Positions 1-64,000 of a DNA stretch of 64,000 nucleotides are shown in pieces. The position numbers and the translations under genes are program-made. The notes under the pieces are model-generated. The model searched no databases. It worked only from the letters and a program-made list of their open reading frames with translations, and was not told the DNA's origin. Origin of the DNA: Thuidium tamariscinum (taxonomy: Eukaryota; Streptophyta; Bryopsida; Hypnales; Thuidiaceae); NCBI GenBank assembly GCA_947034885.2, contig OX344757.2, forward strand, positions 5,270,001 to 5,334,000, written 5' to 3'. The first letter of the stretch is position 1; each line of letters starts with the position of its first letter.

Positions 1-421
1 AAGTAAATAAGGCAGATCCTACTTTGAAATATACAAACACAATTCAATTCACTTCTCATGTATGGGTTCCCAAACTCCGAGATATGAACATTGCTCAAAC
101 GCGAACACACATTGTACTCAGACTTCAACACTTGCACTGACACCGTTACAGGAAACGAGGTGAACTCTGAACTTGATATTTCATTGAATGTTGAGCAACT
201 TTGGCGGGCGAAGCCCGAAGGAAGGGACACCTCACACTAGCTTGGCCGGATCTTTGACCAGCGCCTCAATCTGAGAACAATTTACTCTCATGCTAAACAA
301 TCAGAGGTCGTATGGTAATTGGACCCTGTTTGGTAAATTAAAGAATGTTGATTCTACCTGCGAAGGTACATGATGTTTCCAGACTCTGGTTGATTAATGT
401 TACGAAGTATTTCGAAATAGT
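1..421. other. 3' flank of GLP1, no gene
   Basis: This non-coding stretch lies downstream of the minus-strand GLP1. Fragments such as 'acgatgtttcc'-like words and 'accctgtttgg' resemble the 3' flanks of the other GLP copies, for example 29040-29165 and 49260-49375. It is therefore best read as the conserved 3' flank that was duplicated together with the gene. No other coding potential is visible. Confidence 0.5.
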
Positions 422-1087
422 TTACATGCGGAACTGCTTCTGGATCAGGTCCACCGTCTCCTCGTTGACACGGAACGCCTTCTCCAACACCTCGTCCTTG
501 ATGTCCGGGGTGAACAATGCCGGAGCAATCTGCTGCACGCCGGGGTTCTGGCTGCTCAAAGCGGCGAACACCAGAGCGGGACCCTTGCCCACGTTCAGCT
601 GGAAGTGCACCAGGCCCTTCGGAAACACGAACAGCTCGCCTTCCTTCACGGTGGTGGCGAACAAGGTGTTGCTGGTGCTCACGAAGCCCACGTACAACTC
701 GCCCTTCACCACCAGCAGAATCTCGGTGGCGCGTGGGTGGGTGTGCGGGGGGTTGATGCCGCCCTTGGCGAAGTCGATGCGAGCCGCGGAGATGCCCAAA
801 GTGTTCAATCCGGGGAACTGCAGGACGGTGTCGGGCGTGACTGCGGCCTTGTTGGGGTTGTTGGTGTTTCCTGGGTTCTTCAAGCCAGCGAACGTGAAGT
901 CGTACGCGGAGACCTGATCGGCGGGCTTGCAGGTGAGTCCGTTGATGGTGGTTCCGCTCTTTAGGTCGGCGACGCAGAAGTCTTGGAGTGGATCTTCGTC
1001 CGCTGCCATGGCGAGCATGGGCACGATCGCCACGCTCATCAACACGGTCACGGTCACCCAGAGGCTGCGGCGAGCCATGCTGCCCAT
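422..1087 (-). CDS. Germin-like protein, copy 1 (GLP1)
   Basis: This encodes a 221-residue secreted cupin of the germin-like family. In this family the protein is an apoplastic Mn-binding oligomer, and individual members act as oxalate oxidase or superoxide dismutase; which activity applies here cannot be read from the sequence. Residues 1-28 are a signal peptide (basic MARR, then a hydrophobic core, cleavage likely after AMA). The mature start ADEDPLQDFCVAD is typical of germins. C38 and C53 are the conserved disulfide pair. Germin box 1 (GGINPPHTHPRATEI) supplies H115, H117 and E122, and box 2 (FPKGLVHFQ) supplies H161. Length matches the family. There is an in-frame ATG at codon 4, so the start could be either one. 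The tract VSTSNTLF at 136-143 replaces VDTNNTLF, removes the only N-glycosylation sequon, and is shared only with GLP8. No intron is seen. Confidence 0.95.
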   Translation of the reverse strand: MGSMARRSLWVTVTVLMSVAIVPMLAMAADEDPLQDFCVADLKSGTTINGLTCKPADQVSAYDFTFAGLKNPGNTNNPNKAAVTPDTVLQFPGLNTLGISAARIDFAKGGINPPHTHPRATEILLVVKGELYVGFVSTSNTLFATTVKEGELFVFPKGLVHFQLNVGKGPALVFAALSSQNPGVQQIAPALFTPDIKDEVLEKAFRVNEETVDLIQKQFRM

Positions 1088-1288
1088 GTCGAGTAGATCG
1101 ATATCAGTCGAATCGATTGGAGGTGGTGGAATTCGAAATCGTGATCGATGAGTTCTGGAGTTGAGCTTGCTTCTTGGGTGTCGAGATGTGTCAGTTGCAG
1201 GAGATGTAGCAGTCGTCTGTCTGGAGATGGTTGTGGAAGCTGTTGTTGTGGACGATGCTGTTGTTACGATTACTTGGGTTTGTGGGGG

Positions 1289-1296
1289 TTTATATA
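1289..1296 (-). promoter_or_regulatory. TATA box of GLP1
   Basis: TATATAAA on the minus strand, about 200 bp upstream of the GLP1 ATG. It is followed by the CCCCCACAAACCCAAG and AACAGCAGC-type block found at the same place in the other eight copies. Upstream of it is the GCGCGTT / TCTCCAA segment also seen before GLP8. Its position and its conservation across copies support a core promoter. Confidence 0.7.
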
Positions 1297-1300
1297 CATC

Positions 1301-1625
1301 TCAAGGTCTGACTGGTGCAGCGCGTTCTCCAATACGTGTTGTGGCAGGAAGGAAAACTCGGAAGAAAATTCGGAAATAACTTATTACACTGAGACGACCA
1401 GGTAAACAAGCCGAGGCAGACCGGGTTCAATGGGAGTCCGGTAGAAGTCCTCTGACGTGTGAGCCGCCAAAGCGTTCGAGGCGCCGTTGTGGCTGGATAT
1501 AGATTGGGAAGCGACTCCCCGACCGCCTCCTTGCAAATTGTGAATTAGTCAACTCTTGTCTCTTAATACGCACGAACCTCAAAGGGCGGTGCGCGCCCCT
1601 GCCTGCCTCCTTTCCTATTCTCAAC
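1301..1625. other. GLP1 upstream region, no gene seen
   Basis: Moderately GC-rich DNA upstream of the GLP1 TATA box. The part up to about 1400 (GGCAGGAAGGAAAACTCGG) matches the GLP8 upstream region at 50280-50350. The part from 1425 to 1625 has short open frames but no recognisable protein. Confidence 0.5.
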
Positions 1626-2860
1626 TTCGTAATCCAGTAGTTTTTGTTTTTTTATAAAGTGCCAAAGTGGCAATATAAAGTGTTATAGTGGTGTTCTGAA
1701 TTTCAACTTTCATCTACATATAGGATAGAAAATATCACATTTGTACATGTTGCATGTCTATGATTATATTTTCATCCACAGTTTGGCAATTTCATCTAAA
1801 TTTTATTTTATAGTTTGAAGTTTTTTGGTAATAAACTTCAAAAAAATTTGCCATTTTTTAACCCAATAATCTTTTTGTGGTGGAAGTTGGTACCATAAAC
1901 ACTAAAAATATACTAAGGAATCTAACATTCTTTTCCCCCATTAACTTGTAAAGCAACAAAAGTTTAAATTTGAAGTATGCTTAAATGTAAACACGACAAC
2001 TATAACTAGAGTACACAAAGAAACTTGTTTTCTTTTCATCTACATAAATTTTGATACATTCTTGTGTTAGATTTTTTGCATTTCTATAGAACCATAGATA
2101 TTTTTTTTAAATTGTTGTAAGTAGTCTCTAATTTGGGCTCTAATTTAGAAAGTACAAGTTCATTTAACCTCAATAACTAACTATTTGACTTAAAGAAATG
2201 GCCACTCAAAATTGACTTGAACAAATAAGTAAAATTAAAATCTTAAAACATCATTAGAACGTAATGCTTTGAACCTAAAGGAAAGAAAGTATTAAAGTTT
2301 CAAATAATCAATCCATAATTTTTTTTTAAATTTTTTTATTTTGTTTTCAAAATTTAATGAAAAATATTGTTTAGTTTAGCAAATGATCTAACAGTATGAA
2401 TGTGAATATGTGATCTATGGATCACATTTTTACAACTGTCCTTTGAAGTTCAAACATCATCACTGAATTATTGTACCAAGTTGTATTTTATAATATTTAT
2501 ATTTTTCAACTTTGTAAGTTTGAATTAGACTTTGGTCCTTAAGGGATTATATTCAAGGCCAATAGGTGGTGAAAATTTTAGACAAAAATAATTATGGCTT
2601 AATAAGATTGTAGACATATTAAGAATTTAAGATCTTCATGTATACAACTTCTTTCATTTCCTTTGATTCCAAAAAAATCAAATTTAAGAACTTAACTTGC
2701 AAAAGAATCAAAAAACTCTTTATAAGGAACTAGTGAACTAGTCATAATTTTGTTGTATAGGCAACATTTTGTTTTTGGATATTATTCATCTCTATTGTAG
2801 ATCTTGTACACTAAGTTCTTGAACATATTTGCAATCCATCCAAATGAATGAATGAATGTT
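1626..2860. other. AT-rich intergenic DNA
   Basis: Very AT-rich, with homopolymer runs and no open frame of note. I see no recognisable element boundary here. Confidence 0.6.
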
Positions 2861-5190
2861 GTTGTGAGTCGCTCAAATTTTTGATTTTTTGCAAATTGCC
2901 TTGTGTAGTGAGAATAGAGGCAATTTGTTAAGTCAAGTTTACACTTAGAAGGAATTAGAAGCTAATTGACATTCAGATTTTAAAAGACATAGTATTCAAA
3001 GATATGAAGCAAGGCAAATTGACTTGGCGGTTTTCCCATGAACGGTTGATTTTTAGCGTAATCATATACTCAGTCAATTTTTCATTTTCACTTGTACAGC
3101 ACTCTTGATTTTCATAGCTAAACTATTTGCCGTGCTCTATGTACCACTGAATTTCTTCAATTCAATATAATATTTACTTATCTAATCGTCTTGCTAGCTG
3201 AGTACCTGCGATGGGGCCAGCTTTTACGGCAAATTGACTGATTGAAAGTATTACTTGTGTGTTTGTGGGTCCAGGGATTGGACTTTGTCTTTGTGTGTGT
3301 GTACATGAGTTAAGCAAATTTGACAAAGAGCAAATTGCCTCTGAACTCAGTTGAAGAAATTCTTTTAATTGTGACTTGATTCAGTGTGTGTGTGTGTGGG
3401 AAAGAGTTAAGCAAATTTGACAAAGAGCAAATTGCCTCTGAATTCTACTTTAAATACTTACTTGTGCATTACTTAAGATCAGAGTTTGAATATAATTACT
3501 TTTGTATGCCTAAAACAATTGCTGTGTATATACCTACTGTGTCGTGCGTGTGTGTGATTTACTGTGTGATGATGTGTGAATTATCAAGTCAAATCGTCTT
3601 TGTGTTCTGTCTATTTGCCTAATTTGCATTAAGATTTTAAGTATTGGAAATTATTAAAAATTCACAATGCAGCAACTTGTCATTGTATCCTATGTATGAG
3701 CAATTTGCCATTGAATTGAACGAATTGACTATGTATGGTAACTGCTATGTATTGGATGCATGTGATATGGAAGTCGAATTGCCTTTGTATGATGGAGTAG
3801 TTGAACCAGATTATTCAATAGTACCTCCAGTCAAATTGTCTTAGAGTTGAATTGCAAAATCCAATTGTCAGAATTACTGGAAACTTGAGTGAGATCTTTT
3901 AGCAATTTGCCTGAGTGAATAAATAGAAACAGCCAATTGCCCAGCATGAGTTGGTGTGGTTGGTGAAGAAGCTTTGGCAAATTACTGAAGTCAAATCGAT
4001 GTTGAATTAAAGAAATGGAGAAATTTTGGCAAATTGCCAAAATACAAATTGGAATCTGAAAAGATAAAACCAAAGCAACTTGGCGGAATTGCAAATCGAC
4101 ATCAAGCGTCAACCAGGGAGTTTTACCTAATTGATATTAAATGTTTTATCTTATGTCTAATTGCATTTATCATGATAACAAATTGTCATAAATTTGAAGA
4201 TGAATAAATGAATAATTAAATCATAAATTGTGACAAATTGCTATTGTGCATTGAAATTTTATAATAAAACCACTTGTGAAATTGTTGTGAGTTTTGATTA
4301 TAGAAAAATTCTATAATTAAAATTAAATTAAATTAAATTGATAAATTGCATTATCATAATTGTGAAAAATGTCAAACTTATAGAAAATACAATTTGATAA
4401 ATATGAAGATGGAATTAAATTAGAGTCTAATTGCTGAAATTGATAAAACAAATTAAATTACTCCTCAAAAGGAATTAATTTGATAACAATTATTTAAAAA
4501 GATTAAATTCTTGATAAATCCAATTGAAGAGAAACCATGGTCTTAGGTCCATAGGAAGTTACTATGACGAATTGCCTTAAGACAAATTGCCTTGGTGTTG
4601 ATGATGAAGAGAAATGACAAATGGCTTTGAAGTGTGATGGTGGAACAACATGACAAATTGCCTTGTGATTTAGAAAATCACCAATAAATTATTTTAGTTA
4701 AAATATTGAGGATCAAATTGCTAATGATATTATAAATTGTTCTACGATAAAATTAAATTAACCAATTGATTTGAATATGTGCAGTGGCATGGAAATGAAG
4801 ACAATTGCATATACACTCATGCCTTGCATTAATTAGGGACAAATTGCCTTAGGACTGGGACTGGTTTGATACTCATCTAAATTTGTGATTAGGCTAGTTA
4901 AATAGTGACGAAAGACAAATTGCCTGGTAAAAGAATTTCATGGTAATTAAGGAATTGGCCGAAGAAGAATATTATATATATATATTATATAACTTGTTGC
5001 AATGATTAAGTCGGATAGTGCATGCAGGTGACAAATTGCTACATACCCTTGACAATTTGCTAATTCCTTTTAGAAGACTAGTCCAGGACTGGGACATCAC
5101 TCATGCGTCCATAGCATTATTAATGGACTGATCACAAAATTGTTTCTTGGGAATAAGAGTGAAACCCCAAATTGCCCATTCAAATGTCTT
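2861..5190. repeat. Block of interspersed CAAATTGCC words
   Basis: The word CAAATTGCC and close variants (GCAATTTGCC, CAAATTGCT, GAATTGCC) recur roughly every 50-150 bp on both strands, for example near 2892, 3330, 3427, 3703, 3903, 4030, 4567, 4580, 4655, 4839, 4915 and 5168. Spacing is irregular, so this is not a simple tandem satellite. Similar density is not apparent elsewhere in the window. The function is unknown. It could be the decayed remains of a coding or satellite repeat, or a cluster of protein-binding sites. Confidence 0.6.
3307..3442. repeat. 39-bp direct repeat, two copies 97 bp apart
   Basis: The segment starting GAGTTAAGCAAATTTGAC and ending GCCTCTGAA occurs at 3307-3345 and again at 3404-3442. 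Both copies are preceded by a short GTGTGT tract. It belongs to the CAAATTGCC-rich block. Confidence 0.75.
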
Positions 5191-6904
5191 TATATGTGGA
5201 AATTAGCAGTTTATTTCAATCCATTCTGAATTACATGTGACTTTAGTCATAATACGTTAGACTATTTGACCATTCCCCTAGATTTGAACCCCTATACTAT
5301 AGTCCTGGGTTTTGTGGAATTAACCAAAATCTAGACTACAGTTGTACATCTCTTTTAGAAGTTGAAGAGTCTACAAACAAATAGTCAAGCATCATTTCTA
5401 AATTCAATTTAGTCTTGTAGACAAGTTTCAATCTTATTTATTTTTTAAAGATATTCTAATTTAATTTTTAATCAAATACTAACTCAATTTAGAAAAAAAT
5501 TTAAAATTTTCAAGAAAACAAATTGATGAATATAGCAAAAGAAGTCCAATCATTTAAGATTCTTTTTCAAAATACAACTAGACAATAAACCAACAATGTA
5601 TTTAATAGTGAAAATTTATTAAGTAACTATTTAATTTTTTCTCACAAAGTACATGTAGCTACGACCTTGAGTCCAATTGTTGTCATTAACCTAAATTTAG
5701 TCTACGTGGATATAATTGTGTGATGCATTTTTGATATTTTCATATATGGAAATCTTTTTTGTTGTGCATATTGATGTTTAGAAGTTTTGTAGGATAATTC
5801 ACGGTTTTGTTATAGTAATTCTTCAAAATATAAGGTGGTATGAAATTTAGTGAATTATAATTAATATTAGAAAAATATTGTAGTGCAATTCTAAATTAAA
5901 ATAAAGTTTGGAATCAAGAAAGAAATGTACTTTGAAGCTCAATTCTTAGAGTACTATGATTAGGTTTTTTCACCAAAAAACATTCAAAATTGTCATTTCT
6001 ATTGCAAAGAGTAAAAAAATTTGAATTTTTTTTTTACATTTCATTATAAGATCTTACACTTAATGAGGATTTTAAGAAAAAATTCAAAAAAATTTGAATG
6101 CATTGATAACTAGATATATTAGCATTTAAAGTAAAGAAAACAAATTTTTTTTGCACGTTGCATGACTAGATTATTTGACTTAGAGCCTTCTTACCTTAAA
6201 TTTTTGTACTAAAGAGTTTTAAAATTATAGATTCTTATGGTGGAGAATTGAATTGAAAGTCCATGGAATATTCTTTAAGGAATACATAAATTTTCAGTCT
6301 TAAATGAATTATTGAATAGAAGTAGGTACAAGATAGAGGAAAAATCTAAAATATTAATATCTCTAAGATGCAATTGGAACACACTAATCATACTAATAAG
6401 ATTGTCCTAGCAAGCAAATGAAACCATGATGTGAAACTTTTCTTTTTGAAAAATCAATATAAAAATTGAGTTCAATAACAATCAAAAGACAAATGGCATT
6501 CTATAGGGGTTAACTTTACTTAGATTTTTTATGATGATTCCTGAGCATACAAAATCAGATTTGAAAAAATACTTTTCCAATAAAATGATTTCTTGTATGC
6601 CAATTTTCTTAAGAATTAATATAGAGAAATTTCAATTTAGAGCTATAAAAGGCATAAACTTCTAAACGTGGTTGGAAAAATTATATATTAGTAATGAGGA
6701 GATTTTAAAATTGAAATTTGAAATTTGACCAAATAATAACCATTCTTATAGTTTGTTTAACTCAAAAGTATTAACCTAAAACAATCTTTCTAATCAAGGT
6801 AGTTTGAAATATAATATATTCAAGTAATGAATTCAAATTTTCAGCTAAAAAAGAAGGGGAAAAAATGTAAATAGCATAAATATTTATCAAGTACTTTGTA
6901 GTAT
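5191..6904. other. AT-rich intergenic DNA
   Basis: No gene, no clear open frame and no terminal repeats recognised. Poly-A and poly-T runs are common. Confidence 0.55.
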
Positions 6905-6908
6905 TTAA

Positions 6909-7864
6909 TCTTTAAAGAATTGAACCCTATTTTTTTAGCAATTTTGGTTAGCTCACTATGAATGGAATTTATATCTTTCCATTTGAAATTATCACACAAT
7001 ACTTTCTTGTGAAGTAGCTTTAAGACCCAAAAATATATATAAATTTTGACTCAATTGTTAAAAAGTTTTTGTACAATGTATCACTTTTAGTATTTGTTGT
7101 GATTTTCAATATTTAATGGGCAACTTGGGTAGTCCAAAAGAATTCTAAAAAGACCCCTTGTTGAGAGATAAAAATTTGAAATTATTTTTCCAAAATTATT
7201 ATATACATGGAAAACTTTTAATCATTTCATTTTGATTAGTAAAACAAAGTTATAAAGAGTTTTAGTTTGTAGGCACTTATGGGTTCACTACTCTAGAATA
7301 AACATGAATTGAAGTCCTTTGTATAATTCAGTTTGCAATATTAAAAAAATAAAAAAATAATTGAGTGTAAACTATTCATTACAACATTATAACAATTGGG
7401 ATGGACATTCTTCAATTCCTTAAATATATTATAAACAATTTAATATTTTGAAGTATTCTCTATTCCTTTGTACTTATTATAGTTTTCTCTTGTATGTTGT
7501 ACAACTTTGAATGATTTTACATTCTTCAAGCATGTAGCTTTGAACTTGCCTTGAAGAATGAATCCAAAGAGTTACAATCATTTTGAGCATTTTTTCACAT
7601 AAGTGTGAGCTTGTAAAGTATAGCTATCTAGATTTTTGTAAGGTCAAAAAATAGATTTCAGTCAATTTGAATGTTAAAATATTTCGCAATCTATACAATG
7701 AAAATTTCTAAAAAAATATTCCACATCTTTTAAAACTAGCTTACTACAAGATCCTATACTTATATGTGTCAAAAAAAAAAAAAAAATTCTAAAATTTTGT
7801 ACTTGTAATAAAGTGGCCATTTTGGAGCGGTTTTGGTAAAAACATAATCAAAAACCTTAAGGGA
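6909..7864. mobile_element. piggyBac-like MITE relic, about 0.95 kb, TTAA flanks
   Basis: Flanked by TTAA at 6905-6908 and 7865-7868. The interior aligns along its whole length with the elements at 39369-40313 and 52919-53825: all carry a 'gctcacta(c/t)gaatgga' block near the left end, a 'gtagctttaagrcc' block after it, and a 'gttttggtaaaaacata' block near the right end. There is no coding capacity. The ends are degraded relatives of CCCCTAAAG. It is read as a non-autonomous TTAA-targeting element. Confidence 0.6.
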
Positions 7865-7899
7865 TTAAATGTTCATATATTCATTTATTTAGTAAGGCA

Positions 7900-8890
7900 T
7901 CTTTTGTAGAGCCAATATTGTTACATTCAAGTGCACAAAACTCTAAACACCTAAAGAACTATTGGTCCCCTTATGGAACAATTTGGGTCCAAGTAGGTTC
8001 ATAATATCTCAATTTTAGTGATATTTTTTGGATTTTTTGAAGTTGTGTATTTTTGCAAGAGCTTTGTAGATATATACTTTTTTTAGTCCAATTGGCGCCT
8101 AGTAGAATAAATTATGGCACAATAAATAAAAGTTGAGTTTAGTGGGTAGTACAAAAAAATCAAAGAAAGTTAAAAAAAAATTTCAAAATTATTTTCCTTC
8201 AAATACTATATTTTTGTTTCTACACAAAACTTTGATTCATTCTATTAGGACTAATAATGAAAAAATAATGGACAATCTTAGTCTTTTGGGCAATCTAAGT
8301 ATCTTCTTGAAAAAATAATTTATAGAATTTCACTTTTGAATGTAATTTTAAGAATTTTTAAGAATTTTTTTCTAGATAGGATTATATTGTCTTGCTGGAG
8401 TAATATCACCGTTAAAATTGTTGTGATTCAATTCCATCTTAAATCCATAAACAATTTAGTTTTTTCTTCAATCTTTAACCTACCTCCACTTACCAATTTT
8501 TTTAGGAGGTAGTGAAAATTAAGTGTCTTTTTTCCTAAATTTTTTTGTACATTTTCAACTCAATTTTTTAACATAAATAATTAAGAAATCAAAATCAATA
8601 GTGCAAAAAATTTTAACTAAAAAGATTTAAAGCCAAAATATCTATTCAAACAAAATACAAAAAAGTCACCTGATTTCTTCACTTTAAATGCAAATTTCTT
8701 GCAATATATACGGTCAAAGTTTCTGAAACTTCTTCTACATATTCATATACAAAATACTAGTCTAGTATAAGATCCTACAATTCAATATGCAAAAGAAACA
8801 TTTTCTAATGTCCTTTTCTCTTTGCAGTTTGCAATAGAAATGACAGTTTTGAGTATTTTTTGATAGGAAATCACCTTGGTCCATTAGGGG
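7900..8890. mobile_element. Degenerate repeat ending at TTAA
   Basis: The right end reads CCATTAGGGG followed by TTAA (8891-8894), matching the CCCCTAA-type terminus. Its last 250 bp resemble the right end of the element at 39369-40313, and its first part resembles 51540-52240. The left boundary is not resolved. The short open frame at 8133-8318 is low-complexity and not judged a gene. Confidence 0.4.
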
Positions 8891-8894
8891 TTAA

Positions 8895-9820
8895 TGTCAA
8901 TTTTGTTAAAGTGACCATATTCTACAAGCCAAAAAATGTGATCCATATCTTCACAGTGGTCTAATTTCATGCCACAACTATTGACATTCTGGTTTCATGC
9001 CAAGCATGTGAAAGTAATGGAATATTGCCAATTTCATGAATTTGACATTTCTTACTATAATTAAGATTGGTGACCTGTTGCAAAAACTGATTGGAGATAA
9101 GCTTAGTTACATAACTTCATTTATGAATACAACATCATCACCAATTCACCAGGAATTTTTCAAAAATCAAAAGTAGAAGACGGTAAAAACTATCAATCAT
9201 GATCATCCAGCTTAGTTACTGTCTGCAGCAGTCTTTTTTTTTAGATTTTGAGAAAGTGCCAAGATGGCGACCACTTAAAATTTGGTGAAGCATTGTATAT
9301 CTCCATCTATCCATCTTTTTGACCAAAAAACACTTTTCAATCATATCCATGCACTTTTTCATCCAAATTTGGCGATTTCCAGGGTTTTCATCTCGGACAA
9401 TGCGACACTACGATAGACAGACGTCACGCGACATCCAATAGAGCCCTCGTGATGTCTCAAAGAGTCAATATCAAGTTGGCTTAAAAATAAATCATTAGAA
9501 ATTTTGAATTTTGACATATTTAAGTTTGATTTCAATTAAGTGTCTCAATTTCATGATTACATATTACATTCTAAATTTAGGTTCATAGTTATAGTAAGAT
9601 TTTCATTTTTTTGAGCTGTTGAAAATGGACTTTCGCGACAAGGTGCGATACCTTCGTGACAAGTTGTCACCTGCGACACGCGACGTTGGACGTCCTACGA
9701 GACATCCAAACCCAAAAATATACAACCTTGGCGATTTCATCTATACTTTGAATAAAATGAAGAATTTTTGGCGAAAGAAGATTACTTTTATCTGGTGAAA
9801 AGTAGACATTTATTTTGGAA
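8895..9820. other. AT-rich DNA with two CG-rich patches
   Basis: Mostly featureless AT-rich DNA. Two patches rich in CGACG/CGCGAC words (about 9395-9460 and 9630-9705) stand out and are partly similar to each other. They may be decayed ends of an unidentified element. Confidence 0.4.
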
Positions 9821-10288
9821 TGGTGCAATCTGGCACCATATTGCCCAAAAAAAAAGGCTGGTCTGGAGTGACCCTTGATGAGCTTGAAGTGACAAGCATC
9901 TCTCTGAAATTTCATCTGCAAACATCCACAATTTATCTATCTTCTAGAACTAAGGATGAGAGATATACGACTCATTCATACTTCAAGACACAGTGCACAC
10001 CGTGTCATGAACTTGACAGAGTACGTCTGCAAACTGAATTTTATTTCATGAAGTGTTGTCCTGCTATGGCCTGGAAGACAGTCACAATTGACCACTCGAC
10101 AAGCAAGCAATTCTGAGAGCGATTTGCTTTCAACTAACGGATCAGATGTCATCGGACCTCGTCCGTTTCTTAGATAAAGCTAGCTGAGAGTAAATGGATC
10201 TGCGTACTAATCACATATGTATACGTATATGCTAATTATGTTTTCAATTCAGACTCTGATAAATCTGAGGAGCTATAGATTCCTCAAT
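9821..10288. other. 3' flank of GLP2
   Basis: Non-coding. Words such as 'acagtgcacaccgtgtcatgaa' recur in altered form at 12736-12760, and the last 60 bp (CTGATAAATCTGAGGAGCTA) match the GLP3 3' flank just before 13051. This supports a direct tandem duplication of GLP2 and GLP3. Confidence 0.55.
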
Positions 10289-10945
10289 TTACACGCGGAA
10301 CTGCTTCTGGATCAGGTCCACCGTCTGCTCGCTGATGCGGAACGCCTTCTCCAACACCTCGTCCTTGATGTCCGGGGTGAACAATGCCGGAGCAATCTGC
10401 TGCACGCCGGGGTTCTGGCTGCTCAAGGCGGCGAACGCCAACGCCGGGTATTTGCCCACGTTCAGCTGGAAGTGCACCAGGCCCCTGGGAAACACGAACA
10501 GTTCGCCTTCCTTGATTGTGGTGGCGAACAAGGTGTTGTTGGTGTCCACAAAGCCCACGTACAGCTCGCCCTTCACGACCAGCAGAATCTCGGTGGCTCT
10601 GGGGTGCGTGTGCGGGGGGTTGATGCCGCCCTTGGCGAAGTCGATGCGAGCCGCGGAGATGCCCAAAGTGTTCAATCCGGCGAACTGAAGGACGGTGGCG
10701 GGCGTGACTGCGGCGTTGTTGGGGTTGTTGGTGTTTCCTGGGTTCTTCAAGCCAGCGAACGTGAAGTCGTTCACGGAGACCTGGTCTGCGGGTTTGCAGG
10801 TAAGTCCGTTGATGGTGATTCCGCTCTTCGAGTCTGCGACGCAGAAGTCTTGGAGTGGATCCTCGTCTGCAGCCATGGCGAGCATGGGCACGATCGCCAC
10901 GCTCAGCAACACGGCCACGGTCACCCACAAGCTGCATTGCGTCAT
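10289..10945 (-). CDS. Germin-like protein, copy 2 (GLP2)
   Basis: This encodes a 218-residue germin-like cupin. It lacks the first three residues of its relatives: the usual MGIM start has become ATCATCATG, so only the second ATG remains, which suggests that ATG is sufficient in this family. The signal peptide is MTQCSLWVTVAVLLSV to AMA. The disulfide pair is C35 and C50. The metal ligands are H112, H114, E119 and H158 in the standard boxes. It retains the NNT sequon (residue 136). The variants SKSGIT after FCVAD, NPNNAAVTPA and the C-terminal RV instead of RM group it with GLP3, which lies about 2.1 kb upstream in the same orientation. A secreted apoplastic Mn-cupin is inferred from the family. 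Confidence 0.94.
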   Translation of the reverse strand: MTQCSLWVTVAVLLSVAIVPMLAMAADEDPLQDFCVADSKSGITINGLTCKPADQVSVNDFTFAGLKNPGNTNNPNNAAVTPATVLQFAGLNTLGISAARIDFAKGGINPPHTHPRATEILLVVKGELYVGFVDTNNTLFATTIKEGELFVFPRGLVHFQLNVGKYPALAFAALSSQNPGVQQIAPALFTPDIKDEVLEKAFRISEQTVDLIQKQFRV

Positions 10946-11133
10946 GATGATCTGAGAAGTCGTCGACTACAACAACCGGCGCTGTTAGAAATTGGAGTAG
11001 TTCGCGATCGGATCGAGTTCAGCTGCAAGTCGAGCTCAGTCAGACTAGTAGTGTGAGCTGAGATGTTGATGGAAGTTGGAGAATACCACTGGGGTAGTTG
11101 TTGCTGTTATTGCAATTGCTTTGGGCTGTGGGG

Positions 11134-11140
11134 TTTATAT
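11134..11140 (-). promoter_or_regulatory. TATA box of GLP2
   Basis: ATATAAA on the minus strand, about 190 bp before the ATG. It is followed by CCCCACAGCCCAAAGCAATT and AATAACAGCAAC, the GLP2 version of the conserved start-site block. An upstream GAAGACGCG word is present at 11177-11185. Confidence 0.65.
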
Positions 11141-11579
11141 GCAATCTTCGCGGGCATGACTTTTGAAGCCCGTTCTTGAAGACGCGTAGTCGGGTGATTG
11201 AGAGGAAATCTCGGACTTCAGTGGCTTACTGTGGAAAAAGAAAACTGATGAATGGATCGCCCAAATTAGAAAGTCACTCCCAAGTGTCGACCATGCTTTC
11301 GTAGACGTGAGTGATGGTCGTAGAAATTCGTGTTATGGCAAGAGGAAAAGTTTGGCCTGTTTTCTTTTATTGAATTTGTTTTATTGAATTTGTTTTATTG
11401 CAATTAGACGTGTGTCAGTTGGGATTGATGCAAAATTTGAAAAATCTTTAGACTATATGGTCGTTGAAATATTGGTTGAATAACATTTTCTCGCTGCTGA
11501 AATGGATTAATTTTTCATTAGTGTCAAAATGGCGAATTTCATTAAAACGGCGATATGTCATTAATTAGGCAGTTTTTAC
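11141..11579. other. GLP2 upstream region
   Basis: It contains the GCCCGTTCTTGAAGACGCG segment shared in form with other GLP upstream regions, then AT-rich DNA. Part of it (GGTCGTAGAAATTCGTGTTATGG, near 11313) also occurs upstream of GLP7 at about 42890. No gene is seen. Confidence 0.5.
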
Positions 11580-11795
11580 AGTTCAGACCGCGAGGTCCGA
11601 AATCTAAACCTGTCATATATTTTTGAATTCTATATGTGTTGTAGATGACTGAAATCTATACTCGTCCAAGATGTTTCGGACCGTGAGGTCCGAATTGTAA
11701 AACTGTCGTAGATTTTGTAAATTTACATAAGTCTTAGATGTTTGAAATTCTATACCTGTCTTAGATGTTAACTTTTCGTTCGGATTGCACGGTCC
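11580..11795. repeat. Degenerate tandem repeat, unit about 95-100 bp
   Basis: A near-palindromic core GGACCGTGAGGTCC (also seen as CAGACCGCGAGGTCC and CGGATTGCACGGTCC) recurs at about 11584, 11682 and 11778. Each is followed by related 'gtcttagatgtttgaaatctata' type sequence. Origin unknown. Confidence 0.5.
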
Positions 11796-13050
11796 AAAAA
11801 ATGGCATTGTGAATATCGCCATTTTAAAAAAAATTTGCCATCAAAGCCCGTGAACTTTGGTCAAACAGGTGGTCGCTTTTTGCTTCAATTTCATAAGAGT
11901 TGAAGGAACCGAAGTCACCTGAATGAATTATATCAATGGTACATTTCATGGTTCGAAGAAATTTGAAGTAAGTTGCGACTGAGATGGATTTGACATACAT
12001 ATGCACCGGACCACATTACATTCTAGAACTTCATTGCAGCGAATTTTTTTGCTCCACATGAATTATCAAGTCTCCGGTTGAAATTAAATCTTCAGAAGGG
12101 AAGCTTGCTTTTGAATTGTCGGCCGCAGTGCATTGAAATTGTAGAATTTTACGACCGCAACTTAACTATAAATCTAGAATGTTATGCACAGTACCTTCGT
12201 ATCCGACCACTTGTCGACTTGTACGTATAGTAGTCATTTCACTAACGTGAAAACTAGTCTCTAACTTCAGTCTTCAACTTCTAAGTATCAGTAACGTCCT
12301 TCAACTTCGACTTACTAGTTACTATAACATTATTAAGCTTCAATAAAATCTCAAAATATCAGATGCAGGCATCTACTACTAAGTTACTAACATGGATCAT
12401 ATGCTGAAGCAAAGATGAGGTAAATACTGTGAACTCAAAACTCAGAAGCTGAAACGTAAAGAGTACGTACGTGACTTCCCTTGCAGGTTATCTTTCAAGC
12501 TTAATAAATTATATATAAATGCAAAACATAGCCAGAAATTTGAAGTAACTAAGTACTTAACTGAAAATAAATGAGGCTGAAAACTAGCGTGAACATTTAT
12601 TACTGTCCTTGCATGTGAACACAAACATAATATTATATCTGTGAATTGAAATTTGAATGTCTGCATACACTTTCCTCAAAGTAAGAATGATGCAAATGCA
12701 CAGGGATTTGCGTTTTCCGCAGAAAACTCATTTATGCTTCAACACAATGTACACCGTTTTATGAAAATGAGACCAGTTGAGTGACCGATCATTCAATTAA
12801 TTAGATGGGGTTCAACTTTTGCCCAAAATCACATGAAGGATCACTTCACACTTGGTCGAGTTCTGACCAGCCACTACGAGAGCAAGTGAGCAATTATGCA
12901 ATCACGCTAACGAATCAGCAGTACGCTAGTTATGAGACCCTTCCTTGCTGCCAAACGAATCAATATTGATAGTAACTGTCCTGACTCTGTAATTGACGAT
13001 ACGTGTCCAAACTCTGATCAATCTGATGAGCTAGCTATAGATTTATCAAT
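11796..13050. other. Intergenic DNA and 3' flank of GLP3
   Basis: No gene recognised. Short open frames here are AT-rich and show no domain. From about 12700 the sequence resembles the GLP2 3' flank. Confidence 0.5.
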
Positions 13051-13716
13051 TTACACGCGGAACTGCTTCTGGATCAGGTCCACTGTGTACTCGTTGATGC
13101 GGAACGCCTTCTCCAGCACCTCGTCCTTGATGTCCGGAGTGAACAATGCCGGAGCAATCTGCTGCACGCCGGGGTTCTGGCTGCTCAAGGCGGCGAACGC
13201 CAAGGCGGGACCCTTGCCCACGTTCAGCTGGAAGTGCACCAGGCCCTTGGGAAACACGAACAGCTCGCCTTCCGTGATTGTGGTGGCGAACAAGGTGTTG
13301 TTGGTGTCCACAAAGCCCACGTACAGCTCGCCCTTCACGACCAGCAGAATCTCGGTGGCGCGTGGGTGGGTGTGCGGGGGGTTGATGCCGCCCTTGGCGA
13401 AGTCGATGCGAGCCGCGGAGATGCCCAAAGTGTTCAATCCGGCGAACTGCATGACGGTGGCGGGCGTGACAACGGCGTTGTTGGGGTTGTTGGTGTTTCC
13501 TGGGTTCTTCAAGCCTGCGAACGTGAAGTCGTACGCGGAGACCTGGTCGGCAGGCTTACAGGTGAGTCCGTTGATGGTGATTCCGCTCTTCGAGTCTGCG
13601 ACGCAGAAGTCTTGGAGCGGATCCTCGTCGGCTGCCATGGCGAGCATGGGCACCAGCGCCACGCTCATCAACACGGCCACAGTCACCCACAAGCTCCTGC
13701 GGGCCATGATTCCCAT
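13051..13716 (-). CDS. Germin-like protein, copy 3 (GLP3)
   Basis: This encodes a 221-residue germin-like cupin starting MGIMARRSLWV. The reading frame is open a further 19 codons upstream, but the start aligned with the family and the position of the TATA box favour 13716. The signal peptide is residues 1-28. The disulfide pair is C38 and C53. The metal ligands are H115, H117, E122 and H161. The NNT sequon at N139 is kept. ATTITEGELF (144-153) and TPATVMQF (85-91 region) are shared with GLP5, which otherwise belongs to another subgroup. This is a sign of gene conversion. The C-terminus RV and the NPNNA tract pair it with GLP2. Confidence 0.95.
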   Translation of the reverse strand: MGIMARRSLWVTVAVLMSVALVPMLAMAADEDPLQDFCVADSKSGITINGLTCKPADQVSAYDFTFAGLKNPGNTNNPNNAVVTPATVMQFAGLNTLGISAARIDFAKGGINPPHTHPRATEILLVVKGELYVGFVDTNNTLFATTITEGELFVFPKGLVHFQLNVGKGPALAFAALSSQNPGVQQIAPALFTPDIKDEVLEKAFRINEYTVDLIQKQFRV

Positions 13717-13922
13717 GTCGACGACTGCAGCAATTTCAATCGGTGCTGCTAGAAACTGAAGGATCAATTGCAAGTAATTCTGGAGTTGAGCTGCAAGTCA
13801 AGCTCTCCGAGTTGCAATTAAGATTTAAGAAAGCAGAGTTCGCTAGATGTTTGTGGAAGTTGGAAGTTGTGGAGTACCGGAATGGTGGCTAGCTGCTGTT
13901 ACAACTGCTTCGGTTGTTGGGG

Positions 13923-13930
13923 TTAATATA
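13923..13930 (-). promoter_or_regulatory. TATA-like box of GLP3
   Basis: TATATTAA on the minus strand, about 207 bp before the ATG, followed by CCCCAACAACCGAAGCAGTT and GTAACAGCAGC. This is the conserved layout. Confidence 0.6.
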
Positions 13931-14376
13931 CAACTCAAGAGCGTCACTGGCGAAGCACACGTCGGGTGACTGGAAGGATAGCTTCAAAGGAAACTCAGGA
14001 CTTGAATTGCCGTGGTCTTGGAAAACAGCGGCTTGGGGTATTTCTTTCGTTCTTTAGAACGTCGAGAGTCAAGACTGGGCCCAATGAAAGTCAGTGTAGA
14101 CGAGTAGCGGAGCTGGAAAAGTAAGTTGCTGCCCGACGGTGCACCGGCAGCACCTCCACTGTGGGCCTGTGGGGCGGCCAAATCCCGAAGGCATCAGCCA
14201 CATGGCGGGCTCCGGGTAGCTGGGGCCCCTGGCGACTAGGGAGCAATGCGGAATTCCCTCCCCTGCGGTTGCACAGTGCAAACATCTCTTTGAAACTGTT
14301 TCATCTACAAACATCACACATTTCAATGTTTACGCAGTATAGTAACTGAAAGTAATCAAAGTACACTATTGCAATG
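13931..14376. other. GLP3 upstream region with GC-rich patch
   Basis: Promoter-distal DNA. A GC-rich patch at 14110-14275 contains GTGGGCCTGTGGGGC, the same word as the right end of the small element at 14540-14659, so it may be a transposon remnant. A Cys-rich open frame across it is not convincing. Confidence 0.45.
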
Positions 14377-14470
14377 TGCAAACCAAAAGCAGTACTGCAA
14401 TAGATCCGTTTCGATGGAAACACAATGTTTCGTTGAAACAGTACAGTTGCAGTACTGCTTTTGGTTTGCA
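14377..14470. repeat. 94-bp hairpin with perfect 24-bp inverted repeats
   Basis: The arms at 14377-14400 and 14447-14470 are exact reverse complements, begin TGCAAACCAAAAGC and enclose a 46-bp loop. No clear target duplication is visible. It is either a very small foldback element or a hairpin-forming transcript source. Confidence 0.8.
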
Positions 14471-14539
14471 ACTTCCAGTTTCACTGTAAATACTAAAACA
14501 ATATCATTTCAATGGGGATTACTTTCTTGATGTAACTTA

Positions 14540-14659
14540 GAGCAGACACGGCCAAGCAACACTGTAAGTGTTGTGGGCCACTGATCCTCTTTGTCAGAAG
14601 AAGATCAATGGCCCACAATACTTACAGTGTTGTTTGGCCGTGGGCCTGTGGGGCTGCTC
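14540..14659. mobile_element. 120-bp foldback MITE with TTA duplications
   Basis: Begins GAGCAG, ends CTGCTC and is flanked by TTA at 14537-14539 and 14660-14662. Long inner arms (CACTGTAAGTGTTGTGGGCC and its complement) make it a hairpin. A 3-bp TTA duplication fits PIF/Harbinger (Tourist-like) elements. A diverged relative lies at about 34787-34915. Confidence 0.7.
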
Positions 14660-14662
14660 TTA

Positions 14663-15769
14663 ACCTTGTATTCAATGAAAATCAAACTTCTATTCATGAC
14701 CTCCTCTTTTTTGCACAAATTTCCAAGGATGAACAATTGCACTTTTGTCCTACATGAAAGAATTATTTGTCATCCATTAGTTAGACCATTATAGTTTGTA
14801 GCATCCTTACAAGGTTAAAAGGATTAACTTGCACAGTTGCACTTACACATGTGACATGTTTATAAATTACTTCAATGTGCACCTTTACTAAGTGACTTAA
14901 TTGAATGTAGTACTCCATATTAGTGTACAAGTTCGATGTAAGGTTGAAAAAAACCTCATTCAAACTATAGAACTCTAAGTGTGTTGACTTTTTCTAGTTG
15001 GAATGGAAAAAACAAACTTTTTGTCAAGTTTCAAATGTTATAATCTTACAATCTTCAAGTTTGTATTGGCAAAAAATTCAAACATTGCCTATACAATCGA
15101 AAACCTTTTGTAGGGTTGAAGTTATAAAAAAAAACTTAATTTTTATTTTCAATAAATAATGCAATAATGCTCCCAAAAATGATCATTTTAACAATTTTAC
15201 TTGAAAACCACCCTCCATCCTTCCTTTGGGACTTTGGTCTTTGGGTGGATCACCTTATGGAGATTTTATATATTATATGTAGCAAAGTGATTTTTTGACC
15301 CCCTATTTATTTTTTAGTAAACTACAACAAATTGTAATAAACTTTAATTTCCAACTTATAATTTTGAACTTTGATTAATGTCGAATAAAGATCTCTATTG
15401 CAAATTTTTATTTATTCAAATAGAATCTAAAATGACTTCCTGGATAGGTTAAAAAATGAATTGAAATGGCATGTATATCAATTCCAACATTAATAGTCAA
15501 AGAATACATTTGGATGACCATTACAATGATTGCATCAACGTTCAAAAGTTGTAAGGAGTTTTAGTTTTGTGGGCATTTATAGAATTTCTAAAGATTTTAG
15601 TCATTTTAATTTACTATTTCCAAGCTAAAATTCCTTAATTCCTCATAACTTTTATCAAATCAATCAAAATAGAATCATGACTAAAAGCTTCCCATATATA
15701 AGCAAATCTTCGAAAACCAATTTCAAATATATATTTTTTCAAAAAGTGATTTCAAAGACATTTTTTAGG
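14663..15769. other. AT-rich intergenic DNA
   Basis: No gene. From about 15050 it appears to form the outer half of an inverted copy of the CCCCTAAA-ended element, whose terminus TTTAGGGG lies near 16003-16010. Confidence 0.45.
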
Positions 15770-16155
15770 TTACTGGAGCTACCTAAAGATTTTTTAAAAA
15801 TCACATATCATACAATAACTTTTTGACTATGTAGTTAAAATATATATGAAAATTGTTGTGCCTTGTAGCTACTCTTTTGGCAATTGGCATACATTGTGTG
15901 AAGATTTCAAAGAAAAAAATCAAAAATTTCATTTGAAGTAAGTTGCCCAAAATACCGAGTATGTTGCCAAAAGAAACACAACTTGTTTCTTTAGGGGTTA
16001 TTAGTAGAAAACTAATAAACTTTGATCAAGCGTAGTGTATATTGGTTAACCTTTAAAAGACAAGCTGGTGATTGCGAAAATCATGAATTTTGGTAAATGT
16101 AAATCATTGATTCAAAAAAAATTCAAAAGTGCTCATTGGAAGTCAAAGCATTATA

Positions 16156-17992
16156 GGGTAAATGCAAGAAACACTTGTACTATTAATTTGTTGCGTTTTG
16201 TCACATCTTAGTTTTTGATTTGATTATTGCTTATTACTTTTGTATTCTAACTCCAAATGACTCAAAATTTATAGGGAAGCTACTTATAACCATTATATAC
16301 CTTTTCTAATTTTTGAGGATTTTTCAAAAATAATTTATCGTTTTTAAACAACTCCGAAAATTTCTCACAATGGGTGATTTAGGGGTTCTTAGCACACCAT
16401 TTATCTCAAAAAAAAGATTTTTGAACTGAAATTTCGAGAGGACGGTATCTTAGTAGACTCATATCTAATTTTGAAAGAAATTTCAAAAATACTTATTTTT
16501 ATGTGGTATAGAAGTCTACAAAGAGAGATTCCTTTTGCATTTTTTTTCCAAAGATATGAAACATTATTTTGGTGAGTATTTTTTTACCAAATCTCATCAT
16601 CAAAAAGTCTTCTCAAATTTCCAATTTTTTTGTATTTTTTAAAATAATATCATATTTTTACGAATTAAAATGTCAAAAGTTGTATTTTCTTTACCTCAAT
16701 TCTATGTGAATTCTATGTCCAAAGTTTTGGTGAAGAAAATACAACTTTTGACATTATAATTTGTAAGAATATGATATTATTTTTAAAAATATAAAAGAAA
16801 TTGAAAATTTGAATAGACTTTCTAATGATGAGATTTGATCAAAAAAACTCACCAAAATAATGTTTCATACCTTTGAAAAAAAATGCAAAATGAATCTCTC
16901 TTTGTAGACTTCTACACCACATAAAAATAATTACTTTTCAAATTTCTTTCAAAAGTAGCTATAAGTCTACTAAGAGACCATCCTCTCCAAATTTCAGCTC
17001 AAAAATTGTTTTTTTGAGATAAATGGTGTGCTAAAAAACCCTAAATCACCCATTGTGAGAAATTTTCGGAGTTGTTTAAAAACAGTAAATTATTTTTGAA
17101 ACATACTCAAAAATTAAAGAAGGTATATAGGGTGAATGCAAGAAACACTTGTACTATTTGTTGCGTTTTACTACAGTACTCATGACTTTTTCTGGAGTAC
17201 TTTAAAATTAGAAAATTAATTTGAAAAAAAATTGAAAAATATGAACAATGTATAGACCTCTAAGATAAAGGTTTTCACCAAAGCAAATTGATAGAAAAAT
17301 TCTCTAAGTAGGAGAATTTAAAAAGCTCCAAACCTCAAGAAAATACATACCATCATGTTTTAAATCGGGAAAAATAGTAAAAATAAGTAAATACAAAAAA
17401 TGAAAAGTGGCCATTTGCAACAATTCTATGGAGATGGCAATTCACCAAAAAAAACACCAAAATAATATTTTATATGTTTCAAAATTCAAGCAGAAAGAAG
17501 CTCACTTTATAGACTTCCACACCACATAAAAATAACTTTTTTTAAAATCCCTCACATATAGAGATGTAAATCTACTAGAAGAACATCTCATCCAAATTTC
17601 ATCTCAAAATCATTAAAAAAAGGTACTCCTTAGTACTAAAAACCTCCAAATTCTCATTTGTGACATTTAATCACTAGTACTATTTTAGTATTAAACTCTT
17701 TTTGAAAATTATGAAAAAATTATGTAAGGTGTATGATAGACATGAGTACCTTCTCTAGAAATCTTGAGTCATTTTGAGCAAAAATGCAAAAGTTATGGCC
17801 AAAAAACAGATCAGCACTTAGCTTGTGACGGAAAATAGTACAAGTGTTTCTTGCATTCACCCCTATAATGGTCATGAGTAGCTTCCCTATAAATTTTGAG
17901 TCATTTGGAGTTAGAATACAAAAGTTATAAGCAATAATCAAATCAAAAACTAAGGTGTGACAAATGACTTTAAGTGTTTCTTGCATTCACCC
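16156..17992. mobile_element. Foldback element FB1, left-arm copy, interrupted
   Basis: Ends GGGTAAATGCAAGAAACAC and its complement. The two halves are nearly complementary to each other around a centre near 16708. The right half is interrupted by another MITE at 17130-17862. The partner in the other arm (30432-31538) is uninterrupted and flanked by TATA. Confidence 0.8.
17130..17862. mobile_element. MITE of the GGGTGATTGCAAG family, nested
   Basis: The ends are GGGTGAATGCAAGAAACAC and its complement. It is flanked by TATA at 17126-17129 and 17864-17867, with one extra C at the right edge. The matching site in the other arm (about 30560) has a single TATA and no insert, which gives a direct empty-site comparison. 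Non-coding. Confidence 0.85.
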
Positions 17993-18383
17993 TTAGAAGA
18001 TCTTTCCTTTCCACCCCTAATTTCAAAGATGAGTAGTTGCATTTTTGTCCTAGAGAGACAAAAAAATGACCTCCGCATTGTTTAAGGGTTAAGGGTCAGG
18101 ATGACAAATTCACTGCATACTGCCTACAGAAGAACAACAGTGTAAAAAGTTACAAAGGAAGAAGAATGGTCAAATTGACTTGGAAAACGCCGAGTTTCTA
18201 ATTCCAAGATGACTTTCACTGGACCCGAACTTTACTCTCGCCAGCCTACTGAGACCCCACGCAGTTTCCGGTCCTCAACTTCAGAGCTTTCCCCCGGGTT
18301 TTGCCTTCCAGCCACCGCCGACAAGTCTTCGAAAACGCGCTTCGTCACAAGGGCTGAAGGGCAACTCATCGACTGGGGATCTC

Positions 18384-18392
18384 TACTTAAAC
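18384..18392 (+). promoter_or_regulatory. TATA-like box of GLP4
   Basis: TACTTAAAC, about 206 bp before the ATG, followed by CCCCACAACTCAAACAATTG and GTCACAGCAGCAACC. The upstream word CTTCGAAAACGCGCTTC at 18328-18344 is conserved with GLP5 and GLP9. Confidence 0.6.
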
Positions 18393-18597
18393 CCCCACAA
18401 CTCAAACAATTGTCACAGCAGCAACCATTCCAATCGCAATCTTCAGCTTCCTTCATCAGCTCCGTGCACACCAGCACTCCGACTCCTGCAACTGATCCAG
18501 AAACCTCGACCTGCAAGTGATCGAACTCCGGCCTGGACTGAACCTTCAAACTCCACCGCGCAGCTCGAAGCGACTGATATCGAACTATTCAATCGGC

Positions 18598-19263
18598 ATG
18601 GGTATCATGACCCGCAGGAGCATGTGGGTGACTGTGGCCGTGTTGCTGAGCGTGGCGCTGGTGCCCATGCTCGCCATGGCAGCAGACGAGGATCCACTCC
18701 AAGACTTCTGCGTCGCAGACTTGAAGAGCGGAACCACCATCAATGGACTCACCTGCAAGCCCGCCGACCAGGTCTCAGCATACGACTTCACGTTCGCTGG
18801 CTTGAAGAACCCAGGAAACACCAACAACGCCAACAAAGCCGCAGTCACGCCCGCCACCGTCATCCAGTTCCCCGGATTGAACACTTTGGGCATCTCCGCG
18901 GCCCGCATCGACTTCGCCAAGGGCGGCATCAACCCTCCGCACACCCACCCACGCGCCACCGAGATTCTCATCCTGGCCAAGGGCGAGCTGTACGTGGGCT
19001 TTGTGGACACCAACAACACCTTGTTCGCCACCACAATCAAGGAAGGCGAGCTGTTCGTGTTCCCCAAGGGCCTGGTGCACTTCCAGCTGAACGTGGGCAA
19101 GGGTCCCGCTTTGGCTTTCGCCGCTTTGAGCAGCCAGAACCCCGGCGTGCAGCAAATTGCTCCGGCTTTGTTCACTCCGGACATCAAGGACGAGGTGTTG
19201 GAGAAGGCGTTCCGCATCAACGAGTACACCGTGGACCAGATCCAGAAGCAGTTCCGCATGTAA
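18598..19263 (+). CDS. Germin-like protein, copy 4 (GLP4)
   Basis: This encodes a 221-residue germin-like cupin in the left arm of the inverted repeat. The frame is open 27 codons further upstream, but MGIMTRRSMWV is the family start. The signal peptide is residues 1-28. The disulfide pair is C38 and C53. H115, H117, E122 and H161 form the metal site. The N139 sequon is present. The tract ILILAKGELYV after the first box defines a subgroup with GLP5, 6, 8 and 9. It differs from its palindrome partner GLP5 at eight positions in my manual comparison. NPGNTNN followed by ANK combines the GLP5 form with the GLP6/8/9 form, so it looks mosaic. A secreted Mn-cupin is inferred from the family. Confidence 0.95.
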   Translation: MGIMTRRSMWVTVAVLLSVALVPMLAMAADEDPLQDFCVADLKSGTTINGLTCKPADQVSAYDFTFAGLKNPGNTNNANKAAVTPATVIQFPGLNTLGISAARIDFAKGGINPPHTHPRATEILILAKGELYVGFVDTNNTLFATTIKEGELFVFPKGLVHFQLNVGKGPALAFAALSSQNPGVQQIAPALFTPDIKDEVLEKAFRINEYTVDQIQKQFRM

Positions 19264-20055
19264 ATCGATCGATTGATAGTTCATCCGATTTAGCTCTCAA
19301 AGTCTTTGGAAACATCGTGTATAGCCATTGATACTACCACCATTCTTTTGGAAGCCAGACAGGGTCTGATGACTTCTGATTAAGCTAGATAGTTAAATTT
19401 TGTACATTGTTCTCAGAGTTCCTGGTCGAAGCGAAGACCCGCCGCAGCTTCGGTAGCTTGTGTGAAGAATTCCTTCATTTGGGCCAATTGAACCCGCCTT
19501 AGTTGCACAACATTTAATGAATTACCAGGTTCACAGTTACCATTTCACAAACACGGTGTCCAGTGCATGGGTCGAAGTAGGAGCTGTTTTTGTTTTTGTT
19601 TTTGTTTTGGCTGTGCAACATTTGTTCAAATTTCAGAGTCCTTGTTACGCATTTAGAAGGTGAAGCCATGTGCACACATTTTCTACTCCGAGATCCGAAG
19701 CTGTATTTTTCAACAAATAGTTCTGTTACAGGTTTAATTGGTTTCCACGATGCAAACGGAGCAAATCAAATAGAAGTCAGAGTGAAATGTGTATGCATTT
19801 TTCAACAGCGGTTATAATTTTTGTTTTGAGAAGGCCAGTGGAAGATGATTGTGCTAGTTTTCTGCCTCATTGATCTTCATTCACGTGAAATCCCTGGATA
19901 TGATTTTGCGTAATCAGGTACTTCAATTTCACAAGATGGGAACACATAAAATTCAATACAACTTCAGTTGCACAGTAAATCGTCGAAGCACATGTGATTT
20001 TCATAGCAAGTTGCTAGTCTAGTATCTGAAATCCTGAGTTTGATGGAAGCTTACT
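19264..20055. other. Conserved 3' flank of GLP4
   Basis: Closely matches 28390-29165 (GLP5, inverted), 48780-49375 (GLP8, inverted), and 55985-56343 joined to 61432-61590 (GLP9). The whole gene plus about 0.7 kb of 3' flank therefore duplicated as a unit. Confidence 0.75.
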
Positions 20056-21102
20056 AATAATGTACAGTGCAGTACCAATCAAAATGGCGTTTTCGAATTC
20101 GCAGTGAAGAAAATTTCAGATCTGTGCACTTTGATAGCCTCCCAAGAGTTGAAAAATTGGTATTTTATCATGAAATTTTTCATGCAAGATTATTTTCAAG
20201 CCAAAAATATGTGTGCCAAATTTCAAGGCCAAAAGATTTACAAAAAAAATATATTAAAAATCTACCAATATGTGTAGTTGGGAAAAAAATTTCACTACTT
20301 TGAACTTTGACACCCTCCCAACAATCCCAAGGATTGAATTTTCTTTCTTTTGCCATGAAAATTTTGGCATGAAACAAGTCAAACAACTTCTATGTTTGTA
20401 GTATGTGAAAAAGAATTCAAGGTCAAAAGATTAATATAAAAAAAGATATGTGAAAGCTACCAACATGTGTAGTTTTGTAAAAAATTTCACAATTGCCAAC
20501 TTTGACACCCTCCTTAGGGTTGAGAAATTGTTTTTTTGAATATCTTTTTTCTAGGTAAGTCTTTTGAACTTGAAAATTAAAGCATATGTTATTAACATAG
20601 AGTTTATTTCACGAAAATAAAATTCATGGTAAAAAATCAATTTCTCAGCCTTTAGAAGGGTGTCAAAGTTGGCAATTGTGAATTTTTTTGCAAAACTACA
20701 CATACTGGTAGCTTTCACATTTTTTTTTATATTAATCTTTTGACCTTGAAATTTTTTTTACATATTACAAACATAGACTGAGGTTTTTTTATGCCAAAAA
20801 TTTCATGGCAAAAGAAAAGAATTCAATCCTTAGGAGGGTGTCAAAGTTGAAAGTAGTGGAAAAAAAATTTCCAACTACACATGTTGGTAGATTTTTAATG
20901 TATTTTTTTGGTAAATCTTTTGGCCTTGAAATTTGGCACACGTTATTGACTTAAAAATAATCTTGCCAAAGAAATTTTAAAGTAAAATTTTTCAAGGCCA
21001 ATTTTTCAACTCTCAAGAGGATATTAAAGTTGGCAGTGTCAAAATTTTCTTCATTGTGAATTCGAAAATACCATTTTGATTGGTACCCCACTATACATTA
21101 TT
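20056..21102. mobile_element. Foldback element FB2, left-arm copy
   Basis: The ends are AATAATGTACAGTGCAGTACC and the near complement GGTACCCCACTATACATTATT. The two halves are complementary around a centre near 20590, with repeated 'gccaactttgacaccctcc' blocks inside. Non-coding. A partly deleted partner lies at 27441 to about 28395. Confidence 0.75.
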
Positions 21103-21340
21103 GTGGGTATGGGACAAGTACATTATTAAGAACCTCTTATGGAAGGACTTGGCTACATGTTTTGGACTATTTGGAGGAATACTTAATTATCAAAAACTAA
21201 TACTTTCTCCTCTTTGTAGTGCCCTATGAAAAAATAGATTTTAAGTTTTTTCTATAAATCTCAACCTAACATATATTAGTCTAATATAGAAGTCTATGGA
21301 AGTTCTTTTCAAAATAATTTGTTTATTCTATACTAATGTT

Positions 21341-22098
21341 GGGTCATTGCAAGAAAGGCCATTCAAAAAGAGTAGCGTTTTTTACAATATTCATTTTTTC
21401 TTTGGGAGTACTTTAAAATTAGAAAAATAATTATATATATATATATATATGTTTCATATATATATATATATATTTTTAAGAAGAAGGTACCCTAAGAAGG
21501 AAAAATATAGAGAGATTTTCTAAGTAGGTGAACTAGAAAAATACAAAATATGATGAAAGTAGTTTTTGTTATTGTAATTTCACATTTTAATTTATAGAAA
21601 ATAGAGAAAGGAATTTTTTTTAAACTAAAAATTTTCCATTTGGCAAGAGTTGATATTGATGAGATTTCATCAAAAAAATTGATCTAAGAACCATCTTCAA
21701 TGTTCAAAAATTGCACGCAATGGAACTACGGATGTACTGTTTACACTCATGTGGAGGACATGAAATAATGAATTTTCAAATTTCCTTTGGTAGATACATG
21801 CTTCCCTATTATGCAAATAGACCATGAAAGTTTGAGCTCTAGATCATTAAATTTAGTGACACATAACATAGTGAAAACCCCTAAATATCAACTTGTGACA
21901 AATTAATGAAAACAATTTTTAAATATAAAATGATTTTTATTAATTTCTAAAAAATAAGGGATCTAATTGTCACAAATTTATACATGTTCAATAAAAATTT
22001 CATGTTCATTCAAATTGTGCTTCAAAAGTTATAGCAAAAAACAAGAGAACGGTTTCAATTGTAAATAGGAAATCAGTCATCCTTTCTTGCAATCACCC
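21341..22098. mobile_element. MITE of the GGGTGATTGCAAG family, left arm
   Basis: The ends are GGGTCATTGCAAG and CTTGCAATCACCC, flanked by TGTT at 21337-21340 and 22099-22102. The 758-bp interior is non-coding and contains an AT dinucleotide run near 21432-21470. It is present in both arms, so it predates their duplication. Confidence 0.85.
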
Positions 22099-22456
22099 TG
22101 TTGCAAGATTATAATATTTGAATTTTAAGAAAAACTTACAAAATTTCACCTTGCCCTAACTATTGGACGGGTGCAAATTACAAATGCCATGAAGAAATCT
22201 TTGGAGTTATTTGATAATATTATACATACAACTAATTCCAAGGTTTTTAGAATTTCTATATCAACAAATCATGAAGGATTTAATCTTAAAGGAATTTCAT
22301 TTATTTATTTTTTTGTATTTATTTTTTATTTTCATTAAGTCAAATAGAAATTTAAAATTTTTTCTTTAAATCAACATCCTCATTTGGACGATGGTGAAGT
22401 GTACACATGACATTAGAAGAAGACCCATATAGTCCTATGTACATTTTCTATTAGTA

Positions 22457-23199
22457 GGTGATTGCAAGAAAGACCTGCTGAAAAGTATAGCGTTTTATAC
22501 AGCATTCACATTTTTCTTTGGGAGTTTTGTATAAATAGTGAATCAATTTTTATAAAAATTAAAAAATATATTTGATGTATATACTTTTAAGAAGAGGGTA
22601 CCCTAGGAAGGAAAAGTATAGAAAAATTCTCTAAGTAGGAGAACTAGAAAAGTTTAGAATTTCATGAAAATTGTGACTTTCACTATAGTTTCACATTTTA
22701 ATTTGTAAAAAATAGGGATATTAATTTTTCTTAAAACTAAAAATTTTACATTTGGGAAGACTTTATAGTGAAGATATTTTATAAAAATAATGATCTAAAA
22801 ACCATCCTGATTGTTCAAAAATGCCCGTGCAAGGGAGGCCTGTTAGCACAGATGTAGAAGAAAGAGAATAATGATTTTTTAAATTTCCTTTACTAAAAAC
22901 ATGCCTACCTAGTGTAGGAATACAGTCTAAGAATATCATCTCTAAATCATTAATTTTAATTCCTCCCCAGTACTAAAAACCCCTAAACCGCAAAGTGTGA
23001 CAAATTAGCTAAATTTAAATTTAAATATAAAATGATTTTTGAAAATTTATGAAAAATGAGGTTTCTTATGAATATCAAGTTATCCATCTCTTATAAAAAT
23101 TTCAAATTAAAAGAGTTAATCCTTCAAAAGTTATAGCACATGACAACTTTGTCACTCAAAGTGTGACGCCAAATAGTACAAGTCTTTCTTGCATTCACC
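22457..23199. mobile_element. MITE of the GGGTGATTGCAAG family, in spacer
   Basis: The ends are GGTGATTGCAAGAAAGAC and CTTGCATTCACC. The interior is about 70 percent like 21341-22098 by eye. The target duplication is not clear, so the outermost base is uncertain. Confidence 0.75.
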
Positions 23200-24146
23200 T
23201 ATTATTGCAAGTTTACAATCTTTCTAGTGGATAAAATATTTCAGTCATCCTTGTTTGGTACATGATTTTTATATTTACTCAACGTCATATTTGATATTTG
23301 ATAATTTCTTAATTGATCTCAATGGAATTTAAGGTCAAGAATTCATTTCTAGTACTGTATTGACTTCTTGATAGGATTCTAAATGTGAAGTATAAAAATA
23401 TGAATGGATGAATGTAATTCTTGGATGTATATAAGGCTTTTTCACCATGTGGAAAAAAAGCCCCCCTTGAGTTGGACCAGTGGAGAGTGTATATGAGAGC
23501 CACCTAGTTTGCCTTCTAAGAAATGAACTCCTATAATGCTTTTTAGAATTTTTTTATTAAATAACTTCAGGTTAAAAAAAAAGCCCTCTAAATGACCTAA
23601 AAGAGTGTCCAAGCTACAATCTCCAATTAACCTCAATACATATTCTAAAAAGTAAGGATAACCTTGTAAGTCAAAATCTACCTAAAATTGACAATTAAGG
23701 CACCAAATGGTGTCTAATTTAGTCCTAAAAAGTAAATTCAGCACATGGCACTGTCAGACAAGCACCACAACTCTACATGCATTGATCCAAATGAATCCAT
23801 AATTCACCCTAAGTCCTAAGTTTTAAGACCACAACATTCATCCATTATTTTTTGGCAAATCAACACTTTTTTTTTTCTTTGAATTTCTTCAATTAAGCAT
23901 CCAAACCCTAAATTTTAAGGTAATTAAGACTATGCTTTTGCACTTGGTCCAAACCCTAAAAAATTAGCCTCCTATCCATGCATTCATACATGCAAAATTG
24001 TGCCCTAAATTCTCTCCAACAATAAATCCTACATACTAATTGAGACCACTTAATCAATGTTGCAAGACCAAAATTGATTGTAGTTAGCGTTATAATAATT
24101 TTAGCATGGTATTTAAGAAGACTACCTTGCAAAAAGAGCAAACATA
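23200..24146. other. AT-rich spacer DNA
   Basis: Part of the unduplicated spacer between the inverted arms. No gene or repeat boundary is recognised. Confidence 0.5.
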
Positions 24147-24424
24147 AGAGGATTTTTGGCCCTTGGAAGACCATTTCAGGGCTGTTCCCAAAAACTGTTC
24201 CCACTACTACAGATCAGCCTCTTGTTGGTCTGATTTTTAAATTAAATTTTTTTTTAAATTAAAAAAAAATCAGAATGTATTAAAAAGAAATAAAATGATT
24301 TAAAAAGAAATTAAAATTAATTAATTAATTAGTATTTTCTGACGTGGCAATTGCTCGACTACATCAACATAGCATTCCCAGCATTTGGGAACTTGCAGTC
24401 TTCTAAACCGACCAGAAATCCTCT
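24147..24424. mobile_element. 278-bp TA-flanked MITE
   Basis: The ends are AGAGGATTTTTGG and CCAGAAATCCTCT, flanked by TA at 24145-24146 and 24425-24426. The TA duplication and short terminal repeats fit a Tc1/mariner-type (Stowaway-like) non-autonomous element. Superfamily is an inference. Confidence 0.6.
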
Positions 24425-25110
24425 TATGAAACAAGGGCCACCAGTCCTACAATTGTGATAGAAGATCACCTTTGACTAGAATGTTTTTTACCATCTCAAT
24501 TTTTATCCAAATGGCCTAAGATTAGGCTTGTTAGAAGCTTGACTTGATCTTGCACTTGCTTACCAAAATTGAGCTTCAGAATCTTTGTGAAGCTCTTGAT
24601 ATGCAACTTCAAAGTCGTGGCTCCCTATTGCAATATAGCAAAATCTCCTCATACAAAATTAGTTGCCTTGACCTTGTCCAAATTCGGTGAGCCATGGATT
24701 TTCAAAAAGCTAACTTTGAGGTACACAACTTTTTTTAAATCTGGCTCCACCTAGTTCTCTATGCACTCACAATCCCCCATTAAAGTTGGAAGTCTAATTT
24801 CACTCAAGGTTCTCTTCTCTTTTTCAAGCAATTTTTCACCTAACGTGAAAACCTCCACTTTTTCACCCATCTTTTTCCATAATAAGGTAAGAGCTTACTT
24901 GACAAACTATCTAATTTGTTCTAATCCTATTCCATTTCCATCTTCTCCTTACCATGTTTCTATCATTTCTTTTATTGAATTCTTCACCAAACTTCCAAAA
25001 CACATCATACACTCAAAAGTGTGGGGGGGGGGGGGGGAAGAGAGAGATTGAAATATTAAATTTTTCTATGTCCAAACTCCAAAATGGGCTAGTCTTCTTT
25101 TTTTACTTTT
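24425..25110. other. AT-rich spacer DNA with a G15 run
   Basis: No gene recognised. An uninterrupted run of 15 G at 25023-25037 is notable in such AT-rich DNA and may also be a sequencing weak spot. Confidence 0.5.
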
Positions 25111-25839
25111 GGATGATTGCAAGACACACTTGTCCTATTCTGTATCACATTATGTGTGCTGATTTGTTTTTTAGCTATAACTTTTGAGTTTTGGCTTCAA
25201 ATGACTCAAGATTCACAGGAAAGGTACTCATGACTATCATACATATTCTCTAATTTTTTCATAATTTTCAAAAATAATTTACTATCCAAAAATAGACCTT
25301 GATTGAATGTCACACTTTAAAGTTTAGGGGGTTTCAGTGCTGAGGAGTACCTTTTCTTTTAATGATTTTGAGATGAAATTTGGATGAAATGGTCTTTTAG
25401 TACATTCTAGCTCTCCAGAAAAGGATTTAAGAAAATAGTTAATTTTATGTAGTGTGAAGTCTACAAAGTGAGTTTCTTTTTGCTTGTATTTTGAAATGTA
25501 TAAAATATTATTTTGGTTTTCTTTTTTGTGAATGACCATCTCCATAAAGTTGTTGCAAAATTGCTATTTTGTATTATTTTGTATTTACTTATTTTTACTA
25601 TTTTTTCGTAATTACAACATAAAGGTATGTATTTTCTTAAGGTTTGGGACTTTTCAAGTTCTTCTATTTAGAAAAAATTTCTATGCAATTCCTTTCATCT
25701 TGACGGTGTATACATAAGTCATATTTCTTGAAAAATTTTAAATTAGTTTTCTAATTTTAAAGTACTATTAAAGTTTAAAAAAAGTCATGAGTATTGTTGC
25801 AAAATGCAACAATAGTACAGGTGTTTCTTGCAATCTCGC
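25111..25839. mobile_element. MITE of the GGGTGATTGCAAG family, diverged
   Basis: The ends are GGATGATTGCAAGACACAC and GTGTTTCTTGCAATC. The interior matches 17130-17862 and 40600-41336. The end bases are mutated and the target duplication is uncertain. Confidence 0.7.
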
Positions 25840-26374
25840 TTTCATTTAGCTCTACTTTACTATTATTTTGCTAGTTTAAGGAAAAATATGCCAAATTAGT
25901 GAAAATTGCACTAATTTATTATAAAGCCACTAGTATAGAATAAAATTCCCTAAATAATGTAAAAGCTTATAAGTTATTCAAAAAATCCTATTTTAGTGTT
26001 TCTCTCACTATTTTAGTATTTCTTTCACTATTCTAATAGTAGTTTTGATTGTACTAACTTGTTTTGTGTTTTTCATTGTTATTATTATTTTGGTTTGTAG
26101 TGGTGTACTTCACAAATGCTACAAAGATCTATGCATAAATTTTCTTTGTGGCAATTTAAAGAAAAACTCTATTGAATACTCCAATCAAATGTTATGTTGC
26201 TTGAAGTTTTTTAGATTATATAGCAGGTAGTTTTAGGCAACTTGTGATTGTACTTCTAAGTTTTGCCAAATACTATAAAATTAACATGATATAGAAATAT
26301 AGTATACTTTTTTGGAGGAAAAATATTATGTCTGCTACAAAAATCTTATTCTCAATTCTTCTCACAGTTTGCTA
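25840..26374. other. AT-rich spacer DNA
   Basis: Ends at the inner edge of the right arm. A 61-codon open frame at 26045-26230 is hydrophobic, low-complexity and not supported as a gene. Confidence 0.5.
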
Positions 26375-26444
26375 GTCCAATAGTCAGGGCAAGGTGAAAT
26401 TTTGTAAGTTTTTCTTAAAATTCAAATATTATAATCTTGCAACA

Positions 26445-27202
26445 GGGTGATTGCAAGAAAGGATGACTGATTTCCTATTTACAATTGAAACCGTTCTCTT
26501 GTTTTTTGCTATAACTTTTGAAGCACAATTTGAATGAACATGAAATTTTTATTGAACATGTATAAATTTGTGACAATTAGATCCCTTATTTTTTAGAAAT
26601 TAATAAAAATCATTTTATATTTAAAAATTGTTTTCATTAATTTGTCACAAGTTGATATTTAGGGGTTTTCACTATGTTATGTGTCACTAAATTTAATGAT
26701 CTAGAGCTCAAACTTTCATGGTCTATTTGCATAATAGGGAAGCATGTATCTACCAAAGGAAATTTGAAAATTCATTATTTCATGTCCTCCACATGAGTGT
26801 AAACAGTACATCCGTAGTTCCATTGCGTGCAATTTTTGAACATTGAAGATGGTTCTTAGATCAATTTTTTTGATGAAATCTCATCAATATCAACTCTTGC
26901 CAAATGGAAAATTTTTAGTTTAAAAAAAATTCCTTTCTCTATTTTCTATAAATTAAAATGTGAAATTACAATAACAAAAACTACTTTCATCATATTTTGT
27001 ATTTTTCTAGTTCACCTACTTAGAAAATCTCTCTATATTTTTCCTTCTTAGGGTACCTTCTTCTTAAAAATATATATATATATATATGAAACATATATAT
27101 ATATATATATAATTATTTTTCTAATTTTAAAGTACTCCCAAAGAAAAAATGAATATTGTAAAAAACGCTACTCTTTTTGAATGGCCTTTCTTGCAATGAC
27201 CC
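26445..27202. mobile_element. MITE of the GGGTGATTGCAAG family, right arm
   Basis: Partner of 21341-22098. It is flanked by AACA at 26441-26444 and 27203-27206, the complement of the TGTT found in the left arm. Confidence 0.85.
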
Positions 27203-27440
27203 AACATTAGTATAGAATAAACAAATTATTTTGAAAAGAACTTCCATAGACTTCTATATTAGACTAATATATGTTAGGTTGAGATTTATAGAAAAAACTT
27301 AAAATCTATTTTTTCATAGGGCACTACAAAGAGGAGAAAGTATTAGTTTTTGATAATTAAGTATTCCTCCAAATAGTCCAAAACATGTAGCCAAGTCCTT
27401 CCATAAGAGGTTCTTAATAATGTACTTGTCCCATACCCAC

Positions 27441-28395
27441 AATAATGTATAGTGGGGTACCAATCAAAATGGTATTTTCGAATTCACAATGAAGAAAATT
27501 TTGACACTGCCAACTTTAATATCCTCTTGAGAGTTGAAAAATTGGCCTTGAAAAATTTTACTTTAAAATTTCTTTGGCAAGATTATTTTTAAGTCAATAA
27601 CGTGTGCCAAATTTCAAGGCCAAAAGATTTACCAAAAAAATACATTAAAAATCTACCAACATGTGTAGTTGGAAATTTTTTTTCCACTACTTTCAACTTT
27701 GACACCCTCCTAAGGATTGAATTCTTTTCTTTTGCCATGAAATTTTTGGCATAAAAAAACCTCAGTCTATGTTTGTAATATGTAAAAAAAATTTCAAGGT
27801 CAAAAGATTAATATAAAAAAAAATGTGAAAGCTACCAGTATGTGTAGTTTTGCAAAAAAATTCACAATTGCCAACTTTGACACCCTTCTAAAGGCTGAGA
27901 AATTGATTTTTTACCATGAATTTTATTTTCGTGAAATAAACTCTATGTTAATAACATATGCTTTAATTTTCAAGTTCAAAAGACTTACCTAGAAAAAAGA
28001 TATTCAAAAAAACAATTTCTCAACCCTAAGGAGGGTGTCAAAGTTGGCAATTGTGAAATTTTTTACAAAACTACACATGTTGGTAGCTTTCACATATCTT
28101 TTTTTATATTAATCTTTTGACCTTGAATTCTTTTTCACATACTACAAACATAGAAGTTGTTTGACTTGTTTCATGCCAAAATTTTCATGGCAAAAGAAAG
28201 AAAATTCAATCCTTGGGATTGTTGGGAGGGTGTCAAAGTTCAAAGTAGTGAAATTTTTTCCCAACTACACATATTGGTAGATTTTTAATATATTTTTTTT
28301 GTAAATCTTTTGGCCTTGAAATTTGGCACACATATTTTTGGCTTGAAAATAATCTTGCATGAAAAATTTCATGATAAAATACCAATTTTTCAAAC
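27441..28395. mobile_element. Foldback element FB2, right-arm copy, end deleted
   Basis: Same element as 20056-21102. The end next to the GLP flank is missing: sequence equivalent to about 20045-20150 is absent, and the join falls where both sides read GAGTTTGA / GAGTTGA, a short homology. Confidence 0.75.
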
Positions 28396-29165
28396 TCAGG
28401 ATTTCAGATACTAGACTAGCAACTTGCTATGAAAATCACATTTGCTTCGACGATTTACTGTGCAACTGAAGTTGTATTGAATTTTATGTGTTCCCATCTT
28501 GTGAAATTGAAGTACCTGATTACGCAAAATCATATCCAGGGATTTCACGTGAATGAAGATCAATGAGGCAGAAAACTAGCACAATCATCTTCCACTGGCC
28601 TTCTCAAAACAAAAATTTTAACCGCTGCTGAAAAATGCATACACATTTCACTCTTCTATTTGATTTGCTCCGTTTGCATCGTGGAAACCAATTAAATCTG
28701 TAACAGAACTATTTGTTGAAAAATACAGCTTCGGATCTCGGAGTAGAAAATGTGTGCACATGGCTTCACCTTCTAAATGCGTAACAAGGACTCTGAAATT
28801 TGAACAAATGTTGCACAGCCAAAACAAAAACAAAAACAAAAACAACTCCTACTTCGACCCATGCACTGGACACCGTGTTTATGAAATGGTAGCTGTGAAC
28901 CTGGTAATTCATTAAATGTTGTGCAACTAAGGCGGGTTCAATTGGCCCAAATGAAGGAATTCTTCACACAAGCTACCGAAGCTGCGGCGGGTCTTCGCTT
29001 CGACCAGGAACTCTGAGAACAATGTACAAAATTTAACTATCTAGCTTAATCAGAAGTCATCAGACCCTGTCTGGCTTCCAAAAGAATGGTGGTAGTATCA
29101 ATGGCTATACACGATGTTTCCAAAGACTTTGAGAGCTAAATCGGATGAACTATCAATCGATCGAT
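28396..29165. other. Conserved 3' flank of GLP5
   Basis: Inverted match to 19264-20050. No independent gene. A short open frame at 28648-28845 is the counterpart of one at 19590-19817 in the other arm and is judged chance. Confidence 0.7.
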
Positions 29166-29831
29166 TTACATGCGGAACTGCTTCTGGATCTGGTCCACGG
29201 TGTACTCGTTGATGCGGAACGCCTTCTCCAACACCTCGTCCTTGATGTCCGGAGTGAACAAAGCCGGAGCAATTTGCTGCACGCCGGGGTTCTGGCTGCT
29301 CAAAGCGGCGAAAGCCAAAGCGGGACCCTTGCCCACGTTCAGCTGGAAGTGCACCAGGCCCTTGGGGAACACGAACAGCTCGCCTTCCGTGATTGTGGTG
29401 GCGAACAAGGTGTTGTTGGTGTCCACAAAGCCCACGTACAGCTCGCCCTTGGCCAGGATGAGAATCTCGGTGGCGCGTGGGTGGGTGTGCGGAGGGTTGA
29501 TGCCGCCCTTGGCGAAGTCGATGCGAGCCGCGGAGATGCCCAAAGTGTTCAATCCGGGGAACTGCATGACGGTGGCGGGCGTGACTGCGGCTTTGTTGGG
29601 GTTGTTGGTGTTTCCTGGGTTCTTCAAGCCAGCGAACGTGAAGTCGTCCACGGAGACCTGATCGGCGGGCTTGCAGGTGAGTCCATTGATGGTGGTTTCG
29701 CTCTTCAAGTCTGCGACGCAGAAGTCCTGGAGCGGATCCTCGTCGGCTGCCATGGCGAGCATGGGCACCAGCGCCACGCTCATCAACACGGCCACGGTCA
29801 CCCACAAGCTTCTGCGGGTCATGATACCCAT
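29166..29831 (-). CDS. Germin-like protein, copy 5 (GLP5)
   Basis: This encodes a 221-residue germin-like cupin in the right arm, tail-to-tail with GLP4. Start MGIMTRRSLWV, signal peptide 1-28, C38 and C53, H115/H117/E122/H161 and the N139 sequon are all present. Distinct residues are E45 in LKSETT (G in the others), SVDDFTF like GLP6, and VMQF plus ATTITEG like GLP3. The two arms of the palindrome have therefore not stayed identical, and this copy seems to have taken short tracts from other family members. It belongs to the ILILAKGE subgroup. Function is as for the family, a secreted Mn-cupin. Confidence 0.95.
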   Translation of the reverse strand: MGIMTRRSLWVTVAVLMSVALVPMLAMAADEDPLQDFCVADLKSETTINGLTCKPADQVSVDDFTFAGLKNPGNTNNPNKAAVTPATVMQFPGLNTLGISAARIDFAKGGINPPHTHPRATEILILAKGELYVGFVDTNNTLFATTITEGELFVFPKGLVHFQLNVGKGPALAFAALSSQNPGVQQIAPALFTPDIKDEVLEKAFRINEYTVDQIQKQFRM

Positions 29832-30027
29832 TTCGGTTTTGGTCGCTTCGAGCTGCGCGGTGGAGTTTGAAGGTTCAGTCCAGGCCGGAGTTCGATCAAG
29901 TGCTTGCAGGTCGAGGTTTCTGGATCAGTTGTAGGAGTCAGAGCGGAAGTGTGCACGGAGCTGGTGGAGGAAGCTGAAGATTGCGATTGGAATGGTTGCT
30001 TCTGTGACAATTGTTTGAGTTGTGGGG

Positions 30028-30036
30028 GTTTAAGTA
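30028..30036 (-). promoter_or_regulatory. TATA-like box of GLP5
   Basis: CTACTTAAA on the minus strand, about 200 bp before the ATG, followed by the CCCCACAACTCAAACAATTG block. It is the counterpart of 18384-18392. Confidence 0.6.
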
Positions 30037-30431
30037 GAGATCCCCAGTCGATGAGTTGCCCTTCAGCCCTCGTGATGAAGCGCGTTTTCGAAGACTCGTC
30101 GGCGGTGGCTGGAAGGAAAACCCGGAGGAAAACTCTGAAGTTGAGGACCGGAAACTGTGTGAGTGGGGTCTCAGTAGGCTGGCGAGAGTAAAGTTCGGGT
30201 CCAATGAAAGTCATCTTGGAATTAAAAACTCGGCGTTTTCCAAGTCAATTTGACCATTCTTCTTCCTTTGTAACTTTTTACACTGTTGTTCTTCTGTAGA
30301 CAGTATGCAGTGAATTTGTCATCCTGACCCTTAACCCTTAAACAATGCGGAGGTCATTTTTTTGTCTCTCTAGGACAAAAATGCAACTACTCATCTTTGA
30401 AATTAGGGGTGGAAAGGAAAAATCTTCTATA

Positions 30432-31538
30432 GGGTGAATGCAAGAAACACTTAAAGTCAATCATCACACCTTAGTTTTTGATTTGTTTTTTGCTTATAAC
30501 TTTTGTATTCTAACTACAAATGACTCAAAATTTATAGGGAAGCTACTCATAACCATTATATACCTTCTCTAATTTTTGAGGATTTTTCGAAAATAATTTA
30601 CTGTTTCTAAACAACCCTGAAAATTTCTCACAATGGGTGATTTAGGGGTTTTTAGCACACCATTTATCTCAAAAAAATGATTTTTGAGCTGAAATTTGGA
30701 GAGGATGGTCTCTTAGTAGACTTATAGCTAATTTTGAAAGAAATTTCAAAAATACTTATTTTTATGTGGTGTAGAAGTCTACAAAGAAAGATTCTTTTTG
30801 CATTTTTTTCCAAAGGTATGAAACATTATTTTGGTGAGGTTTTTTTTTTATCAAATCTCATCATCAAAAAGTCTTCTCAAGTTTTCAATTTTTTTTGTAT
30901 TTTTTAAAACAATATCATATTTTTACAAATTATAATGTCAAAAGTTGTATTTTCTTCACCAAAACTTTGGACATAGAATTCACATAGAATTTTGGTGAAG
31001 AAAATACAACTTTTGACATTTTAATTTGTAAAAATATGATATTATTTTAAAAAATACAAAAAAAATTGGAAATTTGAGAAGACTTTTTTGATGATGAGAT
31101 TTGATAAAAAAAAAAAACTCACCAAAGTAATGTTTCATACATTTGGAAAAAAATGCAAAAGGAATCTCTCTTTGTAGACTTCTATACCACATAAAAATAA
31201 GTATTTTTGAAATTTCTTTCAAAATTAGATATGAGTCTACTAAGAGACCATCCTCTCGAAATTTCAGTTCAAAAATCTTTTTTTTTGAGATAAATGGTGT
31301 GCTAAGAACCCTGAAATCACCTATTGTGAGAAATATTCGGGGTTGTTTAAAAACAATAAATTATTTTTGAAAAATCCTCAAAAATTAGAAAAGGTATATA
31401 ATGGTTATGAGTAGCTTCCCTATAAATTTTGAGTCATTTGGAGTTAGAATACAAAAGTTATAAGCAATAATCAAATCAAAAACTAAGGTATGACAAAACG
31501 CAACAAATTAATAGTACAAGTGTTTCTTGCATTCACCC
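30432..31538. mobile_element. Foldback element FB1, right-arm copy, uninterrupted
   Basis: 1107 bp, flanked by TATA at 30428-30431 and 31539-31542. The ends GGGTGAATGCAAGAAACAC and CTTGCATTCACCC match the shorter 0.74-kb MITE family. The two halves are almost complementary around a centre near 30985 ('gtcaaaagttgtattttctt' and its complement). Non-coding. Confidence 0.85.
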
Positions 31539-31930
31539 TATAATGCTTTGACTTCCAATGAGCACTTTTGAATTTTTTTTGAATCAATGATTTACATGTA
31601 TCAAAATTCATGATTTTCGCAATCACTAGCTTGTCTTTTAAAGGTTAACCAATATATACTATGCTTGATCAAAGTTTATTAGTTTTTCTACTAATTAATA
31701 ACCCCTAAAAAACAAGCTGTGTTTCTTTTGGCAACATAGTGATTTTGGTCAACTTATCTCAAATGAGATTTTTGATTTTTTTCTTTGAAATTTTCAACCA
31801 ACATATGCCAATTGCCGAAGGAGTAGGTACAAGGGACAACAATTTTCATATGTATTTTAACTACATAGTCAAAAAGTTATTGTATGATATGTGATTTTTT
31901 TTAAATATTTAGGTAGCTCCAGCAACCCCG

Positions 31931-32401
31931 GGGAGATCACTCTTTGAAATTTTAAGTATACACGTGAGTTAAGAGGGTATTTAATATGGGGCTATTTACC
32001 TTCATTATAGTAATTAAGAGGATCATATTTTTACATATAAAGATATTTAGGGCATATTTTTAATATCCGATGATTTTTTATAAATTCAATCATATGGTTT
32101 TTATTGTTGGGCTATCTTATATGCAAAACTTACATGTCTAATTTTTTCATACCTATATACAATACACACCATAAAACTAGTGTCTTACATGTATACTCTT
32201 TTGTTTTGTATATGCACTACTTATATTGTAGTACAACTTCAAATGACAAATAAAAATGTGAAATACAACATTAGTTTTCAATATTTCTAAATTCTATGCC
32301 ATGTATTCTAAACAATTTAATATGGTGAATAACAAACAATGTCATAAAAACATTAAACATAGTTATGATGCTGAATTAAGAAAATTAGCAATACTAGCAA
32401 T
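31931..32401. other. AT-rich intergenic DNA
   Basis: No gene or recognised element between the inverted repeat and the small CACTA hairpin. Confidence 0.5.
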
Positions 32402-32473
32402 CACTACAAGAGAAAGGGGTGTTTTAAGTATAGTTCTAGTAATATACTTAAAACACCCCTTTCTCTTGTAGTG
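32402..32473. mobile_element. 72-bp CACTA-ended hairpin MITE
   Basis: Begins CACTACAAGAGAAAGGGG and ends with the exact complement. The inverted repeats are 31 bp with a 10-bp loop. It is flanked by AAT at 32399-32401 and 32474-32476. The CACTACAAGA start and the 3-bp duplication are hallmarks of the CACTA (En/Spm) superfamily, here reduced to little more than its ends. Confidence 0.85.
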
Positions 32474-32772
32474 AATATAACATGAATAACATGAAAAGTT
32501 GACACTCAAAAAACAGTGTAGATTAAGACAAGAATATGACCTCTACTATAATATAAAGACCATATATTTTATCTATACATATGCATTTGCAATGATTTTG
32601 AGTTTAGAATCAAAAAATAAAAGAGTGTTTATAAAATACTAGTAAAAAAAAAATGATTCTAAACATTTACAACTATTACAAGTACATGTACAAGTAGTTG
32701 AGGCAAATCTAGAGTTTATAGTGTTGAAGCATTGAAAAGATTCTATACAATTGTTGTAAATCAACAACTTCT
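32474..32772. other. AT-rich intergenic DNA
   Basis: Nothing recognised. Confidence 0.5.
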
Positions 32773-33499
32773 GAGTCGTTGCAAGAAACACTTACTGGTT
32801 TTGGCTCAAAATGGCTCGAAATCAGTGAGTCTGTGAGTCCTATGATCCTTTGGAATAAATTTTTTTAAATTGAAAAAAATATGGATAATTTGAAGAGCAA
32901 TGAGAATATTATATCTCTTGAAATTTAGACCTAAGAAATTTTTTCTCTAAATGTTATAGACAATGGAAAATACAATGAAAATGGTTCTTTTTTCACTAAT
33001 TTGGTAAAAATAGTAAAAAAATTCAAAAAATGAAAATGAAAAATCTATTTTTTTTTCAAGTAAAGGAATTTCTTTTCCAACAAATTTCATCTTTGGAAAA
33101 AATAAATTCTACTCTCTACACTTGTGCAAAGTCATCCACTTTGATGACATGTGGAGGTTGAACAATATAGTATTTTCAAAAAATCTCTTTGAGGTCTTGT
33201 GTAACTTTAGGTGAGGTCCTTGCATGTCAATTTTCAGCTCAAAATTTTCATTTTTGGGTCAAAAATAGGACTAAAACCCCCCAAAATGGCCAAAGTAGAC
33301 ATCCAATCCGGGGTAGTTTAAAAATAGTAAAATAATTTTGAAATAATTGAAAAAATTATACAAAATGTAAAACTTTTTTAGGCACCTTCATTTCAAGTTT
33401 CAAGTTAAATGAACAGAAGATGCAAAAGTTGTAAACAAAAAACTACCTCCTGAAGGTTAAGGGGACAAAAAAAAGGACAAGTGTTTCTTGCAATCACCC
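32773..33499. mobile_element. MITE of the GGGTGATTGCAAG family
   Basis: 727 bp. The ends are GAGTCGTTGCAAGAAACAC and GTGTTTCTTGCAATCACCC, flanked by TTCT at 32769-32772 and 33500-33503. Non-coding interior. Confidence 0.85.
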
Positions 33500-34786
33500 T
33501 TCTATAGATTAGTAGTTGTTGTTGATAAGTAGCTCCACCAAAAATAACACCTCCAAGGCTCTAATCTATAGATTGACAATTGTTGTAGATGGTACAACTT
33601 CATTGTAAATTTACAGCTCAACTCTTGTCTTGGAACAATAGATTCTTACATATTGTCACATAGTTAGCATACTTATGAAAAGATTGGTATGTATACGTTG
33701 AAATTATTTGACAACTGCAAGAAATCTCCTAAAAAAAATCCCTAGATTTATTAGATTGTGTAGGTTTTATAATTCACTTAAGAAAGTTTGTCCACATCTA
33801 TACTCATTGTACTACAAAAGATTTGTATGGACCCTATTTGTATAGGTTATTTTATTAATAAAATTTCCTACTAAATGATGTTTTTACATAGCCTAATTTA
33901 TATATAATAGAGTATGTGGCATTTCAAAGACCCTGTAGTAGCTCTACATATAATATAAAATTTATCCCTTTCGAATTAAATGGACCCTATCTTTTAACTT
34001 ACGTAGTTTTAAAAAAATTGAGAGTAATATCCCCTAGAATTTGCATGAACCATTTGGTAGAGGTTTCAAATAGCCATATAAAACATTATAGGGATCACCC
34101 AAAATAGAAAACAAATATACCTAACCTTCTAAAAAAACTTGACTTCTATAAACTTCCAAATATTCCAACAAGAAATTAGAGAGTAATGAATATTTTCTAC
34201 TAGTAGGAAATTGATCATGATGGATATGGCTACACTCTAATAGGAAGTAATGAGTATTTTTATATTAGGAAACATGTCATAAGGGTATTGTCCAAGGGAC
34301 ATTTTCTATTGAAAAATTTAGTTATGACTTATGAGGAATATTGGCTTCCATTTCCATAGTAAAAGAATGTAATCTAAAACATCACAAGAATATGAACTAG
34401 TATGAATAATCTTCAAATACTATAAAATAATGTGAAATGATAATTTAGATGAATATAAAAATATTGATAGTAATTAACATGACAAGGAGTACATATAAAA
34501 TTTGCAATCAAATAAGATGAGCACCAAATTCTTTTAAGTACACATTCAAATTTTTTTCAAACTCAAGAAATAGTTGAAATATATCCTCAAATTTTTAGAA
34601 GTGAAGATTCCAATGAATGAACAAATTGGACTATCATAATACTTAAACTTTGAAAAACAAATTTTAAGAAAGGTGAATTTTTTAAAGACTCAATTCTATC
34701 TTTGAATACTTTCAAGGCAAGGTGCAAGTTTCATACAATTGAAGCAAGTTCACAATTTGTTGAAAAATTGAGTTGAGAATCTCAAG
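33500..34786. other. AT-rich intergenic DNA
   Basis: No gene recognised. The open frame at 33916-34107 shows no domain. Confidence 0.5.
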
Positions 34787-34915
34787 GGCAACCCCACATC
34801 AACATTGTGGACTTGCATTGTAAACATTTTGGACCACTAATCTTCCTTGTTAGAAGAAGATCATTGGTCCAAAATGTTTGCACTACTGTTCTGGGCCTCT
34901 GGGGCTATCGTAAGG
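34787..34915. mobile_element. Diverged foldback MITE, relative of 14540-14659
   Basis: Contains the same hairpin core (ATTTTGGACCACTAATCTTC, then GAAGAAGATCATTGGTCC) and a TGGGGC right end. Exact ends and target duplication are not resolved. Confidence 0.5.
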
Positions 34916-34989
34916 AACTAAATTGTGTGAATACTTTGTATATTTTTATACCTTTCTCAATGAAAGCAAATTGATTGAAGCAATATATA

Positions 34990-35262
34990 AGGTAGGTACA
35001 CCCAAAATGGCACCTGACCTTAAAGTGCCCTGTACAACGTGCATACATTTTCAAAATCAGTCATGTACCCAGACTGTAGATGGCGCTTTCAAAAACACAC
35101 TTTGACTGTTAATAACTTTTGCATACGGTATCCAAATCCACTGTTCTTTGGTGCGTTGGAACATACTTTCACTCACCAACAAGACTGTAAGAAAATCTGA
35201 ACAACATAATAACAGGAACTAGGAACAGTATGAAAAACTGGCGCTTTTGGGTGTACCTACCT
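34990..35262. mobile_element. 273-bp TA-flanked MITE (AGGTAGGTACACC ends)
   Basis: The ends are AGGTAGGTACACCC and GGGTGTACCTACCT, flanked by TA at 34988-34989 and 35263-35264. This is the short, uninterrupted relative of 39231-40454 and supplies the empty-site reference for the insertion there. A Tc1/mariner-like target is inferred. Confidence 0.75.
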
Positions 35263-35766
35263 TATATAAATGAGCATGGTTCTTGGTACTCCGTATTTAA
35301 TTGCAAGGAAAATAAATTGGATCTCGTTGGTAGATGGTACAGTAGTCAAAAGAGAACTGGATTCTCCTTCCTTGGATGAAAAGACTACTTGACTATCTGA
35401 AGCTCAGTTGAGTTCAACGCCTGAGTGGGAAAGAACTGGGGCGACATACGAACACGAGTTTGGACTAAACTTTCTCCGGACTCGCAAGAAGACGAAATTT
35501 TGAACTCCAAGGATCACGGCACTTGTGGCGGTCGGGGAGTGGCTTCCAGACCTTTTTCCACACGCACCTGCACCTCACTTTTGCTGCTCACTCGTCGGCT
35601 GACTCGGACTTTCATTGAACCCGGTCATTACTCACAAGAATTACTGCGGGTGGTCCCTGCCTGCCTCGTTTCCTTGGCCACCCGCCTCATCAAAGTTTTC
35701 TGCATTTTTTCCTTCCAGTGCCCCCGCCTCCTGGAGAACGCGCTTCAGCAGTCATACCCCGAGATG
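35263..35766. other. GLP6 upstream region
   Basis: From about 35450 the DNA becomes GC-richer and carries the shared GLP upstream words (CTGGAGAACGCGCTTCAGCA at 35732-35751). The long open frames crossing it end at the TATA region and are not convincing genes. Confidence 0.5.
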
Positions 35767-35777
35767 TATATATATAT
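35767..35777 (+). promoter_or_regulatory. TATA box of GLP6
   Basis: TATATATATAT, about 205 bp before the ATG, followed by ACCCCACAACCCAAACAATT and GTAACAGCAGCACCC. This is the conserved start-site block. Confidence 0.7.
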
Positions 35778-35976
35778 GTGAACCCCACAACCCAAACAAT
35801 TGTAACAGCAGCACCCACTCCAGTATTTCACATGCAACCATCTCCAGGGTCACTACTAGATCTCTTGCAACAGACAGAGCTTGACGTTTTTGCAGCAAGG
35901 TAACCTCCAGAACTCATCGATCAGGAAATCAAATTCTTGCAACTAGTTAGAAGCGACTGAAATCGTTCTACTCGAC

Positions 35977-36642
35977 ATGGGTATCATGACCCGCAGAAGC
36001 TTGTGGGTGACCGTGGCCGTGTTGATGAGCGTGGCGCTGGTGCCCATGCTCGCCATGGCAGCGGACGAGGATCCACTCCAAGACTTCTGCGTCGCAGACT
36101 TGAAGAGCGGACTCACCATCAACGGACTCACCTGCAAGCCCGCCGATCAGGTCTCCGTGGACGATTTCACGTTCGCTGGCTTGACGAAACCAGGAAACAC
36201 CTACAACGCCAACAAGGCCGCAGTCACACCCGCCTCCGTGCTTCAGTTCCCCGGATTGAACACTTTGGGCATCTCCGCGGCCCGCATCGACTTCGCCAAG
36301 GGCGGCATCAACCCCCCGCACACGCACCCACGCGCCACCGAGATTCTCATCCTGGCCAAGGGCGAGCTGTATGTGGGCTTTGTGGACACCAACAACACCT
36401 TGTTCGCCGCCACAATCAAGGAAGGCGAGCTGTTCGTGTTCCCCAAGGGCCTGGTGCACTTCCAGCTGAACGTGGGCAAGGGTCCCGCGTTGGCGTTCGC
36501 CGCTTTGAGCAGCCAGAACCCCGGCGTGCAACAAATTGCCCCGGCTTTGTTCACTCCGGACATCAAGGACGAGGTGCTGGAGAAGGCATTCCGCATCAAC
36601 GAGTACACGGTGGACCAGATCCAGAAGCAGTTCCGCATGTAA
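35977..36642 (+). CDS. Germin-like protein, copy 6 (GLP6)
   Basis: This encodes a 221-residue germin-like cupin starting MGIMTRRSLWV. The signal peptide is 1-28, the disulfide pair C38 and C53, the ligands H115, H117, E122 and H161, and the sequon N139. It has GLTKPGNTYNANKAAVTPAS, like GLP8 and GLP9 but with Y76 and S86. LKSGLT replaces LKSGTT, and ATF becomes FAATIKEG. It is the only GLP in the 36643-41810 to 31930 interval and reads away from the inverted repeat. The first 5' untranslated bases (TCTACTCGACATG) match GLP1 and GLP8. A secreted Mn-cupin is inferred from the family. Confidence 0.95.
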   Translation: MGIMTRRSLWVTVAVLMSVALVPMLAMAADEDPLQDFCVADLKSGLTINGLTCKPADQVSVDDFTFAGLTKPGNTYNANKAAVTPASVLQFPGLNTLGISAARIDFAKGGINPPHTHPRATEILILAKGELYVGFVDTNNTLFAATIKEGELFVFPKGLVHFQLNVGKGPALAFAALSSQNPGVQQIAPALFTPDIKDEVLEKAFRINEYTVDQIQKQFRM

Positions 36643-39228
36643 ATCGATCGATTGATAGCTCATCCGATTTAGTTCTCAAAGTCTTTGGAAACATCGTGTA
36701 TAGCCATTGATACCATCACCATTCTTTTGAAAGCCAGGCAGGGTCCGATGATATTTGATTTGTTAGCTGAATGTAATTTGTCCAAAGGATCACTGGTCTA
36801 GGACCCAACAGTATGTGGGTCTTCCAGACCAGCTCTACACAGAATTCAATTATAAAAAGACAGGTTCCTAATTCTTCTTGATTTCAGAAACGGTGTATGG
36901 TACGTATGAGACAGTTTTGTGTGCTTGCAGTGCAACTATTACGTTCATAAATCAGAATTTTCAGTAAACCTGACTGCATTTTCAATTTAGTTTAGGAAAT
37001 AAACGTAGTCTGTGACGTTTGCAGAAGTCGGCAGAACGAATTTCTTGAGAGGTGTTTGTGTTCGTATCCAATACTTATAATTATGTTTATGATAGTTGTC
37101 AGCCTCATTAACTTTCAAGTACATACGCCATACGGTAGTTAACCCGCAAAGGACCAACGTGTTTACGGTCCCAAAATTGTTTCAAAATACTCACCATATA
37201 AGCAATAAGCAAGGTCAAAATTTTTGTCAAAATTTATTTTTTAACAATTTCAATTGTAGGATCTTTTGGTTAAATTGCTCAAGTACATTGTCCCAAAATT
37301 TCTGAATGAATATCTTCATCAACTGCAAGTTCAATATTTTAAATTTCAAAATGTAGGTTTTTTCAGTTCTTTCAAAAGACTATAAAGTTTCTTCTTTCAA
37401 CATTTTGAAAGAAAAATATGTATGTTTAATAACTTGTGTATTTTTGTCAATATGTTGGAAAATGGGTTAAAAACATAGTCAATTTTTTAAAAATTGTAAA
37501 GTAATTTAAAAAAATATTTTAACTGAATTAATGATAAAACTAATATGCTAATAACTTTTGGAAAAACTTGAGAATTGTTGATCCCCATCATGATAAAAAT
37601 GTTCTAATGAACAACTAATAATCTAGTATCTTTTGTATTTTTCTTAATTTGAAAATTTTCAAAATTGAGAGAAAAATCAAAAATGACTTTACATGTTTTT
37701 TCTATCTTCATTGCCTCCAAACTAAAACCCTTCATAACTTTTATATTGTTATTCAAAATTGCCATGGGCATGAAAGGGGATGCAGTGTGACCCTCACTGA
37801 AAAGGTACAAACCAACTTTCAAGAGACTTTGATAGGGCATACGAGCAAGTATAAATAAACAAGATTCTCTATGACAAGATTTGGGATGCTTTGGATTGAT
37901 TTATTCTCCATTTGTTCATTTATTTATAGTAAATTTCATTAAAATGATGCCATTTTGCAACCTTGATACTTTTTAATTTTTATGATTTTAATTGTACAAA
38001 CTAAAATCTATACCTATCCTAGATGATAAAAATCTATTTGAAATTTTGAGTCCTACATATCATTCATAGAATTTTAAGTTCAAACTATATAGTAAAAAAA
38101 ATGGGATATGGAATATTGCCATTTCAATGAAATTCTTTATAATTGTATGCAGTGGAACAACTTTGAAAGGGCTGAAATTTTTTCTAATGAAGGGACCAAC
38201 ATATGATTCATGACTTATTATGGTTTGTTTTGCAATGACCCCATGATTGTTGTTGACAAAAGTAGCCATTCCAAATATTAGAGAAAGTTTGGACTCTCTA
38301 GGAAGGATGTAACTTGACTTTGGCCAGTTGTGCAAATACATGAAATAAAAAAAATACATTATTATTTTTTTTAAAAGAAAAAGTTACCACTTGATATGGC
38401 ATCTTGTGTGATCATGTGATACATGAGTAATGAGTTTAAATTTGATTTTAATGTTTTGATTTCTTAAGTATTTTCTAATTTTCACTTTTGTTGTATTTGT
38501 ATCGTTAATCAAAGTCAATTACGTCCTTCTAGAAACTCCAGATTTTCTTTAATGTGAGGAAGAGAGGATGCAAGTCTTAGAATTTTGTGTCATGCCTGCC
38601 TGAATGCCTAGATTTTCAACAGGCCGATCATACAATTAGTTAATTGTTATTAATTTGACTTCAGATAATTGCTGTTGAAATTCAGTACCTCTGGGCTCTG
38701 GATCTCGGCCTCTTGGGGTGAGCTTCTTCAGCGACAATTTTAACCCTGAAATGTCTCAATCCTTTTTTGAATTTTTTCGCTTTTTCGCTTATAGCTTTGT
38801 ACAGATATATCATTTACCACAATTTAATGAATTTGGTCATTAAGGAATGTTGTCTTTTCTAGATTCAAGTGTTACATTTGATAAATGAGAAGTTAATTGG
38901 ATGAAATAGTGCCTTGAAGCCCTCTGTTCATCGTCCAGAATATGGACGTCGGAGCGCTTCAGAGTTAAAGCAGAGATCCCAAATATTAGGTATATTTGTA
39001 TGACGACTATATCCTGTAACTATCAAGAAAATAATATTCCACAGTGCCACTAAATGTAATTATCTGGTTGCACAGGGCAGCAAAGTGCACATTAGTCTGC
39101 TTCAACTTCAAAATTCAAGTGCATTATAAGGTTTCATAAACCTTCTCACTCCAGATGTTGGCATCTACTGCTAATAACAGTATTATAAATCATATGCTAA
39201 CCCGAACTCCCAAAGTAGTAGAGAAACT
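36643..39228. other. GLP6 3' flank, then AT-rich DNA
   Basis: The first 110 bp match the other GLP 3' flanks (ATCGATCGATTGATAGCTCA, then CTCAAAGTCTTTGGAAACAT). Beyond about 36760 no similarity, gene or element boundary is evident. Confidence 0.5.
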
Positions 39229-39230
39229 TA

Positions 39231-40454
39231 AGGTGGGTACACCTAAGTGCCACTTTTTGGTTATGTGCCTACTAAGTATTACTAGTCTGATCAAATTTTC
39301 GTATAGTCTTCTTGGCAAGTGAAAGCACGTTCCAATGCACCAAAAAACGTAGCATTTGGATACAATATCCCCTAAAGCCCTGAACCCTGTTTTTTGAGAT
39401 TATAAATTTTTTGGGCAGCTCACTACGGATGGAGTTTTTATTTTTTTTCTTTGAAAGTTTGATACAATGTGTGCCCGAGGAGTAGCTTTAAGGCCTGACA
39501 ATTTTCATAACTTTTGACTTCCCGGTTAAAAAGTTATAGCAGGATATGTTGTTTCCTTTACTCGGCGGGCAGCCCGGGCAGATGAAAAAACTTCTTCAAA
39601 AAAACTTTTTTCTTAAAAGTGAAATTTCAAATTGGTTCTTTAGGTTTATACAGACATGGGAAGCTTTGAATCAATCCATTCCGATCTATGAGTCAAAAGT
39701 TATGAAGATTTTGAGTTTGGGGTGGTTTGTGGCCAGTTACAGAATCTCTACAGTCCAAAAAAAGTTTGAAATTCTTCATTTAATTCAATTTTTCATATTT
39801 TTGGAAAAAAATAAAAATATAAGGTGTAGATTGTTTATTACAACACCTTAACCATTGGGATTGAAAATTTTCAATTCCATGAATAAAATGTTCTCAATTT
39901 AGTATTTTGGCTCATTTTTTACTTCTTTCTACTTACTTATTTTTTCCTATATGTTGTACAATTCCAAATGGTTTGAAATTTTTTGAGAATGTAGCCAACT
40001 TGCATTGAAGTATGAATTCAAAGAGTAACCACCATTTTGAAGTTTTTTTCACACAAATATGACCTTGTGAAGTGCAGCTGCCCGGATTTTCGCAGGGATA
40101 AAAAAACAATTTTTGTCAATTCAAATGCCTATATCTTGCAATCTACACGGTGGAAATTTCTGAAATTTTTTCCACATGTTTACAAACCACCTTACTACAA
40201 GATCCTACGGTTACATGAGTCAAAAATGTGTTTTAAAAAAACAATTTGCACTTGTATTAGAAATGACAGTTTTGGAGCATTTTTTGGTAAAAACATAGTC
40301 AGGGCTTTAGGGGATATGCAAAAGTAAGTCTGTTTTTAAAACCGCTCCAGCCAGATAGGTTAATAGGTACATAATGAAATTAAGAAATGTACAGCAATTA
40401 TAGGTGGCACTTTTAGGTGAGGACCGTGAGGTGCAATTTTAGGTGTACCCACCT
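39231..40454. mobile_element. TA-flanked MITE (AGGTGGGTACACC ends) carrying a nested element
   Basis: The ends are AGGTGGGTACACCTAA and TTAGGTGTACCCACCT, flanked by TA at 39229-39230 and 40455-40456. Removing the nested 945-bp element and one 4-bp duplication leaves about 275 bp, the size of the relative at 34990-35262. Confidence 0.75.
39369..40313. mobile_element. CCCCTAAAG-ended MITE nested in the TA-flanked MITE
   Basis: The ends are CCCCTAAAGCCCTGA and TCAGGGCTTTAGGGG, flanked on both sides by ATAT (39365-39368 and 40314-40317). The empty relative at 35111-35130 reads the complement of GGATACCGTATGC, so the insertion point is clear. The interior matches 6909-7864. The termini resemble those of the full piggyBac element, although the target here is ATAT and not TTAA. 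Confidence 0.75.
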
Positions 40455-40599
40455 TAGAGGTACTTCAAACCTGGGACTTTAAACTCTAGACTTTGGAGAT
40501 GGACACAGAGAGTAAGACTTTAATTACAGAACTTACACAAGCAACCTTAGCTTCCCAACAATTTGATGCAATCCTCATCAATCATCATAAATAGGAAGT

Positions 40600-41336
40600 G
40601 GGTGATTGCAAGAAACACCTGTACTATTTGTTGCGTTTTCATGATTTTTTTTGGAGTACTTTAAAATTAGATTTTTTTTTTAAGTTTGAAAATATGGCTT
40701 ATGTACATACCTTTAACAGTTTAACCTTTTAAATGAAGATATCTAGGAAGGAATTGCATAGAAAATTTTTATAAGTAGAAGAACTTGAAAAATGCCAAAC
40801 CTTAAGAAAATACATGCCTTCATGTTTTAATTAGAGAAAAATAGTAAAAACAAGTATATATTTACAAAAAAAATAAAAATGACCATCAACTTTATGGAGA
40901 TGGTCATTCACCAAAAAAATCCACCAAAATAATATTTTATATGTTTCAAAATACAAGTAGAAACTAGAAAGGGGCTCACTTTATAGACCTTCACATTACA
41001 TAAAATTAATTATTTTTAAAAATCCTTTCTTGGAGAGCTAAAAGTCTATTAGAAGACTATCTCATCCAAATTTCATCTCAAAATCATAAGAAAAAGATAC
41101 TCCATAATACTAAAAATTCCTAAACTACAAAGTGTGACATCTAATTGAGGTCTATTTTTGGATAGTAAATTATTTTTGAAAATTATGAAAAAATTAGGGA
41201 AGGTTTATGATAGTTATGAATATCTTCCTTACAAATCTTGAATCAATCAGACCCAAAATACAAAAGTTATAGCTAGAAAACAAATCAACATGTAACGTGT
41301 GACACAAAATAATACAAGTATTTCTTGCAATCACCC
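40600..41336. mobile_element. MITE of the GGGTGATTGCAAG family
   Basis: 737 bp. The ends are GGGTGATTGCAAGAAACAC and TTCTTGCAATCACCC, flanked by AAGT at 40596-40599 and 41337-41340. This is the cleanest example of the family in the window. Non-coding. Confidence 0.9.
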
Positions 41337-41810
41337 AAGTTTAAGTTACCAACTGAAAACATATATGAGATTGAAAGCTAATGCAATCATGTACAATTAA
41401 CTCGCCTTGTGCATAAGTCATGATCGAGCACTCATCTCTTTTGAAATTTTGTTGTCGACCAATATCTCTCAGACTTTTATTTCTCTCAAAGTATGTGATT
41501 TACAAAGATTTAAGCACAGGAGTAGAAACTGCGCTGAGGTTCATAACTTATTGATACTTCAACACTCTGCACACTGATTTCTGAATAATATGAGAACCTC
41601 TGTATGGACCTATACATCATGCATTATTCGATCAGTTAAATCGATGTTGTTCAACTATGGGTAGACCGAATATTATAGGGCATCACATTTGCCAAGCGCT
41701 CTCAGAGCAATACACAAAATCATGCTAAGCTAGAATATATCGGAAGTCATCGAACCCTATCTTGTTCCAACGAACGTTGATCTGGCTAGTAACTGGAGTC
41801 ATTGATCAAT
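41337..41810. other. 3' flank of GLP7
   Basis: Non-coding. Scattered words ('aacactctgcacactgatt', 'gaagtcatcgaaccctatct') resemble the other GLP 3' flanks but are much more diverged. Confidence 0.5.
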
Positions 41811-42479
41811 TTACGCCGGGCGGAACTGCGCCTGGATCAGGTCCACCGTCTTCCCGTCGATCCGGAACGCCTTCTCCAACACCTCGTCCTTGATGTCCGG
41901 AGTGAACAAAGCCGGGGCAATCTGCTGCACGCCAGGGTTCTGGCTGTTCAAAAAGGCGAAAGCCAGCGCGGAGTTTTTGCCCACATTCAGCTGGAAGTGC
42001 ACCAGCCCCCTGGGAATCACGAACAGCTCGCCTTCGTTGAGCGTGGTGGCAAACAAAATGTTGTTGGTGTCCACAAAGCCCACGTACAGCGTGCCCTTCA
42101 CCAGGAGCAGGATCTCGTTGGCGCGGGGGTGCGTGTGCGGCGGGTTGATGCCGCCCTTGGCGAAGTCGACGCGAGCACCGGAGATGCCCAAAGTGTTCAA
42201 CCCCGGGAACTGAAAGACGAAAGCGGGCGTGACCGCGGCCTTGTTGACGTTGTTGGTGTTTCCTGGGTTCTTCAAGCCAGCGAACTTGAAGTCGCCCGGG
42301 GAGACCTTATTGATAGGCTTGCAGGTGAGTCCATTGATGGTGATTCCGCTCTGCAAGTCCGCTACGCATGTGTCCTGAAGCGGATCCTCGTCCGCTGCCA
42401 TGGCGAGCATGGGCACTAGCGCCACGCTCAGGAATACGGCCACCGTCACCCACACGCTGCGTCGGGTCATGACACCCAT
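41811..42479 (-). CDS. Germin-like protein, copy 7 (GLP7), divergent
   Basis: This encodes a 222-residue germin-like cupin and is the most divergent copy. The frame is open 28 codons upstream, but MGVMTRRSVWV is the family start. The signal peptide is 1-28. It reads DPLQDTCVADLQ, and C38 and C53 are kept. The ligands H115, H117, E122 and H161 are intact. Differences cluster around the metal pocket and surface: HPRANEI for HPRATEI, LVKGTLYV for KGELYV, NNILF for NNTLF (sequon lost), FVIPRGLVHF, KNSALAFAFLNSQ and the C-terminus QAQFRPA. Its 3' and 5' flanks are also less alike. It is likely an older duplicate, possibly with shifted function. That is inferred from divergence only. Confidence 0.95.
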   Translation of the reverse strand: MGVMTRRSVWVTVAVFLSVALVPMLAMAADEDPLQDTCVADLQSGITINGLTCKPINKVSPGDFKFAGLKNPGNTNNVNKAAVTPAFVFQFPGLNTLGISGARVDFAKGGINPPHTHPRANEILLLVKGTLYVGFVDTNNILFATTLNEGELFVIPRGLVHFQLNVGKNSALAFAFLNSQNPGVQQIAPALFTPDIKDEVLEKAFRIDGKTVDLIQAQFRPA

Positions 42480-42618
42480 GTCGATCGATCTGTGCTGCGA
42501 GAAATTCGAGCCAGGGGAGTTCCGGAGTTCAGCTACAAGTCGATCGAGCTCTGTCAGTATCAAGAGAGTAATGTCAGCTGAGATGGTTGCTGCTGTTACA
42601 ATTGTCTGGGCTGTGGGT

Positions 42619-42627
42619 TTTTAAATA
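42619..42627 (-). promoter_or_regulatory. TATA-like box of GLP7
   Basis: TATTTAAAA on the minus strand, about 145 bp before the ATG, closer than in the other copies. It is followed by ACCCACAGCCCAGACAATTG and TAACAGCAGCAACC. The upstream GCGCGTTGTCGAAGAC (42640-42660) fits the shared element. Confidence 0.6.
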
Positions 42628-43413
42628 GATCTCGGGGTCGTGAAGCGCGTTGTCGAAGACTTCGGGTGACTGGGAAGGACGTAAATCTCGGAAGTGGATT
42701 ACTTTGGAGAAAGAAAACTGAATTCGGTACTACTGTGCAGTACTGTAGGAAGCAGAGCCCGGGTTTGTAGAGCGGAATCTCAGACGTGCGCCACATAATT
42801 GAGGTGCTTGCACTGCGATGTCAATGAAGCAAGATTGAAAAGCCACTGCCGTCACGGAATCGCCGTGATTAATATAATAGATTAATGGTCGTAGAAATCG
42901 TGTGATTATGGTAAAAGGAGACTCTTTGGACTGTTTCCTTCTCTTGCATTGTACTTAGACATGTATCAATTTGGAGGAAGGGATTTTTTTTCAAAAATCT
43001 TTGGACTTCGTCGACGTTGAAATGAAATGAACTCTGGCATGGAAAATATATATTTTGTCACTGTTGAAATGGATTTCCATGGCATAAACTTGCCAAATCG
43101 ATCAGAGTAACGAAAATCTGTGGACTTTTGTGAAACTGGTGTTCGATTTCCTCAGTTCGTTTTCGTAAGAGTTGAAGAAGGTTGGCCGATGGCCGGTTTG
43201 TCCACTTGGGGCACGACACAAAAGTCGGCACACCCGTAATACTGCAGTGAGTGAGAAGGTCCTCTTCACTTCATCATGAAATTAATCTTGAATCTCACTC
43301 AACTCTCAAATACCAATTTTTTTGCGAAACTAGAATGATTTGATCCCTTAAGGACTGGGGTACGTACACATAAGTCTTACTAACTGCAGAAATTGTCAAA
43401 ACTTGTCATTTTT
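42628..43413. other. GLP7 upstream region
   Basis: Promoter-distal DNA. It shares 'gtcgtagaaat' and 'gtgattatggtaaaaggag' type words with the GLP2 upstream region (11310-11350). No gene is seen. Confidence 0.5.
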
Positions 43414-43417
43414 TTAA

Positions 43418-44070
43418 CCGTAACGTACTGTCCATGGCCTTGCCTTTTGATCTTCTTGAAATTTGCTCTAAATTGAACAAAAAGTTAACATTTTCATGAG
43501 TTATATCAATTTTTGGAATTTGAAATATAGGATGTCAAAGTTCAAACTATCTGACATGTTACAAATGATAAAGGAAAGATTATTGTGATTTGAAGCCTTT
43601 GAATTCTCTTTTCATATATCAAATCTAAACTGAGGATAATCGAAAGATATGAATTTAAAGGGGATGACATGCATAACTCCAATCAATTTACTACTAAAAA
43701 TTGACAATCATAAGATATGAATTTAAAGGGCATGACATGCATAACCCCAATCAATTTACTATTCAAAATTGACAATCAAAAAATATGAATTTAAAGGGTA
43801 TGGCATATATATAACTCCAATCAATTTATTACTCAAAATCAACAATCAAAAGAAATGAATTTAAAGGGCATGACATACATAACTCCAATCAATTTACTAC
43901 TCAAAATCTATTTTAGAACATCTCAACTTTTTTAAATGAATTTTCAATAAGATTTTTCTTCCAGATCTAATCTAGTATAATTGAGGCTCATTTCTACAAA
44001 CCCTTGACACTAGAAAATCAAGATTTGCAATTGACTACCTTGCTAAAATCTTAAATAAAAAAATCATAAT
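43418..44070. mobile_element. Relic of the piggyBac-like MITE seen at 50457-51092
   Basis: TTAA at 43414-43417 is followed by sequence aligning with 50457 onward (CTTCTTGAAATTTG, ATTGAACAAAAAG). The unit that occurs once there is expanded to nearly four copies here. The right terminus is not resolved. Confidence 0.5.
43649..43912. repeat. Tandem repeat, unit about 70 bp, nearly four copies
   Basis: Each unit runs ATGAATTTAAAGGGCATGAC, then CATAACTCCAATCAATTTAC, then CTCAAAATTGACAATC. A single related unit is present at about 50728-50790. Confidence 0.85.
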
Positions 44071-47030
44071 TATTCATTTATGGCAAGTTTTGTTAAAATG
44101 GCAATTATTATGCAATTTTGAATTTTTTATAGTATAGCTTGGACTTTTTGAAATCTACACCTCTTTCTAAATGGTTTTGATTTTGATGCTGGACTTTTGA
44201 GCTCACATTACATAATGATTTATCTTGATTAAGAACCATTATTTTCTTCAAAGTTAAAAATTCAAATGCAAATCCTTTTCTTTTCCTTTTGACATCGTAA
44301 GAGAGGTGCAGTTACAGTGTTGAAGTAAAATGATAAAGTTATATCTTGACCATACACCCAATGTGAATAGTTTGTAATACTTCAAGTCTTCTTGCCATGA
44401 AATTTTTGTTCTACACATGGCATGTAATTTCAATTCATGGAAAATGCAAATCTAGAGATTTTGCGTTGTATTAGTTACATACTTGCCAACTTTTAGAAAT
44501 AAAGGAAGAATTCTCTACATAAAATCTAAAGTTGTCCACCTTATAGCCCCAAAAAATTTAGGTTGTAAAACAATTGATTTCAAGCACATGTTGATTGGAA
44601 AAAAAATATAACAAATGTAAGCAAATAAATCAAAGAACTAAATTCAGTGCCACTAATAAAAAGTTTTGGAAAATTACTCAAAAGAGAAAAGTGGGGAGGA
44701 AAGTTTGTATGTGTGGAAGATATATTTGAACAAAAAATACCAATTTTTTGCACAATGTCCACAATATCACCAGTATTACATTTGATTTTTACCTTATTTT
44801 TTTATTTTGAAATAAATTTTTAATCCAAGAGTAGATTTCAAATGTGAACATTCTAATACAATCATTTCTTAAAATTGTTACAATTTGATCAAAATGGACA
44901 TTATTTATATCTAAATTACATATTTTTAGAGAGGCAGTCTAGTAAAAGAGGAACTTTTATTTTCAAATTTTCAGATCTCTTTTTAGAACTTCTATCTAAT
45001 TTTTATGATTTCTATCTAGATCTATATAGAATACTGTGAAAACAACAAAATAAATCATTGTTTTTCAAATGCAATGGTTCTTACTTTGCACTAGCATTTG
45101 CATATATAAAGAACAAATTCAAAATAATCATAAAATAAAAATTCATTAAAAATTGCTAGTTATTGGTCCAAGGGGTGCACTCCCCGTTTCTTTGATGTCG
45201 ACGTGCAAATTAATGAAGGATAATTTTAATTGCCTTAGATCTAAATTTTATACAATTATTCAAAGTAAATGTGCATTCATATAATGGGCTTCTAGACTTT
45301 AGAAATAATGAAGGGTATACAAAAATACAAAATTTTATCAATTTCTTTTTTCTAAAGTAGCCCCGCCAAAATTCCCTTCTAAAAATTTGAACTTTTCGTA
45401 GTATACTTAGTATAGTATAAATTCATGAGTTGTACATTGAATTCACAAATGTGTAAGAATTTGTGGTTTACTAAGGGTTGACTAGAATCCCATGTGTTTG
45501 TTGTATAGGCAAATTTAAATTTGGATGAATGAACCCATAAATGAATGATATTCTCACTAGCCAAACACTTCCATTAGTTCAGTCAATGATTGAGTGGCAA
45601 GGTGAGTGGGCAATTGGGATTTAGTGAGGTTTCTTGAACGTTAAGGTTTTTGTTTACGGTAGCAGAGGTTTTTTGAATTTGCTTGAGAGATTTCAAGTTT
45701 GTGCTCGTATTTGCTTGAGAAATGTCAAATTCATATTCAAATTTGGTTTAGAATTTAGAAGGATCAGGAGAAGAATTCAGATGCTTACTATAACTATTTA
45801 TATATATGTCAATTGTTTGTATGAATTTTTACTATGTTGTATTTATAATGAACATAGGGTATACAAAATTTTAACTAAAAAATAGGGTATATGAAATAAA
45901 CACCCTTTAGAAATTTAGGTAAAGTAAGCCTTCCATAAATCTCAAAAAATCACCTACATAGCCCCTAAATAATAGGGGCTTGTTCACAAGTGATCAATGA
46001 ACTTTCCGAATACCGTACGTTGAGGGCAGATTCGTCACACCCTGGACAAAATCTTTTCTTTTTGCTTGGATTTCCCTTTCATTCTCTCTATTTAGAATTT
46101 TCAAGATTTGGTTCATTGTGATTGGGAATATTTTATTAATTGAAGCTATGGCCTTCTTGCTTTACCACATTGCAAGCTCTGCATGATGGAAGCTTTACAA
46201 AATCTTGTTTGATAAGGCTAAAATAAGGCAAGCTTTCCAAAATTTTACTCTACTCAGGCTTAATCAAGGCTTTGCTATTAGTTTTGAGTAATGAAGGCCA
46301 ATACAATCAATTCTCAATCTAATGTTAAGGCTTTACAATCAAGCCTTAAGGTTTTACAACATAATATATGGAATATTATTTTATATTATTTTATGATTAT
46401 TTGAAACACATCGGTAATATTATCTTTCAATTTTCATCAAAATCTTTTATAAGATTTCAATTTATTCTTGTTAATATTTTTTATACTATTCAAATATGTT
46501 ATACTATAATTTCTAAAAATTTCATTACATGCCATATTTATTTATTTTTGAATTAATATTTGACGAATCTAACCCGAGTGTAGGGTAGTGTACCGCCGAG
46601 TTATTGGCCAATTATTAGTAAATAAATTATATATTTTTTAAAGATTTTTATATTTTTTTAAAGATTTAAAATTATAATAACTCTTTGAAGAAAAATGTAG
46701 GAAAGTCATATCAAAATTAGCTCCAAAAATCTAAAATTTTCACCATATATGTATACAATTTTAGTTTGGATTCTCATTATATAAAAAACAATTTTTTATC
46801 TCTATATAATAAAAAATCAATGGACATAATTGATTATAAGTTTTTTTGTTCAAATTGTACTAATGTACATGATCCAACTAACATACAAATCTTTCAACAT
46901 TTCAAATTAGAACAAAAAATAGATTCAATAAACTTTATTTCATTAAGTGAACTCCAAAATGAAAAATAGATTCACCTTTATGGAAAGATTTCAAGTCACA
47001 GAAAAGGAGTTAGAGGTATCCAATAAAATA
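44071..47030. other. AT-rich intergenic DNA
   Basis: About 3 kb with no supported gene, RNA or element end. Short open frames (for example 45634-45885 and 46766-46969) are AT-driven and show no domain. Confidence 0.5.
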
Positions 47031-48158
47031 ATTCCAAAATATTTTTTATTATGATTTCACCAAAAATATTGGCCAAATTGCCATTTTTAGTACAAATACC
47101 AAATTTTAGGAATTTTTTTTTTTTGATATACATAGTCATAAGATTTTGGAGTATGTTGGTTTGACAAGATATGGGAAAAAATTTCAGAAATTTTCACTTT
47201 GTAAATTGCAAAATATTGGTATTTTAATTGACATAAATACTTTCTTTGAGCCTACACTGAAAAGATTAGTTGTACTTTTCAAAGTCACATTTGTATGAAA
47301 AAATGACTATGTTGGTGGTGCTTCTTTGAATTCATTTGTCAAGTCAAGTTGGCTACGTGCTTAAAAATTTTCAAGTCATTTGGAATTGTACAACACATAG
47401 GCAAAAAATATTAAGTAAAAGGAAATTGAGAATGATTCAAAATACTAAATTGTTAAGAGTTTATTTATGAAATTGAAAAAAGCCAAATTTTTTTTTAAAA
47501 TTTTAAAATTGAATTCAATGAAGACTTCAAAGTTTATTGTAGAGTAGGAAAACCATAACTACCTACAAACTAAAACTCCTTATAATTTTCATCTCATTTA
47601 CCAAAATGGAATTTTTCAAAGCTTTCCATATATATATAAATCTAGAATACAAATTTCAAATTTTCAATTCTTGATAAAGGTATTTTTTAGTTACATACCA
47701 TGCAATAACTTTTTAACCATGATAGTACCGTATGTGTAGGTCTAATTCGGCAGGCTCATGCCGAAAAAGTTTATTTTTTGCATTTCCGCAATTCAGCAAC
47801 CGCAAAAAAATATTTTTATTTTTGGCACTTCATGATAAATGTTCCTAATTTTGGATTCATTCTTTCTATTCATGTGTAAATGTCTTCCTTCTTCTAATTT
47901 AACTCAAGAATAGTTTTTTCAGATTTTTAGAAATAGTTGTAAATAATTTTCTAAATTTCAACAACTTCCAAAGCTTCCCGAGTTATTTACGAAACTAACC
48001 TACATGTACGGTAGTCAAAAGTTATGAAAATTGTTGTGCTTTAGAGCTTCTCAAACATGTGTGAAAATTTCAAAGAACACAAATAAAAAATCCATTGATA
48101 GTGAGCTACCCCAAACCACTATGTGGCCAAATTATGCAGTTTGGACATTTAGGGTTTT
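47030..48158. mobile_element. Inverted, decayed copy of the CCCCTAAA-ended MITE
   Basis: Reads in reverse the blocks found in 39369-40313: the 'tagtgagctacccc' block near 48100 is the complement of the 'gctcacta' block, and the right edge ATTTAGGGTTTTAA is a CCCTAAAT-type terminus. The left edge is uncertain. Confidence 0.5.
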
Positions 48159-49375
48159 AAATCAATTACAAGTATTTTCCAACCATCCAACAATTGCTGT
48201 TGATAAAAAGCAACCGACAATGAAATTATGGCAAAAGAGAGGGTGCAAGTCTTGGAATTGTGTACCACGCCTGCTTGAATGCCTAGATTTTGCACCAGGC
48301 ACTGTTCATTGAACACTGTAGAGTGTAGACTTGGCTCCAGATATTGTTCAACATTGAAATTCGGTACGTCTGGACCTTGGAGTGAGACTCAATCTTTACT
48401 GACACTTCCAGAACACAGTTCCGAAATACAGGAATAATAGTAAGACGAATATCCTGTTAGCACAAGAACTGTTTCATTATCTGCTTCAACTAAGCGCTTG
48501 ATATTTCAATGTTTGCATAATCAACATCAATTTCGTTGAATGGGCCGAGACATTCAATTACTTTGGCGCGGTTGAAACCAAAATCTAAGTACCTCTCCTA
48601 CTTTTCACGAGTCACGAGTCATTTTTTATCCCCGAAAATCATTGTAAGGATAAGATCCCACACGACAACCAAGTGGATCAACTATTTATTTCTGCATGCA
48701 ATGGCAAGATACTGTATGGAGCCAATATTTTGAGAACACCAATTTTAGGGCTCAATTGGGAGATGCATAGTTCATTCTTCTGGACAATGTCCAAGGAACA
48801 ACATTCTGGAATCCTCTTTTGACAACCAATATGATTCAATTTTTTCTTTATTCGCACAAGATGAACAAACAGAATTTAGTGCAACTGCAGTTGCACATGA
48901 AATGACATGGCCACATAATGCAAAATCATGACCAGGGGTTTCAAGTGAAGATCAATAGTAAGGGCAGAAAACTAGCACAATCATCTTCTACTGGCCTTTT
49001 CAAAGTAGAAATTTAAACCTTCGAAGTTTGAACACTGCTCTGCGATAAAAACAAACAAACTCGTACATCGACCCATGCACTACTGGACACCGTTATTAAG
49101 AAATGGTAACTGTGAACCTGGTATTTCATTAAATGTTGTGCAACTATGGCGAGTTTAATTATCCCAAATGAAGGAACTCAGTCTTCACTACAGAAGCTGC
49201 GTCGACTTTTCGACCAGCGATTCTGAGAACAAGGAACAAAATTTGTCTATCTGGCTAAATCAGAAGTCATCAGACTTTGTCAGGCTTCCAAAAGAATGGT
49301 AAGAGTATCAATGGCTATATACGATGTTTCCAAAGACTTTGAGAAATAAATCGGATGAGCTATCAGTCGATCGAT
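48159..49375. other. Intergenic DNA and conserved 3' flank of GLP8
   Basis: From about 48780 to the gene it matches the inverted 3' flanks of GLP4 and GLP9. It contains the uninterrupted sequence (TTTAAACCTTCGAAGTTTG, near 49012-49030) that corresponds to the piggyBac insertion point beside GLP9. Confidence 0.7.
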
Positions 49376-50041
49376 TTACATGCGGAACTGCTTCTGGATC
49401 TGGTCCACGGTGTACTCGTTGATGCGGAATGCCTTCTCCAGCACCTCGTCCTTGATGTCCGGGGTGAACAAAGCCGGAGCAATCTGTTGCACGCCGGGGT
49501 TCTGGCTGCTCAAGGCGGCGAACGCCAAAGCGGGGCCCTTGCCCACGTTCAGCTGGAAGTGCACCAGGCCCTTGGGGAACACGAACAACTCGCCTTCCTT
49601 GATTGTGGTGGCGAACAAGGTGTTGCTGGTGCTGACGAAGCCCACGTACAGCTCGCCCTTGGCCAGGATCAGAATCTCGGTGGCGCGCGGGTGGGTGTGC
49701 GGGGGGTTGATGCCGCCCTTGGCGAAGTCGATGCGGGCCGCGGAGATGCCCAAAGTGTTCAATCCGGGGAACTGGAGGACGGTGGCGGGCGTGACTGCGG
49801 CCTTGTTGGCGTTGTTGGTATTTCCTGGTTTCGTCAAGCCAGCGAACGTGAAGTCGTACGCTGAGACCTCGTCGGCGGGCTTGCAGGTGAGTCCGTTGAT
49901 GGTGGTTCCGCTCTTCAAGTCTGCGACGCAGAAGTCTTGGAGCGGATCCTCGTCCGCTGCCATGGCGAGCATGGGCACCAGCGCCACGCTCATCAACACG
50001 GCCACGGCCACCCACAAGCTGCGGCGGGTCATGACACCCAT
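49376..50041 (-). CDS. Germin-like protein, copy 8 (GLP8)
   Basis: This encodes a 221-residue germin-like cupin starting MGVMTRRSLWVAVAVLMSV. The signal peptide is 1-28, the disulfide pair C38 and C53, and the ligands H115, H117, E122 and H161. It has the GLTKPGNTNNANK and ILILAKGE tracts of GLP6 and GLP9, but VSTSNTLF (136-143) as in GLP1, which removes the N139 sequon. Its promoter side also resembles GLP1 and not its neighbour GLP9. This gene therefore looks assembled from two lineages by conversion or recombination. It is head-to-head with GLP9, 5.3 kb apart. Function is as for the family. Confidence 0.95.
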   Translation of the reverse strand: MGVMTRRSLWVAVAVLMSVALVPMLAMAADEDPLQDFCVADLKSGTTINGLTCKPADEVSAYDFTFAGLTKPGNTNNANKAAVTPATVLQFPGLNTLGISAARIDFAKGGINPPHTHPRATEILILAKGELYVGFVSTSNTLFATTIKEGELFVFPKGLVHFQLNVGKGPALAFAALSSQNPGVQQIAPALFTPDIKDEVLEKAFRINEYTVDQIQKQFRM

Positions 50042-50245
50042 GTCGAGTAGATCGATGTAAGTAGCTTCGAGCTGCTGGAATTTGAAACCCTGATCGGAGA
50101 GTTCAGGAGCTGAGTATGTTCAGCTTGGTCGAACTGTGTCAGTTGTGCACAAGGGATGTAGGAGTGTCCCGGGAAATGGCTGTGGAAGCTGGAGGATGCT
50201 GAATACGCACTGGAATGGTCGCTGCTGTTATATACGATTGCTTGG

Positions 50246-50253
50246 TTTATATA
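50246..50253 (-). promoter_or_regulatory. TATA box of GLP8
   Basis: TATATAAA on the minus strand, about 210 bp before the ATG, preceded by GAGATG as in GLP1 and GLP6. Downstream is ATAACAGCAGCGACCATTCC. ACGCGCGTTCTCC lies just upstream at 50275-50287. Confidence 0.7.
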
Positions 50254-50456
50254 CATCTCTTGGCGTGACTGGTGACGCGCGTTCTCCAAGACGCGGGGTG
50301 GCTGGAAGGAAAACTCGGAAGAAACTTCGGAAAGAACTCTTACTCTGAGACGGACGACCACTCAAGGGGGGCCCGCAGGGCCCTTTGCAGCGACGGGCCG
50401 GGGTCAAATGACTCAAATGGAAGTCCAAGCCAGGTGGAATGGATTTCACCCATTAA

Positions 50457-51092
50457 CCCCTAAATGCCCAAGGCCTGTTTTGAGCTTCTTGGAATTTGGT
50501 CTAAATTGAACAAAAATCCAACATTTTGATAAGTTGAATCAATTTTTCTGAATTGTAACCATGCAAATTCAAAGTAGACGTGTTAGAGATGACATAAGAA
50601 AAGAAAACACAACAATTTCACTTATGGATTAAAAGATTATAATGTTTGATCATGAGAGTGTAAAAACTATGAAAATCTTTGAGCTCTCTCTTTGCATGTC
50701 AAATCTAAAAAGTTGGTCACCAAAAAAATATGAGGTTGAAGGGCCTAACAAGCATAACCCCAATCAATTTTTGGCTTCTCAAAATCTACTCTACAATTTT
50801 TTTAAATGAATTTTTAGTGTGATTTTGTCTCTAAGATCTAGTGTATTTGAGGCTCATTTCCAAGAGTCCTTAACACTATGGAATGTGAAGATTGCAATGG
50901 GTACCCTTGCATGAAATCTTGAATAGAGAAATCATGATCATTCATTTTCAAAATCGGATTATTGATGCTAAAACTATACTTCAAAAATAATCTTCCAAAA
51001 ATATAAACTACTAAAAATAGAAATTTGGTAAGGTTTTATTTAACTTCAAAGTTTCTTCAACACCACTTTGGGGTGCCTTGGGCATTTAGGGG
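50457..51092. mobile_element. 636-bp piggyBac-like MITE, TTAA flanks
   Basis: The ends are CCCCTAAATGCCCAAGGC and the exact complement GCCTTGGGCATTTAGGGG. It is flanked by TTAA at 50453-50456 and 51093-51096. The interior is AT-rich and non-coding. The terminal CCCCTAAA and the TTAA target match the full element at 56344-61431, although the inner parts of the terminal repeats differ. Confidence 0.9.
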
Positions 51093-51096
51093 TTAA

Positions 51097-52914
51097 TCCC
51101 CAAAACAAAAGTGCTAGGATCACTTGACCCTCTTACTCGGCCTGTCCAACTACCCAAGTCAATACGCGAGTGCAAATAAAGAAAAAAAGTCTCCTACTTC
51201 ATTTGTGCTTGAGAAATTTATCTCTCACATCCCACTAGCTATTTCAGAATTTGGGGGCCTCTCATACCAATTATGAATTCGAAATTTGCAAATTTTGATC
51301 TTGCATGGAAAATAAATAAAAATTTGAGGGGTTGAACAAGGGTTTCACTTCACCATAACCAAGATAAGCTAGTGGGTGCAAGACTATGGGAGAAGTTTAG
51401 GCAAGATAAATGGATTAATAAAATTCTAATTATCAAATCTTCATTTGTGCTAGTATTTTTTCCATCTTTCCATCCCTAATTCCCTACTTGTATAAATTTC
51501 AAGTTTTTTAAAAGAATCACAAAGCACCTTGTGAGAGTAGTCATGTCAGTGAAGTGCACCCAAAAATTGCTTTTGAACATACTAAACTCTTGAAGGACTA
51601 TTGTCTCCTTAAAGGACAAAATGGAATTGGGAAAAGTTGCTATAACCTCAAAATTTAGTGAAAACTTTTGAAAACTTTTCATAAGATATAAAAACTTATT
51701 AGCTTTGTAGGAATATAATTATTATTTTAATGTATGCCCTATGGGCTATGGCAAAAGTAATGCCATCTTAAACATAATTTTCATGTTGCAAGGTCAAAAA
51801 ATAAGCTGAAAGTTTAAACTTGAAATAAAACTTAGATTTTCTTTTCTTAGTGATTATATTTTTGTTTACAAGTCAAACATTGATTCATTCCATTTGGATT
51901 AGTGATGTGAATTTTATAAGTAGTCAGGCTTATTTTTGAAGAAATAAGAGCATCTTTTTGAGGTAATAACTTACAAGATTCATTTCTAAATGCTACTTTT
52001 ACAATTTTCCAAAAAATTATTTGATTAGGTTAAATTTTCTTACTAGAACAATCCCTCTATTGGGATTATTTTGTTTCAACCCCATCTTACTATAGAGTAA
52101 TAAAAAATTTAGTATTTGTTTTAATATTCAATATACCTCTACTTAAAAAAAATTGAAAGAATGAAAGTCAAATAATTTCTTTTGAAATTTTTTTCCAAGA
52201 CTTTCAACTCAATTATTCAACACAAAAAATATTAAATTTAAAGTCCATACATGCCTTTCAGGCACGGGGGGACACTTCCTGCATTTTAGCAACCTACATG
52301 TGGTGGAATATAAGGTGGATTTAATTCATTTTGGATAATATTTATAAGTATTTACAAAAAATTTACATATAATGTAGGGGACATGAAAAGTACCAAGTCC
52401 ATTATAAATAATGTAGGTAGCCAAAAAACATGGTCCATTAATTTTTAGGTACATGTAATTTAGGGACAAAAGAATTGAATCTAAGGAATTATATTTAATA
52501 GGGTCTGTTTATATTACGTCAGAATTACAATGTAGCACTATGTTAGATATATATAGTGTAGTACTCGTATGTCAAAGTTATAGGATGAAACTCCAAATCA
52601 GTACTTTCATTGGCTTTGGCTTTGTACTTTTGAACACATCCTTCATGTGGCTTCTAATTGTTGAGTACGGCTATCAATTCTAATGTTTTGTGTTTGGTTC
52701 TTTCATGCTAATTGATGTTAAGAAATTGAATCTTTTTTCTATGAACTTTTTTTTTGTCACTTTTACTTTCTCATTAGTTATTTATTTAATTTTTTTACTT
52801 ATAAAAATATAGGCTAAAAAAAATTGAATTGACCTACATATTATAATTAATGATATAGATGATTATATAGGAAATTTTTGTATTAGGTAATTATAGAGGC
52901 CCTCTTAACCCCTA
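51097..52914. other. AT-rich DNA containing an older repeat
   Basis: 51540-52240 resembles 7900-8600 ('gaaggactattgtctcct', 'gattcattccatttggatta'), so it is a dispersed repeat. No gene is recognised. Confidence 0.5.
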
Positions 52915-52918
52915 AAGG

Positions 52919-53825
52919 ATTAAATTGCGTTTTTTGGCAACATAGCGATTTTGGGTAGCTCACTACGAATGGAGTTTTTATTTTATCTCTTTGAAATTTT
53001 CACACAACATGTGCCCAAGGAGTAGCTTTAAGGCCTAACAATTTTCAAAACTTTTGACTACATTGTTAATAAGTTATGACATGATATGTTGTTTCCTTTG
53101 ATCGGCGGGCAACTTGGGCAGAAAAAAAAAAAAATTCTTTAAAATTTATTTTCTTAAGAAATTAAAATTTGAAATTGGTTTCTTTGATTTTTATCTATGT
53201 GGAAAACTTTGAATCACTCCATTTTGATTAATGAGTCAAAAGTTATGAGGATTTTTAGTTTGAGGTACTTTGTGGCTAGTTATAGAATCTCTACACTACA
53301 AAAAAAAGTTTGAAATTTTTTATTTAATTCAATTCTTAATATTTTTGAAAAAAAATAAAAACATTGGGTGTATATTGCTTAACACAACATTACAACCATT
53401 GGGATTGTCTTCTCTTAACTCTATAAATAAACTGTTAATAATTTAGTATTTTGGCTCATTTTCTACTTCTTTCTACTTACTATTTTTTTCCTATATGTTG
53501 TACAATTCCAAATGATCTGAAAATTTTCAAGTATGTAGATAACTTTACTTGAAAAATGAATCCGAAGAGTTACAATCATTTTGGACATTTTTCCACACAA
53601 ATATGGTCTTCTAAAGTGCAACTGCCCGTATTTTCAGGGTGGTAAGAAAATGATTTTTGTCACTTTGAACACTAATATCTTGCAATCTACACAACGGAAA
53701 TTGTTGACATTTTTCCCACATCTTCTTTAACATATTATCTAAAAGATACTCCGTTTACTTTAGTTCAAAAATGTTTTTTTCTTAAAATTTGGTAGTTGTG
53801 TAAAAAATAACAGTTTTGAAGGACA
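52919..53825. mobile_element. CCCCTAAAG-ended piggyBac-like MITE, right end lost
   Basis: TTAA at 52915-52918 followed by CCCCTAAAGGATTAAA. The interior follows 39369-40313 closely up to about 53822 ('aacagttttgaagg'), where similarity ends before the right terminus. Confidence 0.65.
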
Positions 53826-54780
53826 AATGATGGTCATGGAAATCATGCATTTTGATACCATGTTAGCATGTGACATCATCTACTTTAAATATGCCAAATA
53901 TACTCATTAAAAGTCAAAATACTATAAAAAAATCTCTCATTTCCAATTTCTACCCTTAATACCAAGGATGAATAGTTGCACTTCTATCCTGTAAAGGAAG
54001 ATTCTTTGCCATCCATCAAATACTCAATGTCCACCATGGCATTCAACCCAAGAATGCTAGGAGAGCCATTTCATGGCTTTTGAATGACTTCTAGATGATC
54101 TAGAGAGAGATAGTAAGCATTTTTGTGATCCATTTTGTTTTTGTTGATCTTTCATGGAGGGTTATATGAAGAATATCCAATTGAGTTTGTAGTCTTACTA
54201 GTGTCTATCTTCACATGACTGAGAAGTTATTGAAAAAAATGGATCACAAAAATATGCTATTTTAGTGTATTTGGGGAAGTTGTTGCTCCTTGCACTAAAT
54301 CTGAAATTTCTCTACAAAAATGACATTTTTTGATTTTGAGTCCAACTAAGTTAACAAAATGAAGGTCATCTACTCTAGTTTACACTCCAATTTGAATTTC
54401 AAAAAAATTCTAAAAATTCAATTTTTTTATTACAATTTGCACTTTGGATGATTTTTAAATGTCAATTGAATTCTAATTATAGAATGGCACGAAATTCAAG
54501 TTCACCTATTGATGATTGTCATTGATATGTACACTCATTGTGAAATTTTCAGAGTTTTTGAAATAATTTTCCATTTGATGTGATTTTTCTTCACTTTTCT
54601 TCAAAAATTCTCATAAAATTCAATTTGGTAAAAAAATCTGAAAATTCTAGGAAGTGAAGAAGACATGTAACTTCATCTCTGAAAAATAATTATAAAATTT
54701 TTCATCCTTATCTAGTTCAAAAATGGCAACAACCTCAATGAGGCTTGAAACAAGTGGTTGTAGGTCCGTCCTTTTAAGGT
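53826..54780. other. AT-rich intergenic DNA
   Basis: No gene or element boundary recognised upstream of the GLP9 5' region. Confidence 0.5.
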
Positions 54781-55117
54781 GAAGGCCTGAAGGGTCAGGA
54801 GTCAGGACGATAAATTAACGGCGTAACTTACTCGTCTCCAGAAGAAGAACCGAATGTAAAAAGACACAAAGGAGGAAGAATGGTCAAATTGACTTGGAAA
54901 ACGCCGAGTTTTTAATTCCATGACATCTGAGCTGCTCTGACTTTCATTGGACCCGAACTTTCCTCTCGCCAGCCTACTGAGACCCCACTCACACAATTTC
55001 CGGTCCTCAACTTCAGAGCTTTCCTCCGGGTTTGCCTTCCAGCCACCGCCGACGAGTCTTCGAAAACGCGCTTCATCACAAGGACGGCTGAAGGGCAACT
55101 CATCGACTGGGGATCTC
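54781..55117. other. GLP9 upstream region, matching GLP4 and GLP5
   Basis: GAAGAATGGTCAAATTGACT, GGAAAACGCCGAGTTT and TTCGAAAACGCGCTTCATCA are shared with 18165-18345 and 30050-30250. GLP9 therefore carries the promoter of the inverted-repeat pair, whereas its neighbour GLP8 has a different one. Confidence 0.65.
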
Positions 55118-55126
55118 TACTTAAAC
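55118..55126 (+). promoter_or_regulatory. TATA-like box of GLP9
   Basis: TACTTAAAC, about 200 bp before the ATG, followed by CCCCACAACTCAAACAATTG and TCACAGCAGCAACC, the same as GLP4. Confidence 0.6.
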
Positions 55127-55318
55127 CCCCACAACTCAAACAATTGTCACAGCAGCAACCATTCCAATCGCAATCTTCAGCTTCCTTCATCAGCTCCGTG
55201 CACACCAGCACTCCGACTCCTGCAACTGATCCACAAACCTCGACCTGCAAGTGATCGAACTCCGCCCTGGACTGAACCTTCAAACTTCACCGCGCAGCTC
55301 GAAGCGACCGAAATCGAC

Positions 55319-55984
55319 ATGGGAATCATGGCCCGCAGGAGCTTGTGGGTGACCGTGGCCGTGTTGATGAGCGTGGCGCTGGTGCCCATGCTCGCCATGG
55401 CAGCCGACGAGGATCCGCTCCAGGACTTCTGCGTCGCAGACTTGAAGAGCGGAACCACCATCAACGGACTCACCTGCAAGCCCGCCGACCAGGTCTCCGC
55501 GTACGACTTCACGTTCGCTGGCTTGACGAAACCAGGAAATACCAACAACGCCAACAAGGCCGCAGTCACGCCCGCCACCGTCCTCCAGTTCCCCGGATTG
55601 AACACTTTGGGCATCTCCGCGGCCCGCATCGACTTCGCCAAGGGCGGCATCAACCCCCCGCACACCCACCCGCGCGCCACCGAGATTCTCATCCTGGCCA
55701 AGGGCGAGCTGTACGTGGGCTTTGTGGACACCAACAACACCTTGTTCGCCACCACAATCAAGGAAGGCGAGCTGTTCGTGTTCCCGAAGGGCCTGGTGCA
55801 CTTCCAGCTGAACGTGGGCAAGGGCCCCGCTCTGGCTTTCGCCGCTCTGAGCAGCCAGAACCCCGGCGTGCAGCAAGTTGCCCCGGCTTTGTTCACTCCG
55901 GACATCAAGGACGAGGTGCTGGAGAAGGCGTTCCGCATCAACGAGTACACGGTGGACCAGATCCAGAAGCAGTTCCGCATGTAA
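55319..55984 (+). CDS. Germin-like protein, copy 9 (GLP9)
   Basis: This encodes a 221-residue germin-like cupin starting MGIMARRSLWV. The frame stays open for 124 codons upstream, but that stretch contains the TATA-like box and has no domain, so it is taken as 5' flank. The signal peptide is 1-28, the disulfide pair C38 and C53, the ligands H115, H117, E122 and H161, and the sequon N139. It is of the GLTKPGNTNNANK, ILILAKGE subgroup, with QQVAPALF where the other copies have QQIAPALF. Its 3' flank is split by the piggyBac element 356 bp after the stop codon. Function is as for the family. Confidence 0.95.
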   Translation: MGIMARRSLWVTVAVLMSVALVPMLAMAADEDPLQDFCVADLKSGTTINGLTCKPADQVSAYDFTFAGLTKPGNTNNANKAAVTPATVLQFPGLNTLGISAARIDFAKGGINPPHTHPRATEILILAKGELYVGFVDTNNTLFATTIKEGELFVFPKGLVHFQLNVGKGPALAFAALSSQNPGVQQVAPALFTPDIKDEVLEKAFRINEYTVDQIQKQFRM

Positions 55985-56343
55985 ATCGATCGACCGATAG
56001 CTCATCCGATTTGGTTCTCAAAGTCTTTGGATAAATTAAGCCATTGATAATTTCATACTCTTACCATTCTTTTGGAAGCCAAACAGAGTCTGATGACTCC
56101 TGATTTAGCCAGATAGACAAATTTTGTTCATTGTTCTCAGAATCGCTGGTCGAAAAGTCGACCCTGCTTCTGTAGTGAAGACTGAGTTCCTTCATTTGGG
56201 ATAATTAAACCCGCCAAAGTTGCACAACATTTAACGAAATACCAGGTTCACAGTTACCATTTCATAAACCAGTGCATGGGTCGAAGTACGAGTTTTTTTT
56301 TATTTTTTTATCGCAGAGCAATGTACAAACTTCGAAGGTTTAA
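55985..56343. other. 3' flank of GLP9 up to the piggyBac insertion
   Basis: Matches the 3' flanks of GLP4, GLP5 and GLP8 up to TTCGAAGGTTTAA. The match resumes at 61432 after the transposon. Confidence 0.8.
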
Positions 56344-56357
56344 CCCTGAAACGCCGG
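56344..56357. repeat. Left terminal repeat of the piggyBac element
   Basis: CCCTGAAACGCCGG, adjacent to the TTAA duplication at 56340-56343. Confidence 0.9.
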
Positions 56358-57347
56358 GCGGGTCACCGCGTGCTCAAAGTGCTGTCGGGACCTACTACCG
56401 CGAGGAAGAAGAGAATCTCATGCAGCAACTACAGATGAGGCTACAGTGATGAATCGAGTGTGCAGGCCTGAGGTAGTGGCGAATGTGAGGCACAGGACCG
56501 TCGAGAATCACAGAAAAGAGCAGGGGCTCGGAATCTTTGGCATGATTACTGCCGAGGTTTGAGCTTGTCCTCATGCGGGCAGAGGTCTAAATTAGCTAAA
56601 ATCATGGACTCAAGGAATGACACGGAAGATTCAGATGCTCGAAATGGAAGGACCGTGGAATAGCAAGTGGCACATGAGTTGAAAGTCAGAATCTCCGCAT
56701 GAAAATGCAAGCTGTAAGCCTTGTAATTACATAGCGTCACTATACAAGAAAAAACAGAACAGTATCCTCATACTACGGCATGGGTGTCCCTCTGCAAGGA
56801 AAACGACGGAATTTAGCCATGGGTGTACAGCTGTGATGTAGAAGTCGACGTGAAACAAGTAGGAATTGTTGAGTACAACAAAGGTGATTGAATCCGCTGG
56901 GGAAATCACACCACAGTGGTTGACGCTGTGGGCAGGCAAGAGAACGAACGGGCTGGCAGCTCCACATCCTCGGGCACAACTGTAGCACTGTTGCGGGCTT
57001 CGGGCAGGCAGCTGACAGTGCCTGCAGAGAAGCGTGTGGCCCGGTGGTGACCTGACGACGCTGGCAGGTCTTGGAAGCCCAACCGCCAGCCTATTCTTCC
57101 GCGCGCTGGGACTTGGAGGTTGCAGACCTTCAGCAACTTCAGCGTTCGTCACAGCATGACATGTGCCACAGAGAGTGATGTAGGACAAGGTAGGGAACGT
57201 CTTGGAAGTCCAGAGAAATAGAGCTTCCCAGAAGTGAAAGTAAAAACCTATAGAATGTGCCGAGTACTGTACATGCAGATGCTACATATGAAACTTGAGA
57301 TCTATACTTTTTTTTTTGAAACATGCTGATGGTGGATACAGAGAAAG
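56358..57347. other. 3' non-coding part of the piggyBac element
   Basis: About 1 kb between the left end and the transposase stop codon. A Cys-rich open frame at 56727-57188 (minus) has no recognisable domain and is not called as a gene. Confidence 0.6.
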
Positions 57348-60300
57348 TCACCAGTGCGTGCTCCAGTAGCAAGCTCCCTTACAAACATGTGCATGGCATC
57401 CTGGACAAGCTTGATTTGTGCGTTGTCCACACACGATGCAATTCCCTCTTTTTGTGCCCATACTCTTCGTACCGTGGACTGCTGCAACATAGGGTGCTCG
57501 TTTGGAGAATCCATGAGTGCGTCCACTCCATTTCGCCACGAGCTCCTTCGCCAACTGCAACTGAAAAGATAAGTGCGTCATGGGCTCCTCCATGAACCGA
57601 AAACTGATGTCACTATGCACAATCCAAGCATTACAGATGGTTGTGTCTAATAAGTACGAAAACAAACGATGCCACCATTTGTGGCTCCTTGTGAGACATG
57701 AATATAAGCCTCTCAATTGATCTGCTGTGTCCACACCCCTCATATTCTCCGTGTATTGCAGATGCATGGGTCCTGTGATAACTTTTTTCTTTTTCCCATG
57801 AAATCTGCGGTACACAAACTGGCGAGTTCTAGGTGCTGATTTCGCCTCTGCATGCGTGGATAGGAGGACCACTGCATTGCGATCCTTCCACACTGAACAA
57901 CAAATGCGACCTTCCTGGTGCATACGGTAATCAATCCAGCCAAAATCTTGGTTTTTTGTGGCATCCTTCGCATACATAGATCGTGGGACATACTTCCTAT
58001 TGGCTTTGAGTGTTCCCGTCGCCATAATCCCCACATCAAGTAAGTCCAGAAACAAGGGCACGGATGTGAAGAAATTATCGGTCGTGACAATATGACCTTT
58101 GCCTCCGAGGTCACTCATGAGATGCTTGACCACATGCCTGCCTTGCAAACCCTCTCCCTTTCCACTACGCTCTGGAAAGGATTGCATCATGGTCTCCATG
58201 GCATCGCTATCGTCAGAAGAGGAGGAATTATCATGTGGATTGCCAAATTTACCACAGTACACATTGAAATTCCATACATACTTTGAAAGAGCGTCTGCAG
58301 CTACCCATATTTTCAAACCGAAGCGCACAGGTTTTTTAGGCATGTACTGGCGAATTGGTGAGTACTTGCCTTTGTACATCACCATGCTTTCATCCACTGT
58401 CATCTGCTGGTTGGGGAACCAGAAGCTACGAAAAGCACTGCTGACCGCATCCAATAACCACCTGACCTTGTGCAACTTGTCATACAAAGGACTGTCACGG
58501 TCTTGGACTTCCTGTGGGGCAATTGCCAAATGCAGACAACGTGTGAGGCGTTCAAATCTATCTCGTTTCATGACCTGCCCTATTACTGGACAGCTGAATA
58601 GAGCCTCCGTTCTTGACCAGTAAAGGCGACGGTTGGGGAGTTTTTTTATCCCCATTCGCAGGTGAATGCTCAAGAAAGCTCCAAGCTCCGGAACAGTAAG
58701 CGGATACCAGTCCTGTCCTCCACGTGTCTGCCCTTTCTTCTTCACAACCTCTGATGCATATAAATTCGTCTCTCTGACAATCCTTCTCAACATTTTGGGC
58801 GACCAAAATTTATGGAACAAGCCAAGCACTGAGGGCAGGCGGCCATAAGGATGGGTACAGCCTGGAGTGGGGCCAGTGAAAGGCAATGCATTATCCTTGT
58901 AATGTGGCACGCCAGGTAGCCAAGTCTCTGGTGCAAAACGAGACAACAGAGGGTCCACCTGCTTCCCTGATTTCTTGCGAGTACTTTGATCTTTGCGTTT
59001 ACTCCTCTGACGTGCCTTAGATTGAAGCAATCTTTTCCGTGCATCCAGCCAGTCCTTCCCTTTATACCATGAATCACTACTGGAATCAGCGGACCCGCCC
59101 ATGTCAGCTTCGTTCTGAACGTGACCGTTATGGTCTGTTCGAAAATGGCTTGCAGTACCCGCGCTCCCGCCCGAATGAGGTCCGCCTTCCTCAGCTGGAG
59201 CTCTCCTTCTTCTTCGTTGCGGTGGATTACTAGCGGCCATATCAATCTCTGCGTCCGCTAGCATTCGACCTTGCTGTCGCTTTTGATTGTTGCGAATGAC
59301 GCCGGACCTTGTACTTCCGCGTCTATTACAGTTCTCAGTGGATGCAGGTGCATGGCGTCGATGCCGTGGAGGTCGCGGTCTCCCCGCTGCAACGAATGCA
59401 CCCTCGGACAATGTGTCCTCCGAGTCTAGATCATGCTCACTTGCAGGTCCATGAGCGGTCGTTGTAGCACCGATCTGCCTTCCCGAATCGACGTCCGTAT
59501 CAGCATCAGTGGACACACCGGAGGTGGACGTCGTACCTTCATCGATGTCAAAGAAATCGTCAGCAGAGGAGGGGTGGCCGTCATAGGGTTCATCAGGTAC
59601 GTCGTCACTTCCTGATTCCTCATGAAGTCTAGCTGTTGAGGTCGATGCTTGAGCGCCTGTAGGGTTCATGGGTTTCCGGGTACGGGGAGGAAGAACAGCA
59701 CTGGGACGGAGCACTGCCCCCGCACACATTTCCTCGATGTGGCCATCCTCGTACCTCAAAACTAGAAATTTCTGCTGGCTAGTTGGGTGGATTCCCTCCG
59801 CAAGAACATGCGCATTTGTGTACACGTCGATGTCGACATCTCCGTCATCATGAACGAGCCCTCTCTGGACGGAGACTACTTCTAAGTGAATGATGCTATT
59901 ATGCGACGGTTGAATGTCAGCATGCGATTCGTGGCTCACCTCAGTTGACATTGTTGTTGTCGCAGGCGCGGTCGGTGCTGGAGTCACACATGCCGAGGAC
60001 GAGCCGAGCACCGTCGTAAGCGGCGGACAACTGCTCCGGGTTGATTCGGCCGTTTCTCCGGGTCTTTCTGATCCCTTGTCGACGTCGATCGCTCCGGCGG
60101 TCATCAGCGGATTGCGCCTGAGTCGGGGTGCTGGTGCTTCCTTCAACGGCTCGTTGATCGCTCCGGTTGACATCGACGGACTGCGCCTGAGTCGGGGTGC
60201 TGCTGCTTCCTTCAGCGGCTCGTCCATCTGCTCCGGCGGTACTGACGGGAAATTGGGACTGCCGACTGGTCCTGCACGTGATTCTTTGCGCCTCGACACT

Positions 60301-60377
60301 CCCTTGCGTGCTGGTGCTGGCCCGCCTTGCATTCGTGCTAGTCGTTTCATGCTCCTCATCGACGCCATGCTCGTCAT
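57348..60377 (-). CDS. piggyBac transposase, 1009 residues, intact
   Basis: Transposase of the piggyBac family (DDE superfamily). It excises and inserts the element at TTAA by hairpin cut-and-paste. The core lies at about residues 508-925. Catalytic acidic residues are read as D662 (TVDESM), D767 (TTDNFFTS) and D883 (RGVDTADQ), with D886 as the extra conserved Asp. The C-terminal 30 residues form a Cys/His cluster (C980, C983, C991, C994, H995, H997, C999, C1003, H1008), the family's DNA-end-binding zinc module. No stop or frameshift interrupts the frame. Residues 1-480 are an unusually long extension: low-complexity acidic and Arg-rich stretches, a duplicated EPLKEA-PRLRR motif (53-64, 76-87) and a compact segment near 160-225 with VLRYEDGHIEEM that resembles Tudor/chromo-like folds by eye only. 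The start at 60377 is the first ATG in frame. A 5' exon is possible. Confidence 0.92.
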   Translation of the reverse strand: MTSMASMRSMKRLARMQGGPAPARKGVSRRKESRAGPVGSPNFPSVPPEQMDEPLKEAAAPRLRRSPSMSTGAINEPLKEAPAPRLRRNPLMTAGAIDVDKGSERPGETAESTRSSCPPLTTVLGSSSACVTPAPTAPATTTMSTEVSHESHADIQPSHNSIIHLEVVSVQRGLVHDDGDVDIDVYTNAHVLAEGIHPTSQQKFLVLRYEDGHIEEMCAGAVLRPSAVLPPRTRKPMNPTGAQASTSTARLHEESGSDDVPDEPYDGHPSSADDFFDIDEGTTSTSGVSTDADTDVDSGRQIGATTTAHGPASEHDLDSEDTLSEGAFVAAGRPRPPRHRRHAPASTENCNRRGSTRSGVIRNNQKRQQGRMLADAEIDMAASNPPQRRRRRAPAEEGGPHSGGSAGTASHFRTDHNGHVQNEADMGGSADSSSDSWYKGKDWLDARKRLLQSKARQRSKRKDQSTRKKSGKQVDPLLSRFAPETWLPGVPHYKDNALPFTGPTPGCTHPYGRLPSVLGLFHKFWSPKMLRRIVRETNLYASEVVKKKGQTRGGQDWYPLTVPELGAFLSIHLRMGIKKLPNRRLYWSRTEALFSCPVIGQVMKRDRFERLTRCLHLAIAPQEVQDRDSPLYDKLHKVRWLLDAVSSAFRSFWFPNQQMTVDESMVMYKGKYSPIRQYMPKKPVRFGLKIWVAADALSKYVWNFNVYCGKFGNPHDNSSSSDDSDAMETMMQSFPERSGKGEGLQGRHVVKHLMSDLGGKGHIVTTDNFFTSVPLFLDLLDVGIMATGTLKANRKYVPRSMYAKDATKNQDFGWIDYRMHQEGRICCSVWKDRNAVVLLSTHAEAKSAPRTRQFVYRRFHGKKKKVITGPMHLQYTENMRGVDTADQLRGLYSCLTRSHKWWHRLFSYLLDTTICNAWIVHSDISFRFMEEPMTHLSFQLQLAKELVAKWSGRTHGFSKRAPYVAAVHGTKSMGTKRGNCIVCGQRTNQACPGCHAHVCKGACYWSTHW

Positions 60378-60783
60378 CCACGCCGTGCTCCACTTTAGGA
60401 AAAGGGAAAATTCGCTCTCTCAGTGCTCTGTAGACTTCAGCAGAGAATCCGCGGGCATGACCCTCTGGTCGCTGCGAAATCCAACCCAAAATGCGTGAAG
60501 CCCACGCGCACCACAATGACCTCAAATTCTGTGGCGATCTGTCAAAATGAAAAGCAGGAGTACTATCCTGAGGTAGTTTGGGGAGACTGATGAGGTAATT
60601 CTCATCTAACATGGACATTATGTATCGCACTTGCCACATGGAAGCATTGTGCTCCGTCAGTAGATGTGATGCTATAATGCAAGCATCAGTGGTACACCAA
60701 CTAGGATGTGCATGAGGTAGCGGAAGATGGTCAAATTTTTTTTTGGTGCTGAGTCTCGGCATTCCTATCGCTACTCTCTTCAA
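59941..60783 (-). CDS. Overlapping 280-residue open frame in the piggyBac element
   Basis: This frame begins 406 bp upstream of the transposase ATG and overlaps its first 437 bp in another reading frame. Residues 1 to about 145 are of mixed composition with Trp, Cys and His (HPSWCTTDAC, MWQVRYIMSML, WCAWASRILGWI), unlike chance AT- or GC-driven frames. The rest is low-complexity and antiphase to the transposase. It may be the first exon of the transposase, joined by splicing: TTTTCCCTTTTCCTAAAG just before the transposase ATG resembles an acceptor. It may also be a separate small protein, or chance. No family is recognised. Confidence 0.4.
   Translation of the reverse strand: MKRVAIGMPRLSTKKKFDHLPLPHAHPSWCTTDACIIASHLLTEHNASMWQVRYIMSMLDENYLISLPKLPQDSTPAFHFDRSPQNLRSLWCAWASRILGWISQRPEGHARGFSAEVYRALRERIFPFPKVEHGVDDEHGVDEEHETTSTNARRASTSTQGSVEAQRITCRTSRQSQFPVSTAGADGRAAEGSSSTPTQAQSVDVNRSDQRAVEGSTSTPTQAQSADDRRSDRRRQGIRKTRRNGRINPEQLSAAYDGARLVLGMCDSSTDRACDNNNVN
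60087..60240. repeat. Tandem repeat in the transposase 5' coding region
   Basis: Units of 69 then 70 bp built on CTCCGG, GCGCCTGAGTCGGGGTGCTG and CTTCCTTCA-CGGCTCGT. It encodes the repeated EPLKEA-PRLRR in the transposase frame and EGS(S/T)STPTQAQS in the overlapping frame. The third unit is partial. Confidence 0.85.
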
Positions 60784-61417
60784 TTCGTGATGAATTGTTC
60801 AACAGCGGAACTCATCGATTTCAGTTCACTTCCTACTGCAACATCAATCAAAGATAACGATGACCTATTTCCAATCGGTGCAACAACAGAAGCGCTTCAT
60901 GTTTGAGTTCGAAGAAGGCGGCAGCACTGTTTTGATCAGTAGACCGTAGGGACGAGCGATAACTCCAGGCCATGCATGCGGCGGCGGCGACGCAAAAATT
61001 CCAGCCATGGGCTCGTTTGTTACTGGATCTGCCTTCCTGTCACCTCTGTGACACACTGAACTCTGTCAACAGGGCCCGCCACAGCGCTGACAAGAAAGTC
61101 GGGCAGCTTTGTCTGACCACGTTCTCCTCCACCTTCTCTCTCCCTGGGCAGCACTCATAACTGTGAACAAATTCTTTTTCACCTTCCCAAACAAATATTC
61201 GGTCAGGGTGCGAACACTCTTTGCAAGCGTGTCCTCTCCCGTTTTCATTACAGCAATCAATATCTTGTTTACAAAAACGACTGCGCTACTCTACTGACAA
61301 CGCGTACATCTCCCTAACTGGACCTACCATGCTCTTAGTATTAATGCGGATGAAACTTCTTCTCCAACAATCATCTACACAGTAGATTCTTCATCGAAAC
61401 GCCACAAATTGGCGCTG
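60784..61417. other. 5' non-coding part of the piggyBac element
   Basis: About 630 bp between the upstream open frame and the right end, expected to hold the transposase promoter. I could not identify a convincing TATA box. Confidence 0.5.
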
Positions 61418-61431
61418 CCGGCGTTTAGGGG
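61418..61431. repeat. Right terminal repeat of the piggyBac element
   Basis: CCGGCGTTTAGGGG, adjacent to the TTAA duplication at 61432-61435. Confidence 0.9.
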
Positions 61432-61899
61432 TTAAATTTGAACTTTGAAAAGGCCAGTAGAAGATGATTGTGCTGGTTTTCTGCCCTATTGATCTTCACT
61501 TGAAACCCCTGGTTGTGATTTTGCATTATTTGGCCATCTCAATTAATGTGCAACTGAAGTTGCAATGAATTCGAGGTGTTCATCTTGTGAGAAAAAAGTT
61601 GCAGATATACTAGTTGGGTTTATTTTTGAGTTCCAAGTTAGTAGTAGGTGAGTGGGTAGCCCGTCTTGGTGCCGTTGGTGGGTAACTGTCAAGGGTCCAA
61701 CTTCCTATTAGGTTGTCAAGTTGGATTATATTTTCACCCACTGATAAGAATGCTAGGAGTCCTAGCCAAATGGATTGTATTTTATTATTTATTATTTGGA
61801 GTGTTAAATTATGTGAGAGTTTTTGTGATTAATTGGGAATGAAGTTTTTGCAGATGGTCAATTTTTATTTTATTTATTTTAACTTTTTTCTATTTTTTT
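61432..61899. other. Displaced remainder of the GLP9 3' flank, then AT-rich DNA
   Basis: 61432-61590 continues the GLP 3' flank (GAAAAGGCCAGTAGAAGATG, TTGATCTTCACTTGAAACCC). Beyond this no gene is seen. Confidence 0.7.
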
Positions 61900-62135
61900 A
61901 TCAATTGAAACATTGAAGTATCTATTTTCTTGAGATTTGGCACTTTTCTAGTATTCTTACTTAGAGGGTGTTTTTAACAAATTTCCTTTGGTGGTTACCT
62001 CCATCTTGACCATACATTGACCAAATTTTCAAGTTTGTAAGAAAATTATTTTCCTAATTTTAAAGTACTTTAAGAAAAATCATGACTCTAGTTACAAAAT
62101 GCAACAAATAGTACAAGTGTTTCTTGCAATCACCC
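61900..62135. mobile_element. Truncated MITE of the GGGTGATTGCAAG family
   Basis: Only one end is present, finishing ACAAGTGTTTCTTGCAATCACCC at 62135. It is preceded by the usual sub-terminal 'tttaaagtactttaag' region. The opposite end was not found. Confidence 0.65.
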
Positions 62136-63349
62136 ACACACAAACACAAATTTGACTAAACTTTGTGTTGACTTGCAGTACAAGATAGTGTGAGAGTGTA
62201 TTGTATATACTTGAGACAACATGGTGAATTTTGTTCAAATTCCGTTAAAATGGCACAGAAAGTGTCAAAAACCAAAACACACACAACAGTGATCCCAAAA
62301 CTGGCTAAATTTCGCTCATTTTCTACTTAATTTTTTCATGCCCTTTGTATAAATTTTAAAAAATCTTCCCAAAATGAACATTTGGCTAAAAACCCTGAAT
62401 CTGTTCTGAGATCACTGACACACAATGCCTTATAATGAAATTCACCATCAACATCCATTCAACAGTTGTATAGTCATTCAATCACTTACACAGATGAGCA
62501 CAGATCGATGCATGTCTTCTGGAGTTTCCACGCATAAAATTCAAGTGAAGGACACTCATCTCTTTGAAAAGTGTCTACAATTTCATTAAAAATGAACCTC
62601 TGTCTCCAGCCCAATGAATTTCATTTGTGTTGTTCATTATCAAATGTTATCATTCAGCATTTGGACAGCAACCATTCACCACAAATGTGAACTTTAATTG
62701 GATCCTTCTCTGTTTAACAGTACTCTGGAACCTTGTCATATCTAAACTTCTGCACATTTATGAGCTCATTTGAACTGAATTGCCAAAAAAAGAAAATGTC
62801 AAAATTTTGATGGATTACTAGGTTTTGCACTTGGCACAAATCAGAGTTCAGGCTTGCAAGGTAGATGGATCCTCTCCCATATCCTACTTTATGGTGATCA
62901 ATCGGGAGACTTTACATTATGAACAACTCGTCTAAAGGCATGTGAAGCTGTCATTCATTATACTGATGTTTAGGCCAAGGCTGCATTCAAGCACTTCTCT
63001 GCCAAGAATCAAGATCACAGTTGGGGAAGAAATTTTAGCTTAATTGGCTAAAATCGTACATTTTCTTGCACCAATCGGTTGCTTGGAGAATACTCTCGGC
63101 TAGGCCTTAAAAAAATAAAGAATAATCTCTTTTTTTCCTCTAAAATGATCGTGTTTTTTCTTGAAATTTTGAACTTCATTCGGAAATTTCGGATTTCAAC
63201 CAGCTAACTTGTAACTAAATGCCAGTACTCCCCATTCATTGGCCAAGATGAAAGGAGGTTGACCACTTGATCAACACCTGCAACGTGGACAAGACCTTGA
63301 AAAATGGATATGGAGTTGTGAACATGTCTTTTAAGCTTTTCATGCTTGA
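62136..63349. other. Intergenic DNA, no gene recognised
   Basis: Less AT-biased than most of the window in places, but no open frame with a recognisable product. Confidence 0.5.
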
Positions 63350-63782
63350 GGGTCATTGCAAGAAACATCGATTGGTTTCTGTATATTTTAGCCATAGTAT
63401 TCATGATTTTTTGGGAGTACTTTAAAAATAGAAAAATAATTTTTATAAAATATGAAAAATATGTTAAATGTATATTTCTTTAGGAAAATGGTACCCTGAG
63501 AAGGAAAAGTACAAAAACATTCTTTAACTAGGTGAACTAGAAAAGTACAAAATCTCATGAAAACAGGTACTTTGACATTTTAATTCGGAAAAAATAGGAA
63601 AAAAAACTTTTTGAAAAACTAAATTTTTTTAATTTGGAAATAATTGATGGTGACAAGATTTCATCAAAAAAATGATCTTAAACCATCTTCACTGTTCAAA
63701 AATTGCACATAATGAGAGTGTTGTTTGTACTCATGTGGAGTATATAAAATAATAAATTTTCAAATTTCCTTTGGTAGATACC
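63350..63782. mobile_element. MITE of the GGGTGATTGCAAG family, interrupted
   Basis: Starts GGGTCATTGCAAGAAACATC and follows 21341 onward. It is cut by the start of another family member at about 63783. Confidence 0.65.
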
Positions 63783-64000
63783 GGTGATTGCAAGAAACAC
63801 CTGTCCTATTTGTTGCGTTTGGCTGATTTTTTCGGGAATACTTTAAAATTAGAAAATTAATTTTAAATTTAAAAAAAAATGAATAGTGTATATACCTCTA
63901 AGATGAAGGTTTTCACCGAAGGAAATGGATAGAAAAATTCTCTAAGTAGGAGAACTTGAAAAGTGCCAAACCTCCAGAAAATACATATCTTCATGTTTTA
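63783..64000. mobile_element. MITE of the GGGTGATTGCAAG family, runs off the window
   Basis: Begins GGTGATTGCAAGAAACACC and matches the left part of 17130-17862 and 40600-41336. Its other end lies outside the window. Confidence 0.75.

Follow-up and report, generated by a model that had tools for sequence, protein, structure and literature searches.

The window analysed here, a stretch of 64,000 nucleotides, harbors a 5,088-bp piggyBac element at 56344–61431, whose boundaries are common to 11 copies in the genome and whose transposase lies on the minus strand. The exact TTAA duplications and the matching ends starting with CCC that the original prediction described are indeed present. TTAA is found on the left at 56340–56343 and on the right at 61432–61435, both in the window sequence and in the flank alignment, and comparison of the ends showed that the terminal inverted repeats, CCCTGAAACGCCGG on the left (56344–56357, plus strand) and CCCCTAAACGCCGG on the right (61418–61431, minus strand), are alike at 12 of their first 14 bases and follow the pattern CCC..AAACGCCGG. 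When we scanned the window for TTAACC...GGTTAA pairs with at least 11 of 14 end bases alike, we found two: the 5,088-bp element itself and a miniature one of 644 bp; with up to four mismatches allowed, the scan gave three pairs, as against a mean of 0.275 and a maximum of 1 in 40 Markov-resampled windows. The right end carries a 15-bp palindrome at bp 18–32 (arms of at least 5 occurred in 208 of 4000 control windows), and the best palindrome of the left end has arms of 4. Comparison of the two ends, with a view to the internal 19-bp repeat that the cysteine-rich domain binds in Trichoplusia ni piggyBac, gave no subterminal repeat of note common to both, and no longer one.

The insertion adjoins GLP9, a germin-like gene on the plus strand (55319–55984, identified by its ORF and protein comparison) that is convergent with the transposase. 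Once joined, the two flanks of the element match the reverse complement of the 3′ flank of GLP8 with 85.7% identity over 530 alignment columns, gaps included. As predicted, this alignment runs across the junction, where the paralogous empty site holds a single TTAA (49013–49016, minus strand). The match of both flanks to the GLP8 flank, the moss-like germin-like genes that protein comparison revealed in the window and the presence of copies on five contigs all speak against contaminant DNA, an origin that had been named as a possible refutation.

The uninterrupted transposase of 1009 codons was likewise borne out, with its catalytic Asp residues and its terminal Cys/His module. This predicted ORF (57348–60377, minus strand) rests on domain, PDB and fold matches, and its DDE domain (57624–58823, minus strand) matches PF13843 (DDE_Tnp_1_7) at 5.7e-79 over profile positions 4–349 of 349. 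Residues D662, D767 and D883, whose first codon bases lie at 58394, 58079 and 57731, align with D268, D346 and D447, and the DDD triad is kept. The C-terminal module, which alignment with relatives places approximately at residues 980–1008 (57351–57440, minus strand), has Cys or His at nine positions (980, 983, 991, 994, 995, 997, 999, 1003 and 1008) that line up with those of the relatives P0004–P0006, P0008 and P0011. The first 150 or so residues of the ORF find no support among relatives and overlap another open frame. This frame, a 280-codon ORF (59941–60783, minus strand), was considered as an upstream exon and rejected; with a cut-off of E 1, it matched nothing in Pfam and had no relative among 977 candidates in a protein search, and it is probably non-coding.

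By sequence and by predicted fold (pLDDT 86.2), the best PDB matches of the transposase are piggyBac and piggyBat. The T. ni piggyBac (PDB 6x67, 6x68; fold match to 6x67 at 2.0e-27) shares with our element the TTAA target, the CCC-starting ends, the DDD triad, the C-terminal Cys/His module and the predicted fold, whereas the latter differs in its moss-like host, its length of 5.1 kb and its 1009-codon ORF with a long N-terminal part, and the two transposases are only 21% identical in the fold alignment. The Myotis lucifugus piggyBat (PDB 9c0f) is the best PDB match by sequence (3.2e-27) and has the same predicted fold, but it is mammalian and its protein is shorter (a chain of 578 aa); its end motifs, as given in the part of PMC11707139 that was available, also differ from those of our element. 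Outside the genome, the nearest proteins are the metagenomic P0001–P0003, partial proteins on contigs of 5–7 kb, which fall in the same tree subclade with 63–68% identity over 77–88% of the query region. Giant-virus transposases bear a weaker likeness to the transposase model (best 1.3e-15, TM 0.41). A viral or bacterial origin was also considered and set aside. Two viral contigs (L001 and L002) each gave one lone match to the end pattern; we take both as chance, because the ORFs of L001 and the inspected stretch of L002 are unlike such an element. A search of the viral contigs with P0001 gave no match, and the pattern of a six-row alignment (A3) hit 39 stretches in viral and 31 in prokaryote contigs, none of which was confirmed as a relative.

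The lack of other copies with near-identical ends had been set as an outcome that would count against the prediction, and such copies were found. In the window's own 363-Mb genome, where 40 of 109 candidates were scored and short decayed pieces may be missed, we identified ten further full-length copies, making 11 spread over five contigs of one assembly. Eight of these are identical at every base, although assembly polishing might make near-identical copies appear identical, and the other three differ from the common sequence by 1, 1 and 2 bases. All 11 lie between TTAAs at different sites, and their 500-bp flanks showed no mutual match at E 1e-5. Extended to 18 bp, the left end has exactly 11 occurrences across the genome, all of them at the intact copies (control 0). 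Ten further near-identical full-length copies at unrelated places thus mean very recent jumping: an intact piggyBac family has undergone a very recent burst. The intactness of the element had been read as a sign of recent arrival or recent activity, which are separate claims, and the copies establish only the activity.

Such uniformity could in principle be produced by an assembler that duplicated a single element into several places, and the eight identical copies are what one would then expect. We consider this very improbable, as each copy has its own flank and a TTAA on both sides, the flanks at GLP9 rejoin to a real paralogous site and single-base differences occur in three copies. The length and intactness of the ORF and its conserved catalytic residues would also fit a domesticated transposase gene comparable to the PGBD genes of vertebrates, but the complete ends and TTAA duplications of all eleven copies refute domestication as the main reading and leave it hardly any credit. 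A third explanation is that the 1009-codon ORF is not the working enzyme and that a transposase from another family mobilised the 11 copies in trans. The genome does hold many other intact piggyBac ORFs and the N-terminus of this one is uncertain; however, all 11 copies keep the ORF open and ten have it unchanged, the sole coding difference being a missense change at codon 858 in one copy (L020), and the related families carry other ends, which makes movement in trans unlikely.

We therefore regard the element, which sits in a moss-like nuclear genome, with a probability of roughly 85% as an autonomous cut-and-paste DNA transposon of the piggyBac superfamily, and its family as having multiplied very recently to 11 full-length copies. 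We infer an expressed protein that mobilised these copies and remains capable of doing so; the element may still be jumping today. Its working mechanism is that of the known piggyBac superfamily. The transposase would bind the CCC..AAACGCCGG ends and, by analogy with T. ni piggyBac, would cut them via TTAA hairpins, and the excised element would insert at another TTAA.

The origin of the burst can be approached through the other piggyBacs of the genome, which holds at least 116 transposase matches, many with intact ORFs. In a tree that took in 41 of these, the 41 sequences and nine relatives form one clade, separate from the animal piggyBacs compared, and the nearest neighbours of our transposase come from the same genome, in an 11-row subclade with support of 100/100. 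Seven other groups reach at least 97% protein identity. One further young family (L062 and L063) is bounded by TTAA and has CCC-type ends (CCCC) like the 5,088-bp element, with 99.7% DNA identity over 5,094 shared bp between the TTAAs, but it differs in its ORF of 1212 codons, its tree subclade and its inverted ends CCCCTCACCGCC. This resident diversity suggests that a single intact copy already in the genome survived and multiplied recently, to which we would give an even chance. What stands against such a reactivation is that neither the 40 scored matches nor the left-end search revealed an intermediate, decayed or older member of the 11-copy family; the remaining 29 scored matches have 67–71% identity, and only over part of the transposase. 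The same gap, the restriction of the exact left end to intact copies and the GC content of the element (0.507, against 0.363 for the window) are consistent with a family newly acquired through introgression or horizontal transfer, possibly with another moss as its source, and expanded at once. This arrival is plausible but somewhat short of an even chance, given that the closest transposases in the tree belong to the same genome and that seven places match the left 18-bp end with one mismatch, pointing to related families with similar ends. About as likely as such an arrival, the family could be a native piggyBac now jumping in a land plant, belonging to a clade distinct from the compared animal ones and diversified in this moss lineage, which entered or awoke too recently for decayed copies to be found.

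PiggyBac is a main genome-engineering tool and has been studied mostly in animals; a recently jumping, possibly still mobile piggyBac is unfamiliar for land plants. Among the open-access papers that we searched, none came up that describes a moss piggyBac as intact or active. In the portions of the sources available, PiggyBac is given among the superfamilies present in every group surveyed, land plants among them (PMC4438587), with 1,230 repeats in a fern (PMC6890710), among the MITE superfamilies of angiosperms (PMC10004981) and among plant superfamilies (PMC10794571), and plants are counted among the hosts of piggyBac-like elements (PMC10813416, PMC8086355). The available part of PMC9860276 yielded nothing on plant piggyBac, and that of a moss genome paper (PMC10619864) matched only in the word "piggybacking". 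A young and complete moss family would supply a transposase native to plants along with its natural ends, and so many piggyBac families in one genome make it possible to study how plants silence or tolerate them. With eleven insertions at known sites, present mobility can be checked by PCR and resequencing.

No Rfam RNA families were found in the window. The miniature element, also of piggyBac type, spans 50453–51096 including both TTAAs; it has no empty site within the window, and its inverted ends CCCCTAAATGCCCAAGGC are perfect over 18 bp.

Searching the whole genome with the piggyBac element of the window (56344-61431; 5,088 bp), we found 11 full-length copies (positions 1-5088, about 100% identity) on contigs 1, 2, 5, 8 and 9, among the 40 of 109 candidates that were scored, the unscored ones possibly including short pieces. 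The assembly comprises 363,211,507 bases in 19 contigs, with the window on contig 9. When the other ten copies were fetched, eight of the 11, including the window's, were identical across all 5,096 bases (both TTAAs counted), while the remaining three carried 1, 1 and 2 differences: a G to A at 61098 in one, a C to T at 56463 in another, and both a C to G at 57805 (codon 858) and a T to C at 60763 in the third. TTAA lies on both sides of every copy, and the 500-bp flanks showed no mutual match at E 1e-5. One sequence has thus been inserted at 11 unrelated TTAA sites, which shows past movement. The 18-bp left end occurs without mismatch exactly 11 times in the genome, always at these copies, and at seven further places with one mismatch; the reversed-pattern control gave none.

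The copies differ by four changes in 55,968 bases, or 7e-5 per site. Plant mutation rates are about 7e-9 per site per generation, and at this rate the divergence corresponds to roughly ten thousand generations in order of magnitude, an estimate that assembly errors would lower and that polishing which makes copies alike would raise. The element may well be active at present.

By its anatomy, the element is a cut-and-paste transposon moving between TTAA sites. It is bounded by TTAA at 56340-56343 and 61432-61435, and its ends read CCCTGAAACGCCGG versus, on the opposite strand, CCCCTAAACGCCGG (12 of 14 bases agree), in line with the TTAA duplications and matching ends of the original prediction. 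Within the window, only two TTAACC...GGTTAA pairs have ends that agree in at least 11 of 14 positions; permitting four mismatches adds one weak pair, and 40 Markov-resampled windows averaged 0.275 pairs and never held more than 1. The second pair belongs to a miniature element adjoining the germin-like gene GLP8 (50453-51096; 644 bp, AT-rich with a GC of 0.315) and flanked by TTAA on either side. Its 18-bp inverted ends, CCCCTAAATGCCCAAGGC, are perfect and look like the right end of the 5,088-bp element, with which its interior shares no match. A diverged relative of this miniature element lies at 43445-44079 and carries about four 68-bp tandem repeats (43638-43907). The large element also has a 15-bp palindrome, CGCCA-ATTTG-TGGCG, at 61400-61414 (bp 18-32 from its right end), close to the palindromic repeat given for T. 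ni piggyBac at bp 17-33. This correspondence is only suggestive, since 208 of 4000 control windows equalled or beat its score.

The transposase predicted as uninterrupted is indeed a single ORF of 1009 codons on the minus strand (57348-60377) matching PF13843 at 5.7e-79, and its sequence matches include solved piggyBat and piggyBac chains. A structure model of residues 460-1009, built from 29 aligned sequences (mean pLDDT 86.2), gave 6x67 (piggyBac, 2.0e-27) and 9c0f (piggyBat) as best Foldseek matches in the PDB, with Tn5 next, far behind. D662, D767 and D883 fall at the positions of D268, D346 and D447, the piggyBac catalytic triad (PMC7351741), and nine Cys or His residues lie within the last 30; the expected catalytic residues and terminal Cys/His module were recovered. 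From the fold, residues and ends, we infer that the element's own transposase moved the copies. The first 150 or so residues of the ORF had no support from relatives in the alignment, in which P0002, the database protein extending furthest N-terminally of the three closest relatives, begins at about residue 150. This N-terminal portion holds a 69-bp tandem repeat (2.3 copies, 60083-60239) in a region open in three frames. Since the defining features tested were found, apart from the internal repeat, for which the palindrome is only suggestive, the element belongs to the known piggyBac superfamily. Plant piggyBacs are already in print as list entries and repeat counts; in the open-access papers searched, no report of an intact or active piggyBac in a moss was found.

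The paralogous empty site also withstood alignment: the joined flanks of the element match the region after GLP8, in reverse complement, straight through the junction (85.7% over 530 columns), and that region holds a single TTAA (49013-49016). Because piggyBac excision can leave no footprint (PMC7351741), the empty site, taken by itself, might also have arisen through excision. The insertion is nevertheless far younger than the GLP duplication, since the two GLP flanks have diverged by about 14%, counting gaps, and the element copies by 0 to 3 bases pairwise.

The original prediction of recent arrival or activity held for recent movement, given the 11 near-identical insertions; arrival is a separate claim. 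Arrival of the family from elsewhere is favoured by a GC of 0.507 in the element versus 0.363 in the window, and by the lack of truncated, internally deleted or intermediate copies among the 40 candidates scored of 109, where the remaining 29 matches (67-71% identity) cover only portions of the transposase; the left-end search agrees. We lean slightly towards reactivation of a resident copy, as its closest relatives in the tree reside in this same genome and several of the families in it are young. The genome holds at least 116 matches to piggyBac transposases (a lower bound, from 659 candidates), 74 without internal stop, 11 of these being the window family; 40 of the other 63 were fetched and translated. 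In a midpoint-rooted tree of 67 rows (five long branches flagged), these 40 and the window's transposase group with nine proteins whose host is not stated (P0001-P0008 and P0013) in a single clade (100/100 support). All 17 other rows fall outside it, among them ticks, insects, a shrimp, a nemertean, a frog and a manatee. The split also appeared in an earlier quick tree of 78 rows, in which the window's protein was flagged for odd residue make-up. Within the clade, the window's transposase sits in an 11-row subclade (100/100) drawn entirely from this genome. Seven other groups among the 41 own sequences have two to four members each, at 97% protein identity or more. In one of these groups, loci L062 and L063 share 5,094 bp at 99.7%, beginning and ending at TTAA, with ends CCCCTCACCGCC and an ORF of 1212 codons. 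On these grounds, this lineage has a diverse set of piggyBac elements, with several young families. Of another family (loci L021, L008 and L009), two copies lie on contig 8, oppositely oriented and separated by about 7 kb, with 99.9% identity across the 4.1 kb fetched; contig 1 carries a third copy, at 99.7%. No plant appeared among the named relatives in the large protein database, where about a quarter of the 104 are named.

From its germin-like protein matches, we would call the host a moss. The gene adjoining the element, GLP9, encodes a germin-like protein with 498 hits; among the best 120, the closest are unnamed proteins (90-94% identity), and mosses come first among named organisms (Ceratodon purpureus 78%, Physcomitrium patens 70%, Barbula unguiculata 75%), a longer Sphagnum compactum protein having 60% identity but a higher score. 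Nine germin-like genes, in both orientations, occupy 422-55984. The window also holds a large inverted duplication (18591-29838), either a recent event or an assembly effect, whose inner arms (20281-22168 with 26375-28262) show 100% complementarity along 1,888 nt and whose outer arms (18591-19776 with 28653-29838) match at 98%.
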